Assembly: GCA_019638805.1 (NCBI GenBank)
Contig: JAHBTA010000007.1
Span: 1 to 64,000 of the forward strand
DNA: 64,000 nucleotides
Direction: 5' to 3'
Source of the DNA: Microbacteriaceae bacterium
Lineage (GTDB): Bacteria > Actinomycetota > Actinomycetes > Actinomycetales > Microbacteriaceae
The position numbers and the translations under genes are program-made. Within the stretch, counting starts at the first letter, position 1. Every line of letters starts with the position of its first letter. Positions 1 through 64,000 of this stretch are shown piece after piece. Below the pieces are notes generated by a model that was not told where the DNA came from, did no database searches, and saw nothing but the letters and a program-made list of their open reading frames with translations.

Positions 1-1
1 C

Positions 2-895
2 GTCATCGGCGCCGACGGGTCGGGGACAGCCCACTCTGGCGCGGCGGTGGCACGCATTCCGGCGGCGCCGCTCGAGCAGACCCTGGAGAAGGTTGTGCAG
101 CTAGCGACGGCCCTCGCGAACCGACATGGCGAGGCGGTGGTGCTGGAGGTGGAGGACCCCGAGGGTGCTTTCACCGCGACCGTCGAAGGAAGCGGTGCCG
201 TGACGATCCGCCGGCACGACTCCCGCGGCACCGCCCGCCACGTCGCATCTCCACTCGTCGACGCCCGCCCTGCAGGGGACCGCCTCGCCGCTGCCGCGGA
301 ACCCTCGGACGATCCCGCCGATTGCGAGCTCGATCAGATGCTGCCGATGGCGGACCGGTACGTGGCGGTGCTGCGGTTCTCCTCCGGACTGGTCACCCAC
401 CTCACCGACCGTGCGTGGTTGGTGCGGGCATCGTCGACGGCGGCGGGCCAGCCGCCGTGGTCGACAACGCGCACCGAACCGCATCCCGCGGCCGGCGACG
501 AGGTGCACGGAACGCCCCACCTCGACGGCCCCGAACTGCGCCTCACCGTCTCGGAAGACCGTTACCCAATTCCGGTCCGTCGGCAGCGTCGAACTCTCGT
601 CGCCCACCCAGGTGAGACGGTCGTCCTGGTCGACGACGATGCGCTCCTGCTCGGCGGCGACAATGCGATGACCGTCGCCGTCCACGACACCCGCACAGAG
701 TCGGAGAGCGACGACGCAACCGAGGAGCAACCCGAGGGTCCGGCGCCCGCGATCCGCGGCCTGTGGGGTCGCATGATCGGACGCATTCGCGCGAACCACG
801 ACGACGGCACGCCAGCACCCCCGGAACCGCCCATCACTGTTGCCCCGGCCGTATCGCCCGACGGCCGCGTTGACACGGCGACGCGGGGCGCATGA
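2..895 (+). CDS. Hypothetical protein, FHA-like C-terminal part (5' end outside window)
   Basis: The frame is open from base 2, so the gene probably begins upstream; the first internal GTG is at 47. The first ~75 residues (DGSGTAHSG, a long helix, then a strand ending in GAVT) align by eye with the N-terminal region of the FHA protein at 30469 (DGSATANVAG ... GEVT). The stretch VAHPGETVVLVDDDALLLGG resembles the last strands of that FHA fold, but the classical GR, SxxH and SGNGT residues are not present. The C-terminal ~70 residues are acidic, then Pro-rich. I read it as a diverged paralogue of the conjugation-locus FHA protein; the function is unknown. Confidence 0.6.
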   Translation, partial: VIGADGSGTAHSGAAVARIPAAPLEQTLEKVVQLATALANRHGEAVVLEVEDPEGAFTATVEGSGAVTIRRHDSRGTARHVASPLVDARPAGDRLAAAAEPSDDPADCELDQMLPMADRYVAVLRFSSGLVTHLTDRAWLVRASSTAAGQPPWSTTRTEPHPAAGDEVHGTPHLDGPELRLTVSEDRYPIPVRRQRRTLVAHPGETVVLVDDDALLLGGDNAMTVAVHDTRTESESDDATEEQPEGPAPAIRGLWGRMIGRIRANHDDGTPAPPEPPITVAPAVSPDGRVDTATRGA

Positions 896-1008
896 CCGGC
901 GACGAAAGGTACCACGCCACCGTGCGGGGGAAACTTCATCGGGGGCACCGCGTCATGGAATGCGCCGCGGATGCTCTCCTACGTATGCCAGGGTCCGTGG
1001 GGGCCTGA
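892..1008 (+). CDS. Possible small translationally coupled protein (38 aa)
   Basis: The ATG overlaps the upstream stop in an ATGA arrangement, which suggests translational coupling. The product is short and basic (MTGDERYHATVRGKLHRGHR ...) and has no recognised domain. The only support is the overlap and the uninterrupted frame, so this could be chance. Confidence 0.25.
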   Translation: MTGDERYHATVRGKLHRGHRVMECAADALLRMPGSVGA

Positions 1009-1183
1009 CGGGTCGATCGACACCATTTCGGGTTGGTGCGATGACCCAACGGCAGACGGTAGCGACTACGGGTTTGTTGTCTATTGTCGGCCGTGGTGGC
1101 GTCGGACCGGTTCCGGCCGACGCCACCCCCATCTCCCCGCCGACAGCCGGTCACGATCCCGGACTGAACGACTCTCACTTGCC

Positions 1184-1441
1184 GTGAGGTATCGCACTTT
1201 CAAGGTTCCGGCTCCGCTGACGCCGCGCCAGCTGGTCACGATCGCCCTGTACGCCAACGGCGTGTCACTGCCTCAGATCGGTGAGATCCTCGGCAGCCGC
1301 CCGAGCACGGTGAAGGGCAACGTTCGCCTCGCCCGCCGTCGGATGGGGGCCTCGGCAGGCGTACCGCGGGTGCTCCTCGCGGAAGCGGTTGAAGCGCACG
1401 TCACCGCACACCCGACCGTCCCGTCCTCGCAACAGCCGTAG
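1184..1441 (+). CDS. Small LuxR-type helix-turn-helix protein
   Basis: The frame is open from 971, but only the last ~85 residues look like protein. PLTPRQLVTIALYANGVSLP followed by IGEILGSRPSTVKGNVRLAR matches the LuxR/sigma-70 region 4 HTH (TxRQ ... A.G.s..eIa..L..S..TVk.hv...). I chose GTG 1184 because it begins just before the HTH; upstream residues are Arg/Pro-rich and unconvincing. There is no receiver or ligand domain, so it would be a stand-alone DNA-binding protein. The target is unknown. Confidence 0.55.
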   Translation: MRYRTFKVPAPLTPRQLVTIALYANGVSLPQIGEILGSRPSTVKGNVRLARRRMGASAGVPRVLLAEAVEAHVTAHPTVPSSQQP

Positions 1442-1504
1442 CGGGAGCGGCGCCCGAGGCCCGAGTCGCGAACGATCAACGCTCGTCAAAGCGGAGCCGC
1501 GCTC

Positions 1505-1544
1505 AGTCGACGTTGGGTCATCCGAGTCGACGTTGGGTCATCCG
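1505..1544 (+). repeat. 20-bp perfect tandem duplication
   Basis: The 20-mer beginning AGTCGACGTTGGGTCATC occurs twice head to tail (1505-1524 and 1525-1544). The second copy contains the stop codon of the minus-strand TfoX-like gene, so the duplication lies at that gene's 3' end. Confidence 0.9.
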
Positions 1545-1885
1545 ACGTTGTTGGCTCTCGCGTAGAAGATTGCCGCGACCAGCAGGTCGGAGTTGTCGTC
1601 AAGCGACTGCGTAGATCCGGGAATCTGAACCCACTCACGCATCGGGGCGCGGCCTGGTGGCTGAAACCTGGTCACCCGCCCGGTGTCGACGCTCAGCCGC
1701 GCGATTTCCTCCGGAACACGCAGTGCAATGCTCGACCCGTACACGCAGGCAGCCATCTTCTGCCCCACGAATACGGCGGGACTGCCGAACATGACGCCCC
1801 GACGTACGGCGCGGTCCACCGCCTCCGCTCTCATTTCGAGTTGCTCGAACAGAGCTTGGTCGTGGGTTGTGGTCTGATCGGTCAC
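1538..1885 (-). CDS. TfoX/Sxy family N-terminal domain protein
   Basis: About 115 residues. Motifs such as RRGVMFGSPAVFVGQKMAAC, the strand YGSSIALRVPEEI and the ending FQPPGRAPMREWVQIP are those of the stand-alone TfoX N-terminal domain common in actinobacteria (m-FG ... mf.gl.g..l.lRl ... f.p.pg.pm.eyv.lp). The longer open frame upstream runs back into the dioxygenase in a wrong frame, so I place the start at GTG 1885. In gamma-proteobacteria Sxy/TfoX activates competence genes; these short actinobacterial homologues have no established role. The tandem repeat at 1505-1544 ends the gene. Confidence 0.7.
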   Translation of the reverse strand: MTDQTTTHDQALFEQLEMRAEAVDRAVRRGVMFGSPAVFVGQKMAACVYGSSIALRVPEEIARLSVDTGRVTRFQPPGRAPMREWVQIPGSTQSLDDNSDLLVAAIFYARANNVG

Positions 1886-2914
1886 GCCGTGGTCCCTCCG
1901 TTGCGGGTCCGGCGAGAAGGCACTCCCGCCATGTGCGCCGAGCCCTGCTGCTGACGAATGTGGCGGTGACGCATGGGGGCTAGTTTCCCGGACCCGCCGG
2001 CGCGCCACTGGTGCCCGGAGTGGTGGTCGTGTCGACCGCCACCGTGAGCGCCACCCGATACCCGGCCGCGACGTCGCCGGTGACGGTGGCGAGCTGAAGT
2101 TCTCCGCCGTCGTCGCCGAACACGTTGTCGCTATCGAGCGTGATCTGGGCCAGGTTCCCGGCCGATCCGCTGTATTCGGACGTGGTGTACACGTCGTCGC
2201 ACATCGCCGCAGGCAAGGCGACTTGAGAGGTGGCGAATCGCGGCCGTCGAGTCGGTGATCGATGCGACATCCGGGTACACCTCGAAATGGATGTGCGGCC
2301 ACCGTCCCGAGTAGCAACCCGGCACGATCGAATCGAACGACACCGTCCCGTCCGAGCCGGCCACCTGGACACCGCGCAGGTAGGTTTCGCCTTCAATCCC
2401 GGTGGAGTACATCGAGTAGCCGCCCTGGGCATCGCAGTGCCACACATACACGGCGACACCCTCGAAGGGAACGTCCCCCTGGGCCATATCGAGCAGCGTG
2501 AGCGTCAACACCATCGGCACACCCACCGCCGCGGTGCCACCGTCGAGGCTGCCGGTGATGTCCCGTCGAACAACGCCTGCCTGCTCGAGCACGTCCGGGC
2601 CGTTGGACCCGTCGCCCGGGTACGGGCCCGCCGTCTCCTCGGGGATTTCCCCGGAAGTACTTCCCGTCGCGGAGCTGCTCGGCGTGCTGGTGGGTGTGGC
2701 GACCGTGGTGGTGGGCGCGCACGCGGCGAGAGCCGCAGACAGGCCTCCCAACCCCACCAGTGTGAGCGCACCGCGCCGGCTCACCAGCGTCTCCAGATCG
2801 AACCGCGCCCCCTGGTCGACCACCGGCTCGTCGGGGCGCGGCAAGGGGACTGCTGAAGGTTGAGGGGACTCCTGATCTGTGGTGACGAGGGTTGCCGCTG
2901 GAAGGATGTTCACT

Positions 2915-3199
2915 GTGCCAAGGCCCTATCCGAAGGAGTTCCGGGACGATGTCGTCGCGATCGCGCGGCGTCGTGAGGTGTCGTTCGCGCAGGTCGCGAA
3001 GGATTTCGGGATCTCCGAGACGTGTGTCCAGAACTGGGTTCGCAAGGCCGAGATCGATGACGGTGTCAAGCCGGGGACGACGACGGCCGAGCATGCCGAG
3101 AACCGTGAGTTGAAGAAGCGGGTTCGGCTGCTCGAGCAGGAGAACGAGGTGCTGCGTCGCGCGGCTGCGTATCTGTCGCAGGGTGCGATCCCAAAATGA
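2915..3199 (+). CDS. IS3-family transposase OrfA (HTH subunit)
   Basis: 94 residues. VPRPYPKEFRDDVVAIARRR followed by SFAQVAKDFGISETCVQNWV is the HTH_Tnp_1 domain that binds the element ends. The C-terminal half (ENRELKKRVRLLEQENEVL) is the leucine-zipper-like helix used for multimerisation. I chose GTG 2915 (GGAAGG about 9 nt upstream); ATG 2906 is an alternative. The stop overlaps the orfB start in CCAAAATGATG, which allows re-initiation or a programmed -1 shift to give the OrfAB fusion. Confidence 0.9.
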   Translation: MPRPYPKEFRDDVVAIARRREVSFAQVAKDFGISETCVQNWVRKAEIDDGVKPGTTTAEHAENRELKKRVRLLEQENEVLRRAAAYLSQGAIPK

Positions 3200-4080
3200 T
3201 GTACCCGCTCGTCCGCGAGCTGGCCGCGGCCGGCGCCCCTGTCAGGGTGCCGGTCGCGGTGACGTGTCGGGTGCTGGGGTTCCGCAAGCAGCCCTACTAC
3301 CGGTGGTTGGCTGATCCGGTCTCGGATCGGGACTGGGACGAAGCGCACCTGATCGACGCCGCTCGGGATGCTCATGTCCAGGATCCGACGTTCGGTTATC
3401 GGCTGATCGCGGACGAGCTCGCCGACCTCGGGTTCGCCGCCTCGGAGCGACGCGTGTGGCGACTGTGCTCGGACAACGGAATTGTCTCGACGATCGGCCG
3501 CCGTCGGCGAGGCAAGGGCACCCGGCCGGGCCCGCCGGTGCATGACGACCGGGTGCAGCGGGACTTCACCGCGGCTGCCCCGAATCGGCTCTGGCTGACC
3601 GACATCACCGAACACTGGACCGGCGAGGGCAAGCTCTACTGCTGCGCGGTGAAGGACGTGTTCTCCAACCGGATCGTGGGCTATTCCATCGCCGAGCGGA
3701 TGACGGCGGACCTCGCCGTCGCGGCGTTGCGGATGGCGATCCAACGCCGCCGACCCGTCGGGACGACGGTCCACTCGGACAGGGGCAGTCAGTTTCGAAG
3801 TCGACGCTTCGTGCTCGAACTGCACCGCCACGGGCTCATCGGATCGATGGGTCGTGTGGGCGCCGCCGGCGACAACGCGGCCATGGAATCGTTCTTCGCC
3901 CTGCTGCAGAAGAACGTCCTGAACTCCCGCACATGGTCGACCCGCACCGAGCTGCGACTCGCGATCGTCACCTGGATCGAAGCCGTCTACCACCGCCGAC
4001 GCCGACAACGATCACTCGGCCGATTGACCCCCATCGAATTCGAGACCATCATGACCACACGAGCCGCATCCGCGGCCTAA
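3196..4080 (+). CDS. IS3-family transposase OrfB (DDE catalytic subunit)
   Basis: 294 residues. HTH_21-like region (FGYRLIADELADLGFAASER), then an rve integrase core. The catalytic triad is visible: D136 (WLTDITEH), D195 (HSDRGSQF) and E231 (MESFFALLQKN), with the 35-residue D-to-E spacing typical of IS3. The C-terminus ends with the usual YHRRRRQRSLGRLTPIEFE motif. The full-length gene looks intact, so the element may still be active. Confidence 0.95.
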   Translation: MMYPLVRELAAAGAPVRVPVAVTCRVLGFRKQPYYRWLADPVSDRDWDEAHLIDAARDAHVQDPTFGYRLIADELADLGFAASERRVWRLCSDNGIVSTIGRRRRGKGTRPGPPVHDDRVQRDFTAAAPNRLWLTDITEHWTGEGKLYCCAVKDVFSNRIVGYSIAERMTADLAVAALRMAIQRRRPVGTTVHSDRGSQFRSRRFVLELHRHGLIGSMGRVGAAGDNAAMESFFALLQKNVLNSRTWSTRTELRLAIVTWIEAVYHRRRRQRSLGRLTPIEFETIMTTRAASAA

Positions 4081-4153
4081 CCGGAAGAGTCACCAAGACC
4101 TTCAGCAGTCCCAAGCGCCTCCCCTCGTAGGTCGGTCCGGTGCTGGAATCCAC

Positions 4154-4786
4154 AGGAATAGGGTGGTCGAGCAACGCAGCCTCCACAGGGTCGGGTCGAT
4201 ACGGTCAGCGGCTCATCGGTGAGCGGGGCCGGTGCCCGGGATCAGTCGAAACACCGGCCCCTGGACGGGTTCGAAGGAAACGCACTGTTCCCCCGTCCTT
4301 CTGCCAGTGCGGCCCGGGAGCGTGGAACGTCCGGACCGCACCGGGAGCGGGGCCTCGCTGGGATGAGACCCCATCACCGATGGAGAGTCGACCGCCGCCA
4401 GATCATGACTCGGCCGCGTCGACTGTTCACGCGTGCGGCATCCGGCCCGGCGACAGTCGTGGTCGCCGGGCCAGAGCTGGTCAGGTCAGGTCAGGCGCCT
4501 ACCTGTTCAACAAGGTCGGCGCCTGAGAACGACGCCACCTGACCGGAGCGTCGTGTTCCGGGCGAGCCCGGCCTTTCCGAATCCGTCCGCGAATCGCCAA
4601 CAGGAACAGCTCCGGTCGCCGGAAGGGGCCCGCTGGCCTCGGGAAGGCTCGACGCATCCGAAGATTCCTCTCGGGTCTTGCGTCATGTTCCGCTCCACCT
4701 TCACTCACATTAAGTACCCGCTGCCCTACAGCCTGAAGTCGGCCGCTTGCGGCGATTGCCGACACCCGGCTCGTGCAAAGACCCGA
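4154..4786 (+). other. Long intergenic/upstream stretch with no supported gene
   Basis: Between the interrupted dioxygenase start and the surface-protein start. A plus frame is open from 4433 into the surface gene, but its translation (Arg/Pro/Ser-rich, no domain) does not look coding. A short GTCAG tandem lies near 4478-4496. I see no clear promoter or RNA gene. Confidence 0.4.
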
Positions 4787-6742
4787 ATGGACAATGACAT
4801 GGTTCCTGCGCTCGTCCGCTCTGCCTTCCGCCCACACGACCGGCACGTCGGGGAGGTGGTAGCCAGCGGCGCGATCGACCCGACCTCCGGAGCAGCGACC
4901 CGACGGGCCGGCTCTGCGCGGGCGCGGAAGCCGAGACGTAGGGTGCTTGCCGTAGTGCTGGTGCCCGCCTTCTCGGTGGCAGGAGTCGTCGCCGGCGCAA
5001 CACCTGCGTTCGCCGATGCGGATCCCGACTTCAGGGACTTCTGGAACGACGCCACGTCGGACTACCAGACCCACACGATCGACGGCATCGACTGGACGTT
5101 CGACTACGACGAGGGCTCGATGTGGGATGGCATCCCCGACGTCTACAGCTACGAAGGGGACCCCGCGTGGGAGAACCAGCACTGCAACGCCGACTACCAC
5201 GGCGCCCTGAGATGGACCAACGACACGGATCTCCAACGAACTCCCACCAACACCGGCACCGATCCGACCACTCCGGGCAATGACCCGGAGGATTGGCTCG
5301 AGCCGTTCGTGCTCACGCCCGACCAGCCGATCATCGTCGATGAGTTCACCGTCGGCTCGATCCAGACTCTCAGCCCCCATCTGGATTCGGCGCGCGTCGA
5401 GCGGTTGTGGATTCGCGCCTACGACACCTCCGACAACCTCGTCGCTCCGGTGACGTCCTCGGCCAGCCATGTGGTCTGTGCTGATAGCGGGATCGTCGAC
5501 GGCCTCGATCCGATCGTCGACACCACGACGTTCGTCGACACCGCCTTTGTCTATCCACAGGACACGCGGCCCGATGTATTCGGGGCGGGAACCCTCGGCT
5601 ACGGCGAGACCCTCATCGCGCGGATCGAGGTGTTCTTCGCCGTACCCCCGCCCGGCTCGGCGAACGTCAACTACCAAAAGGCGCTGAACGGGCAGGGGCG
5701 CGGCAGTGTCACGCTCAACGTGTTCACGGCCAGAACCCCCGGGCTGTCGATTGTGAAGGTGGATGAGTTTGGGAATGATGCGAACGATTCGGGGTCGCCG
5801 GTTGTTGTGACTGGTGGCAGCGTGGATGTCGAGTACACGATCACGAATGAGGGTTTGGAGCCGTTGTTCGGGGTTGTGGTGACGGACACGATTGATGCGG
5901 GTGCTGCTGAGGTGACGGGGATGCAGTGCACGTTCCCGGGTGATCTGGGGTCGACGGCTGGTGTTCAGGACGGGTCTGGGGACTGGTCGGTGACCTGGGC
6001 GAACAATGCGGATCCGGATGCTGCGGGGTTTGTTGCGTTTGCGGTTGATGCGAGTTTCGAGTGTGTGGCGACGGTGACGGGTGTGACGTCTGACCTGCAC
6101 ACGAACACGGGTGCGGTCAGTGGTGTCGGGTTGACGTCGGAAGAGGAAGTTGACGACGATGACCCGTACAACGCTGTGCGTGGTTCGGTGTCGGTGGGTG
6201 ACTTTGTGTGGTTTGACGAGGACCACGATGGGATTCAGGACGACGGCGACGGTTCGGGTATCGATGGGGTCGTGTTGCAGCTGAGGGGTCCCGATGGGCT
6301 TCCGGTGACCGATGTGGACGGCAACCCGGTCGGGAACGTGACCACCGCCGGTGGTGGGGCGTACTTGTTCGAGAACCTGCCGATCCTGGCGTCCGGTCAG
6401 TCGTACACGGTGACGATCGTGTCGGGTGTGCCCAGCGGGTACGCGCCGACGTTGCCGAACGAGGGTGGCGACACTGCAGTGGATTCCTCGACGACCTCGG
6501 AGTCGTCGGGTGACCTGACCACTGATGGTGCCGAGGACCTCACACTCGACTTCGGATTCTGGCTGCCCCCGCTGCCGACACTGCCGGAGGTGCTCGGACT
6601 CACCGGTGGGGTCGTCCCGTGGCCGGGAGCGTTGCTCGCGTTCCTCGCCATCACCGCGGGCGGTCTCGCCGTTGCGGCGGGAGCGGTTCTCGGCCAACGA
6701 CGTCGAGGGGGCCCGAACAGTCCTCGCGCGATCACCCGATGA
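4787..6742 (+). CDS. Wall-anchored surface protein with DUF11-like and SdrD B-like domains
   Basis: About 651 residues from ATG 4787 (ATG 4799 is also possible; no strong ribosome site). A basic run plus hydrophobic core RRRVLAVVLVPAFSVAGVVA ending ATPAFADAD is the signal peptide. A unique N-terminal region follows, then a DUF11-like beta domain (GLSIVKVDEFGND ... YTITNEGLEP) and an SdrD B-like domain (VSVGDFVWFDEDHDGIQDDG). The tail is LGLTGG, a hydrophobic segment and QRRRGG, an LxxTG-type sorting signal as used by actinobacterial class E sortases, so the protein should be wall- or membrane-anchored. Roughly 5745-6300 uses many more T-ending codons than its flanks, suggesting an imported domain. 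Confidence 0.85.
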   Translation: MDNDMVPALVRSAFRPHDRHVGEVVASGAIDPTSGAATRRAGSARARKPRRRVLAVVLVPAFSVAGVVAGATPAFADADPDFRDFWNDATSDYQTHTIDGIDWTFDYDEGSMWDGIPDVYSYEGDPAWENQHCNADYHGALRWTNDTDLQRTPTNTGTDPTTPGNDPEDWLEPFVLTPDQPIIVDEFTVGSIQTLSPHLDSARVERLWIRAYDTSDNLVAPVTSSASHVVCADSGIVDGLDPIVDTTTFVDTAFVYPQDTRPDVFGAGTLGYGETLIARIEVFFAVPPPGSANVNYQKALNGQGRGSVTLNVFTARTPGLSIVKVDEFGNDANDSGSPVVVTGGSVDVEYTITNEGLEPLFGVVVTDTIDAGAAEVTGMQCTFPGDLGSTAGVQDGSGDWSVTWANNADPDAAGFVAFAVDASFECVATVTGVTSDLHTNTGAVSGVGLTSEEEVDDDDPYNAVRGSVSVGDFVWFDEDHDGIQDDGDGSGIDGVVLQLRGPDGLPVTDVDGNPVGNVTTAGGGAYLFENLPILASGQSYTVTIVSGVPSGYAPTLPNEGGDTAVDSSTTSESSGDLTTDGAEDLTLDFGFWLPPLPTLPEVLGLTGGVVPWPGALLAFLAITAGGLAVAAGAVLGQRRRGGPNSPRAITR

Positions 6743-6919
6743 TCCTCGACGGCGCCGGAGCGGCGGTGGCGCCTTGGAGTGCCCGCGTCGCCCGGAGCCG
6801 TCGGCGTCGTCACTCGGCGGTCTGTGCCCGCTCGAACGGCGCGAGGCGTGCGATCGGAGCGAACTTCTCGCCGCTCGGGAGGTAGGCGTGGGGATCGGGA
6901 CGTACGCCGATTGGGCTTC

Positions 6920-7225
6920 GGTCATAGCACCCGCACCGCCTACGAGCTCGTGCGGGGCGACACCTACCTGGTGCGGATCTACCTGTACGGGAGTGACATC
7001 GTGACCCCCGACCCTCCGGCATCCCCGACCTCGGTGGTGCTGGACGACATGTATCTCGCCTTCGACGTCTGCGGATACTCGATCTCGGGCACCGTGTTCA
7101 CCGACTTCACCGACGACGGCGTCGTCAACGGAAGCCCGATCACCACCGCGGATGGCGAGCAGCTCTACGCCTACCTCGTCTCACCCGCCAGCACTCGGGG
7201 AACAGCCATTCGGTGCCGGCGTTGA
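6920..7225 (+). pseudogene. Remnant of a second surface protein
   Basis: The frame from about 6920 reads TAYELVRGDTYLVRIYLYG, then YLAFDVCGYSISGTVFTDFT and TTADGEQLYAYLVSPA. The GYSISGTVFxD ... GxxLYAxLV pattern is typical of Cna-B/SdrD-like repeats of bacterial surface proteins. There is no start, signal peptide or anchor, and upstream residues in this frame are Arg/Ser-rich out-of-frame sequence. I read it as a truncated piece of another adhesin-like gene next to the intact one. Confidence 0.6.
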
Positions 7226-7378
7226 CGGTCCGCTGGTTGGCGGGTGCGGCGAAGGGGTCGTGCCGCGGAAACGCAGCCGGCCAGATCGAGTGCAATCCGC
7301 GGTGCGTTCGAGTCGCCGCGAAGGAAAACCCAGGTCAGACAGGTAAATCAGCTGGCCGGGGAGCGTTACCCGGTTTCT

Positions 7379-7405
7379 CTCTATGTGCGGGATTCGCACA
7401 TAGAG
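7379..7405 (+). promoter_or_regulatory. 11-bp perfect hairpin/palindrome upstream of the toxin-antitoxin and R-M genes
   Basis: CTCTATGTGCG, a GGATT spacer and CGCACATAGAG form a perfect inverted repeat in an AT-richer pocket about 80 bp before the first gene of the 7485-12877 cluster. No T-run follows, so it is more likely an operator than a terminator. Confidence 0.6.
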
Positions 7406-7484
7406 TCGTTTCGTTCTGACATAACGCAGATTATCGGCTACGCATTTAGTGTCCACAAATCGCGGCTACATGATAGCGTGAGAT

Positions 7485-7763
7485 GTGGCACCACGGTGGA
7501 CGGACTCGAGTGACAAGCATCAGGTGCCCCGCGACGATCAGGTGTACGCGATCGTGCACCCGACCTACTCCGCTCGAGTCCCCGACGAGGAGAAGGGCGG
7601 CGGTCAGGTGTGGCTCTACATCGGACACCCCCACCCTCAGACTGAGCGCGAAATCGAGGTACTAGTGACGGTATTCGGAGACGGGCGCGAGGCGGTCATC
7701 TTCCATGCGATGGAACTCGGGCCCAAGTACCGCCGCTACAGAGAGGAGCACCCCAATGGTTGA
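7485..7763 (+). CDS. Small BrnT-like toxin candidate
   Basis: 92 residues from GTG 7485. The C-terminal part (VWLYIGHP ... REIEVLVTVFGDGREAVIFHAMELGPKYRRY) resembles the small RelE-fold/BrnT-like proteins ending in HAM...PKYR that are paired with ribbon-helix-helix antitoxins. It overlaps the next gene by 8 bp, which fits an operonic toxin-antitoxin pair. The toxin role is inferred from size, motif and partner; no catalytic residue can be assigned. Confidence 0.6.
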   Translation: MAPRWTDSSDKHQVPRDDQVYAIVHPTYSARVPDEEKGGGQVWLYIGHPHPQTEREIEVLVTVFGDGREAVIFHAMELGPKYRRYREEHPNG

Positions 7764-8112
7764 CACGAAGGACATCGACTACGACGAGCTGGCCGCAAGG
7801 CTAACGGACCCGGACGTTCCGCTGCCTGCGCCCACCGACGTCGCTACCGGCGCCGAGGCTGCCGCTCGTGGCCGCGCGCTCATGGTGCACGAATTCGGCA
7901 GCGAAGAGGCGCTGGACAAGGTGCTTCGACGCGCAGGGCGCACGCGCCTTGGGGAGCACCCCAAGGGGGGCTCCCCAACCGTCCGGGGCCGACTGCCGGA
8001 GGCGGACTTCGCCGCGTTCAAGCGGCTTGAGGAGCGCACCGGCAAGAAGCAGAGCGAGCTTGTACGCGAGGCTGTGCAGCTTCTCCTGGCCGAGCACAAG
8101 ATTGGCGCCTGA
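7756..8112 (+). CDS. Ribbon-helix-helix antitoxin-like protein
   Basis: 118 residues. An acidic N-terminal half (DTKDIDYDELAARLTDPD) precedes a C-terminal RHH-like segment: TVRGRLPEADFAAFKRLEER then GKKQSELVREAVQLLLAEHK, i.e. a beta strand followed by two helices. This is the usual layout of a DNA-binding antitoxin (here with its toxin-binding part probably N-terminal). ATG 7756 lies inside the upstream gene. It probably autoregulates the pair; the hairpin at 7379-7405 is a plausible operator. Confidence 0.65.
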   Translation: MVDTKDIDYDELAARLTDPDVPLPAPTDVATGAEAAARGRALMVHEFGSEEALDKVLRRAGRTRLGEHPKGGSPTVRGRLPEADFAAFKRLEERTGKKQSELVREAVQLLLAEHKIGA

Positions 8113-8183
8113 CGCTCGACGGGGTGCTCGAATCGCCCTAGGTCGCTGCCTGCCGATAGCCTCGCCAGGACCAGGGAGACTCC

Positions 8184-10373
8184 GTGACCGAGCTTGATGA
8201 CGCGCTGGCGCGAGTCACCGATGAGGGCCTTCGCGCCCAACTACAGGCAGGCATCGACGCGCTCACGCGACAGATGCGATTCGGCTTGGTGTTCGAACGT
8301 CATCTCCCCGAGTCGGTGCGCGCCTACGGCGCGCCGATCCGCCCCGGCGACGCCGTGCAGCTGCGCGCAGACGTCGGTGGCGCCGAGTACGTCGTGGAGA
8401 AGAGCACGACTCGGGCGGTGACCGCGCGCGATGCGGACGGCAACGTTGCCGAGTACAAGCCGCGCGAGCTTGTCGTGGTCAAGCGGTTCGGGGAGCCGGC
8501 ATATCCGGCGCTGCGCTCCGTCGACACCGTAGTGCGCAGTCAGGAGCGTCCGTTCCATTCGGTGATCAACGGGGAGAACTACCATGCGCTCCAGCTGCTC
8601 AGGTACCTCTATCGGGGCAAGGTCGACTGCATCTACATAGACCCGCCGTACAACACGGGCGCTAGCGACTGGAAGTACAACAACCGCTATGTCGATGGGC
8701 AAGACCGGTGGCGGCACAGCAAGTGGCTCTCGTTCATGGAGAAGCGGTTGACGGTAGCCCGAGACTTGCTCAAGCCCGATGGTGTGCTCATTGTGACCAT
8801 CGACGAGCACGAGGTACATCACCTTGGCGTCCTGCTTGAGCAGATTTTTCCCGGCTACCTCCACCAGACCGTCAGCATCGTTATCAACCCGAAGGGAACT
8901 GGGAAACTCAACTTCTCGAGGACGGCCGAGTACGCGATCTTCTGCATCCCCGACAACGGCGAGAACGTCATCCGGGGTTTGCCTGCCGACGAAGCGGAGC
9001 TGCTCGTCGGTAAGCGCACCAAGGAGTCGCAGGAATGGGACGCCGCCAACGACGCTGATGGCGCGTGGGAGGATGAGGCCACCGACGTCGCCGCGACGGA
9101 CCCCGACGACGAAGGCGCTGGCGACGACGAAGCGGACGAGGAGGACGAGGCAGAAGCCCTCGCCCGCACAGACCTTCCCTTCCCGGTCGAGGATCTGCCG
9201 CTCTGGGAGCTCCGGCACGCTCGGCGCCGTGGCGGAGAGTCGAGCTACCGACCGCAGCGGTGGCGGCAGTTCTACCCCCTCTACGTCGATGCGGCGACAG
9301 GACTTGTTGTACGAGCCGGCGAGGCCCCCCCGCTCACTGAAGAGCCGACGTTCGATCTCGTCGACGGACTGACACCTGTGTGGCCCATCGACTCCGAGGG
9401 AAACCAGCGCTGCTGGCGATACATCCCGTCAACCATGTCGGAGCTGATCGGGGAGGGTCGTGTCGTGCTCGGTCGCCCCTCCCCCGATGGTCGCGGCTGG
9501 ACGATCAACTACTGGACCCCGCGCGTCGACCGGAAGAAGTACAAGAACCTGTGGTGGAGCACCCTGCACGACGCCGGCACCCACGGAACCACTCTGCTGC
9601 ACAAGTTCCTCGAGCGTCGCGACGCCTTCCCCTTCCCTAAGTCGTTGTATGCGGTCCGCGACACGCTGCTGACCGTCGTGCGGGATCGCCCGAACGCCCT
9701 CATCCTCGACTTCTTCGCTGGCTCCGGGACGACACTTCACGCGACGGCGCTCATCAACGCTATGGACGGGGGCAGCCGTCAGGCGATCCTCGTAACCAAC
9801 AACGAAGTCTCGGCAAAGACCGCCACCGCGCTGCAGAAGAAGGGCCTACTGCCTGGCGACGACAAGTATGAAGCGCAGGGCATCTTCCGGCAGGCGACCA
9901 AGCCCCGAATTGAGGCGGCCCTGACCGGCCGAACCCCGAGCGGGAAGCCCGTGGCCGGCACCTACTTCGGGGGACGGCCGCACGCCGAAGGGCTCGAGGA
10001 GAACGTTGAGTTCTTCGACCTCATCTACCTCGACAGGGACGCAGTGCGCCGTGGCTCCGAGTTCGCTGCTATCGAACCGCTCCTGTGGCTCGCGGCCGGG
10101 GGCGTTGGAGAACGCGGCCATTCTGATGAGACAGCCGACTACTCGATTTCCGACAGCAGCAACTACGCGGTCCTCTTCCAGCGATCGGCCTACTCGGCAT
10201 TCGTCAAAGAGCTCCGTGACCTACCTCGGGTCACTCGCGTGTTCCTCGTCACCGATTCGGAACCTGCGTATCGGCAGATGGTGTCGCGACTGCCCGTGGG
10301 GCTCACATCGTCCATGCTGTACCGCGACTATCTTTCGAACTTCCGGATCAACACAGTAGAGGCGTACCGATGA
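8184..10373 (+). CDS. Type III restriction-modification DNA methyltransferase (Mod)
   Basis: 729 residues, start GTG 8184 after GGGAG. DPPYNTG at residue 153 (motif IV) comes before DFFAGSGTT at residue 509 (motif I), the order of beta-class N6-adenine methyltransferases typical of type III Mod subunits. The middle carries a very acidic insert (about residues 288-328, DPDDEGAGDDEADEEDEAEA) before the presumed target-recognition region. The stop overlaps the res start by 4 bp (ATGA). It should act both as methylase and as the specificity subunit of the complex with the next gene. The recognition site cannot be read from sequence. Confidence 0.93.
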   Translation: MTELDDALARVTDEGLRAQLQAGIDALTRQMRFGLVFERHLPESVRAYGAPIRPGDAVQLRADVGGAEYVVEKSTTRAVTARDADGNVAEYKPRELVVVKRFGEPAYPALRSVDTVVRSQERPFHSVINGENYHALQLLRYLYRGKVDCIYIDPPYNTGASDWKYNNRYVDGQDRWRHSKWLSFMEKRLTVARDLLKPDGVLIVTIDEHEVHHLGVLLEQIFPGYLHQTVSIVINPKGTGKLNFSRTAEYAIFCIPDNGENVIRGLPADEAELLVGKRTKESQEWDAANDADGAWEDEATDVAATDPDDEGAGDDEADEEDEAEALARTDLPFPVEDLPLWELRHARRRGGESSYRPQRWRQFYPLYVDAATGLVVRAGEAPPLTEEPTFDLVDGLTPVWPIDSEGNQRCWRYIPSTMSELIGEGRVVLGRPSPDGRGWTINYWTPRVDRKKYKNLWWSTLHDAGTHGTTLLHKFLERRDAFPFPKSLYAVRDTLLTVVRDRPNALILDFFAGSGTTLHATALINAMDGGSRQAILVTNNEVSAKTATALQKKGLLPGDDKYEAQGIFRQATKPRIEAALTGRTPSGKPVAGTYFGGRPHAEGLEENVEFFDLIYLDRDAVRRGSEFAAIEPLLWLAAGGVGERGHSDETADYSISDSSNYAVLFQRSAYSAFVKELRDLPRVTRVFLVTDSEPAYRQMVSRLPVGLTSSMLYRDYLSNFRINTVEAYR

Positions 10374-12877
10374 AGTTCGCGCTCCTCGGATTCCAAGAGA
10401 GCACAGCTGCCAAGGTGCTGCAGAACGTCCGGCTCAGCCTCGACGAGGTTTCACGGGTCGGGATCGACGGGGACGGGCAGGCGGTGACTCTCGTCGCCCC
10501 TACTGGCGCCGGCAAGACGGTCATGGCTGCGGCGGTGCTAGAGGCTCTGCTGGACGGCGACGCCGTCCACGCGAGCGATGACACGCTCACGGTCGTATGG
10601 CTCAGCGATCTGCCGAGCGTGAATGAGCAGACGCGGCGTCGTATCGCGTCTGCTTCAGACTCCCTCGAGCCTCGACTCGTCCAGATCGACAACTCGTTCC
10701 GAGGCTCGGAACTGGCACCAGGACATATCTACTTCCTCAACACCCAGAAACTTCGCGAATCCAGCCACCTCGTCGCCCCCGCGGAGAGCCCCGGCTACAC
10801 CATCTGGGAGATTCTGAACCGCACGATCGAGCGCGACCCGTCACGCTTCCTTCTGGTGATCGACGAGGCCCATCGCGGGATGGAGCAGGGCGCGGACAGC
10901 GGTCCCAACTCCATCATCCAGCGTTTCATCCTGGGCTCGGCCGACATGATCAAGAGCCCGACCATCCTCGGAATATCAGCCACCCCGAAGCGCTTCGATG
11001 ACCTGATCGCCGGCACATCGCGGACAGTGCGGAAGGCGACCGCCGAGATCTCCGAAGTCCGCACATCAGGACTCATCAAGCAACGCGCCATCGTTTGGCG
11101 ACCGCAGGCCGCCCTTGAAGATACCGAATGGGCGCTGCTGCAACGCGCGGCCCAGGATCTGCAGAATTTCGTTCTGCGGTGGCGGCGCTACTGCGACAAG
11201 CAGGGTGAGCCAGTTGTGGCGCCCGTGCTCGTCGTACAGGTGCAGGACAAGTCCGGAGACGCCATCTCGGCTACGGATCTGAACCAGGCCATTGAGCTCA
11301 TCGAAGAAGTGCTCGGCCCCCAGCACCCCGACGCGTTCGCGCACAGCTTCGGCGACGCGCCTGTTCCGCTCAGCATCGACGGCTCCAGGCGGCTGCGATA
11401 CCTCAAACCCGCCGACATCGACGCAGATCCGGAGGTCCGCGTCGTCTTCTTCAAGACGTCGCTCTCAACGGGATGGGATTGCCCGCGCGCCGAAGTGATG
11501 ATGTCCTTCCGCACCGCTCGGCAGTCGGACGCGATCGCACAGCTTGTCGGGCGCATGGTCCGCACTCCCCTGGCGCGCACCATCAGCGATGACGAGGTGC
11601 TCAACTCTGTCGCGCTCTACCTCCCCCACTACGACCGGGGCGCGGTGCAGGACATCATCAAGCAGCTCAAGGCCGGCGACCCCGACATCTTCCCAGCGAT
11701 CGACGCCGAAGAAGGCTCCCAGGCCGTCATCTGTGACCGCGATGAGGATGTCTTCGCACGAATCCAGCCAGCAGTCGACAACCTGCGAACCTACGTCGTC
11801 CCGCGACTCGAGCGACTCCCTCCGGTCCGCACGCTCGAGCTTCTGGCCGGCTGTCTTTCCGACTTCGAGCTGAGACCAGCCGCGCCCTCCGAAGTCACGG
11901 AGAGCCTCTTGCAGCTGCTCTGGGAGCAGCTGCAGACCAAGCGGGGTGAACAGGCATTCGAGAAGTCGATCCAGGACAGCAAGAAGATCGGCCTCAATGC
12001 CACGACGCTCGAGTACATCACCGGGGCTGTGAAGGACCGCACCATCCAGATCGAGTCAACCGCCCGTACGGTTGAGCGGCTCTACGACCAGGCTGGCAAC
12101 CGCGCCGGCGCGGGCCTGCACGAGCGGCTCTGGAGGAAGATCCTGGACACCGATTCGGAGATCACGCCCGACCAGGCCTACCTCCTCGTCATCGCGGTGA
12201 TTCGCCAGGACTCGACGCTCGACGCTCTCGAGGCCAGAGCGCGAGAAATGTTCGAGCAATGGCTAGGCGAATACCAGGAACAGATCGACAGTCTCCCCGA
12301 GCACGAACGCACCGAGGTCGAGCGGCTCCGCGAACGAATCCAAGTACCCACCGCGGGCGGCATGCACCTTCCCGTTTCGATTACCTCCAAACGAACCGAT
12401 CGCACCACCGATTGGCCGCGGCACCTCTACAAAGACGCGGACGACACCTACCCCGACCGCCTCACCGCGCCAGAGGAAGCGCTGCTCGAAGCAGAGCTCC
12501 ACACCGCAGATCTTGTCTGTTGGCTGAGGAACAGGCCCCGGCAGCGATGGGCACTCGCGTTTCCGTACGCAAAGTCCGCGACCGAACTCGCGCCCGCCTA
12601 CCCCGACTTCCTCTTCTTCCACGATGTCGGCGGGACCGTGGTCGTCGACCTCATCGACACCCACGGCATTCACCTGGACGACGCGGCCGCCAAGGCGAGG
12701 GGTCTCGCCACGTACGCCAAGACGCACGGCCATCGGTACCGGCGCCTGGAAATGGTGATCTACGACGAGGAAGACAGACGCAAGACGCTCAACCTCAGAT
12801 CGGTCGCGGTCCGTGATCAGGTGCTAAAGGTCACGACTCGCGAGCACCTGCAAGCTCTGTACGACATCGTCAGCTAG
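10370..12877 (+). CDS. Type III restriction-modification helicase/endonuclease subunit (Res)
   Basis: 835 residues, translationally coupled to mod. Helicase motifs: Walker A APTGAGKT (residues 43-50), DEAH (residues 165-168), SAT in ILGISATPKRF, and motif VI in AIAQLVGRMVRTP. The C-terminal region has the nuclease-like strand pair YPDFLFFHD ... VVVDLIDTHG followed by AKARGLATYAKTHG. A canonical (D/E)xK lysine is not obvious; the DxHG form is shared, as I recall it, by a subset of Res-like proteins. Expected role: ATP-driven translocation and cleavage of unmethylated DNA. Confidence 0.9.
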   Translation: MKFALLGFQESTAAKVLQNVRLSLDEVSRVGIDGDGQAVTLVAPTGAGKTVMAAAVLEALLDGDAVHASDDTLTVVWLSDLPSVNEQTRRRIASASDSLEPRLVQIDNSFRGSELAPGHIYFLNTQKLRESSHLVAPAESPGYTIWEILNRTIERDPSRFLLVIDEAHRGMEQGADSGPNSIIQRFILGSADMIKSPTILGISATPKRFDDLIAGTSRTVRKATAEISEVRTSGLIKQRAIVWRPQAALEDTEWALLQRAAQDLQNFVLRWRRYCDKQGEPVVAPVLVVQVQDKSGDAISATDLNQAIELIEEVLGPQHPDAFAHSFGDAPVPLSIDGSRRLRYLKPADIDADPEVRVVFFKTSLSTGWDCPRAEVMMSFRTARQSDAIAQLVGRMVRTPLARTISDDEVLNSVALYLPHYDRGAVQDIIKQLKAGDPDIFPAIDAEEGSQAVICDRDEDVFARIQPAVDNLRTYVVPRLERLPPVRTLELLAGCLSDFELRPAAPSEVTESLLQLLWEQLQTKRGEQAFEKSIQDSKKIGLNATTLEYITGAVKDRTIQIESTARTVERLYDQAGNRAGAGLHERLWRKILDTDSEITPDQAYLLVIAVIRQDSTLDALEARAREMFEQWLGEYQEQIDSLPEHERTEVERLRERIQVPTAGGMHLPVSITSKRTDRTTDWPRHLYKDADDTYPDRLTAPEEALLEAELHTADLVCWLRNRPRQRWALAFPYAKSATELAPAYPDFLFFHDVGGTVVVDLIDTHGIHLDDAAAKARGLATYAKTHGHRYRRLEMVIYDEEDRRKTLNLRSVAVRDQVLKVTTREHLQALYDIVS

Positions 12878-12936
12878 CACTGGTATGCAACCGGGCCTCG
12901 GGATGTAGCCGCCCAGCGTCGTCATGAACTAGGGCG

Positions 12937-12997
12937 CGACTACTCTGCGTAGTCGAGTGGGTCCCCTGTGGGGGTCTCATGGTGGCTCAGACCACCA
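12937..12997 (+). terminator. Two hairpins between res and the sigma4-like gene
   Basis: CGACTAC-TCTGC-GTAGTCG (12937-12955) and TGGTGG-CTCAGA-CCACCA (12980-12997) lie between the convergent res and 13080-13313 genes. Neither has a T-tail. Their placement fits bidirectional termination. Confidence 0.4.
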
Positions 12998-13079
12998 GGC
13001 GGCGGGTCGTTTCGGGATGATCCGTCCCCAGGCGGGGTCGGTCCCATCCCAGCGGGATTCGGCCCCGCCGTCATCGGCC

Positions 13080-13313
13080 CTAGGTGCCGGCGCATTCGCG
13101 GGTCGCGGTGCGGAGGGCGCGTCGGGCTCGGTGGGCGATGACGGCCGCCTCGGAGTGGCTGACGCCGAGGTAGCGTGCGAGCTGCCGGTGGTCGAGGCCT
13201 TCGACATCGAGGTACCACAGCACGGCTCGTTGTTCGTCGGGCAGGGTGCGCATGGCGGCGCCGACGCGAGGGTCGGTATCGGTATCGGTGTCGCCGGGCG
13301 TGCGGGTGGTCAC
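13080..13313 (-). CDS. Stand-alone sigma-70 region 4-like protein (77 aa)
   Basis: MRTLPDEQRAVLWYLDVEGL, then DHRQLARYLGVSHSEAAVIA and HRARRALR match sigma region 4 of ECF factors (lp...r.v..L....g.s..EiA..lgvs.gtv.sr..rAr..Lr). Region 2 is missing, so it cannot be a full sigma factor; it is better seen as a small HTH regulator. The N-terminus holds a short DTDTDTD run. No partner is obvious. Confidence 0.65.
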   Translation of the reverse strand: MTTRTPGDTDTDTDPRVGAAMRTLPDEQRAVLWYLDVEGLDHRQLARYLGVSHSEAAVIAHRARRALRTATRECAGT

Positions 13314-13511
13314 GGGTGGCCTCTTCGGGGTCGGGCGCGGGTTCGCGGGAACGCTACTGGCTCCCCCGGTGCTGGCGTCGGAAGTCTCAGCGGATGCGGA
13401 GGGTCGGCTACCCGGGTAGCCCGCTTTTCGGGGGATGCCGCGACGGGCCGGAGCGGTGGCAGGATTCGCTCACGTCGACAGGTGTGCTGCCGACCGGAAA
13501 GCGGGTGCAGG

Positions 13512-13910
13512 ATGTCCGATTCCACCTCCGATCGGCTGACCGCCGCCCAGAGGGCCATCTACGACGACCTGGTGGCAGACTTCCGCACTACCCACGGCGC
13601 GGTGGGGCTTGCCGAGGCGGGCACGCCGTCGCCGGACGTGTGTCTCATGTACCTGCGGGACGCGAGGGATGCCGGCCGTGCTCTGCGCGTCTGGACCGGC
13701 CTGGTGATCCTGGTGGGCGTGATGACCGTCGTGCTTCTCGGGGGTGCGGTCGTACTGTTCTTCGTCGGTCAGGGTGTGACCGCCGCTGTCGCGGCGGCAG
13801 GCTCGCTCGTGTCCGGCGCCGGTGCGAAGTTCCTCGTCGATCAGCGCGCTGATGCTCGCGATCGGCGCGAGGCGCAGCGTGCCGCGTACAGGGATCTTGG
13901 CTGTCCCTGA
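13512..13910 (+). CDS. Hypothetical membrane protein (132 aa)
   Basis: A cytosolic helical N-terminus (TAAQRAIYDDLVADFRTTHG) is followed by two closely spaced hydrophobic helices (LVILVGVMTVVLLGGAVVLF and VTAAVAAAGSLVSGAGAKFL) and a charged tail. I chose ATG 13512 because it opens a plausible protein sequence; the frame is open much further upstream but reads as noise. The 2-TM layout with cytosolic ends resembles small membrane effector-like proteins, but no family was recognised. Confidence 0.6.
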   Translation: MSDSTSDRLTAAQRAIYDDLVADFRTTHGAVGLAEAGTPSPDVCLMYLRDARDAGRALRVWTGLVILVGVMTVVLLGGAVVLFFVGQGVTAAVAAAGSLVSGAGAKFLVDQRADARDRREAQRAAYRDLGCP

Positions 13911-13966
13911 GCGTTTCGTGAGGGCGGCAGGGCTAGCATGGGGCGATCCGCTGCCAGGAGGCCCTG

Positions 13967-14533
13967 ATGAGTGCTCGACCGTCGCGTTCTGCTGACGACG
14001 GGAAGTCGGTGCCCAGCGCCGAGCGGGCGGCGATGTACGAGCTTGCGGTTGAGTCCGGGGCGCGGGCGGTCGCGAGCCAGGCGCAGGAGCTCGAGGGCAT
14101 GCGCAATCGTGCGGTGGCGTTCTTCGCGTTCACGGCGGCGACGGTCGGTTTTCTTCTGGGTACCGGACTGAACCAGGCCACCGACACGACGGGTGCGGTG
14201 ATCCAGTCCCGCGACTGGGTGTTCTACACGCTCGCCGGCGTCGGCACGGGCCTCTCCGCGTTGGCGCTGGTCGCGCTGATCGCGATCACGATCCCGGGGA
14301 TCAGATTCCGCCTTCGGGTTGACGCTGAGGAACTGTGGAACTACATCGAGGGTGACCCGCCCGTGGCGTCTCGAGCGGTCCTGCTTCGCACGCTCGCCCA
14401 GACGACGTACCCCACGATGTTCGAGGAGAATGCTAAGGCGCTCGGCCACGTTCGGCGGCTGTATCGGCTGCTGCTGATCTCGGGCACGCTTGCTCTCGCC
14501 GCCTGGGTCGCCCTCGTCTGGCAGTTCGCCTGA
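13967..14533 (+). CDS. Hypothetical multi-pass membrane protein (188 aa)
   Basis: Hydrophobic helices at about residues 48-68 (AVAFFAFTAATVGFLLGTGL), 84-112 (VFYTLAGVGTGLSALALVAL) and 165-185 (LLISGTLALAAWVALVWQF). A predicted soluble loop with EELWNYIEGDPP lies between the second and third. It is preceded by GGAGG-like bases. The pattern resembles small membrane proteins of defence contexts (SLATT-like), but that is only a resemblance. It lies 56 bp after the previous membrane gene and may be co-transcribed with it. Confidence 0.65.
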   Translation: MSARPSRSADDGKSVPSAERAAMYELAVESGARAVASQAQELEGMRNRAVAFFAFTAATVGFLLGTGLNQATDTTGAVIQSRDWVFYTLAGVGTGLSALALVALIAITIPGIRFRLRVDAEELWNYIEGDPPVASRAVLLRTLAQTTYPTMFEENAKALGHVRRLYRLLLISGTLALAAWVALVWQFA

Positions 14534-14537
14534 CCTG

Positions 14538-15083
14538 ATGGTCAGCGATGGGGAGCGACCCGCCGCAGGCGGGTCAAAGCAGCGGGGAAGACCCACCTCT
14601 CCCGTGCCGAAGACATTCGGCGTTGCGGACGGGAAGGGAAAGCCGAAGCGGAAGGACCCGAGGCCCAAGGACCCGAAGCGCAACGACCCGAAGCCCAAGG
14701 ACCCGAAGCCCAAGGACCCGAAGCGCAACGACCCGAAGACAGACGAGCCCCCGGACCTCGCTCCCCCTGAGCCGGTCGGGAAGAACATCGACGAGACGAT
14801 GCTCGACCGCGGGATCATCCGGGGCCAGATTCGTCAGATCGCCCGACTCTCCGGCGTTACTCAGAAGGACGCGAGGGCGGTGGTGCTGTCGATGATCCGA
14901 CTAGGCCACGTTCGGGTCGGGGAGACCCCGGGCGGGTCTCCGCTGCTCCTTACCGGCCGCGTGGTGCGCGTGAGGAGCCGCAACCAGGTCGGCCTATCGC
15001 TTCGTGGCAGAAGGGTCGTCCAGCCCAACAGCGGCCGCATCGCGGGGAGGGCTATCTCATGGCGCGGGACGCCCGAGGGCTGA
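14538..15083 (+). CDS. Lys/Asp/Pro-repeat protein with C-terminal winged-helix-like domain
   Basis: About 181 residues from ATG 14538, four bases after the previous stop. Residues ~35-70 are a tandem KDPKPKDPKRNDPK-type repeat encoded by near-identical 15-bp units (about 14654-14745). The rest (IIRGQIRQIARLSGVTQKDA then VVLSMIRLGHVRVGETPGG) could fold as a small winged helix (RQIARLSGV ... GHVRV). A flexible, charged linker next to a DNA-binding-like domain suggests a nucleoid or regulatory role, but this is inference. The repeat copy number may vary between strains. Confidence 0.5.
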   Translation: MVSDGERPAAGGSKQRGRPTSPVPKTFGVADGKGKPKRKDPRPKDPKRNDPKPKDPKPKDPKRNDPKTDEPPDLAPPEPVGKNIDETMLDRGIIRGQIRQIARLSGVTQKDARAVVLSMIRLGHVRVGETPGGSPLLLTGRVVRVRSRNQVGLSLRGRRVVQPNSGRIAGRAISWRGTPEG

Positions 15084-15096
15084 ACACCGGGACGCC

Positions 15097-15681
15097 CTAG
15101 CTGCTCCTCCCGTCGCTGAGGCGGGCGCGTTCGATTGCGCGGTAGACGGTGGCGCGGGAGACGTTGTACATCTCCGCGATTTCGCCGGAGGTGTGGCGCC
15201 CATCGTGGTGCATGGCGACCAGCGCCGCTTCCTGCTTCGCGGTGAGCTTGGGCTTCTTGCCCTTGAGGCGGCCTTTCGTTTTCGCGACCGCCATCCCTTC
15301 GCGGGTGCGGGCTCGGATCAGGTCCGCCTCGAACTCGGCCACCATGCCGAGCACGTTGAACAGCAGTCGCCCTACGGGGTCGGCCGGGTCGTAGATCGCC
15401 CCGCCGAGGTTCAGTGCGACCCCCTTCGCGGTGAGCTCGTCCGCGATGTCGCGTGCGTCGGGAAGCGATCGCGCCAGGCGGTCCAGCTTCGTCACCACGA
15501 GGGTGTCGCCGGCCCGCACCGCGGCGAGGGCCTTGTCCAGTCCGGGGCGTGAGCGGTTCGTTCCGGTGAGGCCGTGGTCGACGTGGATGTTGCCCGCGGC
15601 GACGCCGAGACCGGCCAGCGCATCGCGTTGGGCCGTCAGGTCTTGGTCGGCGGTCGAGACGCGGGCGTATCCGATGAGCAC
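15097..15681 (-). CDS. Serine recombinase (resolvase/invertase family)
   Basis: 194 residues. The N-terminal catalytic domain has MLIGYARVSTADQ with the nucleophile Ser9, LTGTNRSRPGLDKAL, and VVTKLDRLARSLPDA with the active-site Arg residues, then the long E helix. The C-terminal HTH_7 (SGEIAEMYNVSRATVYRAIE) binds DNA. Length matches Tn3-type resolvases and DNA invertases. Probable role: multimer resolution of the plasmid or resolution of a transposon. The upstream region 15682-16166 has no gene and holds a 20-bp palindrome, so it is the natural place for a res site. Confidence 0.93.
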   Translation of the reverse strand: MLIGYARVSTADQDLTAQRDALAGLGVAAGNIHVDHGLTGTNRSRPGLDKALAAVRAGDTLVVTKLDRLARSLPDARDIADELTAKGVALNLGGAIYDPADPVGRLLFNVLGMVAEFEADLIRARTREGMAVAKTKGRLKGKKPKLTAKQEAALVAMHHDGRHTSGEIAEMYNVSRATVYRAIERARLSDGRSS

Positions 15682-16166
15682 TCCCCCACCCTGCCCGATG
15701 GACGTCCCTTCACCGGGCAGGCACGCGGGCGGGGTTAACGAGACACCGCCGGGGCTGATCGGACGGGGCTCGCCCCGGGTGCCGCGATGTCTCGTAGAAC
15801 GATCGGCTACCGGGCACCTAGCTGAACTGGGAGTGGAGGGCGCGAAGTGTCCGGGAGGGGTGCCCCGCGCGGCCGCGCAGCGGACGTGCGAGGCGGGTCC
15901 CCGTCAGCCGGAAATCCGCGGATTTCCGAGCGCCGGGAACGGAACGAACGCAGCGACCTACTCTCCCCGTGCCGAGCCAGCGCGGTCACTGACCGGCGAG
16001 CGGTCGCTGCACACATGGTGGGCATGAGGATCGACACTCGCTGGCCCCACGGAACTGTTCACCCCCACCGAGAGCTCGCTGAGCACCAGTTCGACCAACG
16101 CAGGGCCCTCGCCGCGCATGTAGGGGGTAGGCGCGCCTCGCGCCAGAGTTGAGAACGGAGTCTGGC
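15682..16166 (+). promoter_or_regulatory. Gene-free region with a perfect 20-bp palindrome (15909-15928), candidate res/control site
   Basis: About 480 bp without a supported gene upstream of the recombinase. CGGAAATCCG followed directly by CGGATTTCCG at 15909-15928 is a perfect palindrome. Resolvase genes normally sit next to their res site, so this region may hold it and the recombinase promoter. No further subsites were resolved by eye. Confidence 0.4.
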
Positions 16167-16382
16167 GTGGCGAAGAAGAAGAAGAAGCGCGCAGCGGCGC
16201 GGCTGACACTGGGGGAGCGTCTTGCGGCGGCGGTCCTCGTTGTGGAGATGCTGACTCTCCTCGTGGGGCCCACTTCGGGGCCGGGGGCTGAGACGCACCG
16301 AGGGGACCCGGTGTGCGTTCCGGGTCCCCTCAGCGTTGCGGTGCTACCTCCTGCGCCGTCACGGTGGCGTCAGGACTGGTAG
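16167..16382 (+). CDS. Possible small basic membrane protein (71 aa)
   Basis: GTG 16167 follows GGAG by 6 nt. The product starts with a lysine run (AKKKKKRAAA), then a hydrophobic stretch LAAAVLVVEMLTLLVG. The last third overlaps a strong hairpin (16300-16331) and the 3' end of the convergent surface-protein gene, so the real gene may be non-functional or absent. Confidence 0.35.
   Translation: MAKKKKKRAAARLTLGERLAAAVLVVEMLTLLVGPTSGPGAETHRGDPVCVPGPLSVAVLPPAPSRWRQDW
16300..16331 (-). terminator. 12-bp GC-rich hairpin terminator of the surface-protein gene
   Basis: GAGGGGACCCGG and CCGGGTCCCCTC around an 8-nt loop, 38 bp beyond the stop of the minus-strand gene ending at 16370. There is no T-tail, as is common for actinobacterial terminators. 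Confidence 0.75.
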
Positions 16383-18562
16383 CGCCGGTCCTTCCTGCGC
16401 CGTACTGCGGCGGTGATGCCGACCGCGGCCGCGCCGAGGGTGAGGGCGACGATGCCGGCGATGAGCAGCGGCTGGCCGCTGCTGGCGTCGTAGCCGGTCG
16501 AGGACAGTGCGGCGCGGGTGACGCGGCTGGTTTCGTTGTCCAGGCCGCACACGCCGGTCCACACGACATCGCCGGTGGTGTCGTTGATGGTTTCGATCCA
16601 CCAGTAGGTGCCGTAGTCGAGCTCGGCGTACCCGGAGGGCACTTCGAGGCCGTCGACGACGCCCGGCTCGAGGGCGATCGGCTCGGACTCCCACACGAGG
16701 TTCGCCGCCTCGCATACAGGCTCGCCGGCGTCGTCGTGCGTGGCCTGGTACGCGGCGAAGGTGAGCACGTCCCCGTCGTTGATCGTGCCGGTGATGGCAG
16801 CGACGTCCTGCACGGCGGCGCCGGAGGGGCCGTCTGAGGCGAGCGTGATCACCTCGAGCTGTGTGATGATGCTCCGTTCGGCCACGACCCCGCAGGGGGC
16901 GGTCCAGATGACGGTGCCGGCGTCGTCGAGCAGTTCGATCACCCAGTCGTAGACGCCCGGGGCGAGGCTGGTGATCTCGCCGGTGTTCACCTCGGCGCCG
17001 GCGTCGACGGTCACCTGGTGGGCGACGTTCCCCGCCTCACATACCGCGTTCGGGTCGATTGCGTCGGGGTCCTCGGACTCGAGCACGTCCCAGGTGGGCC
17101 GAAGGTGTGCGGTGAAGCGGATCTGCGCCCCGTCGAAGATGAGTCCGTCGAGGTATGCGGTGTCGATGACGGGGAACCCCTGCACCTGGTCGCTGGTGGC
17201 GACCGTGGTGCCTGTGGCGGGCAGGATCGCCGTCTCCGCGGCGACTCCCCACCCGTCCGTCCACACGTAGTCGGTCGGGATGAACAGCTGTGTCTGGATG
17301 GTCTGATCCTCAGCGCGGATCTCCGACACCGCAACGTAGTACGCCGACGCGGAGGGGATCGCCGTCGTCGACACGGTGTAGGGCACCGTGGGGCCATCTG
17401 CGGCCGACGTGGTGACGGTGAGCGTCTCGAACACGGTCGCGTCTGCCGGGATCGGGCCACCCGCCACCACCGGCGACGTCGTCTGGTAGACGGTCACCGT
17501 CGCCGTGACTGGGTAGTACCTGCCGGAGCCGTCCTGGGTCCAGGAGTTGATCAGGCCGGACTCCGGGTTGAGCGCGACGTCGAAGGTGAACGTGTCGGTG
17601 AATGGCTGGGTGCCGTCGAGGTACTTCATGTCGACGGCGCTGGTGAGTACTGGCACGAAGTCGGTGGCGCGGAAGATGGGGTCTTCGGCCTCGAGGTGGA
17701 TCGACACCGGCGCCGACTCGCCGGGGCCGGCGAGCCGCTGCGCACTCCCGGTGGTGAGGACCTGCACGTTGCCGGCATACACCGCCCCGGTGGTGGAGAA
17801 GTCACCCACTGCCGAGATCTTGTACTCCGACCCATCGGCGGGTGGGATGCCGGTGATGTCGAGTACCGCCCCGTCTCCGACGCCGGAGATCGTGTTCGAT
17901 CCGGTGGTGTCGAAGATGCCGTTGGTGAGCACGATCGTGCCCGTGGCGCTTGAGGGCGACAGGACGACGCTCAGCGTGCCGTCGTAGTTGTCGGTGGTGA
18001 GGATGCCGAAGGTCATCGCCCCGGAGCCGGTGGTGGCGCCGGCGGTGATGGCGCCGGCGCCGGCGCGGATCTGGGCCAGATAGCCCAGCACCGTGCTCCG
18101 CTGCGACCAGGGCACCCGGCCGATGTACCAGGAGTCCCCGGACATGCCGTGACTGTTGTACTCCACCGGATCGGCCAGGCTCCACACGTACATGGCCACC
18201 GCGGATGTCCAGTTCGGGTCGGTCGACTGGCCGAAAGTGCTGATCGCCCAGTTCACGCGGGCGTTGTTGTCCGCGCTCATCGTCGGCCAGGCCTGGTAGC
18301 CGGAGCTCGAGGTGGCGCCGGTCGGGCGGGGGGCTGCCGCCTCGAGGCAGTAGACGTTGTTCCCGCCGAACCGGTAGGCGCCGATGTGGCCGTTGCCTCC
18401 GTTGTCGGCGTTGTCGTAGCCGGGGCCGTAGGACGCCGCGGCAGCTGACGGGGCGGTGAACGGGGCGATGACGAGCGCCGCCGCGGCGATGAGAGCGGCC
18501 GCGCTGAGGCGAGCGCGTCGCCACCGCAGCGGGGTTGGTTCAAGATGGGTGCTGTCGGCCAT
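16370..18562 (-). CDS. Large secreted, sortase-anchored surface protein
   Basis: 730 residues; start ATG 18562 with AGGAAGG about 10 nt upstream. The signal peptide ends near APSAAAASYG. The N-terminal part has a Trp/Tyr-rich domain (NNVYCLEAAAPRP ... NWAISTFGQS) like thioester-type or adhesin domains. Three related Cys-bearing blocks follow near the C-terminus (CEAGNVAHQ ... WTAPCGVV; CEAANLVWE ... WTGVCGLD). The tail LSSTG, a hydrophobic helix and RRRKDRR is an LxxTG-class sorting signal. It lies next to the conjugation locus, so mating-pair contact or surface adhesion is a plausible role, not shown. Confidence 0.85.
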   Translation of the reverse strand: MADSTHLEPTPLRWRRARLSAAALIAAAALVIAPFTAPSAAAASYGPGYDNADNGGNGHIGAYRFGGNNVYCLEAAAPRPTGATSSSGYQAWPTMSADNNARVNWAISTFGQSTDPNWTSAVAMYVWSLADPVEYNSHGMSGDSWYIGRVPWSQRSTVLGYLAQIRAGAGAITAGATTGSGAMTFGILTTDNYDGTLSVVLSPSSATGTIVLTNGIFDTTGSNTISGVGDGAVLDITGIPPADGSEYKISAVGDFSTTGAVYAGNVQVLTTGSAQRLAGPGESAPVSIHLEAEDPIFRATDFVPVLTSAVDMKYLDGTQPFTDTFTFDVALNPESGLINSWTQDGSGRYYPVTATVTVYQTTSPVVAGGPIPADATVFETLTVTTSAADGPTVPYTVSTTAIPSASAYYVAVSEIRAEDQTIQTQLFIPTDYVWTDGWGVAAETAILPATGTTVATSDQVQGFPVIDTAYLDGLIFDGAQIRFTAHLRPTWDVLESEDPDAIDPNAVCEAGNVAHQVTVDAGAEVNTGEITSLAPGVYDWVIELLDDAGTVIWTAPCGVVAERSIITQLEVITLASDGPSGAAVQDVAAITGTINDGDVLTFAAYQATHDDAGEPVCEAANLVWESEPIALEPGVVDGLEVPSGYAELDYGTYWWIETINDTTGDVVWTGVCGLDNETSRVTRAALSSTGYDASSGQPLLIAGIVALTLGAAAVGITAAVRRRKDRRYQS

Positions 18563-18615
18563 CGGTCGACGTCCTTCCTAGCGTGCTGTTCTGAGGCATT
18601 CGAGATGTGAAGGAC

Positions 18616-18645
18616 GGGGCGGGAGAGTGGCAGCTCTCCCGCCCC
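18616..18645 (-). terminator. 12-bp hairpin terminator after the coiled-coil membrane gene
   Basis: GGGGCGGGAGAG, loop TGGCAG, CTCTCCCGCCCC, located 15 bp beyond the minus-strand stop at 18660 and before the next minus-strand gene. It separates the two surface genes into distinct transcripts or attenuates read-through. Confidence 0.8.
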
Positions 18646-18659
18646 ACCCGGTCAGGGGG

Positions 18660-19787
18660 CTACCAGCAGATGTAGACCACCACCCAGTTCCCCTGGATGC
18701 GGTAGTCATACGGTGCCGGAATGCCGACGATGTACGAGGTGCCGCCCGGGCCCGGATCGTGACGGAGGTACTCGGCGCCAAGATCGCAGCCGGGGGTGTA
18801 GGGGCCGGACGGTACGGCGTAGCGGTTGGTGTCGACGGGTACGCCGCCTCCACCTGACGAGCCGCCCCCGCTGGAGCCTCCACCCCCGGAGCCCCCGCTG
18901 GAGCCGCCTCCACCTGACGAGCCGCCACCGCTGGATGCGGCGGCGCGGCGGGCCTGCTCGGCCGCGTGGGCGGCGCGCATGGCGTCCACGGCGTCGACGT
19001 ACTCGACCAGGAGCGCGTCGACGCCCTCCGTCGCGTCGGCGGCCGCGGCCGCGGCCGCGGCCGCGGTGACCGCTTCCTTCTCGCCGTCGCCGGCGAGGCT
19101 CGCGTCGTCGACGGCGGACTCCGCGTGGTCGGGAGCGGTCGCGGCCGCGGCGACCAGGCGCTGCTCGACGTCGGCGCTCGCCGCGGTGAGGGCGTCCAGC
19201 AGAGCCGTCAGCTTGTCGAGGGCGTCGCGGTACTGCTCCGTCGTGCCGTCGATGCCCTCGACCTGGCCCTCGAGCTGTTCGACGCTCATCGAGCGGGCCG
19301 GCTTGCCGGGAACCGCCGGCAGGGTCGGGTCGCTGCGCTCCTCGAGCGCTGCGAGGGCCGCCTCGAGCGCCGGGGCGGCTTCCACCACCGCGGTGAGGGC
19401 GTCCTCGTCGACGAGGCCGTCGAGATCCTCCCCCAGCGCCGCGGCGCGATCGTGCAGCGCCGTACCGGCGCCGACCGCGCCGACGAGAGAGCCCCGCGCC
19501 TCCGCATAGTCCACCGCGACGACACCGAAGGCGTCGTAGGAGTCCAGCGCCGCGTCGAGCGCGCTGGAGTGGTTCGCGTAGGCGACGCCTCCGACCGTGC
19601 CGGCGACCGCCAGAGCGATCGCGGCAGCGCCGGCGACGCCGGCAATCACCTTCGCCCGGGTGCTGGCCAGCAGGCCGGGCTTGCGCTCGGCCGCGACATC
19701 GGGCGCGTCGTCCGCCGCGGCCTGCGTCGGGGCTTCCTCGTCGGGCTCGGGTGCGGCCGCGGCCGCGTCGTCCTTGTTCTTCACCAT
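18660..19787 (-). CDS. Membrane-anchored Ala-rich coiled-coil protein with Gly/Ser linker
   Basis: 375 residues from ATG 19787 (GGGGGAA upstream). A cytosolic acidic N-terminus of ~45 residues, then one membrane helix (VIAGVAGAAAIALAVAGTVG), a long Ala/Glu-rich helical region including a ten-Ala run encoded by a GGCCGC microsatellite (about 19034-19066), a SSGGGGSSGG-type linker, and a compact end with two Cys (CDLGAEYLRHDPG ... VVYICW). The topology puts the helical part and the C-terminal domain outside the cell. The divergent regulator at 19842 shares its promoter region. No function recognised. Confidence 0.75.
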   Translation of the reverse strand: MVKNKDDAAAAAPEPDEEAPTQAAADDAPDVAAERKPGLLASTRAKVIAGVAGAAAIALAVAGTVGGVAYANHSSALDAALDSYDAFGVVAVDYAEARGSLVGAVGAGTALHDRAAALGEDLDGLVDEDALTAVVEAAPALEAALAALEERSDPTLPAVPGKPARSMSVEQLEGQVEGIDGTTEQYRDALDKLTALLDALTAASADVEQRLVAAAATAPDHAESAVDDASLAGDGEKEAVTAAAAAAAAADATEGVDALLVEYVDAVDAMRAAHAAEQARRAAASSGGGSSGGGGSSGGSGGGGSSGGGSSGGGGVPVDTNRYAVPSGPYTPGCDLGAEYLRHDPGPGGTSYIVGIPAPYDYRIQGNWVVVYICW

Positions 19788-19803
19788 GATTCCCCCGCTC
19801 GGA

Positions 19804-19832
19804 GATATCGTGCAATCCGATTGCACGATATC
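19804..19832 (+). promoter_or_regulatory. Operator: perfect 13-bp inverted repeat between divergent genes
   Basis: GATATCGTGCAAT, spacer CCG, ATTGCACGATATC: a 29-bp site with no mismatch, placed 16 bp upstream of the minus-strand gene start (19787) and 9 bp before ATG 19842 of the wHTH regulator. The position fits repression of both promoters by that regulator. Confidence 0.85.
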
Positions 19833-19841
19833 GTATGTCTC

Positions 19842-20213
19842 ATGATCGACTCCACCGACCCGCTCGAGGACGCGATCGCCTCGGCGCGGCACAATGTACT
19901 GATGCCCACGCGCCTGACCGCCGACATGCCGCCTCGAGCGGCGGCCGCGCACCGTGCCATCACCGGCACGGCGCGGCTCCTGGTGCTGCGGTACGTTCTG
20001 GCCAACGACGACGCGCTGCGCCATGACGTGGCCGAGGGCGCCGGCGTGAGCGAGAAGGGCGCGTGGGTGGCGCTGCGCGAGCTGACGGAACTCGGATACG
20101 TGACCACGGTGGTGGACGAGTCGGACGGCCGCGGCACGCAGCGCTTCACCGCCGACCGGGCGCGGCTCGAGAAGGATCTCGCCGCCCTGGTGGCGTGGAC
20201 GATCGCTCCCTGA
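19842..20213 (+). CDS. Winged-helix transcriptional regulator (MarR/ArsR-like)
   Basis: 123 residues from ATG 19842; no ribosome site fits because the operator abuts the start, so the mRNA may be leaderless. The central wHTH is visible: ITGTARLLVLRYVLANDDAL, then RHDVAEGAGVSEKGAWVALR, ELTELGYVTTVVD (wing). A final helix (RARLEKDLAALVAWTIAP) probably dimerises. No metal-binding cysteines. Likely autoregulates and controls the divergent membrane protein through the 29-bp palindrome. Confidence 0.8.
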   Translation: MIDSTDPLEDAIASARHNVLMPTRLTADMPPRAAAAHRAITGTARLLVLRYVLANDDALRHDVAEGAGVSEKGAWVALRELTELGYVTTVVDESDGRGTQRFTADRARLEKDLAALVAWTIAP

Positions 20214-20226
20214 TCGACCGTGGACA

Positions 20227-20895
20227 TCAGAGCGTCCTGACGTCCACGAACATCCCCGCGGGCGGGGCCGTGTACGGCAGCGGGTCGCCGTCGCCGGCGT
20301 TCTTGTCCTGGGAGTCCGCGAACGGCCCATCGGGGTTCATCAGCATCCGCATGTGGTGGTCGGCGTGGTCGCGCCACCACGTACTGATCCCGAACGTCGG
20401 CTCGAGCCGTAGGGCCTCCCAGGCACGCCACAGCGCGTCGAGGCGACTGATCGCCTCGGGGTAGCGCCACCACTCGGCCGCCCACCTCGCGCCACCCTGC
20501 GGGCTGACGCGGCGGGCGTACAGGTAGCGCAGCTTCTCGCGCACGAACTCGTCGACGTTGCCGAAGTAGAGCTCGGGCTGGGGAGTCTCCCCCGCACCAG
20601 CGCCGGGACGGGGTGGAGCGCTGGGCGAGGGAGACGTTCCAGCCTCCCCGACGTCGGCAGGGCGGTCGGGCGAACTACTCGGGCCGCGCCGGGGAGGCAG
20701 CTTGGTGGCGAGGACTCCGGGCGGTGTGGTCAGCACCGGCTCGCCAGGGTCGGATTCTTTGGGTGGCACCTCCCCCGATCCGACTTTGGGGTCGACCGGA
20801 TTCACGTCGGTCGGGGGAGGCGGCTGGGTGCCGAGCGGGGACGGCGACCTCTCGAGGGTCGCGGGGTCCTCCCACTCGGGGACGTCGACGCTCAC
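20227..20895 (-). CDS. DUF4913 family protein
   Basis: 222 residues. A Pro-rich disordered first half is followed by the DUF4913 signature: LYFGNVDEFVREKLRYLYAR, RWAAEWWRYPEAISRLDALW, ISTWWRDHADHHMRMLMNPD. The family is frequent next to actinobacterial conjugation genes, with unknown biochemical role. GTG 20895 overlaps the stop of the coupling-protein gene (GTGA), so it is the last gene of the minus-strand conjugation operon. Confidence 0.85.
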   Translation of the reverse strand: MSVDVPEWEDPATLERSPSPLGTQPPPPTDVNPVDPKVGSGEVPPKESDPGEPVLTTPPGVLATKLPPRRGPSSSPDRPADVGEAGTSPSPSAPPRPGAGAGETPQPELYFGNVDEFVREKLRYLYARRVSPQGGARWAAEWWRYPEAISRLDALWRAWEALRLEPTFGISTWWRDHADHHMRMLMNPDGPFADSQDKNAGDGDPLPYTAPPAGMFVDVRTL

Positions 20896-22652
20896 GATCC
20901 ACCCCCGGCGGGGGCGGCAGCCGGGGGCGTCCGGATCGGATCGTGGGCGCGCAGGGAGGCGCGCACGTCGTCGGCGTGCGGGCCGTCCATCCACGGGACG
21001 GTGCGGATCAGCGCGGCGCGCATCCCGCTGGCCAGGAGGATCGCCCGGCCGCGAGGGAGCGCGGCGAGGTCGGCGGCGTCGTAGATCCGTTCACGCCGGA
21101 GCTGGTGGTTCGTGGAGCGCCCACCGCGGGCGTAGGACACGCTCGCGGTCTGCTTGTCGTAGTCCCCGATCAGCTCGGACAGTTCCCGAAGGAACTCGGC
21201 CTCGGAGACGCCGCCGAGGTAGAGCTTGATGTTCGACGCGCTCCACAGTTTGCGGATGCCGTCGCGGCCGAAGACGACCTGCCCCTGTGCCCACGACTGG
21301 AACACGCTGATGATCGGGATGCCTCGCGATCCGAAGTGCGAGTAGAGGTCGGGCAAGTCCTTCCAGCGGCACACGTTCGCCGCCTCGTCGAGCACGACCA
21401 GCATGGGGGTCGCGAGCCGACCCCCTGCCTGAGTGGTCGCATACTCCTCTGCGGCTTCGACCACCGCCGCGGTGAGGGCGGTGACCAGCGCGCCGGCACT
21501 CCCCTCGCCCTCCTTGGACAGCGAGTAGAGGGTGTCGGTGGTGGTCACGAATTCGGCGGGCCGGAACTCGGGCCGTCCGTCACCGACGCGGCCGCCGCCT
21601 CGAGGGGTGACCCACTCCGCGATGGACTGGATCTTCAAGCAGGCCGCCATCTGGCGGGCGGTGCCGAAGACTCCGCCGCGCTGCTTCTCGGGCGACGTGA
21701 TGACGCCCTCGACGTCGGCGGCGATCAGGTCATAGCCGCCTACTCTCAGGATGTCGACCGGGGTCTGATTCGTGGGCTGGCTCAGCCACTCGAAGACGCG
21801 AGTGATGGGCACCCCGTCGAGTGCCGCCGCCAGGAGCATGCCGGCAAGCAGGTCGCGGCCGGCAGGCTCGAAGAAGGCGTCCTGGCGCGCCCCGTCCGCT
21901 CGAGAGGACGAGGCGAAGTGCTCCGCGAGCTTGAAGGCGCGCACGTCGTCGACGACGTAGGAGAGCGGGTCCCACCACCAGGTGGCGCTCTCCCCCGCGA
22001 TCCGCTGGGGGTCGAACACCCACACGGTGCCCTCGCGATCGCGAGGGTCGCGGGTCGCGTCGACGACATCGCGCTTGTTCGACGTCGTGACGACCGCCCC
22101 CGGCGCTTCCAAGATCGCCGGGACGACCAGGCTCGTCGTCTTGCCCACGCGGGGGCCCGCCAACACCATGCCGACGTACTCCCACAGCCCGTAGAGCTGC
22201 TCCCCGCCCGGCAGGGCGCGGCCGAGCGGGAACCCGGGTGTGGTCGCAGCCCCCAGGCGCGCCGCGGTGCGGCTCGCCCCCTTGCGGGTGAGCTCCGCAA
22301 GGTCGCGGCCGGAGGCCAGGTACGGCATCCCCCGGTCGGCGCGGTTGCTGTGGTGGGTGGCGCGCCGCCACAGCGCGCCGAGGAAGATGCCGGCACCGAC
22401 GAGGCCGGCGCCGATCAGCACGGCGATCCAGGTGGACGACGCAGGCCACACCAGGTCGCCGCCCAGCACGCCGAAGACGACCGTGATGGGGTTGCGGCTC
22501 ATGCCGTCGTTCACCTGGTCGATGCGGGAGCCGAACACGACGGCTCCCCACACGACCAGCACGAACGCGACGACCAACCCGAGGACGACGAACAGCGCGA
22601 TCGTCTGTCCGTCGAGCATCCCCGGCTCGCGCCGACGGTTCCGTTCGGTCAC
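20892..22652 (-). CDS. Type IV secretion coupling protein (VirD4/TraG-like ATPase)
   Basis: 586 residues from GTG 22652, coupled to the upstream gene by GTGA. Two N-terminal membrane helices (IALFVVLGLVVAFVLVVWGA; WIAVLIGAGLVGAGIFLGAL), then Walker A GPRVGKTT and Walker B MLVVLDEAANV, with the typical GSRGIPIISVFQSWAQG segment. It would dock the relaxase-DNA complex to the membrane channel. No relaxase gene is seen nearby. Confidence 0.92.
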   Translation of the reverse strand: MTERNRRREPGMLDGQTIALFVVLGLVVAFVLVVWGAVVFGSRIDQVNDGMSRNPITVVFGVLGGDLVWPASSTWIAVLIGAGLVGAGIFLGALWRRATHHSNRADRGMPYLASGRDLAELTRKGASRTAARLGAATTPGFPLGRALPGGEQLYGLWEYVGMVLAGPRVGKTTSLVVPAILEAPGAVVTTSNKRDVVDATRDPRDREGTVWVFDPQRIAGESATWWWDPLSYVVDDVRAFKLAEHFASSSRADGARQDAFFEPAGRDLLAGMLLAAALDGVPITRVFEWLSQPTNQTPVDILRVGGYDLIAADVEGVITSPEKQRGGVFGTARQMAACLKIQSIAEWVTPRGGGRVGDGRPEFRPAEFVTTTDTLYSLSKEGEGSAGALVTALTAAVVEAAEEYATTQAGGRLATPMLVVLDEAANVCRWKDLPDLYSHFGSRGIPIISVFQSWAQGQVVFGRDGIRKLWSASNIKLYLGGVSEAEFLRELSELIGDYDKQTASVSYARGGRSTNHQLRRERIYDAADLAALPRGRAILLASGMRAALIRTVPWMDGPHADDVRASLRAHDPIRTPPAAAPAGGGS

Positions 22653-24184
22653 GAGGCCACCCCCTCGACGTCGGGGAGGACCGAGGCATGCCACAGCTTG
22701 TTCGTGTCGTTCACGGCCACCTCGAGCGGCAGCAGTTCGACCCGCAGCGGGATGCCGGGGTGCCCGCCGACCTTCACCAAGAACCGGCCGCGCCCCGGGG
22801 GTTCGGCCTCCTGCCCGGTGGAGGCGTCCCACGCGGGTGGGTCCTGCCACGAGATGAGGATCTCCTGCTCGGCGCGGGAGAGCGGTTTGGCGGCGGTGAG
22901 CATCGGCATCTCCGCGCCGGGGAGCCCCCCGGCCACGAGCATTCCGGCGCGCTCGACGAAGCCGCGCGCCTTCATCCGCTCCTCCTCCGTGGGGAGCGCG
23001 AGAAGGTCGCTCATGGTGTGCGAGATCATCGCCATGCCCACACCGCGCTGGCGGTTGAGCCGCGTCAGGGCGTCGACCCGATCGACCATGCCGCGGCCGG
23101 CGCGCAGCGCACGCCACAGTTCGTCGAGGATGACGAAGTAGTGGCGGCGCGGCTCGAGGCCGGCATCGGCCAGTACGTTCGCCACGTTGACCGTGCCGAA
23201 CCCGGCCGACCAGCACGCCAGCAGCGTCGCCGCCTGAAGGTCGGTGTCGGAGTCGTCGATCGAGGACACGTCGTAGACGACCGGCTTGTCGCGCCGCATC
23301 GGCACGTCGGTCGGGTGGGCGAACATCTCGCCCAGTCGCCCCCCGCTGGTGAGACTGATGAGCGACGCTTCCAGGTCCTCCGTGATCTGGCGGTAGCGCA
23401 TGATGTCGCCCCGGTCGAGGGCGACGTCGCGCACCTCCTGCGGCGCGTCCTTGATGACTTGCAGCAGGTCGCCCAGCACCGGCACCCCACGGTGCTTCTC
23501 ATCGAGCACCTTCAGCGCCCGATCGATGATCGACTCCTCGCGGTCGGTTGGCGGCGTCTTGCGCAGGATGGTCAGCAGCGCGCTGACCATCGTGTGCCGG
23601 CGTCCGTGCGCGTCGGCCAGCACTTGCTGGCGCTCCGCCTCGAGGCCGCGGGAACGCAGCAGCTCGGCCGCGGCGTGCGCCTCGCCCGGGTCGAGGACGT
23701 TCAGGTGACCGCGGCCGCGGCCGAGCTCGATCACCTGACCGCCGAGGGCGCGGATCAGGTCCACGTAGTCCGGCTTCAGATCGCCCAGCACCAGCGGCAG
23801 GACGCCGAACCCGGCACCGCCCGCCGCCATCCGGCGAACGATGGTCGACTTGCCGAGCCCCGGCAGGCCCAGGACTGCGACTGAGGGGTTCGAGATGAGG
23901 CCGGCCTGGAACCAGGACACCGGATCGGCGCACGCGGTCGCGCCGGTCGCCAGGTGCAGGCCGAGCGGCACGCCCACGGTGGGCGTACCGGCCCCGACCG
24001 GGAACGGCCAGAGGCCGCACACCTGGCGGGTGGTGCCGCGGTATTCCTCGACGGGCTGCACGACGTTGACCCGTCCGCCCCCGCGGGCGAACCACCCGCG
24101 AGGGCCGGGTCGGCGCGGCTGCGCCGCGGCGATCGCTTCCCGCTCGAGGTCGCGGAGCGCCTTGCGCTCCTTCCGGGCGCTCAC
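22649..24184 (-). CDS. VirB4-like conjugation ATPase (C-terminal ATPase half)
   Basis: 511 residues from GTG 24184 (GTGA overlap with the upstream stop). Walker A GLPGLGKST (VLGLPGLGKSTIVRRM) and Walker B FVILDELWRAL are clear; LVLGDLKPDYVDLI is the usual post-Walker strand. The VirB4 N-terminal domain is missing here and appears to be the neighbouring SCO6880 protein, so VirB4 is split into two genes as in other actinobacterial loci. It powers pilus/channel assembly on the cytosolic face. Confidence 0.9.
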   Translation of the reverse strand: MSARKERKALRDLEREAIAAAQPRRPGPRGWFARGGGRVNVVQPVEEYRGTTRQVCGLWPFPVGAGTPTVGVPLGLHLATGATACADPVSWFQAGLISNPSVAVLGLPGLGKSTIVRRMAAGGAGFGVLPLVLGDLKPDYVDLIRALGGQVIELGRGRGHLNVLDPGEAHAAAELLRSRGLEAERQQVLADAHGRRHTMVSALLTILRKTPPTDREESIIDRALKVLDEKHRGVPVLGDLLQVIKDAPQEVRDVALDRGDIMRYRQITEDLEASLISLTSGGRLGEMFAHPTDVPMRRDKPVVYDVSSIDDSDTDLQAATLLACWSAGFGTVNVANVLADAGLEPRRHYFVILDELWRALRAGRGMVDRVDALTRLNRQRGVGMAMISHTMSDLLALPTEEERMKARGFVERAGMLVAGGLPGAEMPMLTAAKPLSRAEQEILISWQDPPAWDASTGQEAEPPGRGRFLVKVGGHPGIPLRVELLPLEVAVNDTNKLWHASVLPDVEGVAS

Positions 24185-25689
24185 AGCTGCTCCCGCACGG
24201 CGGTGGGCACCTGGAGGTGCTTGGGCAGCACGAGGCCGAGCGGCAGCGCGGCGGAGAACGCCGAGTCCTGCGATCCGTACACGGGCCGCAGTCGGAGCCT
24301 CGCGGTCGCCGCGAGGTTGTCGACCGCAGCACGTGCGTCGGCGGTCATGGTCGGGTCGGTCACCGTGGCGGTGACGAGCATCCCGAAGTTGACCAGGCCC
24401 GCGCCGGAGGCTTCCTCGTCGGCGGTCGCCAGCGCCGCCCGGGTCGTGGCGATGTTGCGAGCGTTGGGCTGGTTGCTCGAGGTGAGGTTGAACCTCGCCG
24501 CCCGGGCGTCGGCGTCGACGATCGCCGCAGCCCGACCAGCCGGGATCGGGCGGTAGAGCAGCGTGACGCGCTTGCGGGCGATGTCGCGGTGCGGCGCGAG
24601 AAGCCGCGTCAGCACCGACGAGGGCACGTTGCCCCGCGGGGCGGTGCTCATCATCCACGTCACCGACAGGGCGGAGTCGTGGCGGTAGGAGTCCCACCGT
24701 GCTTCGGTGGCGACGGGTCCGACTTCCGGCCACGGGATCTTCGGCGGCTCGCCCGCGGCGTTCGCCTCGTCGATCAGGACCGCGGCCGCGGGGTCGTAGG
24801 CGATCCGCACCAGTTCGGTGAGCTGCTGCGCGCTCACCGGCCGCACGGCGCCGGCGCCGGTCGCGCCGAGCGACTGCGTGAGGCCGGGGATGCGGGAGGC
24901 CAGTTCGCGGCCCATCTCCTCCGGGGTGCGCCGCTTGCCCCCCGGCCGCGTGGCGGCGGAGAACGTCAGCGCCACATATGCCTTCACGACCGCGGAGCCG
25001 GCCGGGTAGGCATCCACGATCCCCTCGAGCAGTTCGCGGGAGAACGTCGGCGCGTCGTCGACGACGCGCAGCCCGACGTCGCGGCGCAGTCGCAGGCCGG
25101 TGTCGGGAGCCGTCTCGAGCGTCACGGAGACCGCCTCGAGGCCGGGTTCCTCTCCGGCGTTGGCCAGCCACATACCCCACTCGGCCACCCATACGTCGAG
25201 CTGCTCGGTGTCGACGAGCGAGGACCCGTCCGGGTCGGTCCCGAGGACGACGGTGTAGTCGCCCTGGGAGGGCAGGTAGAGCAGCGCGAACGGGCGCTGG
25301 TAGGAGTCGTACCACTCGGTCAGCCGGGAGCCGGCGACCAGGCCGGGGAGTTGGGCGGTGCCCCACTCCGCCCGACCCAGCGGTCCCGCCCGGTAGATGT
25401 GGTTGCGCTTGCGCCGCGTGTTCATCCAGCCCACCCTCGTGACGATTCGTGCGAACGCGCTCTGTCCGTGGCGATCGCGCACGGACACGAGCAGCAGGAA
25501 CAGAACGACGACCCCCATCACCACGAAGCCAGCGGCGAGGCCGCCCGCGATCGTGGCGATGACGGCGATCGCCGTACCGCCCAGCAAGATCCCGGTGCCG
25601 ATGGCTCCGAGACCCAGCAGCCCCGCGGTGCGGGGCCTGGTCCAGTTGCCGTAGGTCCGCAGCCGCGGTGTCGTCTCCGCGTTGGTCAT
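24181..25689 (-). CDS. SCO6880 family type IV secretion protein
   Basis: 502 residues. Two N-terminal membrane helices (TAGLLGLGAIGTGILLGGTA; LAAGFVVMGVVVLFLLLVSV) as in PrgI-like proteins, then a VirB4 N-terminal-like domain: ALLYLPSQGDYTVVLGTDPD, TGLRLRRDVGLRVVDDAPTF, LTELVRIAYDP. The family lies directly before the VirB4 ATPase in actinobacterial conjugation loci. ATG 25689 overlaps the upstream stop by 4 bp. Likely the membrane-docking part of the split VirB3-VirB4 unit. Confidence 0.88.
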   Translation of the reverse strand: MTNAETTPRLRTYGNWTRPRTAGLLGLGAIGTGILLGGTAIAVIATIAGGLAAGFVVMGVVVLFLLLVSVRDRHGQSAFARIVTRVGWMNTRRKRNHIYRAGPLGRAEWGTAQLPGLVAGSRLTEWYDSYQRPFALLYLPSQGDYTVVLGTDPDGSSLVDTEQLDVWVAEWGMWLANAGEEPGLEAVSVTLETAPDTGLRLRRDVGLRVVDDAPTFSRELLEGIVDAYPAGSAVVKAYVALTFSAATRPGGKRRTPEEMGRELASRIPGLTQSLGATGAGAVRPVSAQQLTELVRIAYDPAAAVLIDEANAAGEPPKIPWPEVGPVATEARWDSYRHDSALSVTWMMSTAPRGNVPSSVLTRLLAPHRDIARKRVTLLYRPIPAGRAAAIVDADARAARFNLTSSNQPNARNIATTRAALATADEEASGAGLVNFGMLVTATVTDPTMTADARAAVDNLAATARLRLRPVYGSQDSAFSAALPLGLVLPKHLQVPTAVREQL

Positions 25690-27218
25690 CGGGACCCCTC
25701 CGGCCCGCCGTCGCCGGTCGCGTCAGCCGCGGCGGCCTGCGCGGCTCCCGCCGCGGCGGTCCCCGCCTGGGCCGCACCCTTGGCGACGCCCGTGCCGACC
25801 GCGACGCCAGCGCCGACCGGGCCAGCGGCCGCGGCCGCGCCTCCGGCTGCGGCTCCGCCACCCGCGGCCGCGCCGCTGGCTCCGGCTCCACCGCCTGCGG
25901 CGGCGGACTTCCCGGCACCCGCGGTGGCGGCTCCGGTGGGACCGGACTGCCCTCCACCGGCACCGCCGCTGGGGCTCGAGGTGCGCGCTCGGCTGATCGC
26001 GCCGGTCGCGGCTTCCCCTGCCGCGGCCGCGCCCATCATGCCCATCGCGACTCCACCCATCGCTCCCCCTCCGACCGCGGCCGCGGTCGCGGGGGCGACG
26101 AAGCGCAGCAGCGCCGGCAGGGCCACGAGGGCCAGGAGCATGAGGCCCAGGCCGGTGACAATGGCGACGATGCCGCTCGCGTCATCCGCGAAGGCGTCGG
26201 TGCCGACCAGCCGGAACGCGGCGGCGTAGATCAGGGCGGCGGCGGGCTTGTAGAGGATGAACGCGATCGTCCACCCGATGGCCCGCTGGAACCACTGGCG
26301 CCCCATCTGCGTGTTGCTGAAGCTCGCGGTGAGCGGCAGCACGCCGGCGAGCACCACGAGCAGCCCGCCGCGGATGACCATGAGGGCGACCTGCACGTAG
26401 GTCATCAGCAGAGCGAGGGCGGCGAGCACCAGCAGCGCGATCGTCGCCAGGCCCGGGGTCGCGGCCGCGGTGAGGCCGATCATGTTGAGCATGTTCTGGC
26501 CGAAGCAGGCCGAGTCCGCGCCGACGTCGCATCCGGTGGCTCCGTTCAGCACCCACACGGAGAAGGCGTCGGCCGCGGCGACCGCGAGGGCGATGATGGT
26601 CAGCCCGGCGCCGGAGACGGCGACGAGCGTGATGAGCGACTGGAGCAGATCGCGGCCGGGGTTGGCGCGCTGCTCCCACGCCATGCGGATGCCGGCGACG
26701 ATGACGGACACGACCGCCATCACGCCGACGTAGAACCACAGTGAGTTCTGGATGAACCCGGTGGCGCTCGATGACCCGTCCGGCGCGGACGCCGGCAGGA
26801 TCGCGGCGACGATCGCCGTCGCGCCGGAGATCAGCACCACCGCACCGAGGATGAAGCCGAGTCGGCCGACGAGGGCGGTGCCCTCGCCGCGCCGGGCGCG
26901 GAAGATGAACAGGTACGCCAGGCCGATGACGGACAGCACCGCGACCGCGATGCCGATCCACATCACGTAGCCGAGGATCTCCGACACGGCCCCCGACTGA
27001 GGCGGGGTGCCGCTCCCGGCGCTCCCCTGGCCTGCCGTCAGGACCGGTGTGGGCACGTAGACCCACATCGTCCCGACTCCGGCGATCGCCTGGCCGAACG
27101 CCTCGTAGGTCTGCCGAGCCAGTTCCTCGATCGCGTCGTTCGCCGCGCCCGAGACGATGTCCCCGATGATCTCGCCACCGATGCAGGCGAGATCATCCGG
27201 CGCGCACTCTTCGCCCAC
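25686..27218 (-). CDS. VirB6/TrbL-like multi-pass channel protein
   Basis: 510 residues with at least six hydrophobic helices between residues ~80 and 385 (for example ILGYVMWIGIAVAVLSVIGL; ATIALLVLAALALLMTYVQV; GLLVVLAGVLPLTASFS) and a conserved-type SNTQMGRQWFQRAIGWTIAF loop. The last ~110 residues are a low-complexity Ala/Gly tail, common in TrbL-like proteins. It would form the inner-membrane part of the conjugation channel. Confidence 0.85.
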   Translation of the reverse strand: MGEECAPDDLACIGGEIIGDIVSGAANDAIEELARQTYEAFGQAIAGVGTMWVYVPTPVLTAGQGSAGSGTPPQSGAVSEILGYVMWIGIAVAVLSVIGLAYLFIFRARRGEGTALVGRLGFILGAVVLISGATAIVAAILPASAPDGSSSATGFIQNSLWFYVGVMAVVSVIVAGIRMAWEQRANPGRDLLQSLITLVAVSGAGLTIIALAVAAADAFSVWVLNGATGCDVGADSACFGQNMLNMIGLTAAATPGLATIALLVLAALALLMTYVQVALMVIRGGLLVVLAGVLPLTASFSNTQMGRQWFQRAIGWTIAFILYKPAAALIYAAAFRLVGTDAFADDASGIVAIVTGLGLMLLALVALPALLRFVAPATAAAVGGGAMGGVAMGMMGAAAAGEAATGAISRARTSSPSGGAGGGQSGPTGAATAGAGKSAAAGGGAGASGAAAGGGAAAGGAAAAAGPVGAGVAVGTGVAKGAAQAGTAAAGAAQAAAADATGDGGPEGSR

Positions 27219-27221
27219 GGC

Positions 27222-27929
27222 CTATGCCCCCGCCCACGGGGTGTATCCGCCGAGGCTCGTGATGGCGGCCGGCGACAGAGGCAGCCCGCCGTCGTCAGTG
27301 ACGACTACCTTCCAGTCTCCGTCCGCCCATGACAGTCGGACGGGCAGGCTCGCCATCTCGCCGGTGCTGTACGTCACCGCGAGATCGACCGTTGCGCTGG
27401 CGGCGGAGTAGTCGGTGATGGCAAACCCGCTGACCTGCACACGGTTCGCGGACGGAACCCCGGGGTCGCTGGCGGCGACGACCTCGCGGCCAGGACCAGG
27501 TGCGAGTAGCTCCGCACGGCGGCCGCGGAGCTCTGCGTCGGTGAACACGGCCATGTAGTTCACCGCGGCATACAGCGCGCCCTCGGCCGTGTGGGCGAAG
27601 CAGCTCCGGAGACCGTCGTCGACGACCCCCGGGCCGACGTCGGGGTCGGTCGGTGCCGCGACGGTTCCGACCAGTTCCCACTCGTTGTCGGGTGCGGAGT
27701 CGAGCGTGCTCTCGTCCTCGAACCCGGGCAGGCCGCACACGCTGCGGTCGGATGCCGCCACGGGCGGCGTCCCGTCGTCGGGGTTCTCCGGCGTCGGCTG
27801 GTCGACCGGCGCGAGGATCGCGCTGGTCAGCACGATCACGCCGGCGACGAGGATCGTTCCCACCACGATGGCGGCGGCGATCAGCCCGCGGCGGTTGCCG
27901 CGGGTGCCCGAGTCTCCCTGGTCGCTCAT
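27222..27929 (-). CDS. Conjugation protein with VirB8/NTF2-like outer domain
   Basis: 235 residues from ATG 27929. One membrane helix (GLIAAAIVVGTILVAGVIVL), a Pro/Asp linker, then an extracytosolic domain with AEGALYAAVNYMAVFTDAEL and a strand set ending LPVRLSWADGDWKVVVTDDG, which looks like the NTF2-like fold of VirB8/TcpC proteins. The position between the pilin-like and VirB6-like genes supports a scaffold role. Family assignment is by pattern, not by search. Confidence 0.7.
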   Translation of the reverse strand: MSDQGDSGTRGNRRGLIAAAIVVGTILVAGVIVLTSAILAPVDQPTPENPDDGTPPVAASDRSVCGLPGFEDESTLDSAPDNEWELVGTVAAPTDPDVGPGVVDDGLRSCFAHTAEGALYAAVNYMAVFTDAELRGRRAELLAPGPGREVVAASDPGVPSANRVQVSGFAITDYSAASATVDLAVTYSTGEMASLPVRLSWADGDWKVVVTDDGGLPLSPAAITSLGGYTPWAGA

Positions 27930-27933
27930 CGGC

Positions 27934-28230
27934 TCAGGCGTCGAGGATGAATCCGACGAAGGACACCGCGCCGGAGGCGAGGATGATCGCCGCGATGATC
28001 CAGCCGAGGTTCCCCAGTTCGCGGCCTGCTTCGCCACGACGGCTGTTGAACATGAGCGTCACAGCCACGACGATGATGCCCAGCACGGCGAGGGCCAGCG
28101 CGATCCACTTGCCCCACCCGATGATGAGGGCGAACGGCCCCTCCACCCCGGGAGGGGCTTCCGGGTCCGGGTCGGGGATGAGCGTCGGCAGGTTGCCGGC
28201 GATGTCGAGCAGGGTCATCAGGACGGTCAT
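27934..28230 (-). CDS. Small two-helix pilin-like protein (VirB2/TrbC-like)
   Basis: 98 residues from ATG 28230 (GAAAGG upstream). A Pro/Asp-rich loop (PTLIPDPDPEAPPGVEGPFA) precedes two membrane helices (WIALALAVLGIIVVAVTLMF and LGWIIAAIILASGAVSFVGF) joined by a charged turn NSRRGEAGREL. This is the usual shape of actinobacterial TrbC/VirB2-like pilins encoded beside VirB6. Confidence 0.75.
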   Translation of the reverse strand: MTVLMTLLDIAGNLPTLIPDPDPEAPPGVEGPFALIIGWGKWIALALAVLGIIVVAVTLMFNSRRGEAGRELGNLGWIIAAIILASGAVSFVGFILDA

Positions 28231-28241
28231 GGTGTGGCCTT

Positions 28242-28748
28242 TCAGGAGTGGACGGGAGACAGCGACAGGTCGGTGAACAGGCGGAGGTACTCGCGGGGCA
28301 GGTCGTGGGGGTCCGGCTCGCCGGTGCGCCACTTGCCCATCCACGGAAGCGACCAGGTGCGCGGGACTCCCCCGCTCACCAGGTGCACGTAGTCGCGGAG
28401 CTCGCGGGGCAGACGCCCCGCTGCGTCGGCCACGAGGACAAGTCCCTCGAGCCGCACGTCGTCGCCCAGCACGCCCGACGCCCACTCGCGGGCGGCGCGC
28501 TGCGCGGCCGCAAGGCCCGCCCGGTTGGTCCGGGCGACAAGGACAACGCGGGCCAGGGTGCCCCGCTGCGCGGGCACCGGCCAGGCGTGATCCGCGGCCT
28601 GCGTCCTGCTCGCCAGGCCGGCGAGGGTGGACTCCCCCGCTCCCCCGTGCGCGCCCAGCCACCACATCGTCGGCTGGCTGTAGGTGGGACGCGTCGGGAG
28701 GCGGTCGGCGTTGTCCGGGACCGGGACGCCGGCCTGCGGCCCGGTCAC
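28242..28748 (-). CDS. DUF6668 family conjugation-locus protein
   Basis: 168 residues; first gene of the minus-strand operon. WWLGAHGGAGESTLAGLA is a degenerate P-loop (the Lys of GKST is replaced by Glu), followed by VVLVARTNRAGLAAAQRA and LVADAAGRLPRELRDYVHLV. This matches the DUF6668 proteins found beside actinobacterial type IV secretion genes. The changed P-loop suggests nucleotide binding without hydrolysis, or loss of binding. Confidence 0.8.
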   Translation of the reverse strand: MTGPQAGVPVPDNADRLPTRPTYSQPTMWWLGAHGGAGESTLAGLASRTQAADHAWPVPAQRGTLARVVLVARTNRAGLAAAQRAAREWASGVLGDDVRLEGLVLVADAAGRLPRELRDYVHLVSGGVPRTWSLPWMGKWRTGEPDPHDLPREYLRLFTDLSLSPVHS

Positions 28749-28894
28749 CGTGCGCGAGCGTGCCGGCCGTGGCGTGACCGGCTGAGGCTCCGCCCCCCTT
28801 ACCCCGGATCATCCCGTCCACAGGTGACAGATCCCGTACCGAGTCAACCGACCGGTCTGGCCCTCATCGTGGCTTGGGCCATAGTACCGAGCAA

Positions 28895-28929
28895 TAGGAA
28901 AACTACACCCCCACTAGGAAAAATGCACC
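28895..28929 (+). promoter_or_regulatory. Two direct 15-bp repeats in the divergent conjugation promoter region
   Basis: TAGGAAAACTACACC (28895-28909) and TAGGAAAAATGCACC (28915-28929) differ at two positions and start exactly 20 bp apart, two helical turns. They lie in the 229-bp gap between the divergent conjugation operons. A TAGCAT at 28938-28943 could be a -10 box for the plus-strand operon. A tandem regulator-binding site is likely; the double-HTH protein at 31194 is a candidate binder. Confidence 0.6.
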
Positions 28930-28977
28930 GCGGTCGCTAGCATCTTTCATCTGTGGGGAGTGAGAGGGGGACCTCCT

Positions 28978-29466
28978 ATGACGCGTACGACGGTGGCTGT
29001 CGCGGTGGCCGTGGTGGCGGCTTTTGTGGCGGTCGTCGCCGCTCTTGTCGGCTGTGCCCCCGTCGACGAGATGCCGGCGAGCCCCGTCCCGACCGTCCTG
29101 GTCGAGCACGACGACGGCGAGGTCGTCACCCCCGAGGTGGCGTCGGGGGCGACGCAGCGCGAAGCGATCGTCGCGGCCGAGAAGGCGATGCGCACCTTCG
29201 CCCAGCCGGATCTGTCCCCGGCCGACTGGTACGAGGCGATGCTGCCGCTGCTGAGCGAGTCGGCCGGCGTCGCGTACCGGACGATGGACCCCACGGCGAT
29301 CCCCGTGCGACGCGTCCTCGAGGGCGCCTACGTCCTCGAGGGCAGCACAGAGGTGGCGCTCATCGTCCGCGTCCCGACCGACGTCGGCGCGTACAACGTC
29401 AGCCTCACCCGATCGGGCGTCGACCAGCCGTGGCTGGCCGAGCGCATCCGGCCCGCGGACGCCTGA
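28978..29466 (+). CDS. Conjugation-locus lipoprotein
   Basis: 162 residues from ATG 28978 with GAGAGGGGG upstream. Signal peptide TTVAVAVAVVAAFVAVVAAL ending in LVGC, a lipobox. The mature part (AAEKAMRTFAQPDLSPADWY ... LSESAGVAYRTMDP) is a compact domain followed by beta strands (EVALIVRVPTDVGAYNVSLT), plausibly NTF2-like. First gene of the plus-strand conjugation operon; the next start is 2 bp after its stop. Confidence 0.8.
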   Translation: MTRTTVAVAVAVVAAFVAVVAALVGCAPVDEMPASPVPTVLVEHDDGEVVTPEVASGATQREAIVAAEKAMRTFAQPDLSPADWYEAMLPLLSESAGVAYRTMDPTAIPVRRVLEGAYVLEGSTEVALIVRVPTDVGAYNVSLTRSGVDQPWLAERIRPADA

Positions 29467-29467
29467 C

Positions 29468-30469
29468 GTGGAACGGTCGGGGGGAATCGCAGCAGCGGCG
29501 ATCGCCGCGCCCGTACTTCTGATCGTCGGTCTGTTCACGATCATCCTTCTGATCATGGCTCCGGCCGGGCAGGCGGCCGCGTGCGGCCCGCCGTCCCGGA
29601 TCGACGTGAACGCGCTCCCCGAGGGACCCGTCGCCGGCTACTCCGGCGACGCCCTCGAAGCCGCGGCGGAGATCATGAACGCCGGCGTCGACGCGGCGAT
29701 GTCCCGGCAGGCCCAGGTCATCGCCGTCATGGTCGCGATCACCGACGCCGACCTGCAGCTCGAGGACCCCGCCGCCACGGCGTCAGAGTTCTACACGGCG
29801 CTGTCCCTCACCCCCGGCTGGGAGCAGCTCTCCGGCACCGTCGTCGCGTTCCAGATCCACGGCGGCGATGACCCGTTCGCCTACGAGGCGGCCGAGGCCG
29901 TCGCGGTGGAGATCGTCGGCACCCTCGCCGGGGGTGGGCAGGTGGTCTGTCAGAGCGGCTACCTGGTGATGCCGCTGGACCCGGAGTACCGGATGACCGA
30001 CGACTTCGGCCCGCGGCCGTGCCCGCTGATCCTCAGCAACGGCGCGTGCGCCGCGTCGACGTGGCACCCCGCCGTCGACCTTCAGAACACCAGCGGTCCG
30101 TGCGGCGCGCCGATCTACGCCATCACCGCGGGCACCGTCACCTACGCCGCCGGCTATCAGATGTCGGTACGCAGCCCCGAGGGCTACACCGTCCACTACC
30201 TGCACATGGCCGGCAGCGACATGCTCGCCGCGGTGGGCGAGACGGTCGAGGCCGGTCAGCAGATTTCGCGTGTCGGCAGCAACGGCCCGTCGACCGGGTG
30301 CCACCTGGACCTGCGGATCAACGTCGTCGGGACCACCAACACCACCATCGCCGGCCTCCCCCGATCCGAGTCGATCGGGGGGCCGGTCGGGTGGGTGGAC
30401 CCCGAGGCGTTCTACGCCGCCCTCGGTCTCGAGCTGTGCCCGAGCGAGACGTGCGGCAGGACCTATTGA
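29468..30469 (+). CDS. M23-family peptidoglycan hydrolase of the conjugation locus
   Basis: 333 residues from GTG 29468. An N-terminal membrane helix, a helical middle domain, then a C-terminal M23 (LytM-like) domain: HPAVD gives the zinc ligands H200 and D204, YTVHYLHMA gives the Y-x-H motif, and GCHLDLRI replaces the usual HxH, with H279 kept but the second His changed to Asp (D281). M23 enzymes of conjugation loci open the cell wall for the channel; the altered ligand may reduce or modify catalysis. Confidence 0.85.
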   Translation: MERSGGIAAAAIAAPVLLIVGLFTIILLIMAPAGQAAACGPPSRIDVNALPEGPVAGYSGDALEAAAEIMNAGVDAAMSRQAQVIAVMVAITDADLQLEDPAATASEFYTALSLTPGWEQLSGTVVAFQIHGGDDPFAYEAAEAVAVEIVGTLAGGGQVVCQSGYLVMPLDPEYRMTDDFGPRPCPLILSNGACAASTWHPAVDLQNTSGPCGAPIYAITAGTVTYAAGYQMSVRSPEGYTVHYLHMAGSDMLAAVGETVEAGQQISRVGSNGPSTGCHLDLRINVVGTTNTTIAGLPRSESIGGPVGWVDPEAFYAALGLELCPSETCGRTY

Positions 30470-31197
30470 TGAGTAGAGAGCGACCCCCGGCCTACCCGGT
30501 GATCCACGTGAACGTCCTCGAGGACGGCAGCGCTACGGCGAACGTCGCCGGCGAGCACCGCACCTTCCCCGACGACGTGCCCGAGCGCACCCGCGATCGC
30601 GTCATCCGCTACGCCGTCGAGGTGGCCGAGCGGATGCACCGCGGCGTGCGCATGACGATCGCGGAGGGCGGCGGCGAGTACCAGCTCGCCGTGTACCCGG
30701 ACGGCGAGGTGACACAGCTCGAGGACACGCCGAGTCGGCGCCGCTCGAAGGCTCAGGCCACGGTCGCCGTGTCGCCGGCGCCGCCGCGACCGGCGCCGCT
30801 CCCCGACCCGGCCGAGCGGTTCGCGATCGCCCCTCCGCCGGTCGAGCCGCGCCGCGGCGCGAGCGCCGTGCTGCGGTTCAGCACGGGCGATACCGCGGAG
30901 ATCCGGTACCGCGCCATCATCGGCCGCCAGCCGGATGCGGCGCCCGACGTCGACGGGTGGCAACTCGTCGAGGTCCGCGACATCACCAAGACCATGAGCC
31001 GCGTCCACGCCGAGGTCGAGTTCCGCACCGGGACGCTGTGGCTCACCGACCGCGGATCGGGCAACGGCACGAAGGTCCGGCGCGGAACCAAGGTCCGCGC
31101 CGTCCCTGCCGGCATCCGCGTCGACGTCGCCGCGGGCGACGTGATTGAACTCGGCTCGCAAGTGACCTGCACCATCGACATGAAGGAGTCGTCATGA
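30469..31197 (+). CDS. FHA domain protein
   Basis: 242 residues; ATG 30469 overlaps the previous stop (TGATG). An N-terminal domain (~80 residues, NVLEDGSATANVAGEHRTFP ... YPDGEVTQLE) shared with the gene at the window start, a Pro-rich linker, then a C-terminal FHA domain with IIGRQP, TMSRVHAEVEF and DRGSGNGTKV, the phosphothreonine-binding residues. It should recognise phosphorylated partners, perhaps linking conjugation to Ser/Thr kinase signalling; that link is inference. Confidence 0.9.
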   Translation: MSRERPPAYPVIHVNVLEDGSATANVAGEHRTFPDDVPERTRDRVIRYAVEVAERMHRGVRMTIAEGGGEYQLAVYPDGEVTQLEDTPSRRRSKAQATVAVSPAPPRPAPLPDPAERFAIAPPPVEPRRGASAVLRFSTGDTAEIRYRAIIGRQPDAAPDVDGWQLVEVRDITKTMSRVHAEVEFRTGTLWLTDRGSGNGTKVRRGTKVRAVPAGIRVDVAAGDVIELGSQVTCTIDMKESS

Positions 31198-31712
31198 CCA
31201 GCCTCCCCGGAACGGGGGTTGCGACCTGGGATACTCGACGGCATGCTCCACGCCCCGAACGGGAGCCCTCCCCCGGAATCCTCAGCCGAATCCCGCCCGA
31301 GCTGATGGATGCCGACTATTGGGACGCGCTTCCCGACCCGATCCCCGTCGCGCACCTGGCCGTGATCTTCCGCGTGCACGAGCAGACCATCCTCAACCGG
31401 CTCGCGGACGGCACGATCCCAGCGCACCGCATCGGGCGCTCCTGGATCGTGTTCAAGGCCGAGCTCTACGCCTTCCTCATGAAGCGGCGAGGGCAGCCGC
31501 TCGAGGCCGAACCCGACCCGCTGGTCGGCTTCCCCGAGGACCTCGACATCGAGGACCTGATGGCCTTGTTCGGCAAGCACAAGCAGACCATCCGACGCTG
31601 GCTCATCGACCAGGAGCTGCCCGGCTACCAGGAGCTCGACCGCTCCTGGCGATGCGGGCGCGAGGCCCTGCGAATCCGACTCGAGCAGACCCGCCCGACC
31701 CGCACCGGTTAA
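31194..31712 (+). CDS. Double helix-turn-helix (excisionase/MerR-like) regulator
   Basis: 172 residues; ATG 31194 overlaps the FHA stop. Two related DNA-binding units in tandem: PVAHLAVIFRVHEQTILNRL then PAHRIGRSWIVFKAELYAF, and DLMALFGKHKQTIRRWLIDQ then GYQELDRSWRCGREALR. Each has the HTH plus wing of HTH_17/excisionase proteins. As the last gene of the operon it is a good candidate to control the conjugation promoters through the 20-bp-spaced repeats at 28895. Confidence 0.75.
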   Translation: MTSLPGTGVATWDTRRHAPRPEREPSPGILSRIPPELMDADYWDALPDPIPVAHLAVIFRVHEQTILNRLADGTIPAHRIGRSWIVFKAELYAFLMKRRGQPLEAEPDPLVGFPEDLDIEDLMALFGKHKQTIRRWLIDQELPGYQELDRSWRCGREALRIRLEQTRPTRTG

Positions 31713-31775
31713 TTGCATGCGACACGCCGCAGCTCGTCCCCGGCTATCCCATGCGCTTAAGTCAGGCTTGCGCTC

Positions 31776-32012
31776 ATGATCGTCACCCGACCCAAGCGGC
31801 GTGGCCACGGAAGCCCGCCCAGTGTTCTCCTCCAGGCTCGCGTAGCGCCGGAGTCCCACGCCCTCGTCCGCGAAGCCGCTGAGCGCAGCGGCGTGTCGAT
31901 GGCGTACTACGTCGAGGCCCTCGTGCAGCAGATCGTCGACGAGCGCGGCGCGCTGCCCGAGGTTCCGAACCCCCGACCGCAGCGGGAGGAGTTGCCCATC
32001 AACGCCGCTTAA
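31776..32012 (+). CDS. Small ribbon-helix-helix protein
   Basis: 78 residues from ATG 31776. VLLQARVAPESHALVREAAE then GVSMAYYVEALVQQIVDERG gives a beta strand and two helices, an RHH fold, with basic N-terminus and Pro-rich tail. Such proteins are often plasmid copy-number regulators or relaxosome accessory proteins. Lying just before the primase/initiator gene, a replication-control role is plausible. Confidence 0.65.
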   Translation: MIVTRPKRRGHGSPPSVLLQARVAPESHALVREAAERSGVSMAYYVEALVQQIVDERGALPEVPNPRPQREELPINAA

Positions 32013-32019
32013 CGCCGGA

Positions 32020-32041
32020 AGGGCCACCCGAAGGTGGCCCT
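32020..32041 (+). terminator. 9-bp hairpin terminator after the RHH gene
   Basis: AGGGCCACC, loop CGAA, GGTGGCCCT, eight bases after the RHH stop. Compact tetraloop hairpin without a long T-tail. Confidence 0.75.
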
Positions 32042-32212
32042 ACCCAAGCAGCTCTGTCAGATCGACACCGACGCCAATCGCCTCGATCTGAACTTGTCAC
32101 CCGGGAGAACCGGGGCTGTTGCACACCCACCCTGATAAGGAGAGGAGGTGGCTAGATCGTAACCGACGACCACGCTTCTCAGCTACCCCAGCGAGACGTT
32201 TTTCCCAAATCT

Positions 32213-34144
32213 GTGTCTCGCGACGTGTTCGCGTCGTGGGCGCTCACCCGCGCCCTCAGCCCCCGCGATGTGGTGCGCGTCGCGTCGATCGAGGCGGACG
32301 GCCGCTACTCGAACGAGTACAGCGGCCTCGTGCCGATCGACGGGCCGGCCCCCACCGGCCCCTGGGCGATGCTCTTGGCCGACCGTGCAGGATTCCACTT
32401 CCTGCCGTTCGACCTGGACGCCTCGCACGGCAACGCCGGCCACGACGCCGGACGACTCAGCCTGTGGCTCGACGAGCTGAACATCGACCACCTGGTGGTC
32501 GAGTCCGGCCCGAGCGGCGGCCGCCACATCTGGATCGCGCTGGACGAACCCGCGCACCCCGACCTGGTGCGCGAACTCGCGCACCTGACCGGCAGCCTCC
32601 TGCCGTCGCTGGACAAGTCGCCGCTGTGCAACCCCGGCGCCGGGGCGGTGCGCCCCCCGGGCGCGCCCCACCGCCACGGCGGCGTCTCCACCGTGATCCG
32701 AGGCGACGTCGCCACCCTCCGAGCCGCCCGCACGACGGCCGACGACCTGGACGCGCTGCGCACGTTCCTCCTGGAGGCCGGCGCCGAGGTCGTCACGGCG
32801 ATGACCAGCACACCCCGCGGTGTCGCCGTCGACGGCGACGGCGAGCCCTACCTGCGAGGCGCACGCCGCACGCCGAGCGCCCGCATCCGCGAGCTGCTCG
32901 ACGCCCCCTGCGGCGAGGACGCCTCGCGCACCCAGGCCACCGTCCTGGCCGGCCTCGCGCACGCCCGCTGGCGCTGGCGCGACGTCGTGGCCCTCCTGCC
33001 CCACTCCCCCGCGCTCGAACACGCCCGCAGTCGCCGGCACAGCGGCGGCCGCCGCACCGTGGCCGACGACAAGGCGCTGCGCCGCCTCTCGGCCGACTGG
33101 CGGCGAGCGGTCCAGTACGTCGCCGCCAACCCGCTGAGTGCGGGGGGCCTCGACGACGGGTTCGAGGCCCGCGCCGCGGCCGTCGTTCAGGCGGTCGACG
33201 CGATCGACGCCCACGCGGCCGCGGTGCCCGGCCGGTGGGGTCTCGACGGCCGCAGCACCGCCCAGCGGCGCAACCGGGGCCGCTACAGCCACCGCGCCGT
33301 GCTGCGCGCCGTGAGCCTGTACGCCCTCCAGGCCGCCTCGCTCGAAGTCGAGGTCGACATCCGCCGACTGGCCCAGGACACCGGCTACGGCCGCGAGGCG
33401 TGCCGCCTGGCCCTGCACGCCCTCACCGCGGCCGAGGACGGCATGCCGTGGCTGGAGCTAGCCCAGGAGGCCAGCGGCGCCCGCGGGGCCACCTACCGCC
33501 TCGCCGGTCGGTTCTCCACACCGGCAGAGGGAGCTGAGTGGGCACAAGTGACCACGCCCCCCGCCGTGCCCTCCCCCGACCGCTCCTGGTGGATCACCCG
33601 ACTCACGCTCGAGCTGCAGTCCCTCGCGCACGACGTGTTCTCCGCGCCCCGCTCACTAGGACGCTCCGCAGGACGGATCTACACATCGCTCCCCGACGAC
33701 TCCCCCGCCACGCTGGACGCCCTCGCCCGGCGAACCGGCGTGAGCGCCCTCCAGATCCGTCGTAGCTTGCGCAGACTCGCCGCCCACGGCCTGGCCGTTC
33801 GCAGAGACGGCGGCTGGACCAGGCCCGCCGACGACCTGCGCGACGCGGCGGCGATGCGCCTGGGCGTCGACGGCTACCTGCTCGCTCGAGCAGCGCGGTA
33901 CGCCGATGAACGGGCGACGTGGGCCTGGTGGCAGGCCGAGCTGACGTGGCTGAGGAAGCGCGGCAAGCACCGCCGCCCCCGATCAGGCTCCACCGCGGCT
34001 CCCCTGTTCGCCCAGGGCACCCGCGAGAGCGACTTCCCCCGCTACCCGCGGCGGGACGGCAAGCCGGACCACGCCCACGCTCGAGCGCTGGTGAGCGCCG
34101 GCGCGCTGACTCCGGCGCCGCAGATCGAGCAGGCCGCGGCGTAG
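32213..34144 (+). CDS. AEP-type primase/replication initiator protein
   Basis: 643 residues if GTG 32213 is the start. The N-terminal domain has FHFLPFDLDAS (D67/D69, the metal-binding DxD of archaeo-eukaryotic primases) and ESGPSGGRHIWIAL (SGGRH, the sxH motif), followed by NPGAGAVRPPGAPHRHGG. The C-terminal half has winged-helix-like segments (RRLAQDTGYGREACRLALHA; RRTGVSALQIRRSLRRLAAH). This pattern fits the primase-polymerase initiators of actinobacterial plasmids. The start is uncertain: a strong AAGGAGAGGAGG at 32137-32148 sits 57 bp before an in-frame ATC (32156), with no stop between ATC and GTG 32213. Confidence 0.85.
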   Translation: MSRDVFASWALTRALSPRDVVRVASIEADGRYSNEYSGLVPIDGPAPTGPWAMLLADRAGFHFLPFDLDASHGNAGHDAGRLSLWLDELNIDHLVVESGPSGGRHIWIALDEPAHPDLVRELAHLTGSLLPSLDKSPLCNPGAGAVRPPGAPHRHGGVSTVIRGDVATLRAARTTADDLDALRTFLLEAGAEVVTAMTSTPRGVAVDGDGEPYLRGARRTPSARIRELLDAPCGEDASRTQATVLAGLAHARWRWRDVVALLPHSPALEHARSRRHSGGRRTVADDKALRRLSADWRRAVQYVAANPLSAGGLDDGFEARAAAVVQAVDAIDAHAAAVPGRWGLDGRSTAQRRNRGRYSHRAVLRAVSLYALQAASLEVEVDIRRLAQDTGYGREACRLALHALTAAEDGMPWLELAQEASGARGATYRLAGRFSTPAEGAEWAQVTTPPAVPSPDRSWWITRLTLELQSLAHDVFSAPRSLGRSAGRIYTSLPDDSPATLDALARRTGVSALQIRRSLRRLAAHGLAVRRDGGWTRPADDLRDAAAMRLGVDGYLLARAARYADERATWAWWQAELTWLRKRGKHRRPRSGSTAAPLFAQGTRESDFPRYPRRDGKPDHAHARALVSAGALTPAPQIEQAAA

Positions 34145-34266
34145 TGCACCGCTGCGCGGGACCGAGGGAGCGCCGGATGCCCCCGGCGCCGGCCTGGGGC
34201 ACTTCCCCCTCCCCGGTCGGCCGATCGTAGGTCGCTCCCGGCGCTGCGCCGCCGGCTTCGGCTCCT
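34145..34266 (+). other. GC-rich spacer between primase gene and first large repeat
   Basis: Short GC-rich stretch with imperfect inverted repeats (about 34200-34266, CGGTCGGCCGATCGTAGG ... GGCTTCGGCTCC). It resembles the sequence preceding other leader elements of this plasmid (for example 58931-58960). No gene seen. Confidence 0.4.
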
Positions 34267-34274
34267 TATCCTCC

Positions 34275-34472
34275 CTCTCTAATGAAAGGTGGTTGGCCCG
34301 GTGCCGACTGACAGGCTGGGAATCGGACTGCCTGGCGTGGCTCTTCCTCCCTCTGTCCCGTTCGCGGTGACTTGGTAGCGACTCGTCCGCCAGGCAGTTC
34401 GACCATGGCCCGTCCCGCTGCGATGGCTTGATAGAAGGTTGTCCGACCTGCGGGTCGTGACTCATTAGAGAG
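34275..34472 (+). ncRNA. Structured IS110 non-coding end, candidate bridge RNA (copy A)
   Basis: The 257 bp before the transposase are non-coding. CTCTCTAATGA (34275-34285) is complementary to TCATTAGAGAG (34462-34472), closing a 198-nt segment. Inside, ACTGCCTGGCG (34327-34337) pairs with CGCCAGGCAGT (34388-34398). IS110-group elements are known to carry a bridge RNA in the left non-coding end that guides target and donor choice; size, position and nested stems fit. The loops that would contact target and donor were not assigned. Confidence 0.55.
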
Positions 34473-34531
34473 CTGCCCCGCAACGATCCTCCGGGCCGTT
34501 TCCATCGGATCGATCGGAAGGATGCACCAGG

Positions 34532-35641
34532 TTGCCCATCGTTGCTGAACAGTTCTCCTTTGTCGTTGGCGTGGATACGCACGCCAGAACGCACACGTAC
34601 GTCGTCGTCGAGGCCGTCACCGGTCGGCTGATCGACTTGGAACAGTTCCCGGTGACCGCCGCGGGCATCGCCCGAGCGCTCGGCTGGATCGGCCGCCGCA
34701 CCACCGGGAGCGTCCTTGCCGCGGTCGAAGGTGTTGGCTCGTACGGGGCAGGGCTGGTCGCCGCTCTCGAGGCGGCGGCCATTCCCGTCGTGGAGGCCAA
34801 GCCGCCACGCTCGGCGGTCCGCGAGGGGCGGGATAAGTCCGATCGTCATGACGCGGAGGCGGCCGCCAGAGGCATGCTGGGTCGTGAGGTCGACAAGCTC
34901 CCTCACCCGCGTGCCGGAAAGGTTCGAAGCGCGCTGCGAGTACTGCTTGCGGCGCGGCGATCGATGGACACCCAACGCACCGCGATGCGCAACACACTCA
35001 CCGCACTGCTGCGGGTGATCGACTTGGGCGTCGACGCGCGCAAGCCGCTCACGGATCAGCAGGTATCCCTGATCGCCTCGTGGCGGTCACGGGCCAGCGA
35101 CGACATCGAGCAAGCCACAGCCAGAGCCGAGGCAGTGCGGCTTGCTCGCGACGTGCTCATCCTCACGGTCAGGATGCAGCAGAACCGGGACGCGCTCGAG
35201 ACCCACACCACCGAGCTCACGCCCACGCTGCTGCGAGCACGCGGGATTGGGCCGGTGACGGCCGCTGTGTTCCTCACCGCTTACTCGCACCCCGGCAGGG
35301 TCCGGAGCGAAGCAGCGTTCGCCGCCCTGGCCGGCGCCTCACCGCTGCAGGCCTCCAGCGGCAACACCACCCGCCACCGCCTCAACCGATCCGGCGACCG
35401 GCAACTCAACCGAGCACTGGACGTCGTGGCGCGGGTGCGTCTAGCCAAGGACCCGCAGACTCGTGCCTACCGGGAACGGCGTCTGGCCGAGGGCAAATCG
35501 ACGCGGGAGATTCGCCGCCAGCTCAAGCGCTACATCGCCCGCCAGGTCTACCGCGAACTCACCGCGGCGATGAGCGCAACCGCAGAAGGGCCTGACACCA
35601 CCACGCTCGGCACCAGCGACGCGCCAGGGGTGAAAGGCTGA
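34532..35641 (+). CDS. IS110-family transposase (DEDD recombinase), copy A
   Basis: 369 residues; start TTG 34532. The N-terminal DEDD RuvC-like domain shows FVVGVDTHARTHTYVVVEAV (D15), AAVEGVGSYGAGL and KSDRHDAEAAARGML. The C-terminal Transposase_20 domain shows TLLRARGIGPVTAAVFLTAY and AALAGASPLQASSGNTTRHR with the catalytic serine region, ending in QLNRALDVVARVRL. Length and domains are full. The long non-coding 5' end places it in the IS110 rather than IS1111 subgroup. Confidence 0.95.
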   Translation: MPIVAEQFSFVVGVDTHARTHTYVVVEAVTGRLIDLEQFPVTAAGIARALGWIGRRTTGSVLAAVEGVGSYGAGLVAALEAAAIPVVEAKPPRSAVREGRDKSDRHDAEAAARGMLGREVDKLPHPRAGKVRSALRVLLAARRSMDTQRTAMRNTLTALLRVIDLGVDARKPLTDQQVSLIASWRSRASDDIEQATARAEAVRLARDVLILTVRMQQNRDALETHTTELTPTLLRARGIGPVTAAVFLTAYSHPGRVRSEAAFAALAGASPLQASSGNTTRHRLNRSGDRQLNRALDVVARVRLAKDPQTRAYRERRLAEGKSTREIRRQLKRYIARQVYRELTAAMSATAEGPDTTTLGTSDAPGVKG

Positions 35642-35748
35642 ACGGCCAGTTGCCGGCGCAAGCAGGCTGCTCGCCATTGCGATCGTGAGTGGCACTGTCA
35701 GCGCCAACAGGGCGATCCCTGTTCCCCTGGGAGGAGCACACTTGAGGC

Positions 35749-36192
35749 ATGAAGGTGGAGATCCTGCACATCGACGATTGCCCAAACTGGGAAGAAGCCG
35801 GCCGCCGGATGACCGCCGCCCTGATCGAAACAGGACACGAAAACGTGGGCGTCACGTTCAGGCGGCTGCAGAGCTCGGAGGACGCGTCCGGAGTTCCGTT
35901 CGCTGGCTCCCCCACGATCGTGGTTGACGGTGCGGATCTTTTTCCGACGGGCACTCGGATCACCGAGCTGGCCTGCCGGGTGTATGGGACACGCGATGGT
36001 CTGGCTGGCTTGCCGACCGCTGAACAACTCGTCGACGCCCTCAATCAGCGCGGCGAGCTTGCAACGGATTGCTCCTGCTGCGGACGGTCCTACCCGCGAC
36101 GCAAGCTACACGACGTGGCAGGAACCGGAACACTCATCTGCCGCCGCTGTGGCCTGTGGATCGCGTTCAGGCGTCGCGGGGATCGACTGTGA
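35749..36192 (+). CDS. Thioredoxin-like DF-family protein with C-terminal zinc ribbon, copy A
   Basis: 147 residues from ATG 35749 (GGGAGGAG upstream). The N-terminal thioredoxin-like domain has VEILHIDDCPNWEEAGRRM and FAGSPTIVVDGADLFPTG, as in small thioredoxin-fold proteins found beside mercury and other metal-resistance genes. The C-terminal extension CSCCGRSYPRRKLHD ... CRRCGLW carries two CxxC pairs, a zinc ribbon. Lies in the metal cassette but on the opposite strand to cmtR-cadD-lspA. Probable metal- or thiol-related role. Confidence 0.7.
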   Translation: MKVEILHIDDCPNWEEAGRRMTAALIETGHENVGVTFRRLQSSEDASGVPFAGSPTIVVDGADLFPTGTRITELACRVYGTRDGLAGLPTAEQLVDALNQRGELATDCSCCGRSYPRRKLHDVAGTGTLICRRCGLWIAFRRRGDRL

Positions 36193-36244
36193 GCTGGGCC
36201 CCGGATGGGCTGCCGGCGCGATACGGTGCGGGCTCGGCCCGCGA

Positions 36245-36769
36245 TCAGTCCCTTCCTCGCGCAGGTTCTTTGCTACTGCGGGCGTGAGTAGCGAGCATGA
36301 GCGCCCACAGGGCGATCCCGCTCGTGGTGAAGATGTCGGCAACGTTGAAGGCCGCGAACCAGTCCACCGCGATGAAATCGACGACATGACCTGTCAGTGG
36401 TCCGTCTTCGGCACGACTGAAGCGATCCCAGAGGTTGCCGATTGCCCCACCCGCCGTGACGGCCAAGAAGACGGTGGCGAGGATGTCCTGGTTCCGGATG
36501 GTGCGGACGGCGACCCAGCCCACGAGGGCTAGCACAACGGCGGCCAGCGCGAACGCCAGAGGACTACCGATGTCCGCGCCCATCCCGAACGCCACGCCGG
36601 GGTTGAATGTCAGTTCGAGGCGGACTGTGGGGACGAGCTCGATGACTTGACCGTCCTCGAGCTCGTCCAACGCCCATCGTTTGGTGAGCTGGTCGAGCAC
36701 CAGGGCAGCCCCCAGTGACAAGCCCACCAGGATGATCCGGCCGATCAGTCTTCTGCTCGGAGCCCTCAC
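36245..36769 (-). CDS. lspA: Lipoprotein signal peptidase (signal peptidase II), copy A
   Basis: 174 residues, four hydrophobic helices. The catalytic Asp pair is visible: D131 in HVVDFIAVDWF and D145 in FNVADIF; GNLWDRF and LTFNPGVAFG are also conserved. It removes signal peptides from prolipoproteins. GTG 36769 overlaps the cadD stop. A second, plasmid-borne lspA linked to cadmium genes has a known parallel in Gram-positive cadmium-resistance islands (lspB of Listeria). Confidence 0.95.
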   Translation of the reverse strand: MRAPSRRLIGRIILVGLSLGAALVLDQLTKRWALDELEDGQVIELVPTVRLELTFNPGVAFGMGADIGSPLAFALAAVVLALVGWVAVRTIRNQDILATVFLAVTAGGAIGNLWDRFSRAEDGPLTGHVVDFIAVDWFAAFNVADIFTTSGIALWALMLATHARSSKEPARGRD

Positions 36770-37389
36770 GTGAGGACGCCGATGAGGCGGGGAATGACGC
36801 CCGACTCGATGAGGATGTAGAGACCGAGCCCAATGAAGACGGCCGGGACAAGCCAGTGCTCAATCTTTTCTAGCGCCTCGGTCACGCGTCGGTTGGTCCC
36901 GATCGCACGGGCCAACAGACACCAACCGGCGAGAAGAATCAGGAACACCACGATCGTCACGACGGTGTCCAACACGGGCTGCGTCCGAAACACCGGGGTG
37001 TAGAGCGAGATGTTGTCGGCCCCATTGGCGATGGTGATACCAGCCACCCCGAGGAGCCCACCTGCTCGGATGGCGCTCTCGTCATCGTCATCATCGTGGT
37101 CAGCGTTGCGGCGGCGCACCAGGAAGCGGATAAGCCCGTACACGCCGATGCCGAGCGGCAGCAGCCCGAGGAAGCCAACCCACTCATCCGGCACCAATGT
37201 CAGCCCGAGGGCGGCCACCACGCTGACCATGATCAGCGTGATCAGTCCGAGGTATTGCCCCGCAATGACTTTCCACACGGTGAGAGTGCCGCCGCGTGTG
37301 GTTGCGAGGAAGAGGATCGTCAGTACAACCAGATCGTCGATGTTGGTGCTGACGAAGAGCCCGATGGCAGCAACAACCGCGCCGATCAT
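36766..37389 (-). CDS. cadD: CadD-family cadmium resistance transporter, copy A
   Basis: 207 residues from ATG 37389, which overlaps the cmtR-like stop (ATGA). Five to six membrane helices; the N-terminus FVSTNIDDLVVLTILFLA and the mid segment GITIANGADNISLYTPVF are the CadD signatures. A His/Asp-rich cytosolic loop (RRRNADHDDDDDESA) may bind metal. CadD proteins confer cadmium resistance by efflux or sequestration. A single operon with the regulator and lspA. Confidence 0.92.
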   Translation of the reverse strand: MIGAVVAAIGLFVSTNIDDLVVLTILFLATTRGGTLTVWKVIAGQYLGLITLIMVSVVAALGLTLVPDEWVGFLGLLPLGIGVYGLIRFLVRRRNADHDDDDDESAIRAGGLLGVAGITIANGADNISLYTPVFRTQPVLDTVVTIVVFLILLAGWCLLARAIGTNRRVTEALEKIEHWLVPAVFIGLGLYILIESGVIPRLIGVLT

Positions 37390-37769
37390 GCTTTGAACTT
37401 TCCGGCGAGGGTGTTTGCGCGCACCGCGGTCGCTCGCCGTGCCTGCGACCCGTGCACGGAGCACAAGTCGACCTTGTACCCAGTGGCCTCGAGCAGCACT
37501 TCCGCCGCTTTCAAGAGATCCATCAGCTCTGGTCGTGAAAGCGCATAGAACACCTGCCGGCCGTCAACTCGCCCTTCCAGCAGGCCGCAATCCCGCAGAC
37601 ACGCCACATGCTCCGACACGGTGGATTGAGCCAGACCCAGCGTCTCCACAAGGTCCCTCACCCGAGCCTCTCCGCCCTGCAGCTGGCGGACAATCGCCAA
37701 GCGGGTCGGCTCAGCCAGCGAATGGAACAGCGAAACTGCGGCAAGACTGCTGTCAGTTTGAATCGGCAT
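37386..37769 (-). CDS. cmtR: CmtR-like ArsR-family metal sensor, copy A
   Basis: 127 residues. wHTH: SLAEPTRLAIVRQLQGGEAR, DLVETLGLAQSTVSEHVACL. C57 and C61 (VACLRDCGLL) and C103 (VDLCSVHG) reproduce the three-cysteine Cd/Pb site of mycobacterial CmtR (C57, C61, C102). It should repress the cmtR-cadD-lspA operon until Cd(II) or Pb(II) binds. The operator overlaps a TATAAT promoter right at the start codon. Confidence 0.9.
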   Translation of the reverse strand: MPIQTDSSLAAVSLFHSLAEPTRLAIVRQLQGGEARVRDLVETLGLAQSTVSEHVACLRDCGLLEGRVDGRQVFYALSRPELMDLLKAAEVLLEATGYKVDLCSVHGSQARRATAVRANTLAGKFKA

Positions 37770-37772
37770 CTA

Positions 37773-37785
37773 CCGATTATATCGG
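37773..37785 (-). promoter_or_regulatory. CmtR operator overlapping the -10 box, copy A
   Basis: CCGAT-TAT-ATCGG is a perfect inverted repeat starting 3 bp upstream of the cmtR-like ATG. On the minus strand it contains TATAAT (37777-37782) only 7 bp before the ATG, so the transcript is probably leaderless and repressor binding would block the promoter. Confidence 0.75.
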
Positions 37786-37925
37786 GACATGTCGATCAAA
37801 CTTCAAGCGCAGCGGCCAAGCGATCAGCGCGCGACGGCGACGCGGGTTTCGAGCTCCACATGAGCCACCCAAGGCTGGGGGTTTCCCGTTTCCGGCTGCG
37901 CCATCGTAGCTGCCGTCCACGGCTT

Positions 37926-37953
37926 CGCTCCGGGCTTTCGCGGCATATCCTCC
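37926..37953 (+). repeat. 28-bp GC-rich repeat at the right side of the metal cassette (copy A)
   Basis: Begins CGCTCCGGGCTTTCGCGG and ends TATCCTCC. The same 28 bases occur at 52244-52271 (left edge of copy B) and 55923-55950. The last 8 bases, TATCCTCC, also sit at 34267-34274 directly before the structured IS110 end, so they may be the IS110 target core. Confidence 0.8.
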
Positions 37954-38022
37954 TCCGCTGGCGCTCCGTCCGGTATTCCACGACCCTGCGCTACGCCGCT
38001 CCCGCCCGCTCTCGATGACACC

Positions 38023-38034
38023 GCCGAAAACGGC
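38023..38034 (+). promoter_or_regulatory. Leader-type hairpin inside copy A
   Basis: GCCG-AAAA-CGGC followed by CAAACAAATGAACAGAGATC. Same layout (small hairpin, CAAA, then purine-rich stretch) as the leaders of 56186, 59100 and 60838, but no intact gene follows. Copy B holds the same at 56020-56031. Confidence 0.5.
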
Positions 38035-38140
38035 AAACAAATGAACAGAGATCGATTGACAGCGGGACATAGAAGGGTCGCTGCGCTCAGTCCGGTATTC
38101 CACGGTCCCTACACTTCGCCACTCCCGCTCTCAATCGATC

Positions 38141-38192
38141 TCTTCTGCCGGAAGGCAAAGAAAAACGGTTGATCGAGAGAGGAACGAGAACG
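38141..38192 (+). promoter_or_regulatory. Leader element (hairpin, GGTTGATCGA, GAGAGAGGAACGAG) before a truncated frame
   Basis: TGCC-GGAA-GGCA (38146-38157), then CAAAGAAAAACGGTTGATCG and a purine-rich ribosome site. This is the weakest member of the leader family seen at 56141, 59059 and 60795. Confidence 0.5.
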
Positions 38193-38255
38193 ATGGACGA
38201 TCGCCATCTCAATCTTGCCTTCCACACAGGCAAGCTTCGCGCTCAAAGTACCTGA
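38193..38255 (+). pseudogene. Truncated 20-codon frame behind a leader element
   Basis: ATG GAC GAT CGC CAT begins a 20-residue frame (MDDRHLNLAFHTGKLRAQST) with a good ribosome site and leader upstream. It may be the 5' stub of a plasmid gene cut by the arrival of the catabolic cluster, or a leader peptide. Confidence 0.35.
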
Positions 38256-38295
38256 GGCACCAACCCATCCCACGCGCTCAAAGAAACTGAGGCAC
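38239..38295 (+). repeat. Two imperfect 22-bp direct repeats
   Basis: GCGCTCAAAG-(TACC or AAAC)-TGAGGCAC occurs at 38239-38260 and 38274-38295, 20 of 22 bases identical, starts 35 bp apart. Function unknown. Confidence 0.75.
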
Positions 38296-38465
38296 GTCGT
38301 TTCCTTGACAAGCGGGGAGTCCCGATGCTTAACTCCTTCCGACCCGATCAGAAAATCGATTCGGCAGGCACACGGCGAGCCCGGTGACGAGGTCAGCACG
38401 AGGATGTGAATGTCGATGTTTTCTGTTCGTGTCACTGAGCACGCCACCGCTGTTGTTCGCCTCGG

Positions 38466-38475
38466 GTTGCGCAAC
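38466..38475 (+). promoter_or_regulatory. LacI-type operator candidate upstream of the ABC operon
   Basis: GTTGCGCAAC is a perfect 10-bp palindrome with the central CG typical of LacI-family operators, 100 bp upstream of the solute-binding-protein start. The LacI regulator at 43597 is the probable binder. Confidence 0.45.
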
Positions 38476-38575
38476 TCGTGAACGCCGGAGCATGTGGGAG
38501 CTCAAGGTCCCAGCACGACAAATACAGCCGTCGAGCGGAGTTGCTCGAATGGTCGACGATGCAAAGGAGCACCGA

Positions 38576-39895
38576 ATGAATTCACTGCAAAGAACGCCCC
38601 TCAGGGCAGCGGCCGTCCTCGGAATGGCAACCGTGATCCTGCTCGCCGGCTGCGCTGGCGGCGGGGGATCAGGCTCGACGGGCGTGGATGGCGACTACGT
38701 CGCACCCGAGTCCGACATCGAGGCGACGCTCACCGTCGCTACCGCGGGAGGCACCGAGGATGCCGCCCTGTACGACGCGGCGACCGCCCGGTTCAACGAG
38801 CGGTTCCCCAACGTGACGGTCGAGAACAACTTTACGAACAGCGCGAGCTGGACCGACTACATCAACAAACTGCTGTCGCAGATAGCCGCCGGCGACTCAC
38901 CGGACGTCATCACCATGGCGACTGAGGGAATTGAGTTCGGCTTCAGCAAGGACTTGTTCCTCCCGCTCGACAACTACATCGATCAAGACCAGGAAGCCCA
39001 GGACCTGCTCGCCGACATCGCGGACCCGCTCGTCGAGAGCTTTCAGAAAGACGGTGAGACCTACCTCCTGCCCAACAACTGGAACGCGATGGTGATGTTC
39101 TACAACACCAGGATGTTCGAGGAGGCGGGAATCGAGCGGCCGAGCGATAACTGGACGATTGACGAGTTCCTGGAGATCGCCCAGAAACTGACCACCGGTT
39201 CGGGCGACGACAAGGTGTTCGGGTTCGGCATCCCGTCCTTCTCGTGGGCACTTCAGCCGTGGTTGTATTCGCACGGCGCCTCGTGGGCGTCCGATGACCT
39301 GACAGAGCCGACGCTCGACTCGCCCGAGATGGTCGAGGCGATGCAGTTCCTGCAGGACCTCGTGCTCGAGTACGAGGTGTCGCCCCAGATTGCGGGGTCC
39401 GATCCTTACCAGCTGTTCCCCGCGGAGAAGGTCGCGATGACCGCTGGTGGCAGCTTTATGATGGTGCCCCTCCAGGATGCAGGAATGGACGACTACGACC
39501 TGCTGCCCTGGCCGAAGGATGTCTCGCAGACCAGCGTGTTCGGCACCTCCGGCGTATCCATCTACAAGGATTCCCAGAACAAGGACCTGGCTTGGGAGTA
39601 CCTCAAGGAGCTCGCCGGGCAGGAGTCCCAGATGGACTACGCGGTAGCGAGGACGAACACTCCGACGACCCGCACGGCGGCGATGTCCCCGGAGTTCCTG
39701 GGAACCATTCCGCAACACGCTTCGTTGTTCTACGACACCATCGAAATGGCGAAGTCGATCGATGCGCCGACCTTCTACCCGACTCTCGAGCCGGCCTTCC
39801 AGCGGGCGCTGGAGGAGATAATGGGTGGCGCAGATCCGTACACGGCGCTCCACAAGGCGAACGAAGAAGTAAAGGCGTCCATCAGTAATGACTGA
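38576..39895 (+). CDS. ABC sugar transporter solute-binding lipoprotein
   Basis: 439 residues from ATG 38576 (AAAGGAG upstream). Signal ending VILLAGCAGGGG (lipobox LAGC). Type 1 extracellular sugar-binding protein features: LTVATAGGTEDAALYDAATA, AAGDSPDVITMATEGIEFGF, YLLPNNWNAMVMFYNTRMFE, and the C-terminal YPTLEPAFQRALEEIMGGAD. It captures a carbohydrate-like ligand outside the cell and delivers it to the two permeases that follow in an overlapping operon. The ligand is unknown. Confidence 0.93.
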   Translation: MNSLQRTPLRAAAVLGMATVILLAGCAGGGGSGSTGVDGDYVAPESDIEATLTVATAGGTEDAALYDAATARFNERFPNVTVENNFTNSASWTDYINKLLSQIAAGDSPDVITMATEGIEFGFSKDLFLPLDNYIDQDQEAQDLLADIADPLVESFQKDGETYLLPNNWNAMVMFYNTRMFEEAGIERPSDNWTIDEFLEIAQKLTTGSGDDKVFGFGIPSFSWALQPWLYSHGASWASDDLTEPTLDSPEMVEAMQFLQDLVLEYEVSPQIAGSDPYQLFPAEKVAMTAGGSFMMVPLQDAGMDDYDLLPWPKDVSQTSVFGTSGVSIYKDSQNKDLAWEYLKELAGQESQMDYAVARTNTPTTRTAAMSPEFLGTIPQHASLFYDTIEMAKSIDAPTFYPTLEPAFQRALEEIMGGADPYTALHKANEEVKASISND

Positions 39896-40838
39896 TCGAC
39901 TGTCCACCGGTGCATGGTGGACGACCCGGCGGGCGGCGCTGAAAAGGCCCGCCCGCCGGGGGGCCCTCCGTGGGGACACGCTCGCTGGATACCTGTTCGT
40001 CGGCCCATCGGTCCTCGGGTTCCTCATATTCGTTCTCGGGCCCCTGCTCGCGGTGGCGTTCTTCAGCTTCACGAAGTACGACGTCATTAGCCCTCCCGAA
40101 TTCGTGGGCTTCGCGAACTATGCGCGAATGTTCACGGACACGCGCATGGGGACGGTGTGGGTGAACACGCTGGTCTACGTGGCCGCGGCGGTGGTGCTGA
40201 TCAACGGGATCGCGCTGCTTCTCGCCGTGCTCATCAGCCAGAAGCTCCCGACATGGGTGACGTACGTCTTTCGCTCGGTGTACTTCTTCCCATCTCTCAT
40301 CGCGTTGGTGTACGTGTCCCTCATCTTCCAGGGCCTTTTCCAGAAGGACACCGGGATCGTCAACTACTACATCCAGGCACTCGGGGGAGAGCCCATCGGG
40401 TGGCTGTCCGATGGTGACCAGGCTCGCATGAGCGTCATCATCGTGGACGTGTGGCGCAACGTGGGCTTCGCGATGCTGATTTTCGTGGCTGCCATCCAGG
40501 ACGTCCCCAAGGATGTCGCCGACGCCGCCCAGATCGACGGGGCTGGTCCGTTCACGGTCTTCCGCAAGATAACCGTTCCGTTGATCAGCCAAGCGATCTT
40601 CTTCAACGTGACTATTACGGTGATCGGTGCCTTCCAGATCTACGAGTCGATCATCGTGCTCACCGGCGGAGGTCCGGGGGACTCGACCCGCAGCGTCGTG
40701 ATGTACATCGCCGAGAAGGCGTTCTCCTCGTTCCAGATGGGCTACGCCTCCGCGATCTCAGTGGTGCTCTTCCTCATCATCCTCACCATCACGCTCATCC
40801 AATTCCGAATCAGAAAGTCGTGGGTGCACTATGAGTGA
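39888..40838 (+). CDS. ABC sugar transporter permease (MalF/UgpA-like)
   Basis: 316 residues, start overlapping the previous gene by 8 bp. Six membrane helices; N-terminal AGYLFVGPSVLGFLIFVLGP and the EAA-type loop IQDVPKDVADAAQIDGAGPF, which docks the ATPase. Pairs with the next gene to form the transmembrane channel. Confidence 0.93.
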   Translation: MTDRLSTGAWWTTRRAALKRPARRGALRGDTLAGYLFVGPSVLGFLIFVLGPLLAVAFFSFTKYDVISPPEFVGFANYARMFTDTRMGTVWVNTLVYVAAAVVLINGIALLLAVLISQKLPTWVTYVFRSVYFFPSLIALVYVSLIFQGLFQKDTGIVNYYIQALGGEPIGWLSDGDQARMSVIIVDVWRNVGFAMLIFVAAIQDVPKDVADAAQIDGAGPFTVFRKITVPLISQAIFFNVTITVIGAFQIYESIIVLTGGGPGDSTRSVVMYIAEKAFSSFQMGYASAISVVLFLIILTITLIQFRIRKSWVHYE

Positions 40839-41718
40839 GTCTGTGATCCGATCCGCTCGGATGCCGTCGACCACCTCGACTCGCAAGCGTCGGCGCTGGA
40901 GCGTCGCCAAGATACTCTCCCTCGTGATCCTCGTCATCGGGGCGCTGGGCATGATGGCGCCCTTCGTCTACATGCTGGTCACTTCCCTCAAATCGTCCGC
41001 CAACGCCTACGACCTGCCGCCGACCTGGATCCCGACCGAGTTCGAGTGGGGCAACTACCAGCGCGCCCTCACCGACCAAGTGCCACTGCTGCTGAACATG
41101 CTCAACAGCGCCATCATCGCCATCGCCTCCACGCTCGGCCTACTCATCACGGCGCCAATGGCCGGCTACGCCTTCGCGCGCCTCAAATTCCGCGGCAGCA
41201 GTGTGATGTTCATCACACTGCTGGCATCGCTGATGGTGCCCATCCAAGTTACGATCATCCCGCTCTGGCTGATCATGAGAAACCTCGGGCTCATCAACAG
41301 CCCGCTCAGTTTGATCCTCCCGGCCGTGACCGGCGCGTTCGGGGTGTTCCTGATGCGCCAGTTCTTTCTGACGGTGCCGAACGAAATCCTCGAAGCCGCC
41401 AAGATCGACGGAGCGAACGCGTGGAAGACGTACAGCCTGATCGCTCTGCCTCTCGTGAAGCACGGGCTCAGCACCCTGGGCGTCATCACGTTCCTCGCGA
41501 GCTGGAACGCTTACTTCGCTCCATCCATCTTCCTCAACAGCATTCAATCAGCTACCCTTCCGATGGGCCTCGTCCTAATGCTCGGACCCTACGGAACCGG
41601 TCAGATTAACGTGATCATGGCCGCGACCGCGTTCGCCATCGCGCCAGCCTTCCTGGTCTACCTGATTGCGCAGAGGTGGATCATCACGAGCCTCACGCAG
41701 TCCGCGGTGAAGGGCTGA
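40831..41718 (+). CDS. ABC sugar transporter permease (MalG/UgpE-like)
   Basis: 295 residues, overlapping the previous gene by 8 bp. MAPFVYMLVTSLKSSANAYD near the N-terminus and the EAA loop FLTVPNEILEAAKIDGANAW followed by PLVKHGLSTLGVITFLASWN are diagnostic. No ATPase gene occurs in the cluster, so the transporter must borrow one (MsmK/MsiK-type) encoded elsewhere. Confidence 0.93.
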   Translation: MSESVIRSARMPSTTSTRKRRRWSVAKILSLVILVIGALGMMAPFVYMLVTSLKSSANAYDLPPTWIPTEFEWGNYQRALTDQVPLLLNMLNSAIIAIASTLGLLITAPMAGYAFARLKFRGSSVMFITLLASLMVPIQVTIIPLWLIMRNLGLINSPLSLILPAVTGAFGVFLMRQFFLTVPNEILEAAKIDGANAWKTYSLIALPLVKHGLSTLGVITFLASWNAYFAPSIFLNSIQSATLPMGLVLMLGPYGTGQINVIMAATAFAIAPAFLVYLIAQRWIITSLTQSAVKG

Positions 41719-41724
41719 CGCGCC

Positions 41725-42177
41725 ATGAAGCTGGCCATCGGTTGCGATAACGCCGCGTTCGCACTTCGCGACGTGCTCGCCGAGTACATTCGTGAGTCCC
41801 ACCCCGAGATCGAACTCGTCGACTTCGGGCTGCAAGACGACTCCGGGAAGGACTACCCCGACGTGGCGATCACGGTGGCGGAGGCGGTCGCCTCGGGCCG
41901 GGTGGATCGTGCGCTTCTGCTATGCGGGACCGGCCTCGGCGTAGCCATCGCCGCGAACAAGGTGGCGGGAGTCCGCGCCGCGACCTGTCACGACGTGTAC
42001 TCGGCGCAACGGGCCCAGCTGAGCAACGACGCGCAGATCATCACGATGGGGTCTAGGGTGATCGGGCCCGAACTCGCGAAGGTCGTCCTCGACGCCTACC
42101 TGTCGTCGTCCTTCGCGGGGGGCAAATCGTCCGGCAAGGTCGACAAGATCTCGGCATACGAGCAGACGCACCGTTAG
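41725..42177 (+). CDS. RpiB/LacAB-family sugar-phosphate isomerase
   Basis: 150 residues, 6 bp after the permease. MKLAIGCDNAAFALRDVLAE, DYPDVAITVAEAVASGRVDR and LLLCGTGLGVAIAANKVAGV with AATCHDVYSAQRAQLSNDAQ are the RpiB signatures (catalytic Cys in CGTG). The family covers ribose-5-P, allose-6-P, galactose-6-P and D-erythrulose-4-P isomerases. With a TIM-like gene next door, a tetrose-phosphate substrate is attractive but unproven. Confidence 0.9.
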   Translation: MKLAIGCDNAAFALRDVLAEYIRESHPEIELVDFGLQDDSGKDYPDVAITVAEAVASGRVDRALLLCGTGLGVAIAANKVAGVRAATCHDVYSAQRAQLSNDAQIITMGSRVIGPELAKVVLDAYLSSSFAGGKSSGKVDKISAYEQTHR

Positions 42178-42223
42178 TCCGGGTGCCGGACATCGGCTTC
42201 GATCATGACGCGGGACTGGGACG

Positions 42224-42991
42224 CTACCGCAAGAATCGATCACACGCCTCGTCGAGAACTTGGCCAAACGCCGTCGCCTGATGGGCGAATCGACCGAGGA
42301 AGAGTCCATCCAATTCAGGTAGCGAACCGAGTAGGCCAGGACCGGCGCTGCCTCCGTAGATGATTCTCACGTCGGCATCCGGATAGTCGCGGCGCAGTTC
42401 GGCGCGCAGCTCTTGCACCACATGGTTCACATACGAGGGACGGGCGGGGACCTGGGCCCCGATAGCCCAGCTCGGCTCGTACGCGAGCGTGAGACGCGCG
42501 CCAGGATTCCCCTCGACGGCGGCTCTGACTTGTTTCCGGCAGAATCGCGCGGCCCGCCGGGGCGTCGTCGCTCGAGGCTCACCGATGCAGAGGAGAACCT
42601 GGAGTCCAGCAGCCATCGCCGCCTCATACTTTCGGTGAACTACGTGACTAGTCTCCCCGAACCACGTGCGTCGCTCGTAGTGCCCGACCTCTGCGATCGT
42701 CACCCCCATGTCCGCCACCATCGTCGCGGGAGTCTCACCGGTGAGTGCACCGCTTCCCCAACTCACGTCTTGGGCACCGACTCTGACTCCGGTGCCGTCG
42801 AGGATCGCGACGGCACGCTCGATCAGGGGCAGAGATGGGATCACGAACGGCACGATGTCGTACTCGGCGAGGTGAGGGCGCGACAGGACGACCCCCCGGA
42901 TGGCAACCAACCAGTCGACCGTTTCGCGATAAGACAGGTATGCCTTGGTGCTAGCGCCGACCAGCTGGCTCCGAACGTCGGGACTAGCCAT
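42224..42991 (-). CDS. Triosephosphate-isomerase-family isomerase (EryH/LerI-like)
   Basis: 255 residues. TIM-barrel with Lys in VGASTKAYLSY, His in EVGHYERRTWFGE (GHSER in true TIM, so Ser is replaced by Tyr), Glu in LAYEPSWAIGA and the phosphate loop IIYGGSAGPGLL. The altered loop suggests a substrate other than glyceraldehyde-3-P, as in L-erythrulose-1-P isomerases of tetritol pathways. It is transcribed away from rpiB-like gene and toward it convergently. Substrate assignment is inference. Confidence 0.85.
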   Translation of the reverse strand: MASPDVRSQLVGASTKAYLSYRETVDWLVAIRGVVLSRPHLAEYDIVPFVIPSLPLIERAVAILDGTGVRVGAQDVSWGSGALTGETPATMVADMGVTIAEVGHYERRTWFGETSHVVHRKYEAAMAAGLQVLLCIGEPRATTPRRAARFCRKQVRAAVEGNPGARLTLAYEPSWAIGAQVPARPSYVNHVVQELRAELRRDYPDADVRIIYGGSAGPGLLGSLPELDGLFLGRFAHQATAFGQVLDEACDRFLR

Positions 42992-43065
42992 CCACGAGCA
43001 TCCTTTGCTTGTCCGTCATGCAGCCAGCCTAGTTCCCTAAGACAAGTCGACTACCGAGCTCGTGG

Positions 43066-43372
43066 GTGCGGCGGTGCGAGTCGCAGGGCATACTGACGGA
43101 GTCGTGGTCGCCACTCGGTCGCGGCCGTGTCTTCGGTGTAGCCGCTCTGGAGCAGCTGGCTTCGAAGCACGAGAAGAGCGTCGCCCAAGTCGTACTGCGC
43201 TGGCATGTGCAACTCGGGTGCGAGGTCATCCCCGAAGTCCGTCACCCCCTCCCGGCTGGCCGAGAACCTCGACGGTTTCGACGTCGAGCTCGACGCCGAC
43301 GACCTCGACGTCATCGCGTCGCTCGAGAACGGCGTCCGCACCGGCGACGATCCCGACACCTACAACGGCTGA
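43066..43372 (+). pseudogene. Aldo/keto reductase C-terminal remnant, frameshifted
   Basis: GILTESWSPLGRG then ASKHEKSVAQVVLRWHVQLG and CEVIPEV match the C-terminal third of AKR enzymes. At about 43231 the frame shifts by one base: the expected KSVTPSRLAENLDGF, DVELDADDLDVIASLENG, TGDDPDTYNG continues in another frame to the stop at 43372. The N-terminal two thirds, including the catalytic Tyr, are missing. A non-functional remnant. Confidence 0.8.
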
Positions 43373-43596
43373 CGAAAAAGAGGCCGAGCCCGAACCGATC
43401 TGTTCCGCGGAAGTACGTGGGCGATGGATAGGATGATGATCGTCTCCCTCGGGAGCAGGGTGCCGCCGGCGATCCGGGATAGGGCTGTGCGGGCGTAATG
43501 GTCCTGATGGGCCCGCAAACCTATGCTGCGTCAGTCGTCGTTGGTATGCTTGGTCAGGCGCATGTTGTCGCTTCTGACCTGTGAGACGAGCGAGGG

Positions 43597-44631
43597 ATGA
43601 CCGCACGGAACCGGCCGAGCATCAAGGAGATCGCTGCACGAGCCGGCGTTGCGCCCTCGACCGTTTCCAATGCGCTCAATGATGTTCCCGAGGCCCGGGT
43701 AGCCGAGAAGACCCGGTACCGTATCAAGCAGGTCGCGGACGAGATGGGTTACGTGCCTAACAGCTTCGCCCGGGCGCTGCGCACCAACCGCTCGCACACG
43801 CTGGCCCTGCTCAGCGATCTGGTGGCGACTACCCCCTACGCGGGAGAGCTGGTTCGCGGGGCTCATGAAGCGGCAATCTCGCGCGGGTTCCTTCTCATGA
43901 TCGTGACCACGGGCAACGACCCCGATGTGCAGGCCTTGGGCATCCGAGCTCTCCGACAGCGCCAGATGGATGGGGTGCTGTATGCAGCGATGAGCCACCG
44001 CGTCGTGACATTGCCGGACAGTCTTTCCTCGGGCCCCCTCGTGGTAGTGAACGCCAGGTCGACCGACTCCCAGCAGGACTGCGTCTTTCCCGACGAATTC
44101 GATGGCGGATATTCGGCCACCAAGGTGATGCTCGACGCCGGTCATCGGCGGATCGGTTTGGTTCTGACATCAGAGTTCATTCCCGCGAGGTACGGTCGCC
44201 TCGACGGCTACCGCGCCGCGCTCGCGGAAGCCGGTGTCGAGTTTCATCCCGAGTTGGTTGCGGAGGGCCCCTCCGATAGCGAGGGGGGCTTCGATGCTGC
44301 AATCCAGCTGCTGAGCAGGCACGATCGGCCCACGGGACTGTTCTGTTTCAACGACCGCATGGCCATGGGTGCCTTCCGTGCCGCCAGGCGACTGGGCATG
44401 GCAATTCCCACTGACGTCTCGATCGTCGGGTTCGACAACCTCGAGATCATCGCCGGGGCGCTCGACCCGCCTCTCACCACGATCGCCCTTCCGTACTACG
44501 AGATGGGGGCCTGGGGAGTGAACAGGGTCATCGACAAGATCATGGGCGTTGGCCACGAGGACTCCGACCCCCACGTCGCGTTGCGAGGAACCTTGGTGGA
44601 ACGAAGCTCGGTGGCGCGACCCCAGGGGTAG
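43597..44631 (+). CDS. LacI-family transcriptional regulator
   Basis: 344 residues from ATG 43597. The N-terminal LacI HTH reads PSIKEIAARAGVAPSTVSNA, LNDVPEARVAEKTRYRIKQV with the hinge helix YVPNSFARALRT. The C-terminal sugar-binding fold includes TLALLSDLVATTPYAGELV, FCFNDRMAMGAFRAARRLG and IVGFDNLEIIAGALDPPLTT. It probably controls both arms of the catabolic cluster; candidate operators are at 38466 and 50215. Confidence 0.93.
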   Translation: MTARNRPSIKEIAARAGVAPSTVSNALNDVPEARVAEKTRYRIKQVADEMGYVPNSFARALRTNRSHTLALLSDLVATTPYAGELVRGAHEAAISRGFLLMIVTTGNDPDVQALGIRALRQRQMDGVLYAAMSHRVVTLPDSLSSGPLVVVNARSTDSQQDCVFPDEFDGGYSATKVMLDAGHRRIGLVLTSEFIPARYGRLDGYRAALAEAGVEFHPELVAEGPSDSEGGFDAAIQLLSRHDRPTGLFCFNDRMAMGAFRAARRLGMAIPTDVSIVGFDNLEIIAGALDPPLTTIALPYYEMGAWGVNRVIDKIMGVGHEDSDPHVALRGTLVERSSVARPQG

Positions 44632-44637
44632 CCGTCG

Positions 44638-45864
44638 CTAGTTCACCAGACCGAGGAAGGCCTCCATGACGGCGTCCGCGAACCGGGCGTCGTTGATGTG
44701 CGCCGGGATGCGGGTGACCGGGATGTCGAGGCGCAGCCGCGACTCCAGTTGCTCGATGAACACGTGGTCGGCCGCCTGGTCCGCGAATGGTCCGCCGGGC
44801 GTGGCGTAGCTGTCGAAGCCCTCCGTCGGGATGACGACGTGGATCCGGCCCACAGCCCTGTTGAGCCGGGCTGCGAGCTCGTTCGCAACCGTCTTCAGCT
44901 CGTCGACGGTGAGCCGCACCGCAGTCACCTGGGGATTGTGCTCGACGAGGGGACGGTCGGCAGTACGGAAGCGCTCGGGAACGGTGTCGAGCGCTCCGAA
45001 GTTGAGCACTTCGATGGCGCCGGGCACGATCACCTGGGGTACCCCCTTCTCTGTGGCGCCTAGAAGCCTTCGGTGCCCGGCGTTGAAGACTCCGCCGTGT
45101 ACGTCATCCGTGATCTCCTTGATCGTGAAGTCGATGACCCCGGTGATGACGCCTTGCTCGACGAGCTCTTCGAGGGCTCGACCGCCCGACCCAACCGCGT
45201 GGAAGACGATCGCATCGAAACCGGCTTTTTCGAGCCCCTCGACGATACGCAGCGCGCCGACAGTCGTGACTCCCAGCATGGTCACGCCGATCGCCTGTCT
45301 GTCGGCGCGGAACTCTTCGGACGGTTCGGCCAGCACCATCCCCGCCATTGCGGCGGCCGCGTTGGTGAGGATCGGAATCGAGATGCGGTTGAGGCCCGCG
45401 ATGTCGGTGACGGAATGCACCATGCAGACATCGCTTGAGCCCACATAGGGGCCGATATCGCCTGATGCCATCGTGGAGACCATTACTTTGGGAACCCCGA
45501 AGGGCAGCGTTCGCATCACGGCGGTGATGACCGCCGTGCCGCCTGAGCCGCCCAGGCCCAGAATGCCGTCGCAGCGACCCTCCGCGCGAAGTCGAGCCAC
45601 GATCCGGGCGGCGCCTCGCTGCATCGTGGCGAGGGCGGCGGCCCGGGCGTCAGCGCCTTCATGAGCGTGCTGCAGCCGAGCGAGTTCTTCTCCGGCGGCG
45701 GCCGCCACCTCCTCTGCGCTGACGTCGGCGGACCAAGAATGGTGGCCGAGAACGCCGACATCGACGACCACTACATCCGTGCCCGCCCTGATCAGGCGCT
45801 CCGCTACGAACGCGTACTCACGCCCCTTGGTGTCGAGCGTGCCGAGCAGCACCACGGTCGGCAT
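44638..45864 (-). CDS. Tm-1-like ATP-binding domain protein (UPF0261)
   Basis: 408 residues. VVLLGTLDTKGREYAFVAER, GILGLGGSGGTAVITAVMRT, KVMVSTMASGDIGPYVGSSD and GVTMLGVTTVGALRIVEGL are typical of UPF0261, named after the ATP-binding N-terminal domain of tomato Tm-1. The neighbour at 45868 matches the TIM-barrel half of Tm-1, so the two domains are separate genes here. Enzyme activity is unknown; a nucleotide-dependent step on the imported compound is possible. Confidence 0.88.
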   Translation of the reverse strand: MPTVVLLGTLDTKGREYAFVAERLIRAGTDVVVVDVGVLGHHSWSADVSAEEVAAAAGEELARLQHAHEGADARAAALATMQRGAARIVARLRAEGRCDGILGLGGSGGTAVITAVMRTLPFGVPKVMVSTMASGDIGPYVGSSDVCMVHSVTDIAGLNRISIPILTNAAAAMAGMVLAEPSEEFRADRQAIGVTMLGVTTVGALRIVEGLEKAGFDAIVFHAVGSGGRALEELVEQGVITGVIDFTIKEITDDVHGGVFNAGHRRLLGATEKGVPQVIVPGAIEVLNFGALDTVPERFRTADRPLVEHNPQVTAVRLTVDELKTVANELAARLNRAVGRIHVVIPTEGFDSYATPGGPFADQAADHVFIEQLESRLRLDIPVTRIPAHINDARFADAVMEAFLGLVN

Positions 45865-45867
45865 GGC

Positions 45868-46701
45868 TCACCTCTTGAGCGACAGGGAATGGAACGCCTG
45901 GACGGTCGCGCCGATCGCCTCCTCCACCGGAAGCCGTTCGATGCTCGACGCTCCCAGGAAGCCGTCTACATCGACCCGGTCGAACACGGCCTGTACGCTC
46001 GTGGCGTCATCGAAGGGGCCGCCGTGCGCGACGACCCAGACGTCCGGGCGCACCGCCCGGGCAGCGGCCGTCATGGCCTCGACTTTCGAGCATGCCTCGT
46101 CGAGAGCGACTGCGTGCTGCGCGCCGATGAAGCCCCCGACCGTAAGGCCGACATGAGCACCGATGACGTCAGCTCCCGCCTTCGTCATGGCCGCGGCCTC
46201 TTCCGGCGTGAAGGCATAGGCGACGGTGAAGATGTCGCGCCGGTTGCACTCGCCGATGAGGTCGATCTCCTTCGGGTAGCCGAGGTCGGTGGCATCGATG
46301 TGCTGGCGGAAGGTGCCGTCGTAGATGCCAGCGGTCGGAACGTTTGTGATGCCCGAGTACCCGAGTTCCATGAGTTGAGAGATGAGGGTGCCGATGTCGC
46401 GGTAGGGGTCACCTGCGCCGATCCCCGCGAGCACGGGTGTTGCCTTGACGACCGGAAGGATTTTCTGCGCGAGGTCGATGGTGATTCCGTTCGCGTCGCC
46501 GTAGGCGAGGTACCCCGAGAGCGAGCCGTGACCGTTCATCCGGAATGGGCCGGTGTTGTACGCCATCAGCGCATCGATCCCGGCTCGGTCGGCCGCCTTC
46601 GCCACGAGTCCGATGCCCGCGCCCCCTAGCAGTAGGGGCTCTCCCTTCCGCCGCCGTTCTGTGAAACGGCGTCGGATCTCTTTCCTGTCCATGCTTGGCA
46701 T
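45868..46701 (-). CDS. Phosphoenolpyruvate-hydrolase-like TIM-barrel protein
   Basis: 277 residues. GEPLLLGGAGIGLVAKAADR, ALMAYNTGPFRMNGHGSLSG, PVLAGIGAGDPYRDIGTLIS and GITNVPTAGIYDGTFRQHID match the PEP-hydrolase-like/TIM-barrel signal transduction family (PF09370-like). Genes of this family pair with UPF0261 in bacteria and fungi, and both are fused in plant Tm-1. Stop is 3 bp from the next start, so the two are co-expressed and probably form a complex. Confidence 0.88.
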   Translation of the reverse strand: MPSMDRKEIRRRFTERRRKGEPLLLGGAGIGLVAKAADRAGIDALMAYNTGPFRMNGHGSLSGYLAYGDANGITIDLAQKILPVVKATPVLAGIGAGDPYRDIGTLISQLMELGYSGITNVPTAGIYDGTFRQHIDATDLGYPKEIDLIGECNRRDIFTVAYAFTPEEAAAMTKAGADVIGAHVGLTVGGFIGAQHAVALDEACSKVEAMTAAARAVRPDVWVVAHGGPFDDATSVQAVFDRVDVDGFLGASSIERLPVEEAIGATVQAFHSLSLKR

Positions 46702-46715
46702 GCGATCTCCCGGTG

Positions 46716-47888
46716 CTAGGCGGACAACTGCTGGGACTGCCGGAATGCAGTTGCGACTCGCTCAGGGATCTGCACATCGACCTCTTCACGCTCGTTGAGG
46801 CTGACGGCCAAGGCTTCCATCGTGATTGTGTTGATCACCGTTTCGGCGAGGCTGACCCGGGGCTGTGCTGAGCCCTGAACGACGTTCGCCACATTCAGGA
46901 GCTGGTCCTTGAAAGCGTTGGACGCGGGCACGGCGAAGGTGTCCGAGATCGTCTGGAACGCTCGCGACTGGTCGCGGTAGTCATGGGCGATCGAACTGCG
47001 GACCGTGATCGTGGTCGCGTCGTAGATGTTCCACGCTGCCGGCAGGTGCAGGGTGCCGTATTGCCCTGAGATCTGGATCTCCTGGTTGGTGTCGGACACC
47101 TCACTCGACTCGAGCAGACCGACCACTTCATTGTCGTAGTCGATCAGGCCCATGATCTTGTCGCTCGTGCCGTACTCGTTTTTCGCGCGGCCGAAGGCCG
47201 CAACGCGTGTCGGAACTCCACCGGCGAAGTGGGTAGACGCGTTCACCGCATACGTACCGATGTCATACAGGGCGCCGCCGCCCTGGTCGGCCCGGTACCG
47301 CCAGGGGCGATTGGGATCGTTGGGGTCGACCTTCGTTCCCACCATGCTCTTGTTGAAGTAGGTGAAGCTCGCTCGTACGTGGTCGATCTGCCCGAGCCTG
47401 CCGGATGCGATGATCTGCTCGATCTTCGCAATCGCCGGGTGGTGGCGGTACATGAACGCCTCGATGACCGTGGTGCCGGACGCCGCCGCCAGATCCCACA
47501 CCCTGAGGGCTTGCTCGCCGGTGAGTACCAGAGGCTTCTCGCACAACACCAATCCGACACCGCCCGCGATGCACTGCTCGATCAGCTCGGGGTGAGTGCT
47601 GGGCCAGGTCGAGATGATCACACCGTCCAGTTCCTCAGCCTGGATCATCTCGCCCACGCTGCTGTAGGAGTTGGCCCAGCCGTAGGTCTCTGCAGCTGCT
47701 GCGGCCGCCGCAGGGTTCGCGTCCGAGGCGGCGACGATCGTGAACTGGTCGGGTACCGCCTGGGCGGCCAGCCCGTGCACGCCGGCGATGAAGCCGGCAC
47801 CGATAACGCCGAAGCGCGCCGGCAACGTGCTGCTCGTGGTCAGGTTCTTGTCGTTCCTCTTCTCATCGAGGACAGGTGGTTGGATCAT
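46716..47888 (-). CDS. Gfo/Idh/MocA-family oxidoreductase
   Basis: 390 residues. N-terminal Rossmann fold with RFGVIGAGFIAGVHGLAAQA, the family EKP motif in LVLCEKPLVLTGEQA, and the C-terminal half with GGGALYDIGTYAVNASTHF. NAD(P)-dependent oxidation or reduction of a sugar, inositol or sugar acid is expected. It could supply the dehydrogenase step missing elsewhere in the cluster. A ~20-residue N-terminal extension precedes the Rossmann fold, so a later start is possible. Confidence 0.92.
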   Translation of the reverse strand: MIQPPVLDEKRNDKNLTTSSTLPARFGVIGAGFIAGVHGLAAQAVPDQFTIVAASDANPAAAAAAAETYGWANSYSSVGEMIQAEELDGVIISTWPSTHPELIEQCIAGGVGLVLCEKPLVLTGEQALRVWDLAAASGTTVIEAFMYRHHPAIAKIEQIIASGRLGQIDHVRASFTYFNKSMVGTKVDPNDPNRPWRYRADQGGGALYDIGTYAVNASTHFAGGVPTRVAAFGRAKNEYGTSDKIMGLIDYDNEVVGLLESSEVSDTNQEIQISGQYGTLHLPAAWNIYDATTITVRSSIAHDYRDQSRAFQTISDTFAVPASNAFKDQLLNVANVVQGSAQPRVSLAETVINTITMEALAVSLNEREEVDVQIPERVATAFRQSQQLSA

Positions 47889-48664
47889 CGTCGGGCCTCC
47901 AAAACCTTCTGAATGTTCTTGAACAGGATGTTGTCCTTGTCTTCTTCGGAGATGTCGGCGTCGAGTACCGAGTTCAACACCTCGCCGAGCTCGTAGAACG
48001 GAACGTCGCTGCCGAACACCACACGTTCGCTACCCACCGCTCGGACCAGTTCTTCGGTGAGACGGGGGTCGCCCTGGTAGGCGACGTCCATGTACACATG
48101 GGGCAGGTCTTTGACGATCTGGATGCACTCCGCCTTCTGCTGAGGACTCATGAACCCATGACCGATGAAGTAGGTCACATTGGTGTACTTGCTCGTCACC
48201 AGGCGCACGTCGGATGCCGATTCGCCGGAACCGGGATCGGGGGAACTGTGCATGAGGCATAGCGCACGGCGGTCATCGAGCACCTCGAAGATAGGGTCGA
48301 CCCAGAGGGGGATATCCAGCCGGTACCCCTCCATCTGCGGATGCACGGCAAGGCCGGCGAGGCCTAGCTCATCCATCACCCGCACCGTCTCCTCGACTGC
48401 CAGCATCTCGTGGCGGGGCTCGATCACTCCGAGCCCGTCCGGAAAGCGGTCCGGATGGTCGCGCACGGCACTCGCGACGATGTCGTTAAGGCGTCGTGTG
48501 TCGCGAATGCCGTCGGATTGCACGTCACCTGCGGCCCGGGACAGCAGCGCCTGAGTCACTCCTGCCCTGTCCATGCGCTCCAGCATCTCGGCCACTGTCT
48601 GGCCGATATTGTTCGCCACGGTCTTTCCTACGTGCGCATGCACGTCGATGCTCTGACGCGTCAT
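47885..48664 (-). CDS. Amidohydrolase-2-like metal-dependent hydrolase
   Basis: 259 residues from ATG 48664, chosen because GGGAGAGG lies about 7 nt upstream; ATG 48682 is an alternative. DVHAHVG supplies the HxH metal ligands, LAVHPQMEGYRLDIP and TYFIGHGFMS the later His residues, and VVFGSDVPFYEL the final Asp. The family includes lactonases and decarboxylases (ACMSD-like). It overlaps the Gfo/Idh/MocA gene by 4 bp, so a dehydrogenase plus lactonase pair is plausible. Confidence 0.85.
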   Translation of the reverse strand: MTRQSIDVHAHVGKTVANNIGQTVAEMLERMDRAGVTQALLSRAAGDVQSDGIRDTRRLNDIVASAVRDHPDRFPDGLGVIEPRHEMLAVEETVRVMDELGLAGLAVHPQMEGYRLDIPLWVDPIFEVLDDRRALCLMHSSPDPGSGESASDVRLVTSKYTNVTYFIGHGFMSPQQKAECIQIVKDLPHVYMDVAYQGDPRLTEELVRAVGSERVVFGSDVPFYELGEVLNSVLDADISEEDKDNILFKNIQKVLEARR

Positions 48665-48713
48665 CGCGTCCACCTCTCCCATGTCCGGCTATATGTCCTG
48701 GTCGCGATCGGGG

Positions 48714-49136
48714 TTATGCGTGTTCGTCTACGGATGTCCGCATCACTAGTCCCTCATCCGCGGCATGTATGGCATGCGCGTTCTCGGGCGTCCCTCCCTC
48801 GGGCCCACCGGGGCTGTACATCACCAAGAGGTGAAGTGGCGCCCAGCCGGTGTTGTGGGAGTCGTGGAAGACTCCCACGGGGATGTGCAGGGCATCGCCC
48901 GGCCCGATGGGGATTCGGTTGCCTTCGCCCACAGTGAAGGAGCCGCGGCCGGAGATCACGTACACGACCTCGTCGCTGTCCTCATGGTTGTGCCACTCGT
49001 GGGATTGTCCGGGCAGCACGATCACTTCGCCAAGGGACATCGCCGAGTTGTGATCGGCGGAGGTTATCAACCACTTGGCGACTCCCCACGACAGCTCGGT
49101 GGATACGACATCGGCGGCGTTGACGGAATGCTTCAT
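48714..49136 (-). CDS. Single-domain cupin protein
   Basis: 140 residues from ATG 49136 (GGAAGGACG upstream). Cupin motif 1: PGQSHEWHNHEDSDEVVYVI, GRG; motif 2: PVGVFHDSHNTG. His and Glu metal ligands are kept (HxH, E, H). Such proteins may be isomerases, lyases or sensors for sugar-like molecules. Its place in the operon argues for a metabolic role. Confidence 0.88.
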   Translation of the reverse strand: MKHSVNAADVVSTELSWGVAKWLITSADHNSAMSLGEVIVLPGQSHEWHNHEDSDEVVYVISGRGSFTVGEGNRIPIGPGDALHIPVGVFHDSHNTGWAPLHLLVMYSPGGPEGGTPENAHAIHAADEGLVMRTSVDEHA

Positions 49137-49153
49137 GTTTCGTTCGTCCTTCC

Positions 49154-49825
49154 TCAAGATCTTTCCGACGGCACCGTCGGACGGCTTGCGCCTGGGGCCT
49201 CGTCGTCGAGCCCGACGAACTTCCACCCGGTCTTCCTCGTGAAACCTGCGTACTCGCGATCCAGCACGAGCATCAGCGATACCATGGAGTCGATGAGCCG
49301 CGCGTTGTGGAGTGGCCCGCAATCGAGAGCACGGTGGTCGAGATCTTCGGCGAGGCCACGGACGATATCCTTGGCCCTGGCGTCGTCGGCGGCGATCTTG
49401 ACGTCGGCACGCTGGCCACTGGCCACGCCCGGTGTGTTGATCGTGGCAACGAAGTTGTCCTTGAACGCGGCAACCACGCCCTCGGTCGTGCCGAGCGCGT
49501 CGCTCGTGTACTCGACCCCTGCCTTCTCGTTGTGGGCAAGGTTCTCGAACGGGTTGGTGATGTCGATGATGATCCTGCCCGTCAGCGACTCCCTGTGCTC
49601 ATCGACGAAGGGCACCACGGCGGGATAGGGGATTGCGATGACGACCACGTCCGCGCCTTCGATCGCAGAGCGGTAGTCGGTCACGGTCGCGACCGGCAAG
49701 CCACTTCCCTCCGGGGCCGACCCCGGGGTGCGCGAGCCATACGTGACGTCGTGCCCCGCCCGAATCCATCCCGTGCCGAGTTCGCGGGCCATGCCGCCCG
49801 TGCCGATGATTCCGATCGCCGTCAC
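49154..49825 (-). CDS. NADPH-dependent F420 reductase-like oxidoreductase
   Basis: 223 residues. TAIGIIGTGGMARELGTGWI is the Rossmann motif, VTYGSRTPG fits NADP binding, and VVVIAIPYPAVVPFVDE with IIIDITNPFENL is typical of the F420 oxidoreductase NADP-binding family. The C-terminal part (GPLHNARLIDSMVSLMLVLD) is also family-like. Overlaps the downstream-transcribed ABM gene's stop (ATGA). Could reduce F420 or a pathway intermediate. Confidence 0.85.
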   Translation of the reverse strand: MTAIGIIGTGGMARELGTGWIRAGHDVTYGSRTPGSAPEGSGLPVATVTDYRSAIEGADVVVIAIPYPAVVPFVDEHRESLTGRIIIDITNPFENLAHNEKAGVEYTSDALGTTEGVVAAFKDNFVATINTPGVASGQRADVKIAADDARAKDIVRGLAEDLDHRALDCGPLHNARLIDSMVSLMLVLDREYAGFTRKTGWKFVGLDDEAPGASRPTVPSERS

Positions 49826-50124
49826 GCCGTCGCCCCAGCCGGTTCCTGGAAGTGATCAACGGTCGGGTCCTCCACGAAGTGCGGCCACAGGAGTTCCCTG
49901 AACCGGGTGAAGTCGTCGGAGGTCACGAAACCCTGCACGTGGTCTTCGATTGCCCGCCAGCGGACCAGGAGGAGATAGTCGCCGCCCTCCACCTCCCTTG
50001 CCAGTTCCGACCACAGATGCCCGTCGGCCGCTTGGAGAAGAGAGTGCGCCTCGGCAAATGCTGCCTCGAACTCCCCCTCTGCTTCTCGCCTTACTCGCAG
50101 ACGCGCTACTTCCAACACGCTCAA
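49822..50124 (-). CDS. Antibiotic biosynthesis monooxygenase (ABM) family protein
   Basis: 100 residues; start TTG 50124 with GGGAGG 6 nt upstream. VLEVARLRVRREAEGEFEAA, FAEAHSLLQAADGHLWSELA and YLLLVRWRAIEDHVQGFVTS show the ferredoxin-like ABM fold (dimeric beta-alpha barrel). First gene of the long minus-strand operon, preceded by the 17-bp palindrome at 50215. Confidence 0.85.
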   Translation of the reverse strand: MSVLEVARLRVRREAEGEFEAAFAEAHSLLQAADGHLWSELAREVEGGDYLLLVRWRAIEDHVQGFVTSDDFTRFRELLWPHFVEDPTVDHFQEPAGATA

Positions 50125-50214
50125 TTGCAGCCTCCCTTGGCTGGACGCGATGACCCGTCGACGGGGCCGGGCGCTAGCACTTGACCGACTGCGTCACCGG
50201 GCTCGATGATGAGA

Positions 50215-50231
50215 AAATGCAAAATGCATTT
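50215..50231 (-). promoter_or_regulatory. 17-bp palindrome in the promoter of the minus-strand catabolic operon
   Basis: AAATGCA-AAA-TGCATTT, 90 bp upstream of the TTG start at 50124, in an A/T-rich pocket of otherwise GC-rich DNA. Likely operator for the operon; the LacI regulator is the obvious candidate, though the core differs from the site at 38466. Confidence 0.65.
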
Positions 50232-50367
50232 CGCACAACATACATACCCGGCTCATCCGGCGTCAAGCCGACATGGTGATCTGCGGGTTCGGGGAGCCCG
50301 CAGCCGCACCCCGACGTCGGTCGGACGCGGTAGAATTGGTGCAAGCCGATCAGATGAAGGAGTGAGC

Positions 50368-50568
50368 ATGTCGACCACGATTGATACTAGGATTGCTCCC
50401 GCTGAGCGCGCCCGTCGCGTCGCCCTCGAGCAGGCTGAGCACAGCGGCGAGATGGAGGGCCTGCACATCACGGCGGCCACTCGTGCTGATGCCGAAGAGT
50501 ACGCGGCCGGTCGCATCGACATTGACGAGCTCGTGGCGCGCGGTCGAGCACGCTACAACCTTGGCTGA
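50368..50568 (+). CDS. VbhA-like antitoxin of the Fic toxin
   Basis: 66 residues from ATG 50368 (GAAGGAG upstream, TAGAAT -10 candidate at about 50331). HSGEMEGL contains the inhibitory (S/T)xxxE(G/N) motif: S26, E30, G31. In VbhA-type antitoxins this glutamate blocks ATP binding in Fic. The C-terminal helix (AEEYAAGRIDIDELVARGRA) is also VbhA-like. Stop overlaps the Fic start. Confidence 0.85.
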   Translation: MSTTIDTRIAPAERARRVALEQAEHSGEMEGLHITAATRADAEEYAAGRIDIDELVARGRARYNLG

Positions 50569-51187
50569 GGTCGTCGACCCTTACCTCGACCCCGACACGG
50601 GGTTGCTGCGCAACCTGGTTGGTGCTCGCACGCAGGACGCGCTCGACCTTGTGGAGGGTGACCTGACCTACATTCGTGCCGCCGAGCTGCAGGCACGCCC
50701 CATCCGGCCCACCGGAGATCTGGACGAGTTCCGCGCGATCCATCGGCAGTTGTTCCAGGACATCTACCCGTGGGCGGGCGAAGTGCGCACAGTCGACATC
50801 CGGAAGAACGTCGCGGGTGCCGAACACTTCCTATCCGTGGGCGCTATCGACCGCGGCTCGATGTTCGCCGCGGACGAGCTGCTTGCGGACAACATGTTGC
50901 GCGGGATGAACCGTGAGCAGTTCGTAGACCGGCTCAGCCACCACTACGGCGGGTGGAATTACGTTCATCCCTTCCGCGAAGGCAATGGCCGAACTCAGCG
51001 CGTGTTCTGGAATCGAGTCGCCGCCGACGTCGGCTGGCAGCTGGACTGGCGCCCCGTGCAGGGAGCCGTGAACGATGCGGCCTGTCGCGCCGCTTCGGAG
51101 CGCGGTGACTTCGGTCCTCTCCGGGCGATGTTCGGCCAGGTCGTCCTGCCTGCCGGTGCTGAGGTAAGATCCCTCGACCGCGCCTGA
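50561..51187 (+). CDS. Fic-domain toxin (AMP transferase)
   Basis: 208 residues from TTG 50561, overlapping the antitoxin by 8 bp. The Fic motif HPFREGNGR starts at H136 and is complete (HPFx[D/E]GNGRxxR). The flap region DIYPWAGEVRTVDIRKN is intact. Expected to adenylylate a target protein unless held by the antitoxin. Forms a VbhA/VbhT-type class I Fic module, here probably a plasmid maintenance system. Confidence 0.92.
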   Translation: MAEVVDPYLDPDTGLLRNLVGARTQDALDLVEGDLTYIRAAELQARPIRPTGDLDEFRAIHRQLFQDIYPWAGEVRTVDIRKNVAGAEHFLSVGAIDRGSMFAADELLADNMLRGMNREQFVDRLSHHYGGWNYVHPFREGNGRTQRVFWNRVAADVGWQLDWRPVQGAVNDAACRAASERGDFGPLRAMFGQVVLPAGAEVRSLDRA

Positions 51188-51239
51188 TCGGTTTGCTCTT
51201 CGCTCCTCGAGGGCGACCGATGCCTCCCGGCTCGCGCAG

Positions 51240-51752
51240 ATGGACACCCCAACACGACCCGGTGCCGGTGCCGGTGCCGGTGGCGCCACCCCGGCGTCGA
51301 GGGCGGCTTATCGTGCCCCGCACGGGCTCGACAGTGACCTGGTGGTCATCGACTGCCCGAACCGGCAAGGAGGGCCGCTCACGCTCGGCGCCCTGAGCGC
51401 AGCCGACTCGGTGGTGTACGCCGCCAACGGCACCGCAGACGGCCTGGACGGCTTCTACGGCGCTCGTCAGTCCGTAGGCAGGTTCGTGGCAGCACGGCAA
51501 AAGATGGGAGCCCAGGTCGAGCTGCGCGAGCTGGGAATCATTGTCGGTGACGCCCAGCTCACAGTTCCCAGTCGCGTCGCCGTGAACGTCACCGACGAGC
51601 TGGAAGATTCTGGATTGTTGCTGCGACCCATCGTGCCGAATAGGGCGATCGTGCGTGAAATGCGCCTGACCCATGAGTGGTACGGCAATTACAGAAAGGG
51701 GACACCCGTCGTGGACGCATACGAAGAACTGACAAGGAAGGTGATCGCATGA
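51240..51752 (+). pseudogene. ParA-like ATPase lacking its Walker A region
   Basis: SDLVVIDCPNRQGGPLTLGA, LSAADSVVYAANGTADGLDG and PNRAIVREMRLTHEWYGNY match the C-terminal two thirds of plasmid ParA proteins. The KGGVxKT P-loop and first ~90 residues are missing, replaced by a short Gly/Ala-rich stretch encoded by GGTGCC repeats (about 51261-51280). It cannot bind ATP as ParA does, so it is a remnant of a partition module from another plasmid. Confidence 0.8.
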
Positions 51753-52128
51753 GCGAGCTCCCCGATCGACCCCCAGCGCTGCCGCGCCGTGGCCCTAAGC
51801 CAGCGGCAGACGAGCAGGTAGACCCGGTTGACCCTGTGACGGTCGCCGCACCGCCACAGGCAGCCCCAGCGGCGCCCAGCGCCGCCGCCACGTCCGCCCC
51901 GGCAGCGAAGCCGACAGCCGCTAACCGTGCGGGATCTCCGAACGTCGATGCAGTGCCGACGTCGGCACCACGGCGCGGCAGGCCACGTCACGGGATCTCG
52001 CGCTCCCATTCAGCACGCGCCTGTCGACGGATGTTCTAGAGACCATCGACCGGGTAGCCACGGAAGATGACATGACGATCCGCGACGTCGTCGAGACTGC
52101 CGTTCGCGCACACTACGCCGGCCGGTGA
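51749..52128 (+). pseudogene. RHH partition partner, frameshifted
   Basis: ATG 51749 overlaps the parA remnant stop (ATGA). The N-terminal Pro/Ala linker runs to RRGRPRH; the expected RHH domain LALPFSTRLSTDVLETIDRV, then EDDMTIRDVVETAVRAHYAG, continues in another frame to TGA at 52128. The frame breaks at about 51992. Together with the truncated ParA this is a dead partition module. Confidence 0.8.
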
Positions 52129-52263
52129 GACGTGGGGGAGCCTCGCAGCTGTGCTACTCATCGATCGCGCCGCGTCGCGGCCCTGACTGATACCGAATTC
52201 TTTGACCTTTCCGGCTGCGCGATCATAGTTCGCTTCGCGCCTACGCTCCGGGCTTTCGCGGCA
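52129..52263 (+). other. Junction before repeat copy B
   Basis: Non-coding. From about 52209 the sequence (TTCCGGCTGCGCGATCATAG ... GCGGCATATCCTCC) resembles the tail of the large repeats (37893-37953), including the 28-bp repeat at 52244-52271. The IS110 unit of copy B starts directly after it. Confidence 0.6.
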
Positions 52264-52271
52264 TATCCTCC

Positions 52272-52469
52272 CTCTCTAATGAAAGGTGGTTGGCCCGGTG
52301 CCGACTGACAGGCTGGGAATCGGACTGCCTGGCGTGGCTCTTCCTCCCTCTGTCCCGTTCGCGGTGACTTGGTAGCGACTCGTCCGCCAGGCAGTTCGAC
52401 CATGGCCCGTCCCGCTGCGATGGCTTGATAGAAGGTTGTCCGACCTGCGGGTCGTGACTCATTAGAGAG
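52272..52469 (+). ncRNA. Structured IS110 non-coding end, candidate bridge RNA (copy B)
   Basis: Same sequence as 34275-34472. Closing arms at 52272-52282 and 52459-52469, inner stem arms at 52324-52334 and 52385-52395. Confidence 0.55.
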
Positions 52470-52528
52470 CTGCCCCGCAACGATCCTCCGGGCCGTTTCC
52501 ATCGGATCGATCGGAAGGATGCACCAGG

Positions 52529-53638
52529 TTGCCCATCGTTGCTGAACAGTTCTCCTTTGTCGTTGGCGTGGATACGCACGCCAGAACGCACACGTACGTC
52601 GTCGTCGAGGCCGTCACCGGTCGGCTGATCGACTTGGAACAGTTCCCGGTGACCGCCGCGGGCATCGCCCGAGCGCTCGGCTGGATCGGCCGCCGCACCA
52701 CCGGGAGCGTCCTTGCCGCGGTCGAAGGTGTTGGCTCGTACGGGGCAGGGCTGGTCGCCGCTCTCGAGGCGGCGGCCATTCCCGTCGTGGAGGCCAAGCC
52801 GCCACGCTCGGCGGTCCGCGAGGGGCGGGATAAGTCCGATCGTCATGACGCGGAGGCGGCCGCCAGAGGCATGCTGGGTCGTGAGGTCGACAAGCTCCCT
52901 CACCCGCGTGCCGGAAAGGTTCGAAGCGCGCTGCGAGTACTGCTTGCGGCGCGGCGATCGATGGACACCCAACGCACCGCGATGCGCAACACACTCACCG
53001 CACTGCTGCGGGTGATCGACTTGGGCGTCGACGCGCGCAAGCCGCTCACGGATCAGCAGGTATCCCTGATCGCCTCGTGGCGGTCACGGGCCAGCGACGA
53101 CATCGAGCAAGCCACAGCCAGAGCCGAGGCAGTGCGGCTTGCTCGCGACGTGCTCATCCTCACGGTCAGGATGCAGCAGAACCGGGACGCGCTCGAGACC
53201 CACACCACCGAGCTCACGCCCACGCTGCTGCGAGCACGCGGGATTGGGCCGGTGACGGCCGCTGTGTTCCTCACCGCTTACTCGCACCCCGGCAGGGTCC
53301 GGAGCGAAGCAGCGTTCGCCGCCCTGGCCGGCGCCTCACCGCTGCAGGCCTCCAGCGGCAACACCACCCGCCACCGCCTCAACCGATCCGGCGACCGGCA
53401 ACTCAACCGAGCACTGGACGTCGTGGCGCGGGTGCGTCTAGCCAAGGACCCGCAGACTCGTGCCTACCGGGAACGGCGTCTGGCCGAGGGCAAATCGACG
53501 CGGGAGATTCGCCGCCAGCTCAAGCGCTACATCGCCCGCCAGGTCTACCGCGAACTCACCGCGGCGATGAGCGCAACCGCAGAAGGGCCTGACACCACCA
53601 CGCTCGGCACCAGCGACGCGCCAGGGGTGAAAGGCTGA
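52529..53638 (+). CDS. IS110-family transposase (DEDD recombinase), copy B
   Basis: Identical to the protein encoded at 34532-35641: TTG start, DEDD RuvC-like domain with D15, Transposase_20 domain at the C-terminus. Full length, so either copy could act on both. Confidence 0.95.
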   Translation: MPIVAEQFSFVVGVDTHARTHTYVVVEAVTGRLIDLEQFPVTAAGIARALGWIGRRTTGSVLAAVEGVGSYGAGLVAALEAAAIPVVEAKPPRSAVREGRDKSDRHDAEAAARGMLGREVDKLPHPRAGKVRSALRVLLAARRSMDTQRTAMRNTLTALLRVIDLGVDARKPLTDQQVSLIASWRSRASDDIEQATARAEAVRLARDVLILTVRMQQNRDALETHTTELTPTLLRARGIGPVTAAVFLTAYSHPGRVRSEAAFAALAGASPLQASSGNTTRHRLNRSGDRQLNRALDVVARVRLAKDPQTRAYRERRLAEGKSTREIRRQLKRYIARQVYRELTAAMSATAEGPDTTTLGTSDAPGVKG

Positions 53639-53745
53639 ACGGCCAGTTGCCGGCGCAAGCAGGCTGCTCGCCATTGCGATCGTGAGTGGCACTGTCAGCG
53701 CCAACAGGGCGATCCCTGTTCCCCTGGGAGGAGCACACTTGAGGC

Positions 53746-54189
53746 ATGAAGGTGGAGATCCTGCACATCGACGATTGCCCAAACTGGGAAGAAGCCGGCC
53801 GCCGGATGACCGCCGCCCTGATCGAAACAGGACACGAAAACGTGGGCGTCACGTTCAGGCGGCTGCAGAGCTCGGAGGACGCGTCCGGAGTTCCGTTCGC
53901 TGGCTCCCCCACGATCGTGGTTGACGGTGCGGATCTTTTTCCGACGGGCACTCGGATCACCGAGCTGGCCTGCCGGGTGTATGGGACACGCGATGGTCTG
54001 GCTGGCTTGCCGACCGCTGAACAACTCGTCGACGCCCTCAATCAGCGCGGCGAGCTTGCAACGGATTGCTCCTGCTGCGGACGGTCCTACCCGCGACGCA
54101 AGCTACACGACGTGGCAGGAACCGGAACACTCATCTGCCGCCGCTGTGGCCTGTGGATCGCGTTCAGGCGTCGCGGGGATCGACTGTGA
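53746..54189 (+). CDS. Thioredoxin-like DF-family protein with zinc ribbon, copy B
   Basis: Identical to 35749-36192: thioredoxin-like domain with HIDDCPNWEEAG, then a two-CxxC zinc ribbon. Confidence 0.7.
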   Translation: MKVEILHIDDCPNWEEAGRRMTAALIETGHENVGVTFRRLQSSEDASGVPFAGSPTIVVDGADLFPTGTRITELACRVYGTRDGLAGLPTAEQLVDALNQRGELATDCSCCGRSYPRRKLHDVAGTGTLICRRCGLWIAFRRRGDRL

Positions 54190-54241
54190 GCTGGGCCCCG
54201 GATGGGCTGCCGGCGCGATACGGTGCGGGCTCGGCCCGCGA

Positions 54242-54766
54242 TCAGTCCCTTCCTCGCGCAGGTTCTTTGCTACTGCGGGCGTGAGTAGCGAGCATGAGCG
54301 CCCACAGGGCGATCCCGCTCGTGGTGAAGATGTCGGCAACGTTGAAGGCCGCGAACCAGTCCACCGCGATGAAATCGACGACATGACCTGTCAGTGGTCC
54401 GTCTTCGGCACGACTGAAGCGATCCCAGAGGTTGCCGATTGCCCCACCCGCCGTGACGGCCAAGAAGACGGTGGCGAGGATGTCCTGGTTCCGGATGGTG
54501 CGGACGGCGACCCAGCCCACGAGGGCTAGCACAACGGCGGCCAGCGCGAACGCCAGAGGACTACCGATGTCCGCGCCCATCCCGAACGCCACGCCGGGGT
54601 TGAATGTCAGTTCGAGGCGGACTGTGGGGACGAGCTCGATGACTTGACCGTCCTCGAGCTCGTCCAACGCCCATCGTTTGGTGAGCTGGTCGAGCACCAG
54701 GGCAGCCCCCAGTGACAAGCCCACCAGGATGATCCGGCCGATCAGTCTTCTGCTCGGAGCCCTCAC
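54242..54766 (-). CDS. lspA: Lipoprotein signal peptidase, copy B
   Basis: Identical to 36245-36769, catalytic D131 and D145 kept. Third gene of the second cmtR-cadD-lspA operon. Confidence 0.95.
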   Translation of the reverse strand: MRAPSRRLIGRIILVGLSLGAALVLDQLTKRWALDELEDGQVIELVPTVRLELTFNPGVAFGMGADIGSPLAFALAAVVLALVGWVAVRTIRNQDILATVFLAVTAGGAIGNLWDRFSRAEDGPLTGHVVDFIAVDWFAAFNVADIFTTSGIALWALMLATHARSSKEPARGRD

Positions 54767-55386
54767 GTGAGGACGCCGATGAGGCGGGGAATGACGCCCG
54801 ACTCGATGAGGATGTAGAGACCGAGCCCAATGAAGACGGCCGGGACAAGCCAGTGCTCAATCTTTTCTAGCGCCTCGGTCACGCGTCGGTTGGTCCCGAT
54901 CGCACGGGCCAACAGACACCAACCGGCGAGAAGAATCAGGAACACCACGATCGTCACGACGGTGTCCAACACGGGCTGCGTCCGAAACACCGGGGTGTAG
55001 AGCGAGATGTTGTCGGCCCCATTGGCGATGGTGATACCAGCCACCCCGAGGAGCCCACCTGCTCGGATGGCGCTCTCGTCATCGTCATCATCGTGGTCAG
55101 CGTTGCGGCGGCGCACCAGGAAGCGGATAAGCCCGTACACGCCGATGCCGAGCGGCAGCAGCCCGAGGAAGCCAACCCACTCATCCGGCACCAATGTCAG
55201 CCCGAGGGCGGCCACCACGCTGACCATGATCAGCGTGATCAGTCCGAGGTATTGCCCCGCAATGACTTTCCACACGGTGAGAGTGCCGCCGCGTGTGGTT
55301 GCGAGGAAGAGGATCGTCAGTACAACCAGATCGTCGATGTTGGTGCTGACGAAGAGCCCGATGGCAGCAACAACCGCGCCGATCAT
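54763..55386 (-). CDS. cadD: CadD-family cadmium resistance transporter, copy B
   Basis: Identical to 36766-37389. Two copies would raise the dosage of cadmium resistance. Confidence 0.92.
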   Translation of the reverse strand: MIGAVVAAIGLFVSTNIDDLVVLTILFLATTRGGTLTVWKVIAGQYLGLITLIMVSVVAALGLTLVPDEWVGFLGLLPLGIGVYGLIRFLVRRRNADHDDDDDESAIRAGGLLGVAGITIANGADNISLYTPVFRTQPVLDTVVTIVVFLILLAGWCLLARAIGTNRRVTEALEKIEHWLVPAVFIGLGLYILIESGVIPRLIGVLT

Positions 55387-55766
55387 GCTTTGAACTTTCC
55401 GGCGAGGGTGTTTGCGCGCACCGCGGTCGCTCGCCGTGCCTGCGACCCGTGCACGGAGCACAAGTCGACCTTGTACCCAGTGGCCTCGAGCAGCACTTCC
55501 GCCGCTTTCAAGAGATCCATCAGCTCTGGTCGTGAAAGCGCATAGAACACCTGCCGGCCGTCAACTCGCCCTTCCAGCAGGCCGCAATCCCGCAGACACG
55601 CCACATGCTCCGACACGGTGGATTGAGCCAGACCCAGCGTCTCCACAAGGTCCCTCACCCGAGCCTCTCCGCCCTGCAGCTGGCGGACAATCGCCAAGCG
55701 GGTCGGCTCAGCCAGCGAATGGAACAGCGAAACTGCGGCAAGACTGCTGTCAGTTTGAATCGGCAT
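55383..55766 (-). CDS. cmtR: CmtR-like ArsR-family metal sensor, copy B
   Basis: Identical to 37386-37769, with C57, C61 and C103. Can cross-regulate both operons because the operators are identical. Confidence 0.9.
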   Translation of the reverse strand: MPIQTDSSLAAVSLFHSLAEPTRLAIVRQLQGGEARVRDLVETLGLAQSTVSEHVACLRDCGLLEGRVDGRQVFYALSRPELMDLLKAAEVLLEATGYKVDLCSVHGSQARRATAVRANTLAGKFKA

Positions 55767-55769
55767 CTA

Positions 55770-55782
55770 CCGATTATATCGG
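55770..55782 (-). promoter_or_regulatory. CmtR operator overlapping the -10 box, copy B
   Basis: Same CCGAT-TAT-ATCGG site as at 37773-37785, directly before the ATG at 55766. Confidence 0.75.
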
Positions 55783-55922
55783 GACATGTCGATCAAACTT
55801 CAAGCGCAGCGGCCAAGCGATCAGCGCGCGACGGCGACGCGGGTTTCGAGCTCCACATGAGCCACCCAAGGCTGGGGGTTTCCCGTTTCCGGCTGCGCCA
55901 TCGTAGCTGCCGTCCACGGCTT

Positions 55923-55950
55923 CGCTCCGGGCTTTCGCGGCATATCCTCC
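55923..55950 (+). repeat. 28-bp GC-rich repeat at the right side of the metal cassette (copy B)
   Basis: Same bases as 52244-52271 and 37926-37953. In copy B the pair at 52244 and 55923 brackets the IS110-metal unit exactly as direct repeats. Confidence 0.8.
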
Positions 55951-56140
55951 TCCGCTGGCGCTCCGTCCGGTATTCCACGACCCTGCGCTACGCCGCTCCC
56001 GCCCGCTCTCGATGACACCGCCGAAAACGGCAAACAAATGAACAGAGATCGATTGACAGCGGGACATAGAAGGGTCGCTGCGCTCAGTCCGGTACCGCCT
56101 TCGCTCGGCGCTCCGCACCGTCCACTCCCCCTCGATCAAC

Positions 56141-56185
56141 TCGCCCGGAGAGGGCGAAGGAATGGTCGCAGAGAAGGAGAGAACC
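56141..56185 (+). promoter_or_regulatory. Leader element of the ParB-like gene
   Basis: TCGCCC-GGAGA-GGGCGA hairpin (56141-56157), then AGGAATGGTCGCAGAGAAGG, AGAGAACC and GTG. Shares with the leaders of 59100 and 60838 the order hairpin, GGTC(G/A)(A), GAAGGAGAGA, 3 nt, start. Confidence 0.7.
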
Positions 56186-57586
56186 GTGACCGCTACCAGC
56201 ACCGATGCAGCACCCGGATTCATCGCGCACGTCGACCCGAACGAGATCCAGGTGGACACCAACGTCCGCACCGTCGTCACCCTCGACCCCGAGTTCGTCG
56301 AGAGCATCCGTCAGCACGGCGTCCTCGAGCCGGTGGTCTGCTGCCGCGACGAGGACGGCACGCTCAAGGTCCGCATGGGCCAGCGGCGCACCCTCGCCGC
56401 ACGCGACGCGGGTCGGCCCACCATCCCGGCCTACATCGTCGACGGCGACAACACCACCGTCGACCGGATCGTGCAGCAACTCGCGGAGAACGACCAGCGC
56501 AGCGCGCTCAGCCAGGGCGAGCGGGCGCTAGCGTACCGGCAGCTCACCCTCGAGGGGATCAGCGTCGCCCAGGTCGCCAAGCGCACCGGCGCATCGAAGG
56601 CCGACATCCAGGCCGCGATCAAGGTCACCGAAGGCCACAGCACCGTCGAGGCGCTGCACGAGTTCCCCATCGCCTTCGACCACGCCGCCGCGATCCTCGA
56701 GTTCGAGGAGTACCCCGAGCTGCACAGCAGCCTGATCGAGACGGCCAGCACCAACCCCGACCGGTTCGCCCACCACCTCGAGCGGGCCAAGCAGGACCGC
56801 GACCAGGCGATCCTGGTCGCCGCCGAGGCCGAGCGATTCGCGGCGCTGGGCATCACGGTCCTCGAGGAAGTGCCCGAGGACAGGTGGTACTCCATCCACC
56901 GCGTCATCGACAAGAACGGGCGCAGCATCAACCCGGACGAGTTCGAGGCGCTGGAGATCCCCGCCGACCACAAGGCCGTGACGATCCGGTCGACCTGGTG
57001 GAACGACCGCCTGAACGTCGCCCGGTTCATCCGCGAGCCGGAGTCCCACGGCTACACGCCGAGTGCTGAAGACGGCAGCAGCGACGCGCCGCTGACCGAC
57101 GAGCAGAAGGCCGAGCGCAAGGCCGAGCGCAAGGCGCTGATCGAGAACAACAAGGCGATGGACGCCGCCACCGTCGTCCGCCGCGAGTTCCTCGCCACGC
57201 TGCTCAGCCGCAAGACGCTCCCGAAGGATGCCGGCACGTTCATCGCCCGAGCGCTCACCGCCTACCGGGGCCGCACCGGAGGCGGGATCACCGAGGGGAA
57301 CGCCCTGGCGATCGAACTGCTCGGTCTCGAGGGGAAGACCAGCCACTACGGGCCGACGCCGCTGGACAAGTACATGGACGAGGGCGGCTCGCCCGCCCGG
57401 GCGACGCTCGCGATCGCGATGGGGGGCATCGAGCGGGTCATGCACCGCCAGTCGTGGCGGATGCCGACCGAGGAGGACGCCACCTGGCTGACCCAGCTTG
57501 AAGAGTGGGGCTACACCCTCTCCGACGTCGAGCGGATCATCACCGACACCATCGCGGAGCGCAACGGGAGCGCCGCGGTCGCCTGA
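56186..57586 (+). CDS. ParB/Spo0J-like nuclease-domain protein
   Basis: 466 residues from GTG 56186, 3 nt after GAAGGAGAGA. The N-terminal ParB domain shows IQVDTNVRTVVTLDPEFVES, IRQHGVLEPVVCCRDEDGTL, VRMGQRRTLAARDAGRPTIP; LAENDQRSALSQGERALAYR and VAQVAKRTGASKADIQAAIK form the HTH part. A long C-terminal extension has a KAERKAERKALIENNK stretch. It may be a CTPase-type DNA-binding protein of plasmid maintenance; it is not next to parA, so it is not a simple ParAB pair. It shares its leader with ssb. Confidence 0.88.
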   Translation: MTATSTDAAPGFIAHVDPNEIQVDTNVRTVVTLDPEFVESIRQHGVLEPVVCCRDEDGTLKVRMGQRRTLAARDAGRPTIPAYIVDGDNTTVDRIVQQLAENDQRSALSQGERALAYRQLTLEGISVAQVAKRTGASKADIQAAIKVTEGHSTVEALHEFPIAFDHAAAILEFEEYPELHSSLIETASTNPDRFAHHLERAKQDRDQAILVAAEAERFAALGITVLEEVPEDRWYSIHRVIDKNGRSINPDEFEALEIPADHKAVTIRSTWWNDRLNVARFIREPESHGYTPSAEDGSSDAPLTDEQKAERKAERKALIENNKAMDAATVVRREFLATLLSRKTLPKDAGTFIARALTAYRGRTGGGITEGNALAIELLGLEGKTSHYGPTPLDKYMDEGGSPARATLAIAMGGIERVMHRQSWRMPTEEDATWLTQLEEWGYTLSDVERIITDTIAERNGSAAVA

Positions 57587-57728
57587 GCGCAGCACCGAAG
57601 GCGGCGGGTCGCCGGTCGGCTCGCCCCCTTCGGGCTGGGCCAGCAAGACGCCGGGACGAGAGGACTCCGCCCCCTCGTTAGGACCCAGCGGTAGAATCCG
57701 GATCGACGACCGACAGAAGGAGGATGCC

Positions 57729-58160
57729 GTGGCCACCACCAACCGCGTCGGCATCCACGCTGTGGCGGACGCCTCCGCGAACGCGGCTCTCGCTGCTCGG
57801 CTGGTCGAAGCGGGCGAGGGCCTTGATGCCGGATGGCGCTACGGGGTCCTGCAGACCGTGGACGACTACCTCTCCGACCTACGGCGCGGCGGGATCGAGC
57901 TGGCGGAAAAGGTGTTCGACGCTGAGCCGGCGCCCACGGGCGCCCGGGAGCTCGACGCGGCGTTCGCCGCCCTTGCGGACTACTTCGCGTCACGCGACGG
58001 CTGGACGGTGCCCGCGTGGGCGCTCGACCCTCAGCGCACCGTCGAGCGGTGGTATCCGAGCGTGCCAGGGATCTTCCGCGCCGAGGCCGATCGAGAAAGC
58101 CCCCCAGCGTTCCTCGAACGCGGCATCCGAATCACCGCACGCTCCCTGCTGCGCGCATGA
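57729..58160 (+). CDS. Putative antitoxin partner of the DUF6036 nucleotidyltransferase
   Basis: 143 residues from GTG 57729 with AAGGAGG 5 nt upstream; a TAGAAT -10 candidate lies at about 57693. Helical, with LSDLRRGGIELAEKVFDAEP and AFAALADYFASRDGWTVPAW; the C-terminal GIFRAEADRESPPAFLERGI is typical of the small gene that precedes DUF6036 proteins. Stop overlaps the next start (ATGA). The antitoxin role is inferred from context. Confidence 0.7.
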   Translation: MATTNRVGIHAVADASANAALAARLVEAGEGLDAGWRYGVLQTVDDYLSDLRRGGIELAEKVFDAEPAPTGARELDAAFAALADYFASRDGWTVPAWALDPQRTVERWYPSVPGIFRAEADRESPPAFLERGIRITARSLLRA

Positions 58161-58804
58161 CCTCGAGCGGCTCGGACTTCGACGGCCCCGGGCTGCGCTT
58201 GATGCTTCAGCGGCTGTCCGATCGACTCGACGAGCGAGGGCAGAGCGCTCGGCTGTTCGTTGTCGGCGGAGCGGCGATGGCGCTGAAGTACGAGGCCCGC
58301 CGCCTCACCAGGGACATCGACGCGATCTTCGAACCCGCGCCTGAAGTGCGGCACGTTGTGGAGGAGCTCGGGGCCGAGCATGGCCTCCGGCCCGACTGGC
58401 TCAATGACGGCGCCAAGGGCTACATGCCCGGCGTGGACTCGGACGCCGAGATCGCGTTCGAGTCGTCCTCGCTCGTCGTCGAGGTGGCCTCGCCGGAGTA
58501 TCTGCTCGCGATGAAGCTCCATGCGGCTCGCGACGACCAAGACCTCGACGATGCCGCGGTGCTGTTCATCCGTGCCGGCTACACGTCGGCCGAGCAAGCG
58601 TGCGACTTGCTGGAGCGCAAGTACCCCGCGCACACCCTGCTCCCCCGGCACCGGTACAGCGCGGATGAGGTGGCCGCCCGCGCCGCAGGCAAGATCGCCT
58701 CCTCGGGGGTGGCCGGCCCTCACGCGGGTGGCGCGGCTCGGAGCCTGCCTCCGACTCGCGACCATCACCGCGCCGAGTCCCGCGGACTCGACCTAGACCG
58801 CTAG
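58157..58804 (+). CDS. DUF6036 nucleotidyltransferase (AbiEii-like toxin)
   Basis: 215 residues. RLFVVGGAAMALKYEARRLT and RDIDAIFEP form the GG ... DxD core of nucleotidyltransferases (GGAAM, DID), followed by YLLAMKLHAARDDQDLDDAA with the conserved K and D residues. Such enzymes act as toxins in type IV AbiE or MenT-like systems by modifying RNA or nucleotides. With the upstream gene it forms a probable plasmid-stabilising pair. Confidence 0.85.
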   Translation: MTSSGSDFDGPGLRLMLQRLSDRLDERGQSARLFVVGGAAMALKYEARRLTRDIDAIFEPAPEVRHVVEELGAEHGLRPDWLNDGAKGYMPGVDSDAEIAFESSSLVVEVASPEYLLAMKLHAARDDQDLDDAAVLFIRAGYTSAEQACDLLERKYPAHTLLPRHRYSADEVAARAAGKIASSGVAGPHAGGAARSLPPTRDHHRAESRGLDLDR

Positions 58805-58818
58805 CCCTCTACTTCGAG

Positions 58819-58841
58819 GGCCGGCGCGAATCGCGCCGGCC
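58819..58841 (+). terminator. 11-bp GC hairpin after the DUF6036 gene
   Basis: GGCCGGCGCGA, A, TCGCGCCGGCC, 15 bp after the stop at 58804. The stem is perfect with a one-base centre, so in practice the loop will be larger. Confidence 0.7.
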
Positions 58842-58865
58842 GGCGCCGGCGACGGAGGCCGGCGC
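58840..58865 (+). repeat. 26-bp GC repeat shared with 60563-60588
   Basis: CCGGCGCCGGCGACGG followed by AGGCCGGCGC, identical at both places, each time downstream of a gene and upstream of a leader element. Confidence 0.8.
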
Positions 58866-58978
58866 AACTGCTACCCAAAGCGGTGCCGGCATTCGCCGGC
58901 GCTGTGCTGGATGCCTTCACACCCTCCCGGCCGGCCGAGCGTATCTCCCTGCGTCGCTGCCGTGCTCGTCGCTCGCTA

Positions 58979-59099
58979 TTTCCAGACTCCGGCTGCGCCT
59001 CCGCTTAGGAACCGCTCGCTCCGGCACTCACGCGCCTCCGGTCGAACCGCTGACCTTTGCCCGGGAGGGCGCGAAGAACGGTCAACGAAGGAGAGAGCA
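58979..59099 (+). promoter_or_regulatory. Leader element of the DUF3846 gene, with 42-bp block shared with ssb
   Basis: 58979-59020 is identical to 60713-60754 (42 bp, starts TTTCCAGACTCCGGCTGC). After it: hairpin GCCC-GGGA-GGGC (59059-59070), GCGAAGAACGGTCAACGAAG, GAGAGAGCA and ATG. Confidence 0.75.
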
Positions 59100-59528
59100 A
59101 TGACCAAGACCATCATCGGGATGCGGCTCGGCGGGGGCGTGGCAGAGCGCGTCGCGCTCGACGCCCTGAACCTGGGAGACAGCATCCGGCGCGAGATCGA
59201 CTGCCGCAGCTTCGACGTCGTGGGGCTCCGCGGCCACCTCGACCTGTTCGTCGACGACGAGGGCGCGATCAACGGATCAGAGCTGAACCTGCCGCTGACC
59301 AAGACCGCCCACATGCTCGGCACCCCGACCGTGCTGTACGGCGCGGGAGTGTTCGTCGGCATCGACAAGACGGACGGATCGAGCGTCAGCCTCACGGAGA
59401 CGCAGTTCGCGATCCTCCGCGACGCGATGCAGACCCGCCCCAGCTTCGAGCTGCTCAACAAGCTCGCTGCCAGCCTCGCCCCGCTCGGCGCGGCACTCGA
59501 CCGCAGCCTCACCACCCACCTGGCCTGA
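59100..59528 (+). CDS. DUF3846-like protein
   Basis: 142 residues from ATG 59100. DCRSFDVVGLRGHLDLFVDD, EGAINGSELNLPLTKTAHML, LYGAGVFVG and LTETQFAILRDAM follow the DUF3846 pattern (vDc....v.L...idl.vDdEg..ng...N..a.........lyG..v..G). Found mainly on plasmids and phages, function unknown. Its leader is nearly that of ssb. Confidence 0.75.
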   Translation: MTKTIIGMRLGGGVAERVALDALNLGDSIRREIDCRSFDVVGLRGHLDLFVDDEGAINGSELNLPLTKTAHMLGTPTVLYGAGVFVGIDKTDGSSVSLTETQFAILRDAMQTRPSFELLNKLAASLAPLGAALDRSLTTHLA

Positions 59529-59552
59529 GCGCCACCACCGAAGGAGAGAGCA

Positions 59553-59945
59553 ATGACCGAAGTGATCGGAGCCGTGCAGCAGAAGGTGCACGAGGCGAAC
59601 GAAGCCCTCGCGGACCTCCGCAGCGCGCGCGAGACCTACAGCGCCGTGCCGGAGGCGAAGCAGACCACCCGCGACTACGAGGACTACGAGGACGCCATGC
59701 TGGCCGCCGTCGAGCCGCTCGAGAGCGTGGTCGACGCCTTCCTCCCCATCGTCACCGCGGCCGAGGCCCTCGCAGCGCTGCACCCCGACGTCTGGCGGGA
59801 CACCGCCACGTCGTTCGGCTGCACCGAGGCCGAGGCGATCGCCGGACTGCTCGATGCGGCGGGAGCCACCGGGGTCGCCCGGATGTTCCTCGAGGCGCAC
59901 GCCGAAGGCGACGAGGACGGCGACGAGCACTACCAGGGAGCGTGA
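59553..59945 (+). CDS. Acidic hypothetical protein (130 aa)
   Basis: Start ATG 59553, preceded by CCGAAGGAGAGAGCA, the same ribosome site as the previous gene. Highly acidic and helical (EAKQTTRDYEDYEDAMLAAV; LEAHAEGDEDGDEHYQGA). No domain recognised. Small acidic plasmid proteins can act as DNA mimics (anti-restriction), but nothing specific supports that here. Confidence 0.7.
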   Translation: MTEVIGAVQQKVHEANEALADLRSARETYSAVPEAKQTTRDYEDYEDAMLAAVEPLESVVDAFLPIVTAAEALAALHPDVWRDTATSFGCTEAEAIAGLLDAAGATGVARMFLEAHAEGDEDGDEHYQGA

Positions 59946-59952
59946 GCTCCGC

Positions 59953-59979
59953 GGCGGCCGCCCATCGCGGGCGGCCGCC
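59953..59979 (+). terminator. 11-bp GC hairpin after the acidic gene
   Basis: GGCGGCCGCCC, loop ATCGC, GGGCGGCCGCC, seven bases beyond the stop. Confidence 0.75.
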
Positions 59980-60012
59980 ACTCCCCCACCACCATCAGGA
60001 AGGACACCACCC

Positions 60013-60261
60013 ATGAGCACCACCCACACCTTCGGACACGTCGGGTTCACCTTCGGGAAGAACCCCGACCGGCCCGTCATCCTCACCGTCCGCCGTCACG
60101 ACGACTCCTCCGCCGAGGCGGAGTTGACGCTGGACGAGCTGCGCCAGATCAAGCACGCGATCAACCAGCTCGACCTGGACACGTCGGCAGGCGTGCAGCA
60201 CTACATCGACACCGGCATCCCGCTCGACGTCGACGGCGAGCCCGCCTTCAAGGCGGTGTGA
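60013..60261 (+). CDS. Small hypothetical protein (82 aa)
   Basis: ATG 60013 after AGGAAGGA. GHVGFTFGKNPDRPVILTVR, EAELTLDELRQIKHAINQLD: beta strands then a helix. No family recognised. The next gene starts 4 bp after its stop. Confidence 0.65.
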   Translation: MSTTHTFGHVGFTFGKNPDRPVILTVRRHDDSSAEAELTLDELRQIKHAINQLDLDTSAGVQHYIDTGIPLDVDGEPAFKAV

Positions 60262-60264
60262 CCC

Positions 60265-60444
60265 GTGGCCACATACAGCGAGGGGTTCGCCCGGCTGCTC
60301 AACGACGTCGAGGATGCGCTGCGCGAGACCACCTACGACATCGAGCACGCCGAAGATCCCGACGTGGAACTCGACGAGGAGACGTTCGTCGACCAGCTCG
60401 AGGACGCCGTGAGCACCATCCAGAGGTTGCTGGCCGAGAGGTAG
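60265..60444 (+). CDS. Small acidic hypothetical protein (59 aa)
   Basis: GTG 60265 to TAG 60444, four bases after the preceding stop. The product MATYSEGFARLLNDVEDALR, then EHAEDPDVELDEETFVDQLE and TIQRLLAER is acidic and amphipathic-helical, with good coding bias. Probably co-expressed with the preceding gene; function unknown. Confidence 0.6.
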   Translation: MATYSEGFARLLNDVEDALRETTYDIEHAEDPDVELDEETFVDQLEDAVSTIQRLLAER

Positions 60445-60712
60445 TGCCCCATCGACGGAGCCTGCGCTCCGCGGCGGCCGCCCCCAGTGGGCGGTCGCCG
60501 GCGAGGGGGGACGAAGCCCCCTCGCGCTCCCCCACACCTCGAGGCCGACGCACGAGCGCCGACCGGCGCCGGCGACGGAGGCCGGCGCGAACTACCCCAG
60601 GCGGTCCCGGCGCACGCGCCGGACTGTGCCCCTGGATTTGTGCCCCTGGATTTGTGCCCCTTCCGGCCGGTTCACCGTATCTCCCTCCGGCGCTGACGTT
60701 CGCGGCTCGCTG
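60445..60712 (+). other. GC-rich intergenic region with short repeats
   Basis: Contains the 26-bp repeat (60563-60588, shared with 58840-58865), and two tandem copies of TGCCCCTGGATTTG (60628-60655) plus a partial third. No gene. Confidence 0.6.
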
Positions 60713-60837
60713 TTTCCAGACTCCGGCTGCGCCTCCGCTTAGGAACCGCTCGCTGACCGCGCACTCTCGCGCCTCCGGTCGCCTCGATTCCCCTTGCCCG
60801 GAAGGGGCAGCAAATGGTCGATCTGAAGGAGAGAGAC
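60713..60837 (+). promoter_or_regulatory. Leader element of ssb
   Basis: The 42-bp block shared with 58979-59020, then hairpin TGCCC-GGAAG-GGGCA (60795-60809), GCAAATGGTCGATCTGAAGG, AGAGAGAC and ATG. Confidence 0.75.
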
Positions 60838-61230
60838 ATGACCGACACCATCACCATCACCGGACTCGTCGCCACGGAGCCGCGCTTCCTCATCACGAGC
60901 GACGGCCTGCCGATCGCGTCGTTCCGGCTGGCCAGCACGCAGCGCACGTTCGACCGCGAGAGCGGCGAGTGGCGCGAGGGCGACACCAACTGGTACACGA
61001 TCACGGCGTTCCGGTCCCTCGCCTCGAACGTGAACGTCAGCGTCGAGAAGGGGCAGCGGGTCGTCATCGCCGGCCGCCTGCGCATCCGCGACTGGACCTC
61101 GGGCGAGAAGGCCGGGACGACCGTCGAGATCGACGCGGACGCGATCGGCCACGACCTGAACTGGGGCACCGCGGAGTTCACCCGCACCCCGGCCCGGTCC
61201 GCCGAGACCGCGGAGGCGGTCGCCCAGTAG
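60838..61230 (+). CDS. ssb: Single-stranded DNA-binding protein
   Basis: 130 residues from ATG 60838. OB-fold with ITITGLVATEPRFLITSDGL, PIASFRLASTQRTFD, GDTNWYTITAFRSLASNVNV and KGQRVVIAGRLRIRDW. The acidic C-terminal tip found in housekeeping SSB is absent (ends AETAEAVAQ), as in many plasmid SSBs. Plasmid ssb genes protect incoming single-stranded DNA after conjugation. Confidence 0.93.
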   Translation: MTDTITITGLVATEPRFLITSDGLPIASFRLASTQRTFDRESGEWREGDTNWYTITAFRSLASNVNVSVEKGQRVVIAGRLRIRDWTSGEKAGTTVEIDADAIGHDLNWGTAEFTRTPARSAETAEAVAQ

Positions 61231-61237
61231 GAGCGCA

Positions 61238-61269
61238 GCCGCCCGACGGTCCACGGATCGCCGGGCGGC
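61238..61269 (+). terminator. Hairpin terminator after ssb
   Basis: GCCGCCCG (61238-61245) and CGGGCGGC (61262-61269), seven bases after the ssb stop. Confidence 0.65.
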
Positions 61270-61610
61270 ACTCGCGTGCCGGCGAGGGGGACCAAGCCCC
61301 CTCGCGCTCCCCCCCTACCTCACAACTCCCCCGCTCGCCGGCGACAGAGGCCGACGCGGGGCAGCCGGCTCGGACGCTCACTCTCCTTCGCGCTCGAGCC
61401 GGGCGGAGATCCCCGACCCGCCGACCGGCGCCGACGCCGAGCTCGGCGGTCGGGGATGCTCCAGACCACTGAGCACCCCGACCCCTCCCCGACCGGACAG
61501 AACACCCGCTCAGCGGCGCTCAGCGCCGTTCTGAGCGCCCCGCAGGCCCGGTGGGCGTAGAACCACGCGGGCCGGGGGGTTGGACGCCGTAGCGGGATCG
61601 CGCCGCCAGA

Positions 61611-61890
61611 AATGCTCGCAACGCTCGCTGCCCTCGGAATGCTCGCAATGCTGGCACCGCCAGCAAAACGAGCAAACCGGGTATTGCGTGAATGCTCACA
61701 ACGCTCGCCATGCTAGCGTTGTGAGCAAAGAGAGTGAATCAGGCAGTGAGTGAATGCACGCAACGCTCGCGCAGCGTGCAAAACACGCCGAGCGTGCAAC
61801 GCTCGGAATGCTGGTATCGCTCGCAGTACGATCAAACCGCGCATTGCGAGAAGTGCCCGCAACGCTGGCAACGCTCGCAACGCTCGCACG
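61611..61890 (+). promoter_or_regulatory. Centromere-like repeat array upstream of parA
   Basis: At least ten variants of GCTCGCAACGCTCG in both orientations. Examples: 61611-61627, 61637-61654, 61690-61709, 61752-61770, 61791-61810, 61855-61888. The best inverted pair is TGCTCACAACGCT (61693-61705) and AGCGTTGTGAGCA (61715-61727). Position and density fit a parC/parS site bound by the RHH partner, and probably also the autoregulated par promoter. Confidence 0.8.
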
Positions 61891-61911
61891 ACGAGGCTGA
61901 CGGGAGCCGAC

Positions 61912-62865
61912 ATGACCACCATCACCGACCGATCCGCGCTCCAGCGCGTGATCGCCGTCATCAACGGCAAGGGGGGCGTGTTCAAGACCACGCTCGTTGC
62001 CAACATCGGGGGACTGCTGGCCTCGAACGGCCAGCGCGTCCTCGTCGTCGACCTGGACCCCCAGGGCAACTTGGCCGAGGACTTCGGCTACCGCGACGAC
62101 GACCGCAACGACGAGGGCGCCCGCCTGGCGAACGCCCTGTTCAGCGGCAGCCACGCCGAGCCGGTGCGCGAGGTGCGACCCGGACTCGACGTGTTCGTCG
62201 GCGGGGACAAGCTCGCCGGCGCAGCGGCCGGCATCGGCCGCAACGGCAGCACGAGCACCGACGTGCAGGATGCGCTGGCGCGCATCCTCGCGCCGATCGC
62301 CGGCGACTACGACGTCATCCTCATCGACTGCCCGCCCGGAGAGGAGTCGCTACAGATGGCGGCCGCGGGCGCGGCTCGCTGGGTGCTGGTGCCGATCAAG
62401 AGCGACGCCGCCAGTCGCCGCGGCCTCGAGGCCGTCGCCGGGCGGATGGAGCTGGTGCGAGGCCAGGTCGCCGGCGTCGCCGGCACCAACCCCGACATCG
62501 ACTTGCTGGGCGTCGTGCTGGTCGACACCACCACGAGCGCCACCACCGTGCAGCGCGAGGCGCGGCTGCGGGTGGACGGCGCGGGGGACTCCGCGACCAA
62601 CATGATGTTCACCGCTACCATCCGGCACTCCGAGGCGACGGCACAGGCCGCCCGTGAGCGGGGCGTCCTGGTGCACGAGCTGGAGAAGGTCGCCGCGGAG
62701 CAGCCCAAGTGGTTCGAGGTGATGAAGGGCGAGGCCGCCGCGACATCATTCGCCCCGCGCTCGTCGACGAGCGTCGCGGACGACTTCCAGGCCGTCACCG
62801 AGGAACTCATCGGACGGTTGATCGACCGAGAGGCCGCCGCAGCGCAGCAGGCGGTGACGGCATGA
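61912..62865 (+). CDS. parA: ParA-family partition ATPase
   Basis: 317 residues from ATG 61912. The deviant Walker A is NGKGGVFKTT (KGGVFKT at residues 20-26), then VLVVDLDPQGNLAEDFG and DVILIDCPPGEESLQMAAAG. No N-terminal HTH, so a type Ib ParA, which fits a small RHH partner and an upstream centromere. It positions plasmid copies before division. Stop overlaps the next start (ATGA). Confidence 0.93.
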   Translation: MTTITDRSALQRVIAVINGKGGVFKTTLVANIGGLLASNGQRVLVVDLDPQGNLAEDFGYRDDDRNDEGARLANALFSGSHAEPVREVRPGLDVFVGGDKLAGAAAGIGRNGSTSTDVQDALARILAPIAGDYDVILIDCPPGEESLQMAAAGAARWVLVPIKSDAASRRGLEAVAGRMELVRGQVAGVAGTNPDIDLLGVVLVDTTTSATTVQREARLRVDGAGDSATNMMFTATIRHSEATAQAARERGVLVHELEKVAAEQPKWFEVMKGEAAATSFAPRSSTSVADDFQAVTEELIGRLIDREAAAAQQAVTA

Positions 62866-63551
62866 GCAACGCATCCGAGCCGACCCGGGATATTCGCGGA
62901 ATCAGCGCGCTGGCGCGGATGACCCGCCCCGCGGCCGCTCCGACGCCCACGCCGGCATCCGTCGAGCCGGTCGCCGTACCGGCGCCGGTCCAGCCGGAGC
63001 CGAAGGTGGAGGCGGCGCCCACGCCGGCTCCCGAGGCTCGCCCAAAGGCGAGCAAGCCCCCAGTGCGCCCGAGCGCGGCGTCGAGCGGCAAGAAGGCGCT
63101 CTCGACCCGCGTGCGCCGCGACGTGGGGGAGCGCGCACGCGCCGCGTTCCTGTTCGCCGGCCACCTCGAGGGCGCGACGTCGTTCTCCGCGTTCGTCGAG
63201 GACTCGCTGCTGCGCGAGGCGCAGCGCTACGAGAAGCGCCACAACGACGGTGAGCCGTTCGGCGCCGGCGTGGTCGCCGGTCGCCTTCCCGCGGCTTCAC
63301 CCGCGCCGGTCGTCGCAGGCGACAGCCCGAAGGAGGACCTGGGCACCCGGATCTCCGCCGGCGTGAGCGATCGCGCACGCGCCGCGTTCCGCTTCGCCGG
63401 GATGCTCGAGGGCGTCGCGTCGTTCTCGGAGTTCGTCGAGAAGGCGCTCGACCGCGAGGCCGAGCGCTACGAGAAGCGCCACAACGGTGGCGAACCCTTC
63501 GAGATGGGGGCCGGTGGTCGACTCCCTGCGGGACGACCGCTTCGGCGCTGA
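62862..63551 (+). CDS. Partition partner with duplicated RHH-like domain
   Basis: 229 residues from ATG 62862. Disordered Ala/Pro N-terminus, then two copies of the same ~60-residue unit. Unit 1: LSTRVRRDVGERARAAFLFA, SFSAFVEDSLLREAQRYEKR. Unit 2: LGTRISAGVSDRARAAFRFA, SFSEFVEKALDREAERYEKR. Each has a strand followed by two helices, as in RHH DNA-binding proteins, so the duplication would give a covalent pseudo-dimer. It should bind the centromere repeats at 61611-61890 and stimulate ParA. Confidence 0.85.
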   Translation: MSNASEPTRDIRGISALARMTRPAAAPTPTPASVEPVAVPAPVQPEPKVEAAPTPAPEARPKASKPPVRPSAASSGKKALSTRVRRDVGERARAAFLFAGHLEGATSFSAFVEDSLLREAQRYEKRHNDGEPFGAGVVAGRLPAASPAPVVAGDSPKEDLGTRISAGVSDRARAAFRFAGMLEGVASFSEFVEKALDREAERYEKRHNGGEPFEMGAGGRLPAGRPLRR

Positions 63552-63619
63552 GTCGGCAGAGGACGACGGCACCAAGACCCGATTCGCCCTGATTTCGCCG
63601 CATTCGGGTCACAGCGGCC

Positions 63620-63625
63620 TATAAT
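63620..63625 (+). promoter_or_regulatory. Promoter -10 box candidate (TATAAT)
   Basis: Perfect TATAAT in GC-rich DNA, 73 bp before the GTG start at 63698. No clear -35 box. Confidence 0.55.
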
Positions 63626-63697
63626 TTCGTCAACTACGGCTCGTGCCGGGCTTGACGGGCGTCATACCGCAGGCTTCGGGTCGATGGAGGTGGGGCA

Positions 63698-64000
63698 GTG
63701 GTCGTTCTTTTTGCGGACGATTTCAGTTCCGCAGCGACACGGAAGCGGCGACTTGCCGATGGCGCCATCGTCGCTCTGGCGCGGGGAGTGTGGACCGATG
63801 AGGTGCATCGACCGCCAGCGGAGGTGGTGGCACGGCACTGGGCCCTGATCGTCGGACGGATGCTGCCGACTGCGGTGGTGACGTACCGCAGCGGTTTCGA
63901 CCTCAGACCGGTTGACGGGCAGCTGTTCGTCTCCCACCCCCGGCGCACGAGCCTCACCCTTCCCGGGCTCCAGATCCACCCTGACGGGCGGACCGACCAT
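63698..64000 (+). CDS. AbiEi-like antitoxin/regulator, N-terminal part (runs off the window)
   Basis: Open from GTG 63698 (GGAGG about 7 nt upstream) to the window end, 101 codons. The translation includes RLADGAIVALARGVWTDE, RHWALIVGRMLPTAVVTYRS, GQLFVSHPRRTSLTLPGLQI. This resembles the AbiEi-type antitoxin or AbiEi-fused Fic proteins (wing GVY-like, lP.AV.s..SA, ...lPGl.i). The rest lies outside, so the exact family is open. Confidence 0.6.
   Translation, partial: MVVLFADDFSSAATRKRRLADGAIVALARGVWTDEVHRPPAEVVARHWALIVGRMLPTAVVTYRSGFDLRPVDGQLFVSHPRRTSLTLPGLQIHPDGRTDH

Follow-up and report, generated by a model that had tools for sequence, protein, structure and literature searches.

A predicted IS110-group bridge RNA at the left end of a cargo-bearing actinobacterial element located in a plasmid hairpin

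Sequence analysis of the 198-nt region 34275-34472 identified it with high confidence as the left end (LE) of an IS110-group element that would encode a bridge RNA. Positions refer to the window, the whole stretch of 64,000 nucleotides that was analysed, and features lie on the + strand unless stated otherwise. At a probability of roughly 0.93, positions 34289-34502 constitute an IS110-group bridge RNA whose guides would read the halves of a hairpin together with the element ends, and with which the recombinase would insert the whole 3.8-kb element. The RNA is of a known kind, and the natural cargo on a bridge-RNA-guided element is the less expected finding. Bridge RNAs are under development as programmable DNA insertion tools. 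The window element is a new ortholog with clean guides, and with its 2.4 kb of cargo in two identical copies in one replicon it represents a natural element that has moved a payload without engineering.

Nested stems and consensus structure

The two nested stems that the initial annotation had placed ahead of the IS110-family transposase reading frame (34532-35641) were both recovered. The outer stem is a perfect 11-bp pairing of CTCTCTAATGA (34275-34285) with TCATTAGAGAG (34462-34472) and the inner stem a perfect 11-bp pairing of ACTGCCTGGCG (34327-34337) with CGCCAGGCAGT (34388-34398). These were the only perfect 11-bp stems within 34267-34531. Upon dinucleotide shuffling (n = 5,000) any perfect 11-bp stem was observed in 45 shuffles and two nested stems in none. 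Both stems are carried, as had been claimed, by each copy of a 100% identical repeat of 3,831 bp (34267-38097 and 52264-56094) that extends beyond the end originally noted.

To derive a consensus structure, 31 elements were aligned with 34289 as the starting point. The alignment resulted in a 5' stem-loop (34291-34309, consensus helices 1-2), a target-binding loop (34320-34404, helices 4-7) that contains the inner stem and a donor-binding loop (34417-34484, helices 8-9). Alignment and fold together delimit the RNA region to 34289-34502, with the 5' end predicted near 34289-34291. Across the 31 elements 92.8% of the consensus pair cells were paired compared to 36-47% with partners slid, and changes on both sides of the pair, as looked for in the covariance check that had been proposed over related IS110 elements, were observed in 37 of the 50 consensus pairs. 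These measures of structure and covariation were reached in 0 of 500 shuffles. A covariance model built from 22 relatives, with the window left out, matched both copies (34317-34482 in the first) at 121 bits and an E-value of 3.6e-30, the next best match in the window scoring 6.8 bits. A search of the genome with this model returned nothing else convincing besides the two copies, and Rfam at gathering score gave no match in the window. The proposal of a bridge RNA is thus supported by the LE location, the covarying consensus structure, the match to a window-free covariance model and the co-change of guides with target and donor DNA described below. In the two-stem drawing the inner stem stands as part of the stem of the target-binding loop; for the outer "closing stem", complementarity between guide and DNA is the better interpretation.

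Guides, core and the outer pairing

Matches between the loops and the DNA at the element boundaries had been predicted and were found. The inner loop holds TCCTCCCTCT, equal to the left flank and core, and the second loop holds ATAGAAGG, equal to the right element end. The left target guide, LTG (CCTCCCTCT, 34346-34354), is identical at 9/9 positions to the left target and core that it reads (34270-34278), the left donor guide, LDG (34431-34438), is identical at 8/8 positions to the right end (RE) at 38069-38076, and the right donor guide, RDG, is complementary at 7/7 positions to the LE start, and to the core in addition. The right target guide, RTG (TAGCGAC, 34376-34382), pairs, with a G wobble, with the right junction G38077, T38078, C38079 and the G, C and T that follow. 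The right target, CGCTGCGCTCAGTCCGGTA (38079-38097), is half of a dispersed hairpin.

The relationship between guides and targets was evaluated further across the clade. LTG positions 1-7 matched their own left target at 6.33/7 and swapped targets at 2.82 (24 elements with distinct guides), RTG positions 11-15 matched their own right target at 4.22/5 compared to 1.41 when swapped (23 elements), and the handshake guide matched left-target positions 6-7 at 1.71/2 against 0.58. For each of the three, the own-pair match was unreached in 20,000 permutations that re-paired the elements. Two exceptions were observed, as RTG of relative L034 fits its own right flank poorly and the LTG match of L063 is poor.

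In the proposed mechanism, LTG and RTG of the target-binding loop would pair with the two halves of the plasmid hairpin (TATCCTCCCT[CT] / CGCTGCGCTCAGTCCGGTA), and in the donor-binding loop LDG would match the right end while RDG and the handshake guide would match the left end and the target bases adjacent to the core. An excision circle would join TTGACA of RE (38056) and TCTAAT of LE (34278) at a spacing of 16 bp, creating a promoter from which the RNA may be transcribed. The recombinase (34532-35641), in a putative RNP with the bridge RNA, would then insert the 3.8-kb element with its cargo into another hairpin, and may still do so at present.

The arms of the outer stem coincide with these guide and DNA segments. 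From its outer end inwards, the 5' arm (34275-34285) covers 2 nt of flanking target, then the core and then the first 7 nt of LE, so that the element boundary cuts through it; the 7 nt are the right-donor DNA CTAATGA (34279-34285), the LE start, which is complementary to RDG at 34462-34468 and covaries with it in relatives. The 3' arm (34462-34472) comprises RDG (TCATTAG), a core-pairing AG and the handshake guide AG, which pairs with two target bases beside the core. The outer stem is therefore most likely RDG and handshake guide in the RNA matching left end, core and 2-nt flank in the DNA, with no RNA helix formed. A -10-like box, TCTAAT (34278-34283), lies 16 bp from TTGACA in the inferred circle. 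From this spacing the RNA should start near 34290, past the 5' arm, which suggests that the arm is DNA that is read by the RNA rather than part of the RNA. A sigma-70-like promoter at the RE-LE junction is accordingly present as a sequence match (TTGACA, 16 bp, TCTAAT); within the clade the -10 box is good in part of the elements only and poor in others.

A bridge RNA that is closed by the outer 11-bp pairing as a true RNA helix would account for the same arms, and this was considered improbable, at about one chance in ten. Its pairing is kept through compensatory changes in relatives, and the fold of 34275-34472, which includes both arms, is stable at z = -5.1 compared to z = -2.3 for 34289-34502. 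The 5' arm however sits on the element end, with CTAATGA as LE start, CT as core and the outermost CT as target flank, and it overlaps the -10 box and so lies upstream of the predicted start. A helix cannot explain why the handshake guide fully matches the 2-nt target flank in the majority of the 24 elements, and complementarity of RDG with LE is required anyway under the model for IS621, in which LDG and RDG pair with the donor and the handshake guides with target positions 6-7 (PMC11208158).

The cores in the window are CT on the left (34277-34278) and GT on the right (38077-38078), and across the clade the junction cores likewise differ, left CT versus right GT, AT or TT. The core T is present at both junctions in all relatives listed, the search patterns having required T. 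The RTG base facing core position 8 is complementary to the base at the right junction (G, A or T) in 22 of the 23 elements, and none of the 23 has a G there, which would be the complement of the C at the left junction. Should the base at the right junction be the donor's, the RNA would be written to favour the recombined product, and the clade would lend natural support to a product-state (handshake-like) pairing of the core. At the left junction (34267-34285, CTCTCT) the register given by the guides and that of native target sites differ by 2 nt. Native hairpins in the window genome and in other genomes read TATCCTCCCTCGCTGCG, a sequence consistent with a core at 34275-34276, whereas 34277-34278 is favoured by the registers of guides, handshake and promoter alike. 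The identification of the bridge RNA is unaffected by this ambiguity.

Element ends, copies and cargo

The element is not 1.4 kb long. Guide register, RE motif and the presence of two copies with different flanks instead place copy A at 34277-38078, a length of 3,802 bp including the left core CT and the right core GT and a cargo that had been missed. Copy B (52274-56075) is 100% identical to it. Identity between the copies ends 8-10 bp beyond LE and 19 bp beyond RE, past which the outer flanks differ, and both copies lie inside one conserved dispersed plasmid hairpin. The right end (38056-38078) consists of the -35-like TTGACA, the left donor ATAGAAGG and the core GT. Its motif, TTGACA-N7-ATAGAAGG-GT, has a single occurrence, at 38056, in the interval from 35.4 to 39.5 kb, and an equivalent is present in nearly all relatives. 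Transposase relatives start at LE with CTAATG or GTGAG/GTAAG and end at RE with TTGACA, which a short spacer separates from ATAGAAG[ACG] and a T-containing core. Two relatives, G651 and G635, are present in multiple copies, among which the base preceding the left CT differs, indicating that the element starts at or after CT. An empty site was searched for with TATCCTCCCTCTCGCTGCG in 59 relatives and viral contigs and was not found. Comparison of the joined flanks of both copies to plasmids returned hairpin homologues and no orthologous empty site, and a search for the native site of the four-copy G651 element found none.

The 3.8-kb repeat could also be a segmental duplication that arose by recombination between hairpin repeats, the real insertion sequence being 1.4 kb and lying beside unrelated cad genes. 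The target hairpin occurs many times in the genome, the unit itself contains a further copy towards the right end (37885-38020), and most relatives are about 1.31-1.49 kb in length. This explanation was nevertheless considered quite unlikely, as no other RE motif is present between the transposase and 38056, RE, LDG and RTG concur on an end at 38078, and the flanks shared by the copies (8-10 bp and 19 bp) are too short as arms for homologous recombination. Relative L034 likewise has cargo (Cation_efflux and ArsR) between transposase and RE.

The recombinase (34532-35641, 369 aa, TTG start) is composed of a DEDD RuvC-like domain (PF01548) and a serine-bearing Transposase_20 domain (PF02371); it matches NF033542 at 152.9 bits against a cut-off of 140, and also IS621 (PDB 8wt6). 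The position of the structure just upstream of this reading frame would suit a mere cis-acting leader of the transposase mRNA (attenuator or translation control), which is very improbable given that a leader leaves covariation with DNA outside the element unexplained, that this same covariation of the guides tells a bridge RNA apart from an ordinary leader, and that a terminator-like site was looked for and none found.

Four cargo reading frames (35749-37769) lie between the transposase and RE, and the element is accordingly larger than a minimal insertion sequence. The first (35749-36192, 147 aa) encodes a DF-family (seleno)protein-like product (NF049942, 58.6 bits, below the cut-off of 70). 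It is followed on the - strand by an LspA-like signal peptidase II (36245-36769, PF01252), a CadD-family cadmium resistance transporter (36766-37464, PF03596, with TIGR00779 below its cut-off) and an ArsR/SmtB metalloregulator (37386-37769, PF01022, with NF033788 above cut-off). Other plasmids of Actinobacteria carry a cadD-lspA-arsR cluster that is about 67% identical, the match stopping short of the insertion sequence. The cargo of L034 is part of an independent 2.7-kb IS110 element (L034:1224-3969). Three other relatives (L066, L027 and L028, at 2.8, 1.95 and 1.8 kb) are above the clade norm in length and have small unannotated reading frames between the transposase and the right end. Cargo seems to recur in the clade, in a small number of elements. 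In open-access titles and abstracts, no natural IS110 element bearing passenger genes was recognised.

The target hairpin and known systems

The flanks of the element each correspond to one half of a single dispersed hairpin, ...GGCTTTCGCGGCATATCCTCC[loop]GTCCGGTATTCCACG..., and about a dozen hairpin-like places are present in the window genome. The hairpin, conserved and imperfect (GGCTTTCGCGGCATATCCTC...GGTATTCCACG), carries no annotation, and a permissive Rfam scan of it gave chance-level matches only. Plasmid records with the hairpin numbered 251 and came from hosts as different as Actinobacteria, Burkholderia, Pseudomonas and Escherichia. Among actinobacterial genomes and plasmids the hairpin is often located upstream of SSB, ParB, DprA-like or ArdC-like genes, and in two enterobacterial plasmids upstream of a MobV relaxase region. 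Gene sets of this kind mark plasmid leading regions (PMC11541004), and on account of this neighbourhood a role like that of the single-strand promoters Frpo/ssi is possible for the hairpin, which may thus be a leading-region single-strand element. An ordinary double-strand promoter was rejected by eye, as no consistent -35/-10 was seen. Three relatives with other guides (L036, L041 and L034) are nonetheless located within this hairpin or right next to it (the targets being CGTGGAATACC, GGTATTCCAC and, about 100 nt downstream, a further site). A relaxase is encoded on the window contig and on another hairpin-bearing contig (C10). In the former, which is 88 kb long, the relaxase gene is at 71579-71872, outside the window, and this gene makes it probable that the contig represents a mobilizable plasmid or an integrated element.

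Comparison to IS621 of E. coli (PMC11208160, PMC11208158, PDB 8wt6) revealed a shared architecture. In both elements the RNA lies in LE and has LTG, RTG, LDG, RDG and handshake guides, the target core is CT, and the target is a repeated palindrome (REP in IS621, the plasmid hairpin here). The promoter of IS621 spans the RE-LE junction (PMC11208160), as that of the window element would, judging by its motifs. Recombinase domains, LE non-coding RNA, target and donor guide pairs, junction promoter and CT-type core together correspond to the IS110 group (IS621-like). The recombinases, however, are only distantly similar (phmmer 43 bits), RDG of the window element is longer and contiguous, and the right-junction core, CT in IS621, is GT, AT or TT here, with RTG tracking that base. 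The window element further differs from IS621 in its 2.4 kb of cargo. The seekRNA of IS1111/IS110 elements (PMC11187229) is alike in being a non-coding RNA upstream of tnp (IS110 type) that matches both target strands; the cargo moved experimentally in that study was engineered whereas that of the window element is natural. Elements of the IS1111 group have the non-coding RNA in a long RE, in contrast to the LE location here. Uncharacterised actinobacterial IS110 elements (Curtobacterium, Frondihabitans, Kocuria, Rhodococcus and relatives) encode recombinases about 44-65% identical to that of the window. Those examined have the RNA architecture and RE motif in common with the window element but have their own guides and targets, and most are without cargo.

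It is conceivable, though somewhat short of an even chance, that IS110 transposons which are guided by a bridge RNA and carry cargo form a naturally recurring class in Actinobacteria, by which metal-resistance genes are moved from one conserved hairpin to another in plasmid leading regions, with several elements of the clade separately programmed for the same hairpin. The window element suggests a possible route by which metal-resistance genes reach a conserved plasmid site, and the combination of natural cargo and plasmid-hairpin targeting provides parts worth following. Diverged direct repeats of about 75-82% identity were also observed elsewhere in the window, at 63090-63501 and 58922-60853.

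Follow-up and report, generated by a model that had tools for sequence, protein, structure and literature searches.

We found that a 13-gene set at positions 38576-50124 of the window (the whole 64 kb stretch analysed) of contig JAHBTA010000007.1 from an actinobacterium (Microbacteriaceae bacterium, GCA_019638805.1) has, in our judgement, about an even chance of encoding a LacI-regulated module for the catabolism of a small sugar or sugar acid. In this module a UPF0261 protein and its partner would carry out an ATP-dependent step leading to tetrulose phosphate, which would then be converted to D-erythrose 4-phosphate. If this is true, the set defines a novel kinase family as well as a new way for a small sugar to enter the pentose-phosphate pathway. 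More tentatively, the UPF0261 protein and the PEP_hydrolase barrel, often accompanied by a cupin, could represent a new ATP-dependent class of small-molecule kinases or keto-acid-processing enzymes that replaces OiaK plus OiaX, FGGY or DhaK in a tetrulose-phosphate pathway, which would give the tomato Tm-1 family a carbohydrate substrate. The initial annotation, which read the segment as a complete pathway for an unusual small sugar acid or polyol, is partly supported.

All of the gene families that had been named in the segment were confirmed by Pfam. The forward strand carries a sugar-type solute-binding protein (SBP_bac_1, 38576..39895), two ABC permeases (BPD_transp_1, 39888..40838 and 40831..41718), an RpiB-like isomerase (LacAB_rpiB, 4.8e-48, 41725..42177) with a CGTG active-site motif, and a LacI-family regulator (43597..44631); no ABC ATPase gene was found in the segment. 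The remaining genes are on the reverse strand. They encode a TIM-like isomerase (TIM, 2.8e-46, 42224..42991), a UPF0261/Tm-1-like ATP-binding protein (44638..45864), the predicted ATP-dependent component, and its partner, a PEP_hydrolase-like TIM barrel (TBST, 45868..46701), followed by a Gfo/Idh/MocA dehydrogenase (GFO_IDH_MocA, 46716..47888), an Amidohydro_2 hydrolase, putatively a lactonase or decarboxylase (47885..48682), a single-domain cupin (Cupin_2, 48714..49136) whose homologues adjoin UPF0261 in other phyla, an F420/NADP-type oxidoreductase (F420_oxidored, 49154..49825) that is FNO/STEAP-like by its PDB match, and an ABM-domain protein (ABM, 49822..50124). A frameshifted remnant resembling an aldo/keto reductase is present at about 43080-43372.

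The segment is flanked by a perfect direct repeat, whose left (34267..38097) and right (52264..56094) copies are 100% identical over 3831 bp and carry, according to Pfam, an IS110-type transposase, LspA, CadD and ArsR. The contig is likely a plasmid that bears a diverged twin of a gene set on the chromosome; a circularity check revealed no overlap of the contig ends, and a megablast search for the cluster among plasmids gave no match. The module was probably horizontally acquired.

Palindromes resembling LacI-type operators are located upstream of the operons in the window and in the chromosomal copy alike. In the case of the operon running from ABM to UPF0261, the site (50218..50235) has 4 mismatches to TGCCAAATCGATTTGGCA, and simulation predicts 0.03 such sites per 64 kb. 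The site upstream of the importer-RpiB operon (38349..38366) has 5 mismatches. A limit of 5 mismatches leaves just two sites in the 64 kb, this one among them, and since ~0.9 such sites are expected by chance, it is weak when taken alone. The consensus was built from the same sites on which it is tested, and a strict pattern finds only the 50218 site, a count not clearly above chance.

Phylogeny and gene context provide good support for the prediction that the TIM-like and RpiB-like proteins are tetrulose-phosphate isomerases. This agrees with the original reading of the two as D-/L-erythrulose-phosphate-type isomerases, which both the trees and the gene clusters of relatives bear out. The relatives are found in clusters for erythritol, erythrulose and D-apionate, namely OiaX/OiaK apionate clusters, DhaK clusters with a PGDH_C enzyme, other DhaK clusters, and FGGY clusters of the erythritol type, and they separate from the housekeeping TIM and RpiB of the genome. 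The window TIM is sister to the TIM of an Arthrobacter StoSoilB13 DhaK cluster (95/96), in a tree with long branches. Its catalytic Lys, His and Glu are kept in the alignment (GASTK, GHYER, YEPSWAIG), including the GHYER variant pointed out earlier. Ser occupies the Asn position that precedes the catalytic Lys in 14 of 14 TIMs from tetrose clusters and this study, and in none of 7 housekeeping enzymes; this signature was derived in the present analysis and is not a published criterion. The window RpiB falls on the tetrose-cluster side of its tree, split from the housekeeping RpiB with 100/99 support, and scores 163 bits against NCBIfam NF051858, a model named for rhizobial DerI, which is under the 240-bit cut-off. 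In the published route, LerI and DerI convert L-erythrulose-1-P to D-erythrulose-4-P and then to erythrose-4-P (PMC10733421); the window TIM would correspond to the L-erythrulose-1-P isomerase (LerI/EryH) and the RpiB to the D-erythrulose-4-P isomerase (DerI/EryI).

A syntenic counterpart of the 13-gene set is located at ~377-388 kb of contig C1 of the same genome, so the gene set in the window is not a product of chance. Most common genes are 54-74% identical between the two copies (solute-binding protein, 56%; permeases, 69% and 68% in gene order; LacI regulator, 54%; Gfo, 65%; amidohydrolase, 70%), while RpiB and ABM are 43% and TIM 38% identical. A contig scan with narrow patterns returned three loci only. 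Contig L007 of a Microbacteriaceae MAG carries cupin, amidohydrolase, Gfo, PEP_hydrolase and UPF0261 genes in identical order (62-77%). The isomerases could in principle be bystanders, with the UPF0261 operon degrading an unrelated compound, such as an aromatic ketone like acetovanillone, which is bound in a solved UPF0261 homologue. In the window, RpiB is indeed part of the importer operon and TIM stands alone, both apart from the UPF0261 operon. In the C1 copy, however, the order is RpiB-UPF0261-PEP_hydrolase-TIM-Gfo, placing both isomerases within the UPF0261 operon, and both copies have the RpiB/TIM pair even though the trees assign the pairs to different lineages. The bystander explanation is quite improbable. 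Since the lineages differ, both copies have retained or re-acquired the same end-step; its presence in each of the syntenic sets, through isomerases of separate descent, ties it to the rest of the module.

The pathway is expected to yield tetrulose phosphate, and apart from the candidate UPF0261 pair its genes include no kinase. The absence of a kinase noted in the initial annotation holds for the cluster: neither the ORF list nor Pfam revealed a kinase ORF in 38576-50124. Single-family searches of the genome likewise found no DUF1537 kinases (PF07005) and no RuBisCO-like proteins (PF00016), and other kinases are encoded elsewhere: split DhaK/DhaL on contig C5, four FGGY proteins and one PfkB, the PfkB/glycerate kinase gene adjoining the C1 copy. 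Nearly all related clusters contain a kinase from one of the known families; in the present module, this place is filled by UPF0261 and PEP_hydrolase, often with a homologous cupin.

The UPF0261 protein matches the N and C Pfam domains at 3.5e-62 and 8.8e-76 and has PDB homologues 3WRY and 9MPY; NCBI annotation names the family ATP-binding. The product of the adjoining gene matches PF09370 at 2.1e-95 and has a 2P10-like fold (Z 31.6), and its structure model resembles KPHMT and phosphate-binding barrels. UPF0261 and the TBST barrel are known to co-occur and co-evolve (PMC5028733); the accessible literature contained no report of a UPF0261 activity and assigned the pair no biochemical role. The solved Novosphingobium aromaticivorans protein (9MPY, Saro_1862) has acetovanillone bound, and acetovanillone catabolism in this organism begins with a kinase (PMC13101465). 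That kinase, AcvAB, was ruled out as a UPF0261 pair, as AcvAB/HpeHI are PEP-synthase-like dikinases. The VIA-align listing contained no solved kinases near UPF0261, which is not evidence against kinase activity. From the missing kinase, the operon position and the ligand-bound homologue, we infer that UPF0261 supplies the ATP-dependent step and that the pair may phosphorylate, and perhaps decarboxylate, a keto-sugar acid. The earlier suggestion that the Tm-1-type pair may provide this step was a reasonable one and is strengthened by the acetovanillone structure.

A possible but rather doubtful explanation is that phosphorylation of the tetrulose takes place in trans, through the split DhaK/DhaL, an FGGY kinase or the PfkB/glycerate kinase near the C1 copy, and that the UPF0261 pair uses ATP to process a keto intermediate in some other way (C-C cleavage, carboxylation or decarboxylation, or activation). 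The genome does encode such kinases, and the barrel is of the PEP/pyruvate type, close to KPHMT and methylisocitrate lyase. The pair also occurs in non-sugar contexts: in many other loci it accompanies amino-acid or branched-chain-type importers without tetrose isomerases, so its reaction may be more general. Yet the two-gene DhaK lies in a cluster without tetrose genes and shares only 42-46% identity with the fused kinases that tetrose clusters carry, and the window copy of the module moved without any kinase.

In the preferred pathway, with UPF0261 as the ATP-dependent component, the substrate would most simply be a linear or branched C5 aldose or aldonate. After import through the ABC system, it would be oxidised by the Gfo enzyme, the lactone would be hydrolysed by the amidohydrolase, and a second oxidation by the NADP-type oxidoreductase would yield a keto acid. 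UPF0261, the barrel and the cupin would then phosphorylate, and possibly decarboxylate, this acid to tetrulose phosphate, and the two isomerases would pass it on as D-erythrose 4-phosphate to the pentose-phosphate pathway. For the isomerase steps, support comes from phylogeny and gene context; those before UPF0261 are predicted from family chemistry. Gfo, the amidohydrolase and the NADP enzyme have no close characterised enzyme, with ACMSD-type decarboxylases matching the amidohydrolase weakly.

D-apiose is a possible substrate. A full D-apiose/D-apionate pathway, with Gfo as apiose dehydrogenase, the amidohydrolase as lactonase, the NADP enzyme as oxidoisomerase, and UPF0261 and the barrel standing in for OiaK and OiaX, is unlikely. 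The order of the chemistry and the Gfo, TIM and RpiB parts match the oiaX clusters of R. etli and R. anhuiense, whose TIMs are nearest to the C1 TIM (support 81/76), and to this extent the apiose-type reading of the initial annotation stands; the defining apionate enzymes are missing. The genome has no OiaX-like protein and no DUF1537 kinase, the importer is of another type, and Gfo is only 22% identical to its R. etli counterpart, so it was rejected as an apiose-cluster Gfo. Assignment of the NADP enzyme as ApnO was unsupported by Pfam, PDB and comparison with the R. etli cluster, where it has no match; Pfam and PDB comparison showed no PGDH_C domain of ApnO-type oxidoisomerases in it, and a genome search for that domain (PF16896) gave no matches here and none in control genomes either. 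The RuBisCO-like protein of L095 was rejected as OiaX, scoring better as MtnW-like and far under the OiaX cut-off.

Among known systems, the OiaK-OiaX-LerI-DerI clusters of R. etli CFN42 p42f and R. anhuiense share TIM (45% to C1 TIM), RpiB, a sugar importer and Gfo with the module, but have their own RuBisCO-like OiaX, DUF1537 kinase (OiaK) and PGDH_C oxidoisomerase, none of which was found here, and lack UPF0261, the barrel, the cupin, the amidohydrolase and ABM. The window TIM (39-47%) and RpiB (45-55%) have their closest relatives in tetritol/erythrulose clusters (Arthrobacter, Klebsiella, Pantoea and Erwinia plasmids) that also encode a fused DhaK-family kinase, which is absent here. FGGY erythritol clusters (Roseibium, Klebsiella p1 and same-genus genome G041, whose RpiB is 66% identical to C1 RpiB) share TIM and RpiB, and differ in having an FGGY kinase and a GlpD-like dehydrogenase. 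A stretch of a Rhizobium sp. N324 plasmid combines a CUT1 importer, Gfo, cupin, UPF0261 and PEP_hydrolase, but lacks RpiB, TIM, amidohydrolase and ABM, and its Gfo has no detectable similarity at E<1e-4. Finally, the UPF0261 and TBST families (homologues 3WRY, 9MPY and 2P10), fused in plant Tm-1, are encoded here by separate, adjacent genes that share an operon with sugar enzymes and, in the C1 twin, also with the predicted tetrulose-phosphate isomerases. The distribution of UPF0261/Tm-1 and its partner barrel spans bacteria, archaea, fungi and land plants, and the cluster offers a concrete handle on their role; if the pair is a kinase, it would hint at the cellular role of Tm-1 in plants and fungi.

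All of the families behind the initial annotation of window positions 38576–50124 as an uncharacterised tetrose-type catabolic system were found there by Pfam. Importer genes through to RpiB run rightward (38576–42177), and are followed by a leftward TIM gene (42224–42991), a rightward LacI gene (43597–44631), and a UPF0261–PEPh–Gfo–amidohydrolase–cupin–NADP enzyme–ABM run (44638–50124) read leftward, starting from 50124 (PEPh, PEP_hydrolase-like TIM barrel; Gfo, Gfo/Idh/MocA dehydrogenase). The window set contains neither an ABC ATPase gene nor a kinase gene. A frameshifted C-terminal remnant of an aldo/keto reductase-like gene lies between TIM and LacI (about 43080–43372).

The catabolic set is real and duplicated. 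On C1, a 733-kb contig of the same genome treated as chromosome, RpiB–UPF0261–PEPh–TIM–Gfo–amidohydrolase–cupin–NADP enzyme–ABM form a single run at 377–384 kb, with the importer and LacI after ABM, reaching about 388 kb. Ten genes share 54–74% protein identity between the copies; values are lower for ABM and RpiB (43%) and lowest for TIM (38%). Nearby, C1:352–361 kb holds a third UPF0261 together with Gfo, two PEPh genes, an importer and a xylose-isomerase-like barrel. The stretch C1:345–385 kb as a whole holds two UPF0261/PEPh sets, GH32-type sequences, glycerate kinase, an FAD oxidoreductase and a PanE-like protein. No other genome among 396 sampled from the order contained a Gfo orthologue at E ≤ 1e-60; five genes of the set recur in conserved order on a MAG contig of the same family (L007).

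The set is probably also co-regulated. A LacI-type palindrome, TGCCAAATCGATTTGGCA, whose consensus was picked by eye from intergenic regions, has three sites with 2–3 mismatches in the C1 copy, all of them separating divergent operons, and a further site with 4 mismatches upstream of the C1 LacI gene. Within the window, sites with ≤5 mismatches were limited to 50218 (4 mismatches; upstream of ABM) and 38349 (5 mismatches; upstream of the importer genes), leaving TIM with none; simulation gave a chance expectation per 64 kb of 0.03 sites at ≤4 mismatches and 0.93 at ≤5. The shared palindromes are supportive of a single regulon but are not proof, since the consensus came from the same sites and a strict pattern search recovered the 50218 site alone.

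The window belongs to an 88-kb contig in a 3.14-Mb genome of ten contigs, which is probably from Microbacteriaceae, going by L007, its closest named relative. The contig may be a plasmid, as its genes for ParB, SSB and a resolvase suggest, although no circular join was detected. The G+C content of the catabolic segment is 63.6%, versus 71.8% in the adjoining backbone, and the segment is bracketed by 100% identical 3,831-bp direct repeats (34267–38097 and 52264–56094) that carry an IS110 transposase and a cadmium-type operon (LspA, CadD, ArsR-type regulator). The segment looks like acquired DNA, which recombination between the repeats could remove; misassembly at the repeats is also possible. 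The space separating the cluster from the right repeat holds genes for a VbhA-type antitoxin and then a Fic protein (50206–51187), and a DNA methylase adjoining a ResIII/DEAD helicase (8184–12877) resembles a type III restriction system.

Relatives of the two isomerases were classed by gene neighbourhood. Their neighbouring kinases include OiaK (DUF1537; with oiaX in Rhizobium), fused DhaK (Arthrobacter, Klebsiella, Pantoea, Erwinia) and FGGY (Roseibium, Klebsiella and the genus of the genome studied here). Two fused-DhaK clusters also carry a PGDH_C enzyme, like apionate pathways, and a Thalassospira set has TIM, RpiB, transketolase and aldolase with no kinase within the stretch read. In maximum-likelihood trees, the window TIM pairs with an Arthrobacter DhaK-cluster TIM (support 95/96), the C1 TIM groups beside the oiaX/erythritol clade (81/76), and a 100/100 split separates the two; both RpiBs fall among tetrose-cluster RpiBs, away from the housekeeping RpiB of the genome. 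The residue just before the catalytic lysine is Ser in 14/14 tetrose-cluster and study TIMs versus Asn in 7/7 housekeeping TIMs (counts uncorrected for relatedness). The isomerases LerI and DerI convert L-erythrulose-1-P to D-erythrulose-4-P and then to erythrose-4-P (PMC10733421). Judged from these trees, neighbourhoods, the Ser signature and the LerI/DerI route, the pathway very probably ends with conversion of tetrulose phosphate to erythrose 4-phosphate. Both copies have this end-step, with isomerases of different lineages, which ties it to the rest of the pathway.

No DUF1537, fused DhaK or FGGY kinase is present in the core of either copy, and single-family searches of the genome found no DUF1537 or RuBisCO-like protein. 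Elsewhere, the genome encodes four FGGY kinases, and an unrelated cluster holds a split DhaK/DhaL; PfkB and glycerate kinase adjoin the C1 copy. By position, UPF0261 and PEPh occupy the gap left by the kinase.

Homologues of the window cupin (32–45% identity) occur in six UPF0261 or PEPh loci (L086, L092, L109, L145, L146 and L147) of archaea, actinobacteria and rhizobia. Given this recurrence across phyla, the single-domain cupin may be a third member of the module. Other loci vary in content. L095 (G245:C2:47000–66900) combines UPF0261 and an amidohydrolase with three PEP_hydrolase proteins; it also has a Ser-type TIM and a RuBisCO-like protein that comes closest to MtnW, and is possibly a further UPF0261-linked tetrulose-phosphate route. 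On a Shinella sp. PSBB067 plasmid (L144, 6983–8937), UPF0261 lacks an annotated PEP_hydrolase neighbour, and the gene directly after it encodes a HAD-family hydrolase, next to hpa aromatic genes; this order would fit a phosphorylate-then-dephosphorylate scheme. Three alphaproteobacterial loci carry double-length PEP_hydrolase-family proteins (about 600 aa) beside the normal pair (L103, 10584–12413; L104, 9292–11142; L110, 4764–6590).

A C5 aldose that is oxidised to a lactone, hydrolysed to the pentonate, oxidised at C3 and decarboxylated would yield erythrulose. Apiose fits as a candidate substrate. The enzymes that define the apionate pathway were not found in genome searches, and the cluster was therefore not filed as that pathway.

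Among tetrulose-phosphate pathways, the window and C1 systems form a new variant, in which the novel element is the predicted role of UPF0261–PEPh. The two proteins co-occur and co-evolve (PMC5028733). UPF0261 has structural homologues in tomato Tm-1 (3WRY) and in Saro_1862, which was solved with acetovanillone bound (9MPY); in Novosphingobium aromaticivorans, the source of Saro_1862, acetovanillone catabolism starts with the kinase MarK (PMC13101465). The PEPh model is closest to its structural homologue 2P10 (Z 31.6); KPHMT follows at 18.2, and barrels that bind phosphate, among them IGPS, TrpA, PdxS and archaeal TIM, score about 17, the fold being a common one. Based on this co-occurrence, the acetovanillone-bound homologue, the MarK step and the fold neighbours, we suggest that UPF0261 would phosphorylate a keto-sugar acid, and that PEPh would act on the phosphorylated product. 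Many loci bearing the pair show no tetrose link, and its reaction may therefore be more general than tetroses. The proposed order, UPF0261 and then PEPh, parallels that of OiaK and then OiaX, the kinase and RuBisCO-like decarboxylase of D-apionate clusters.
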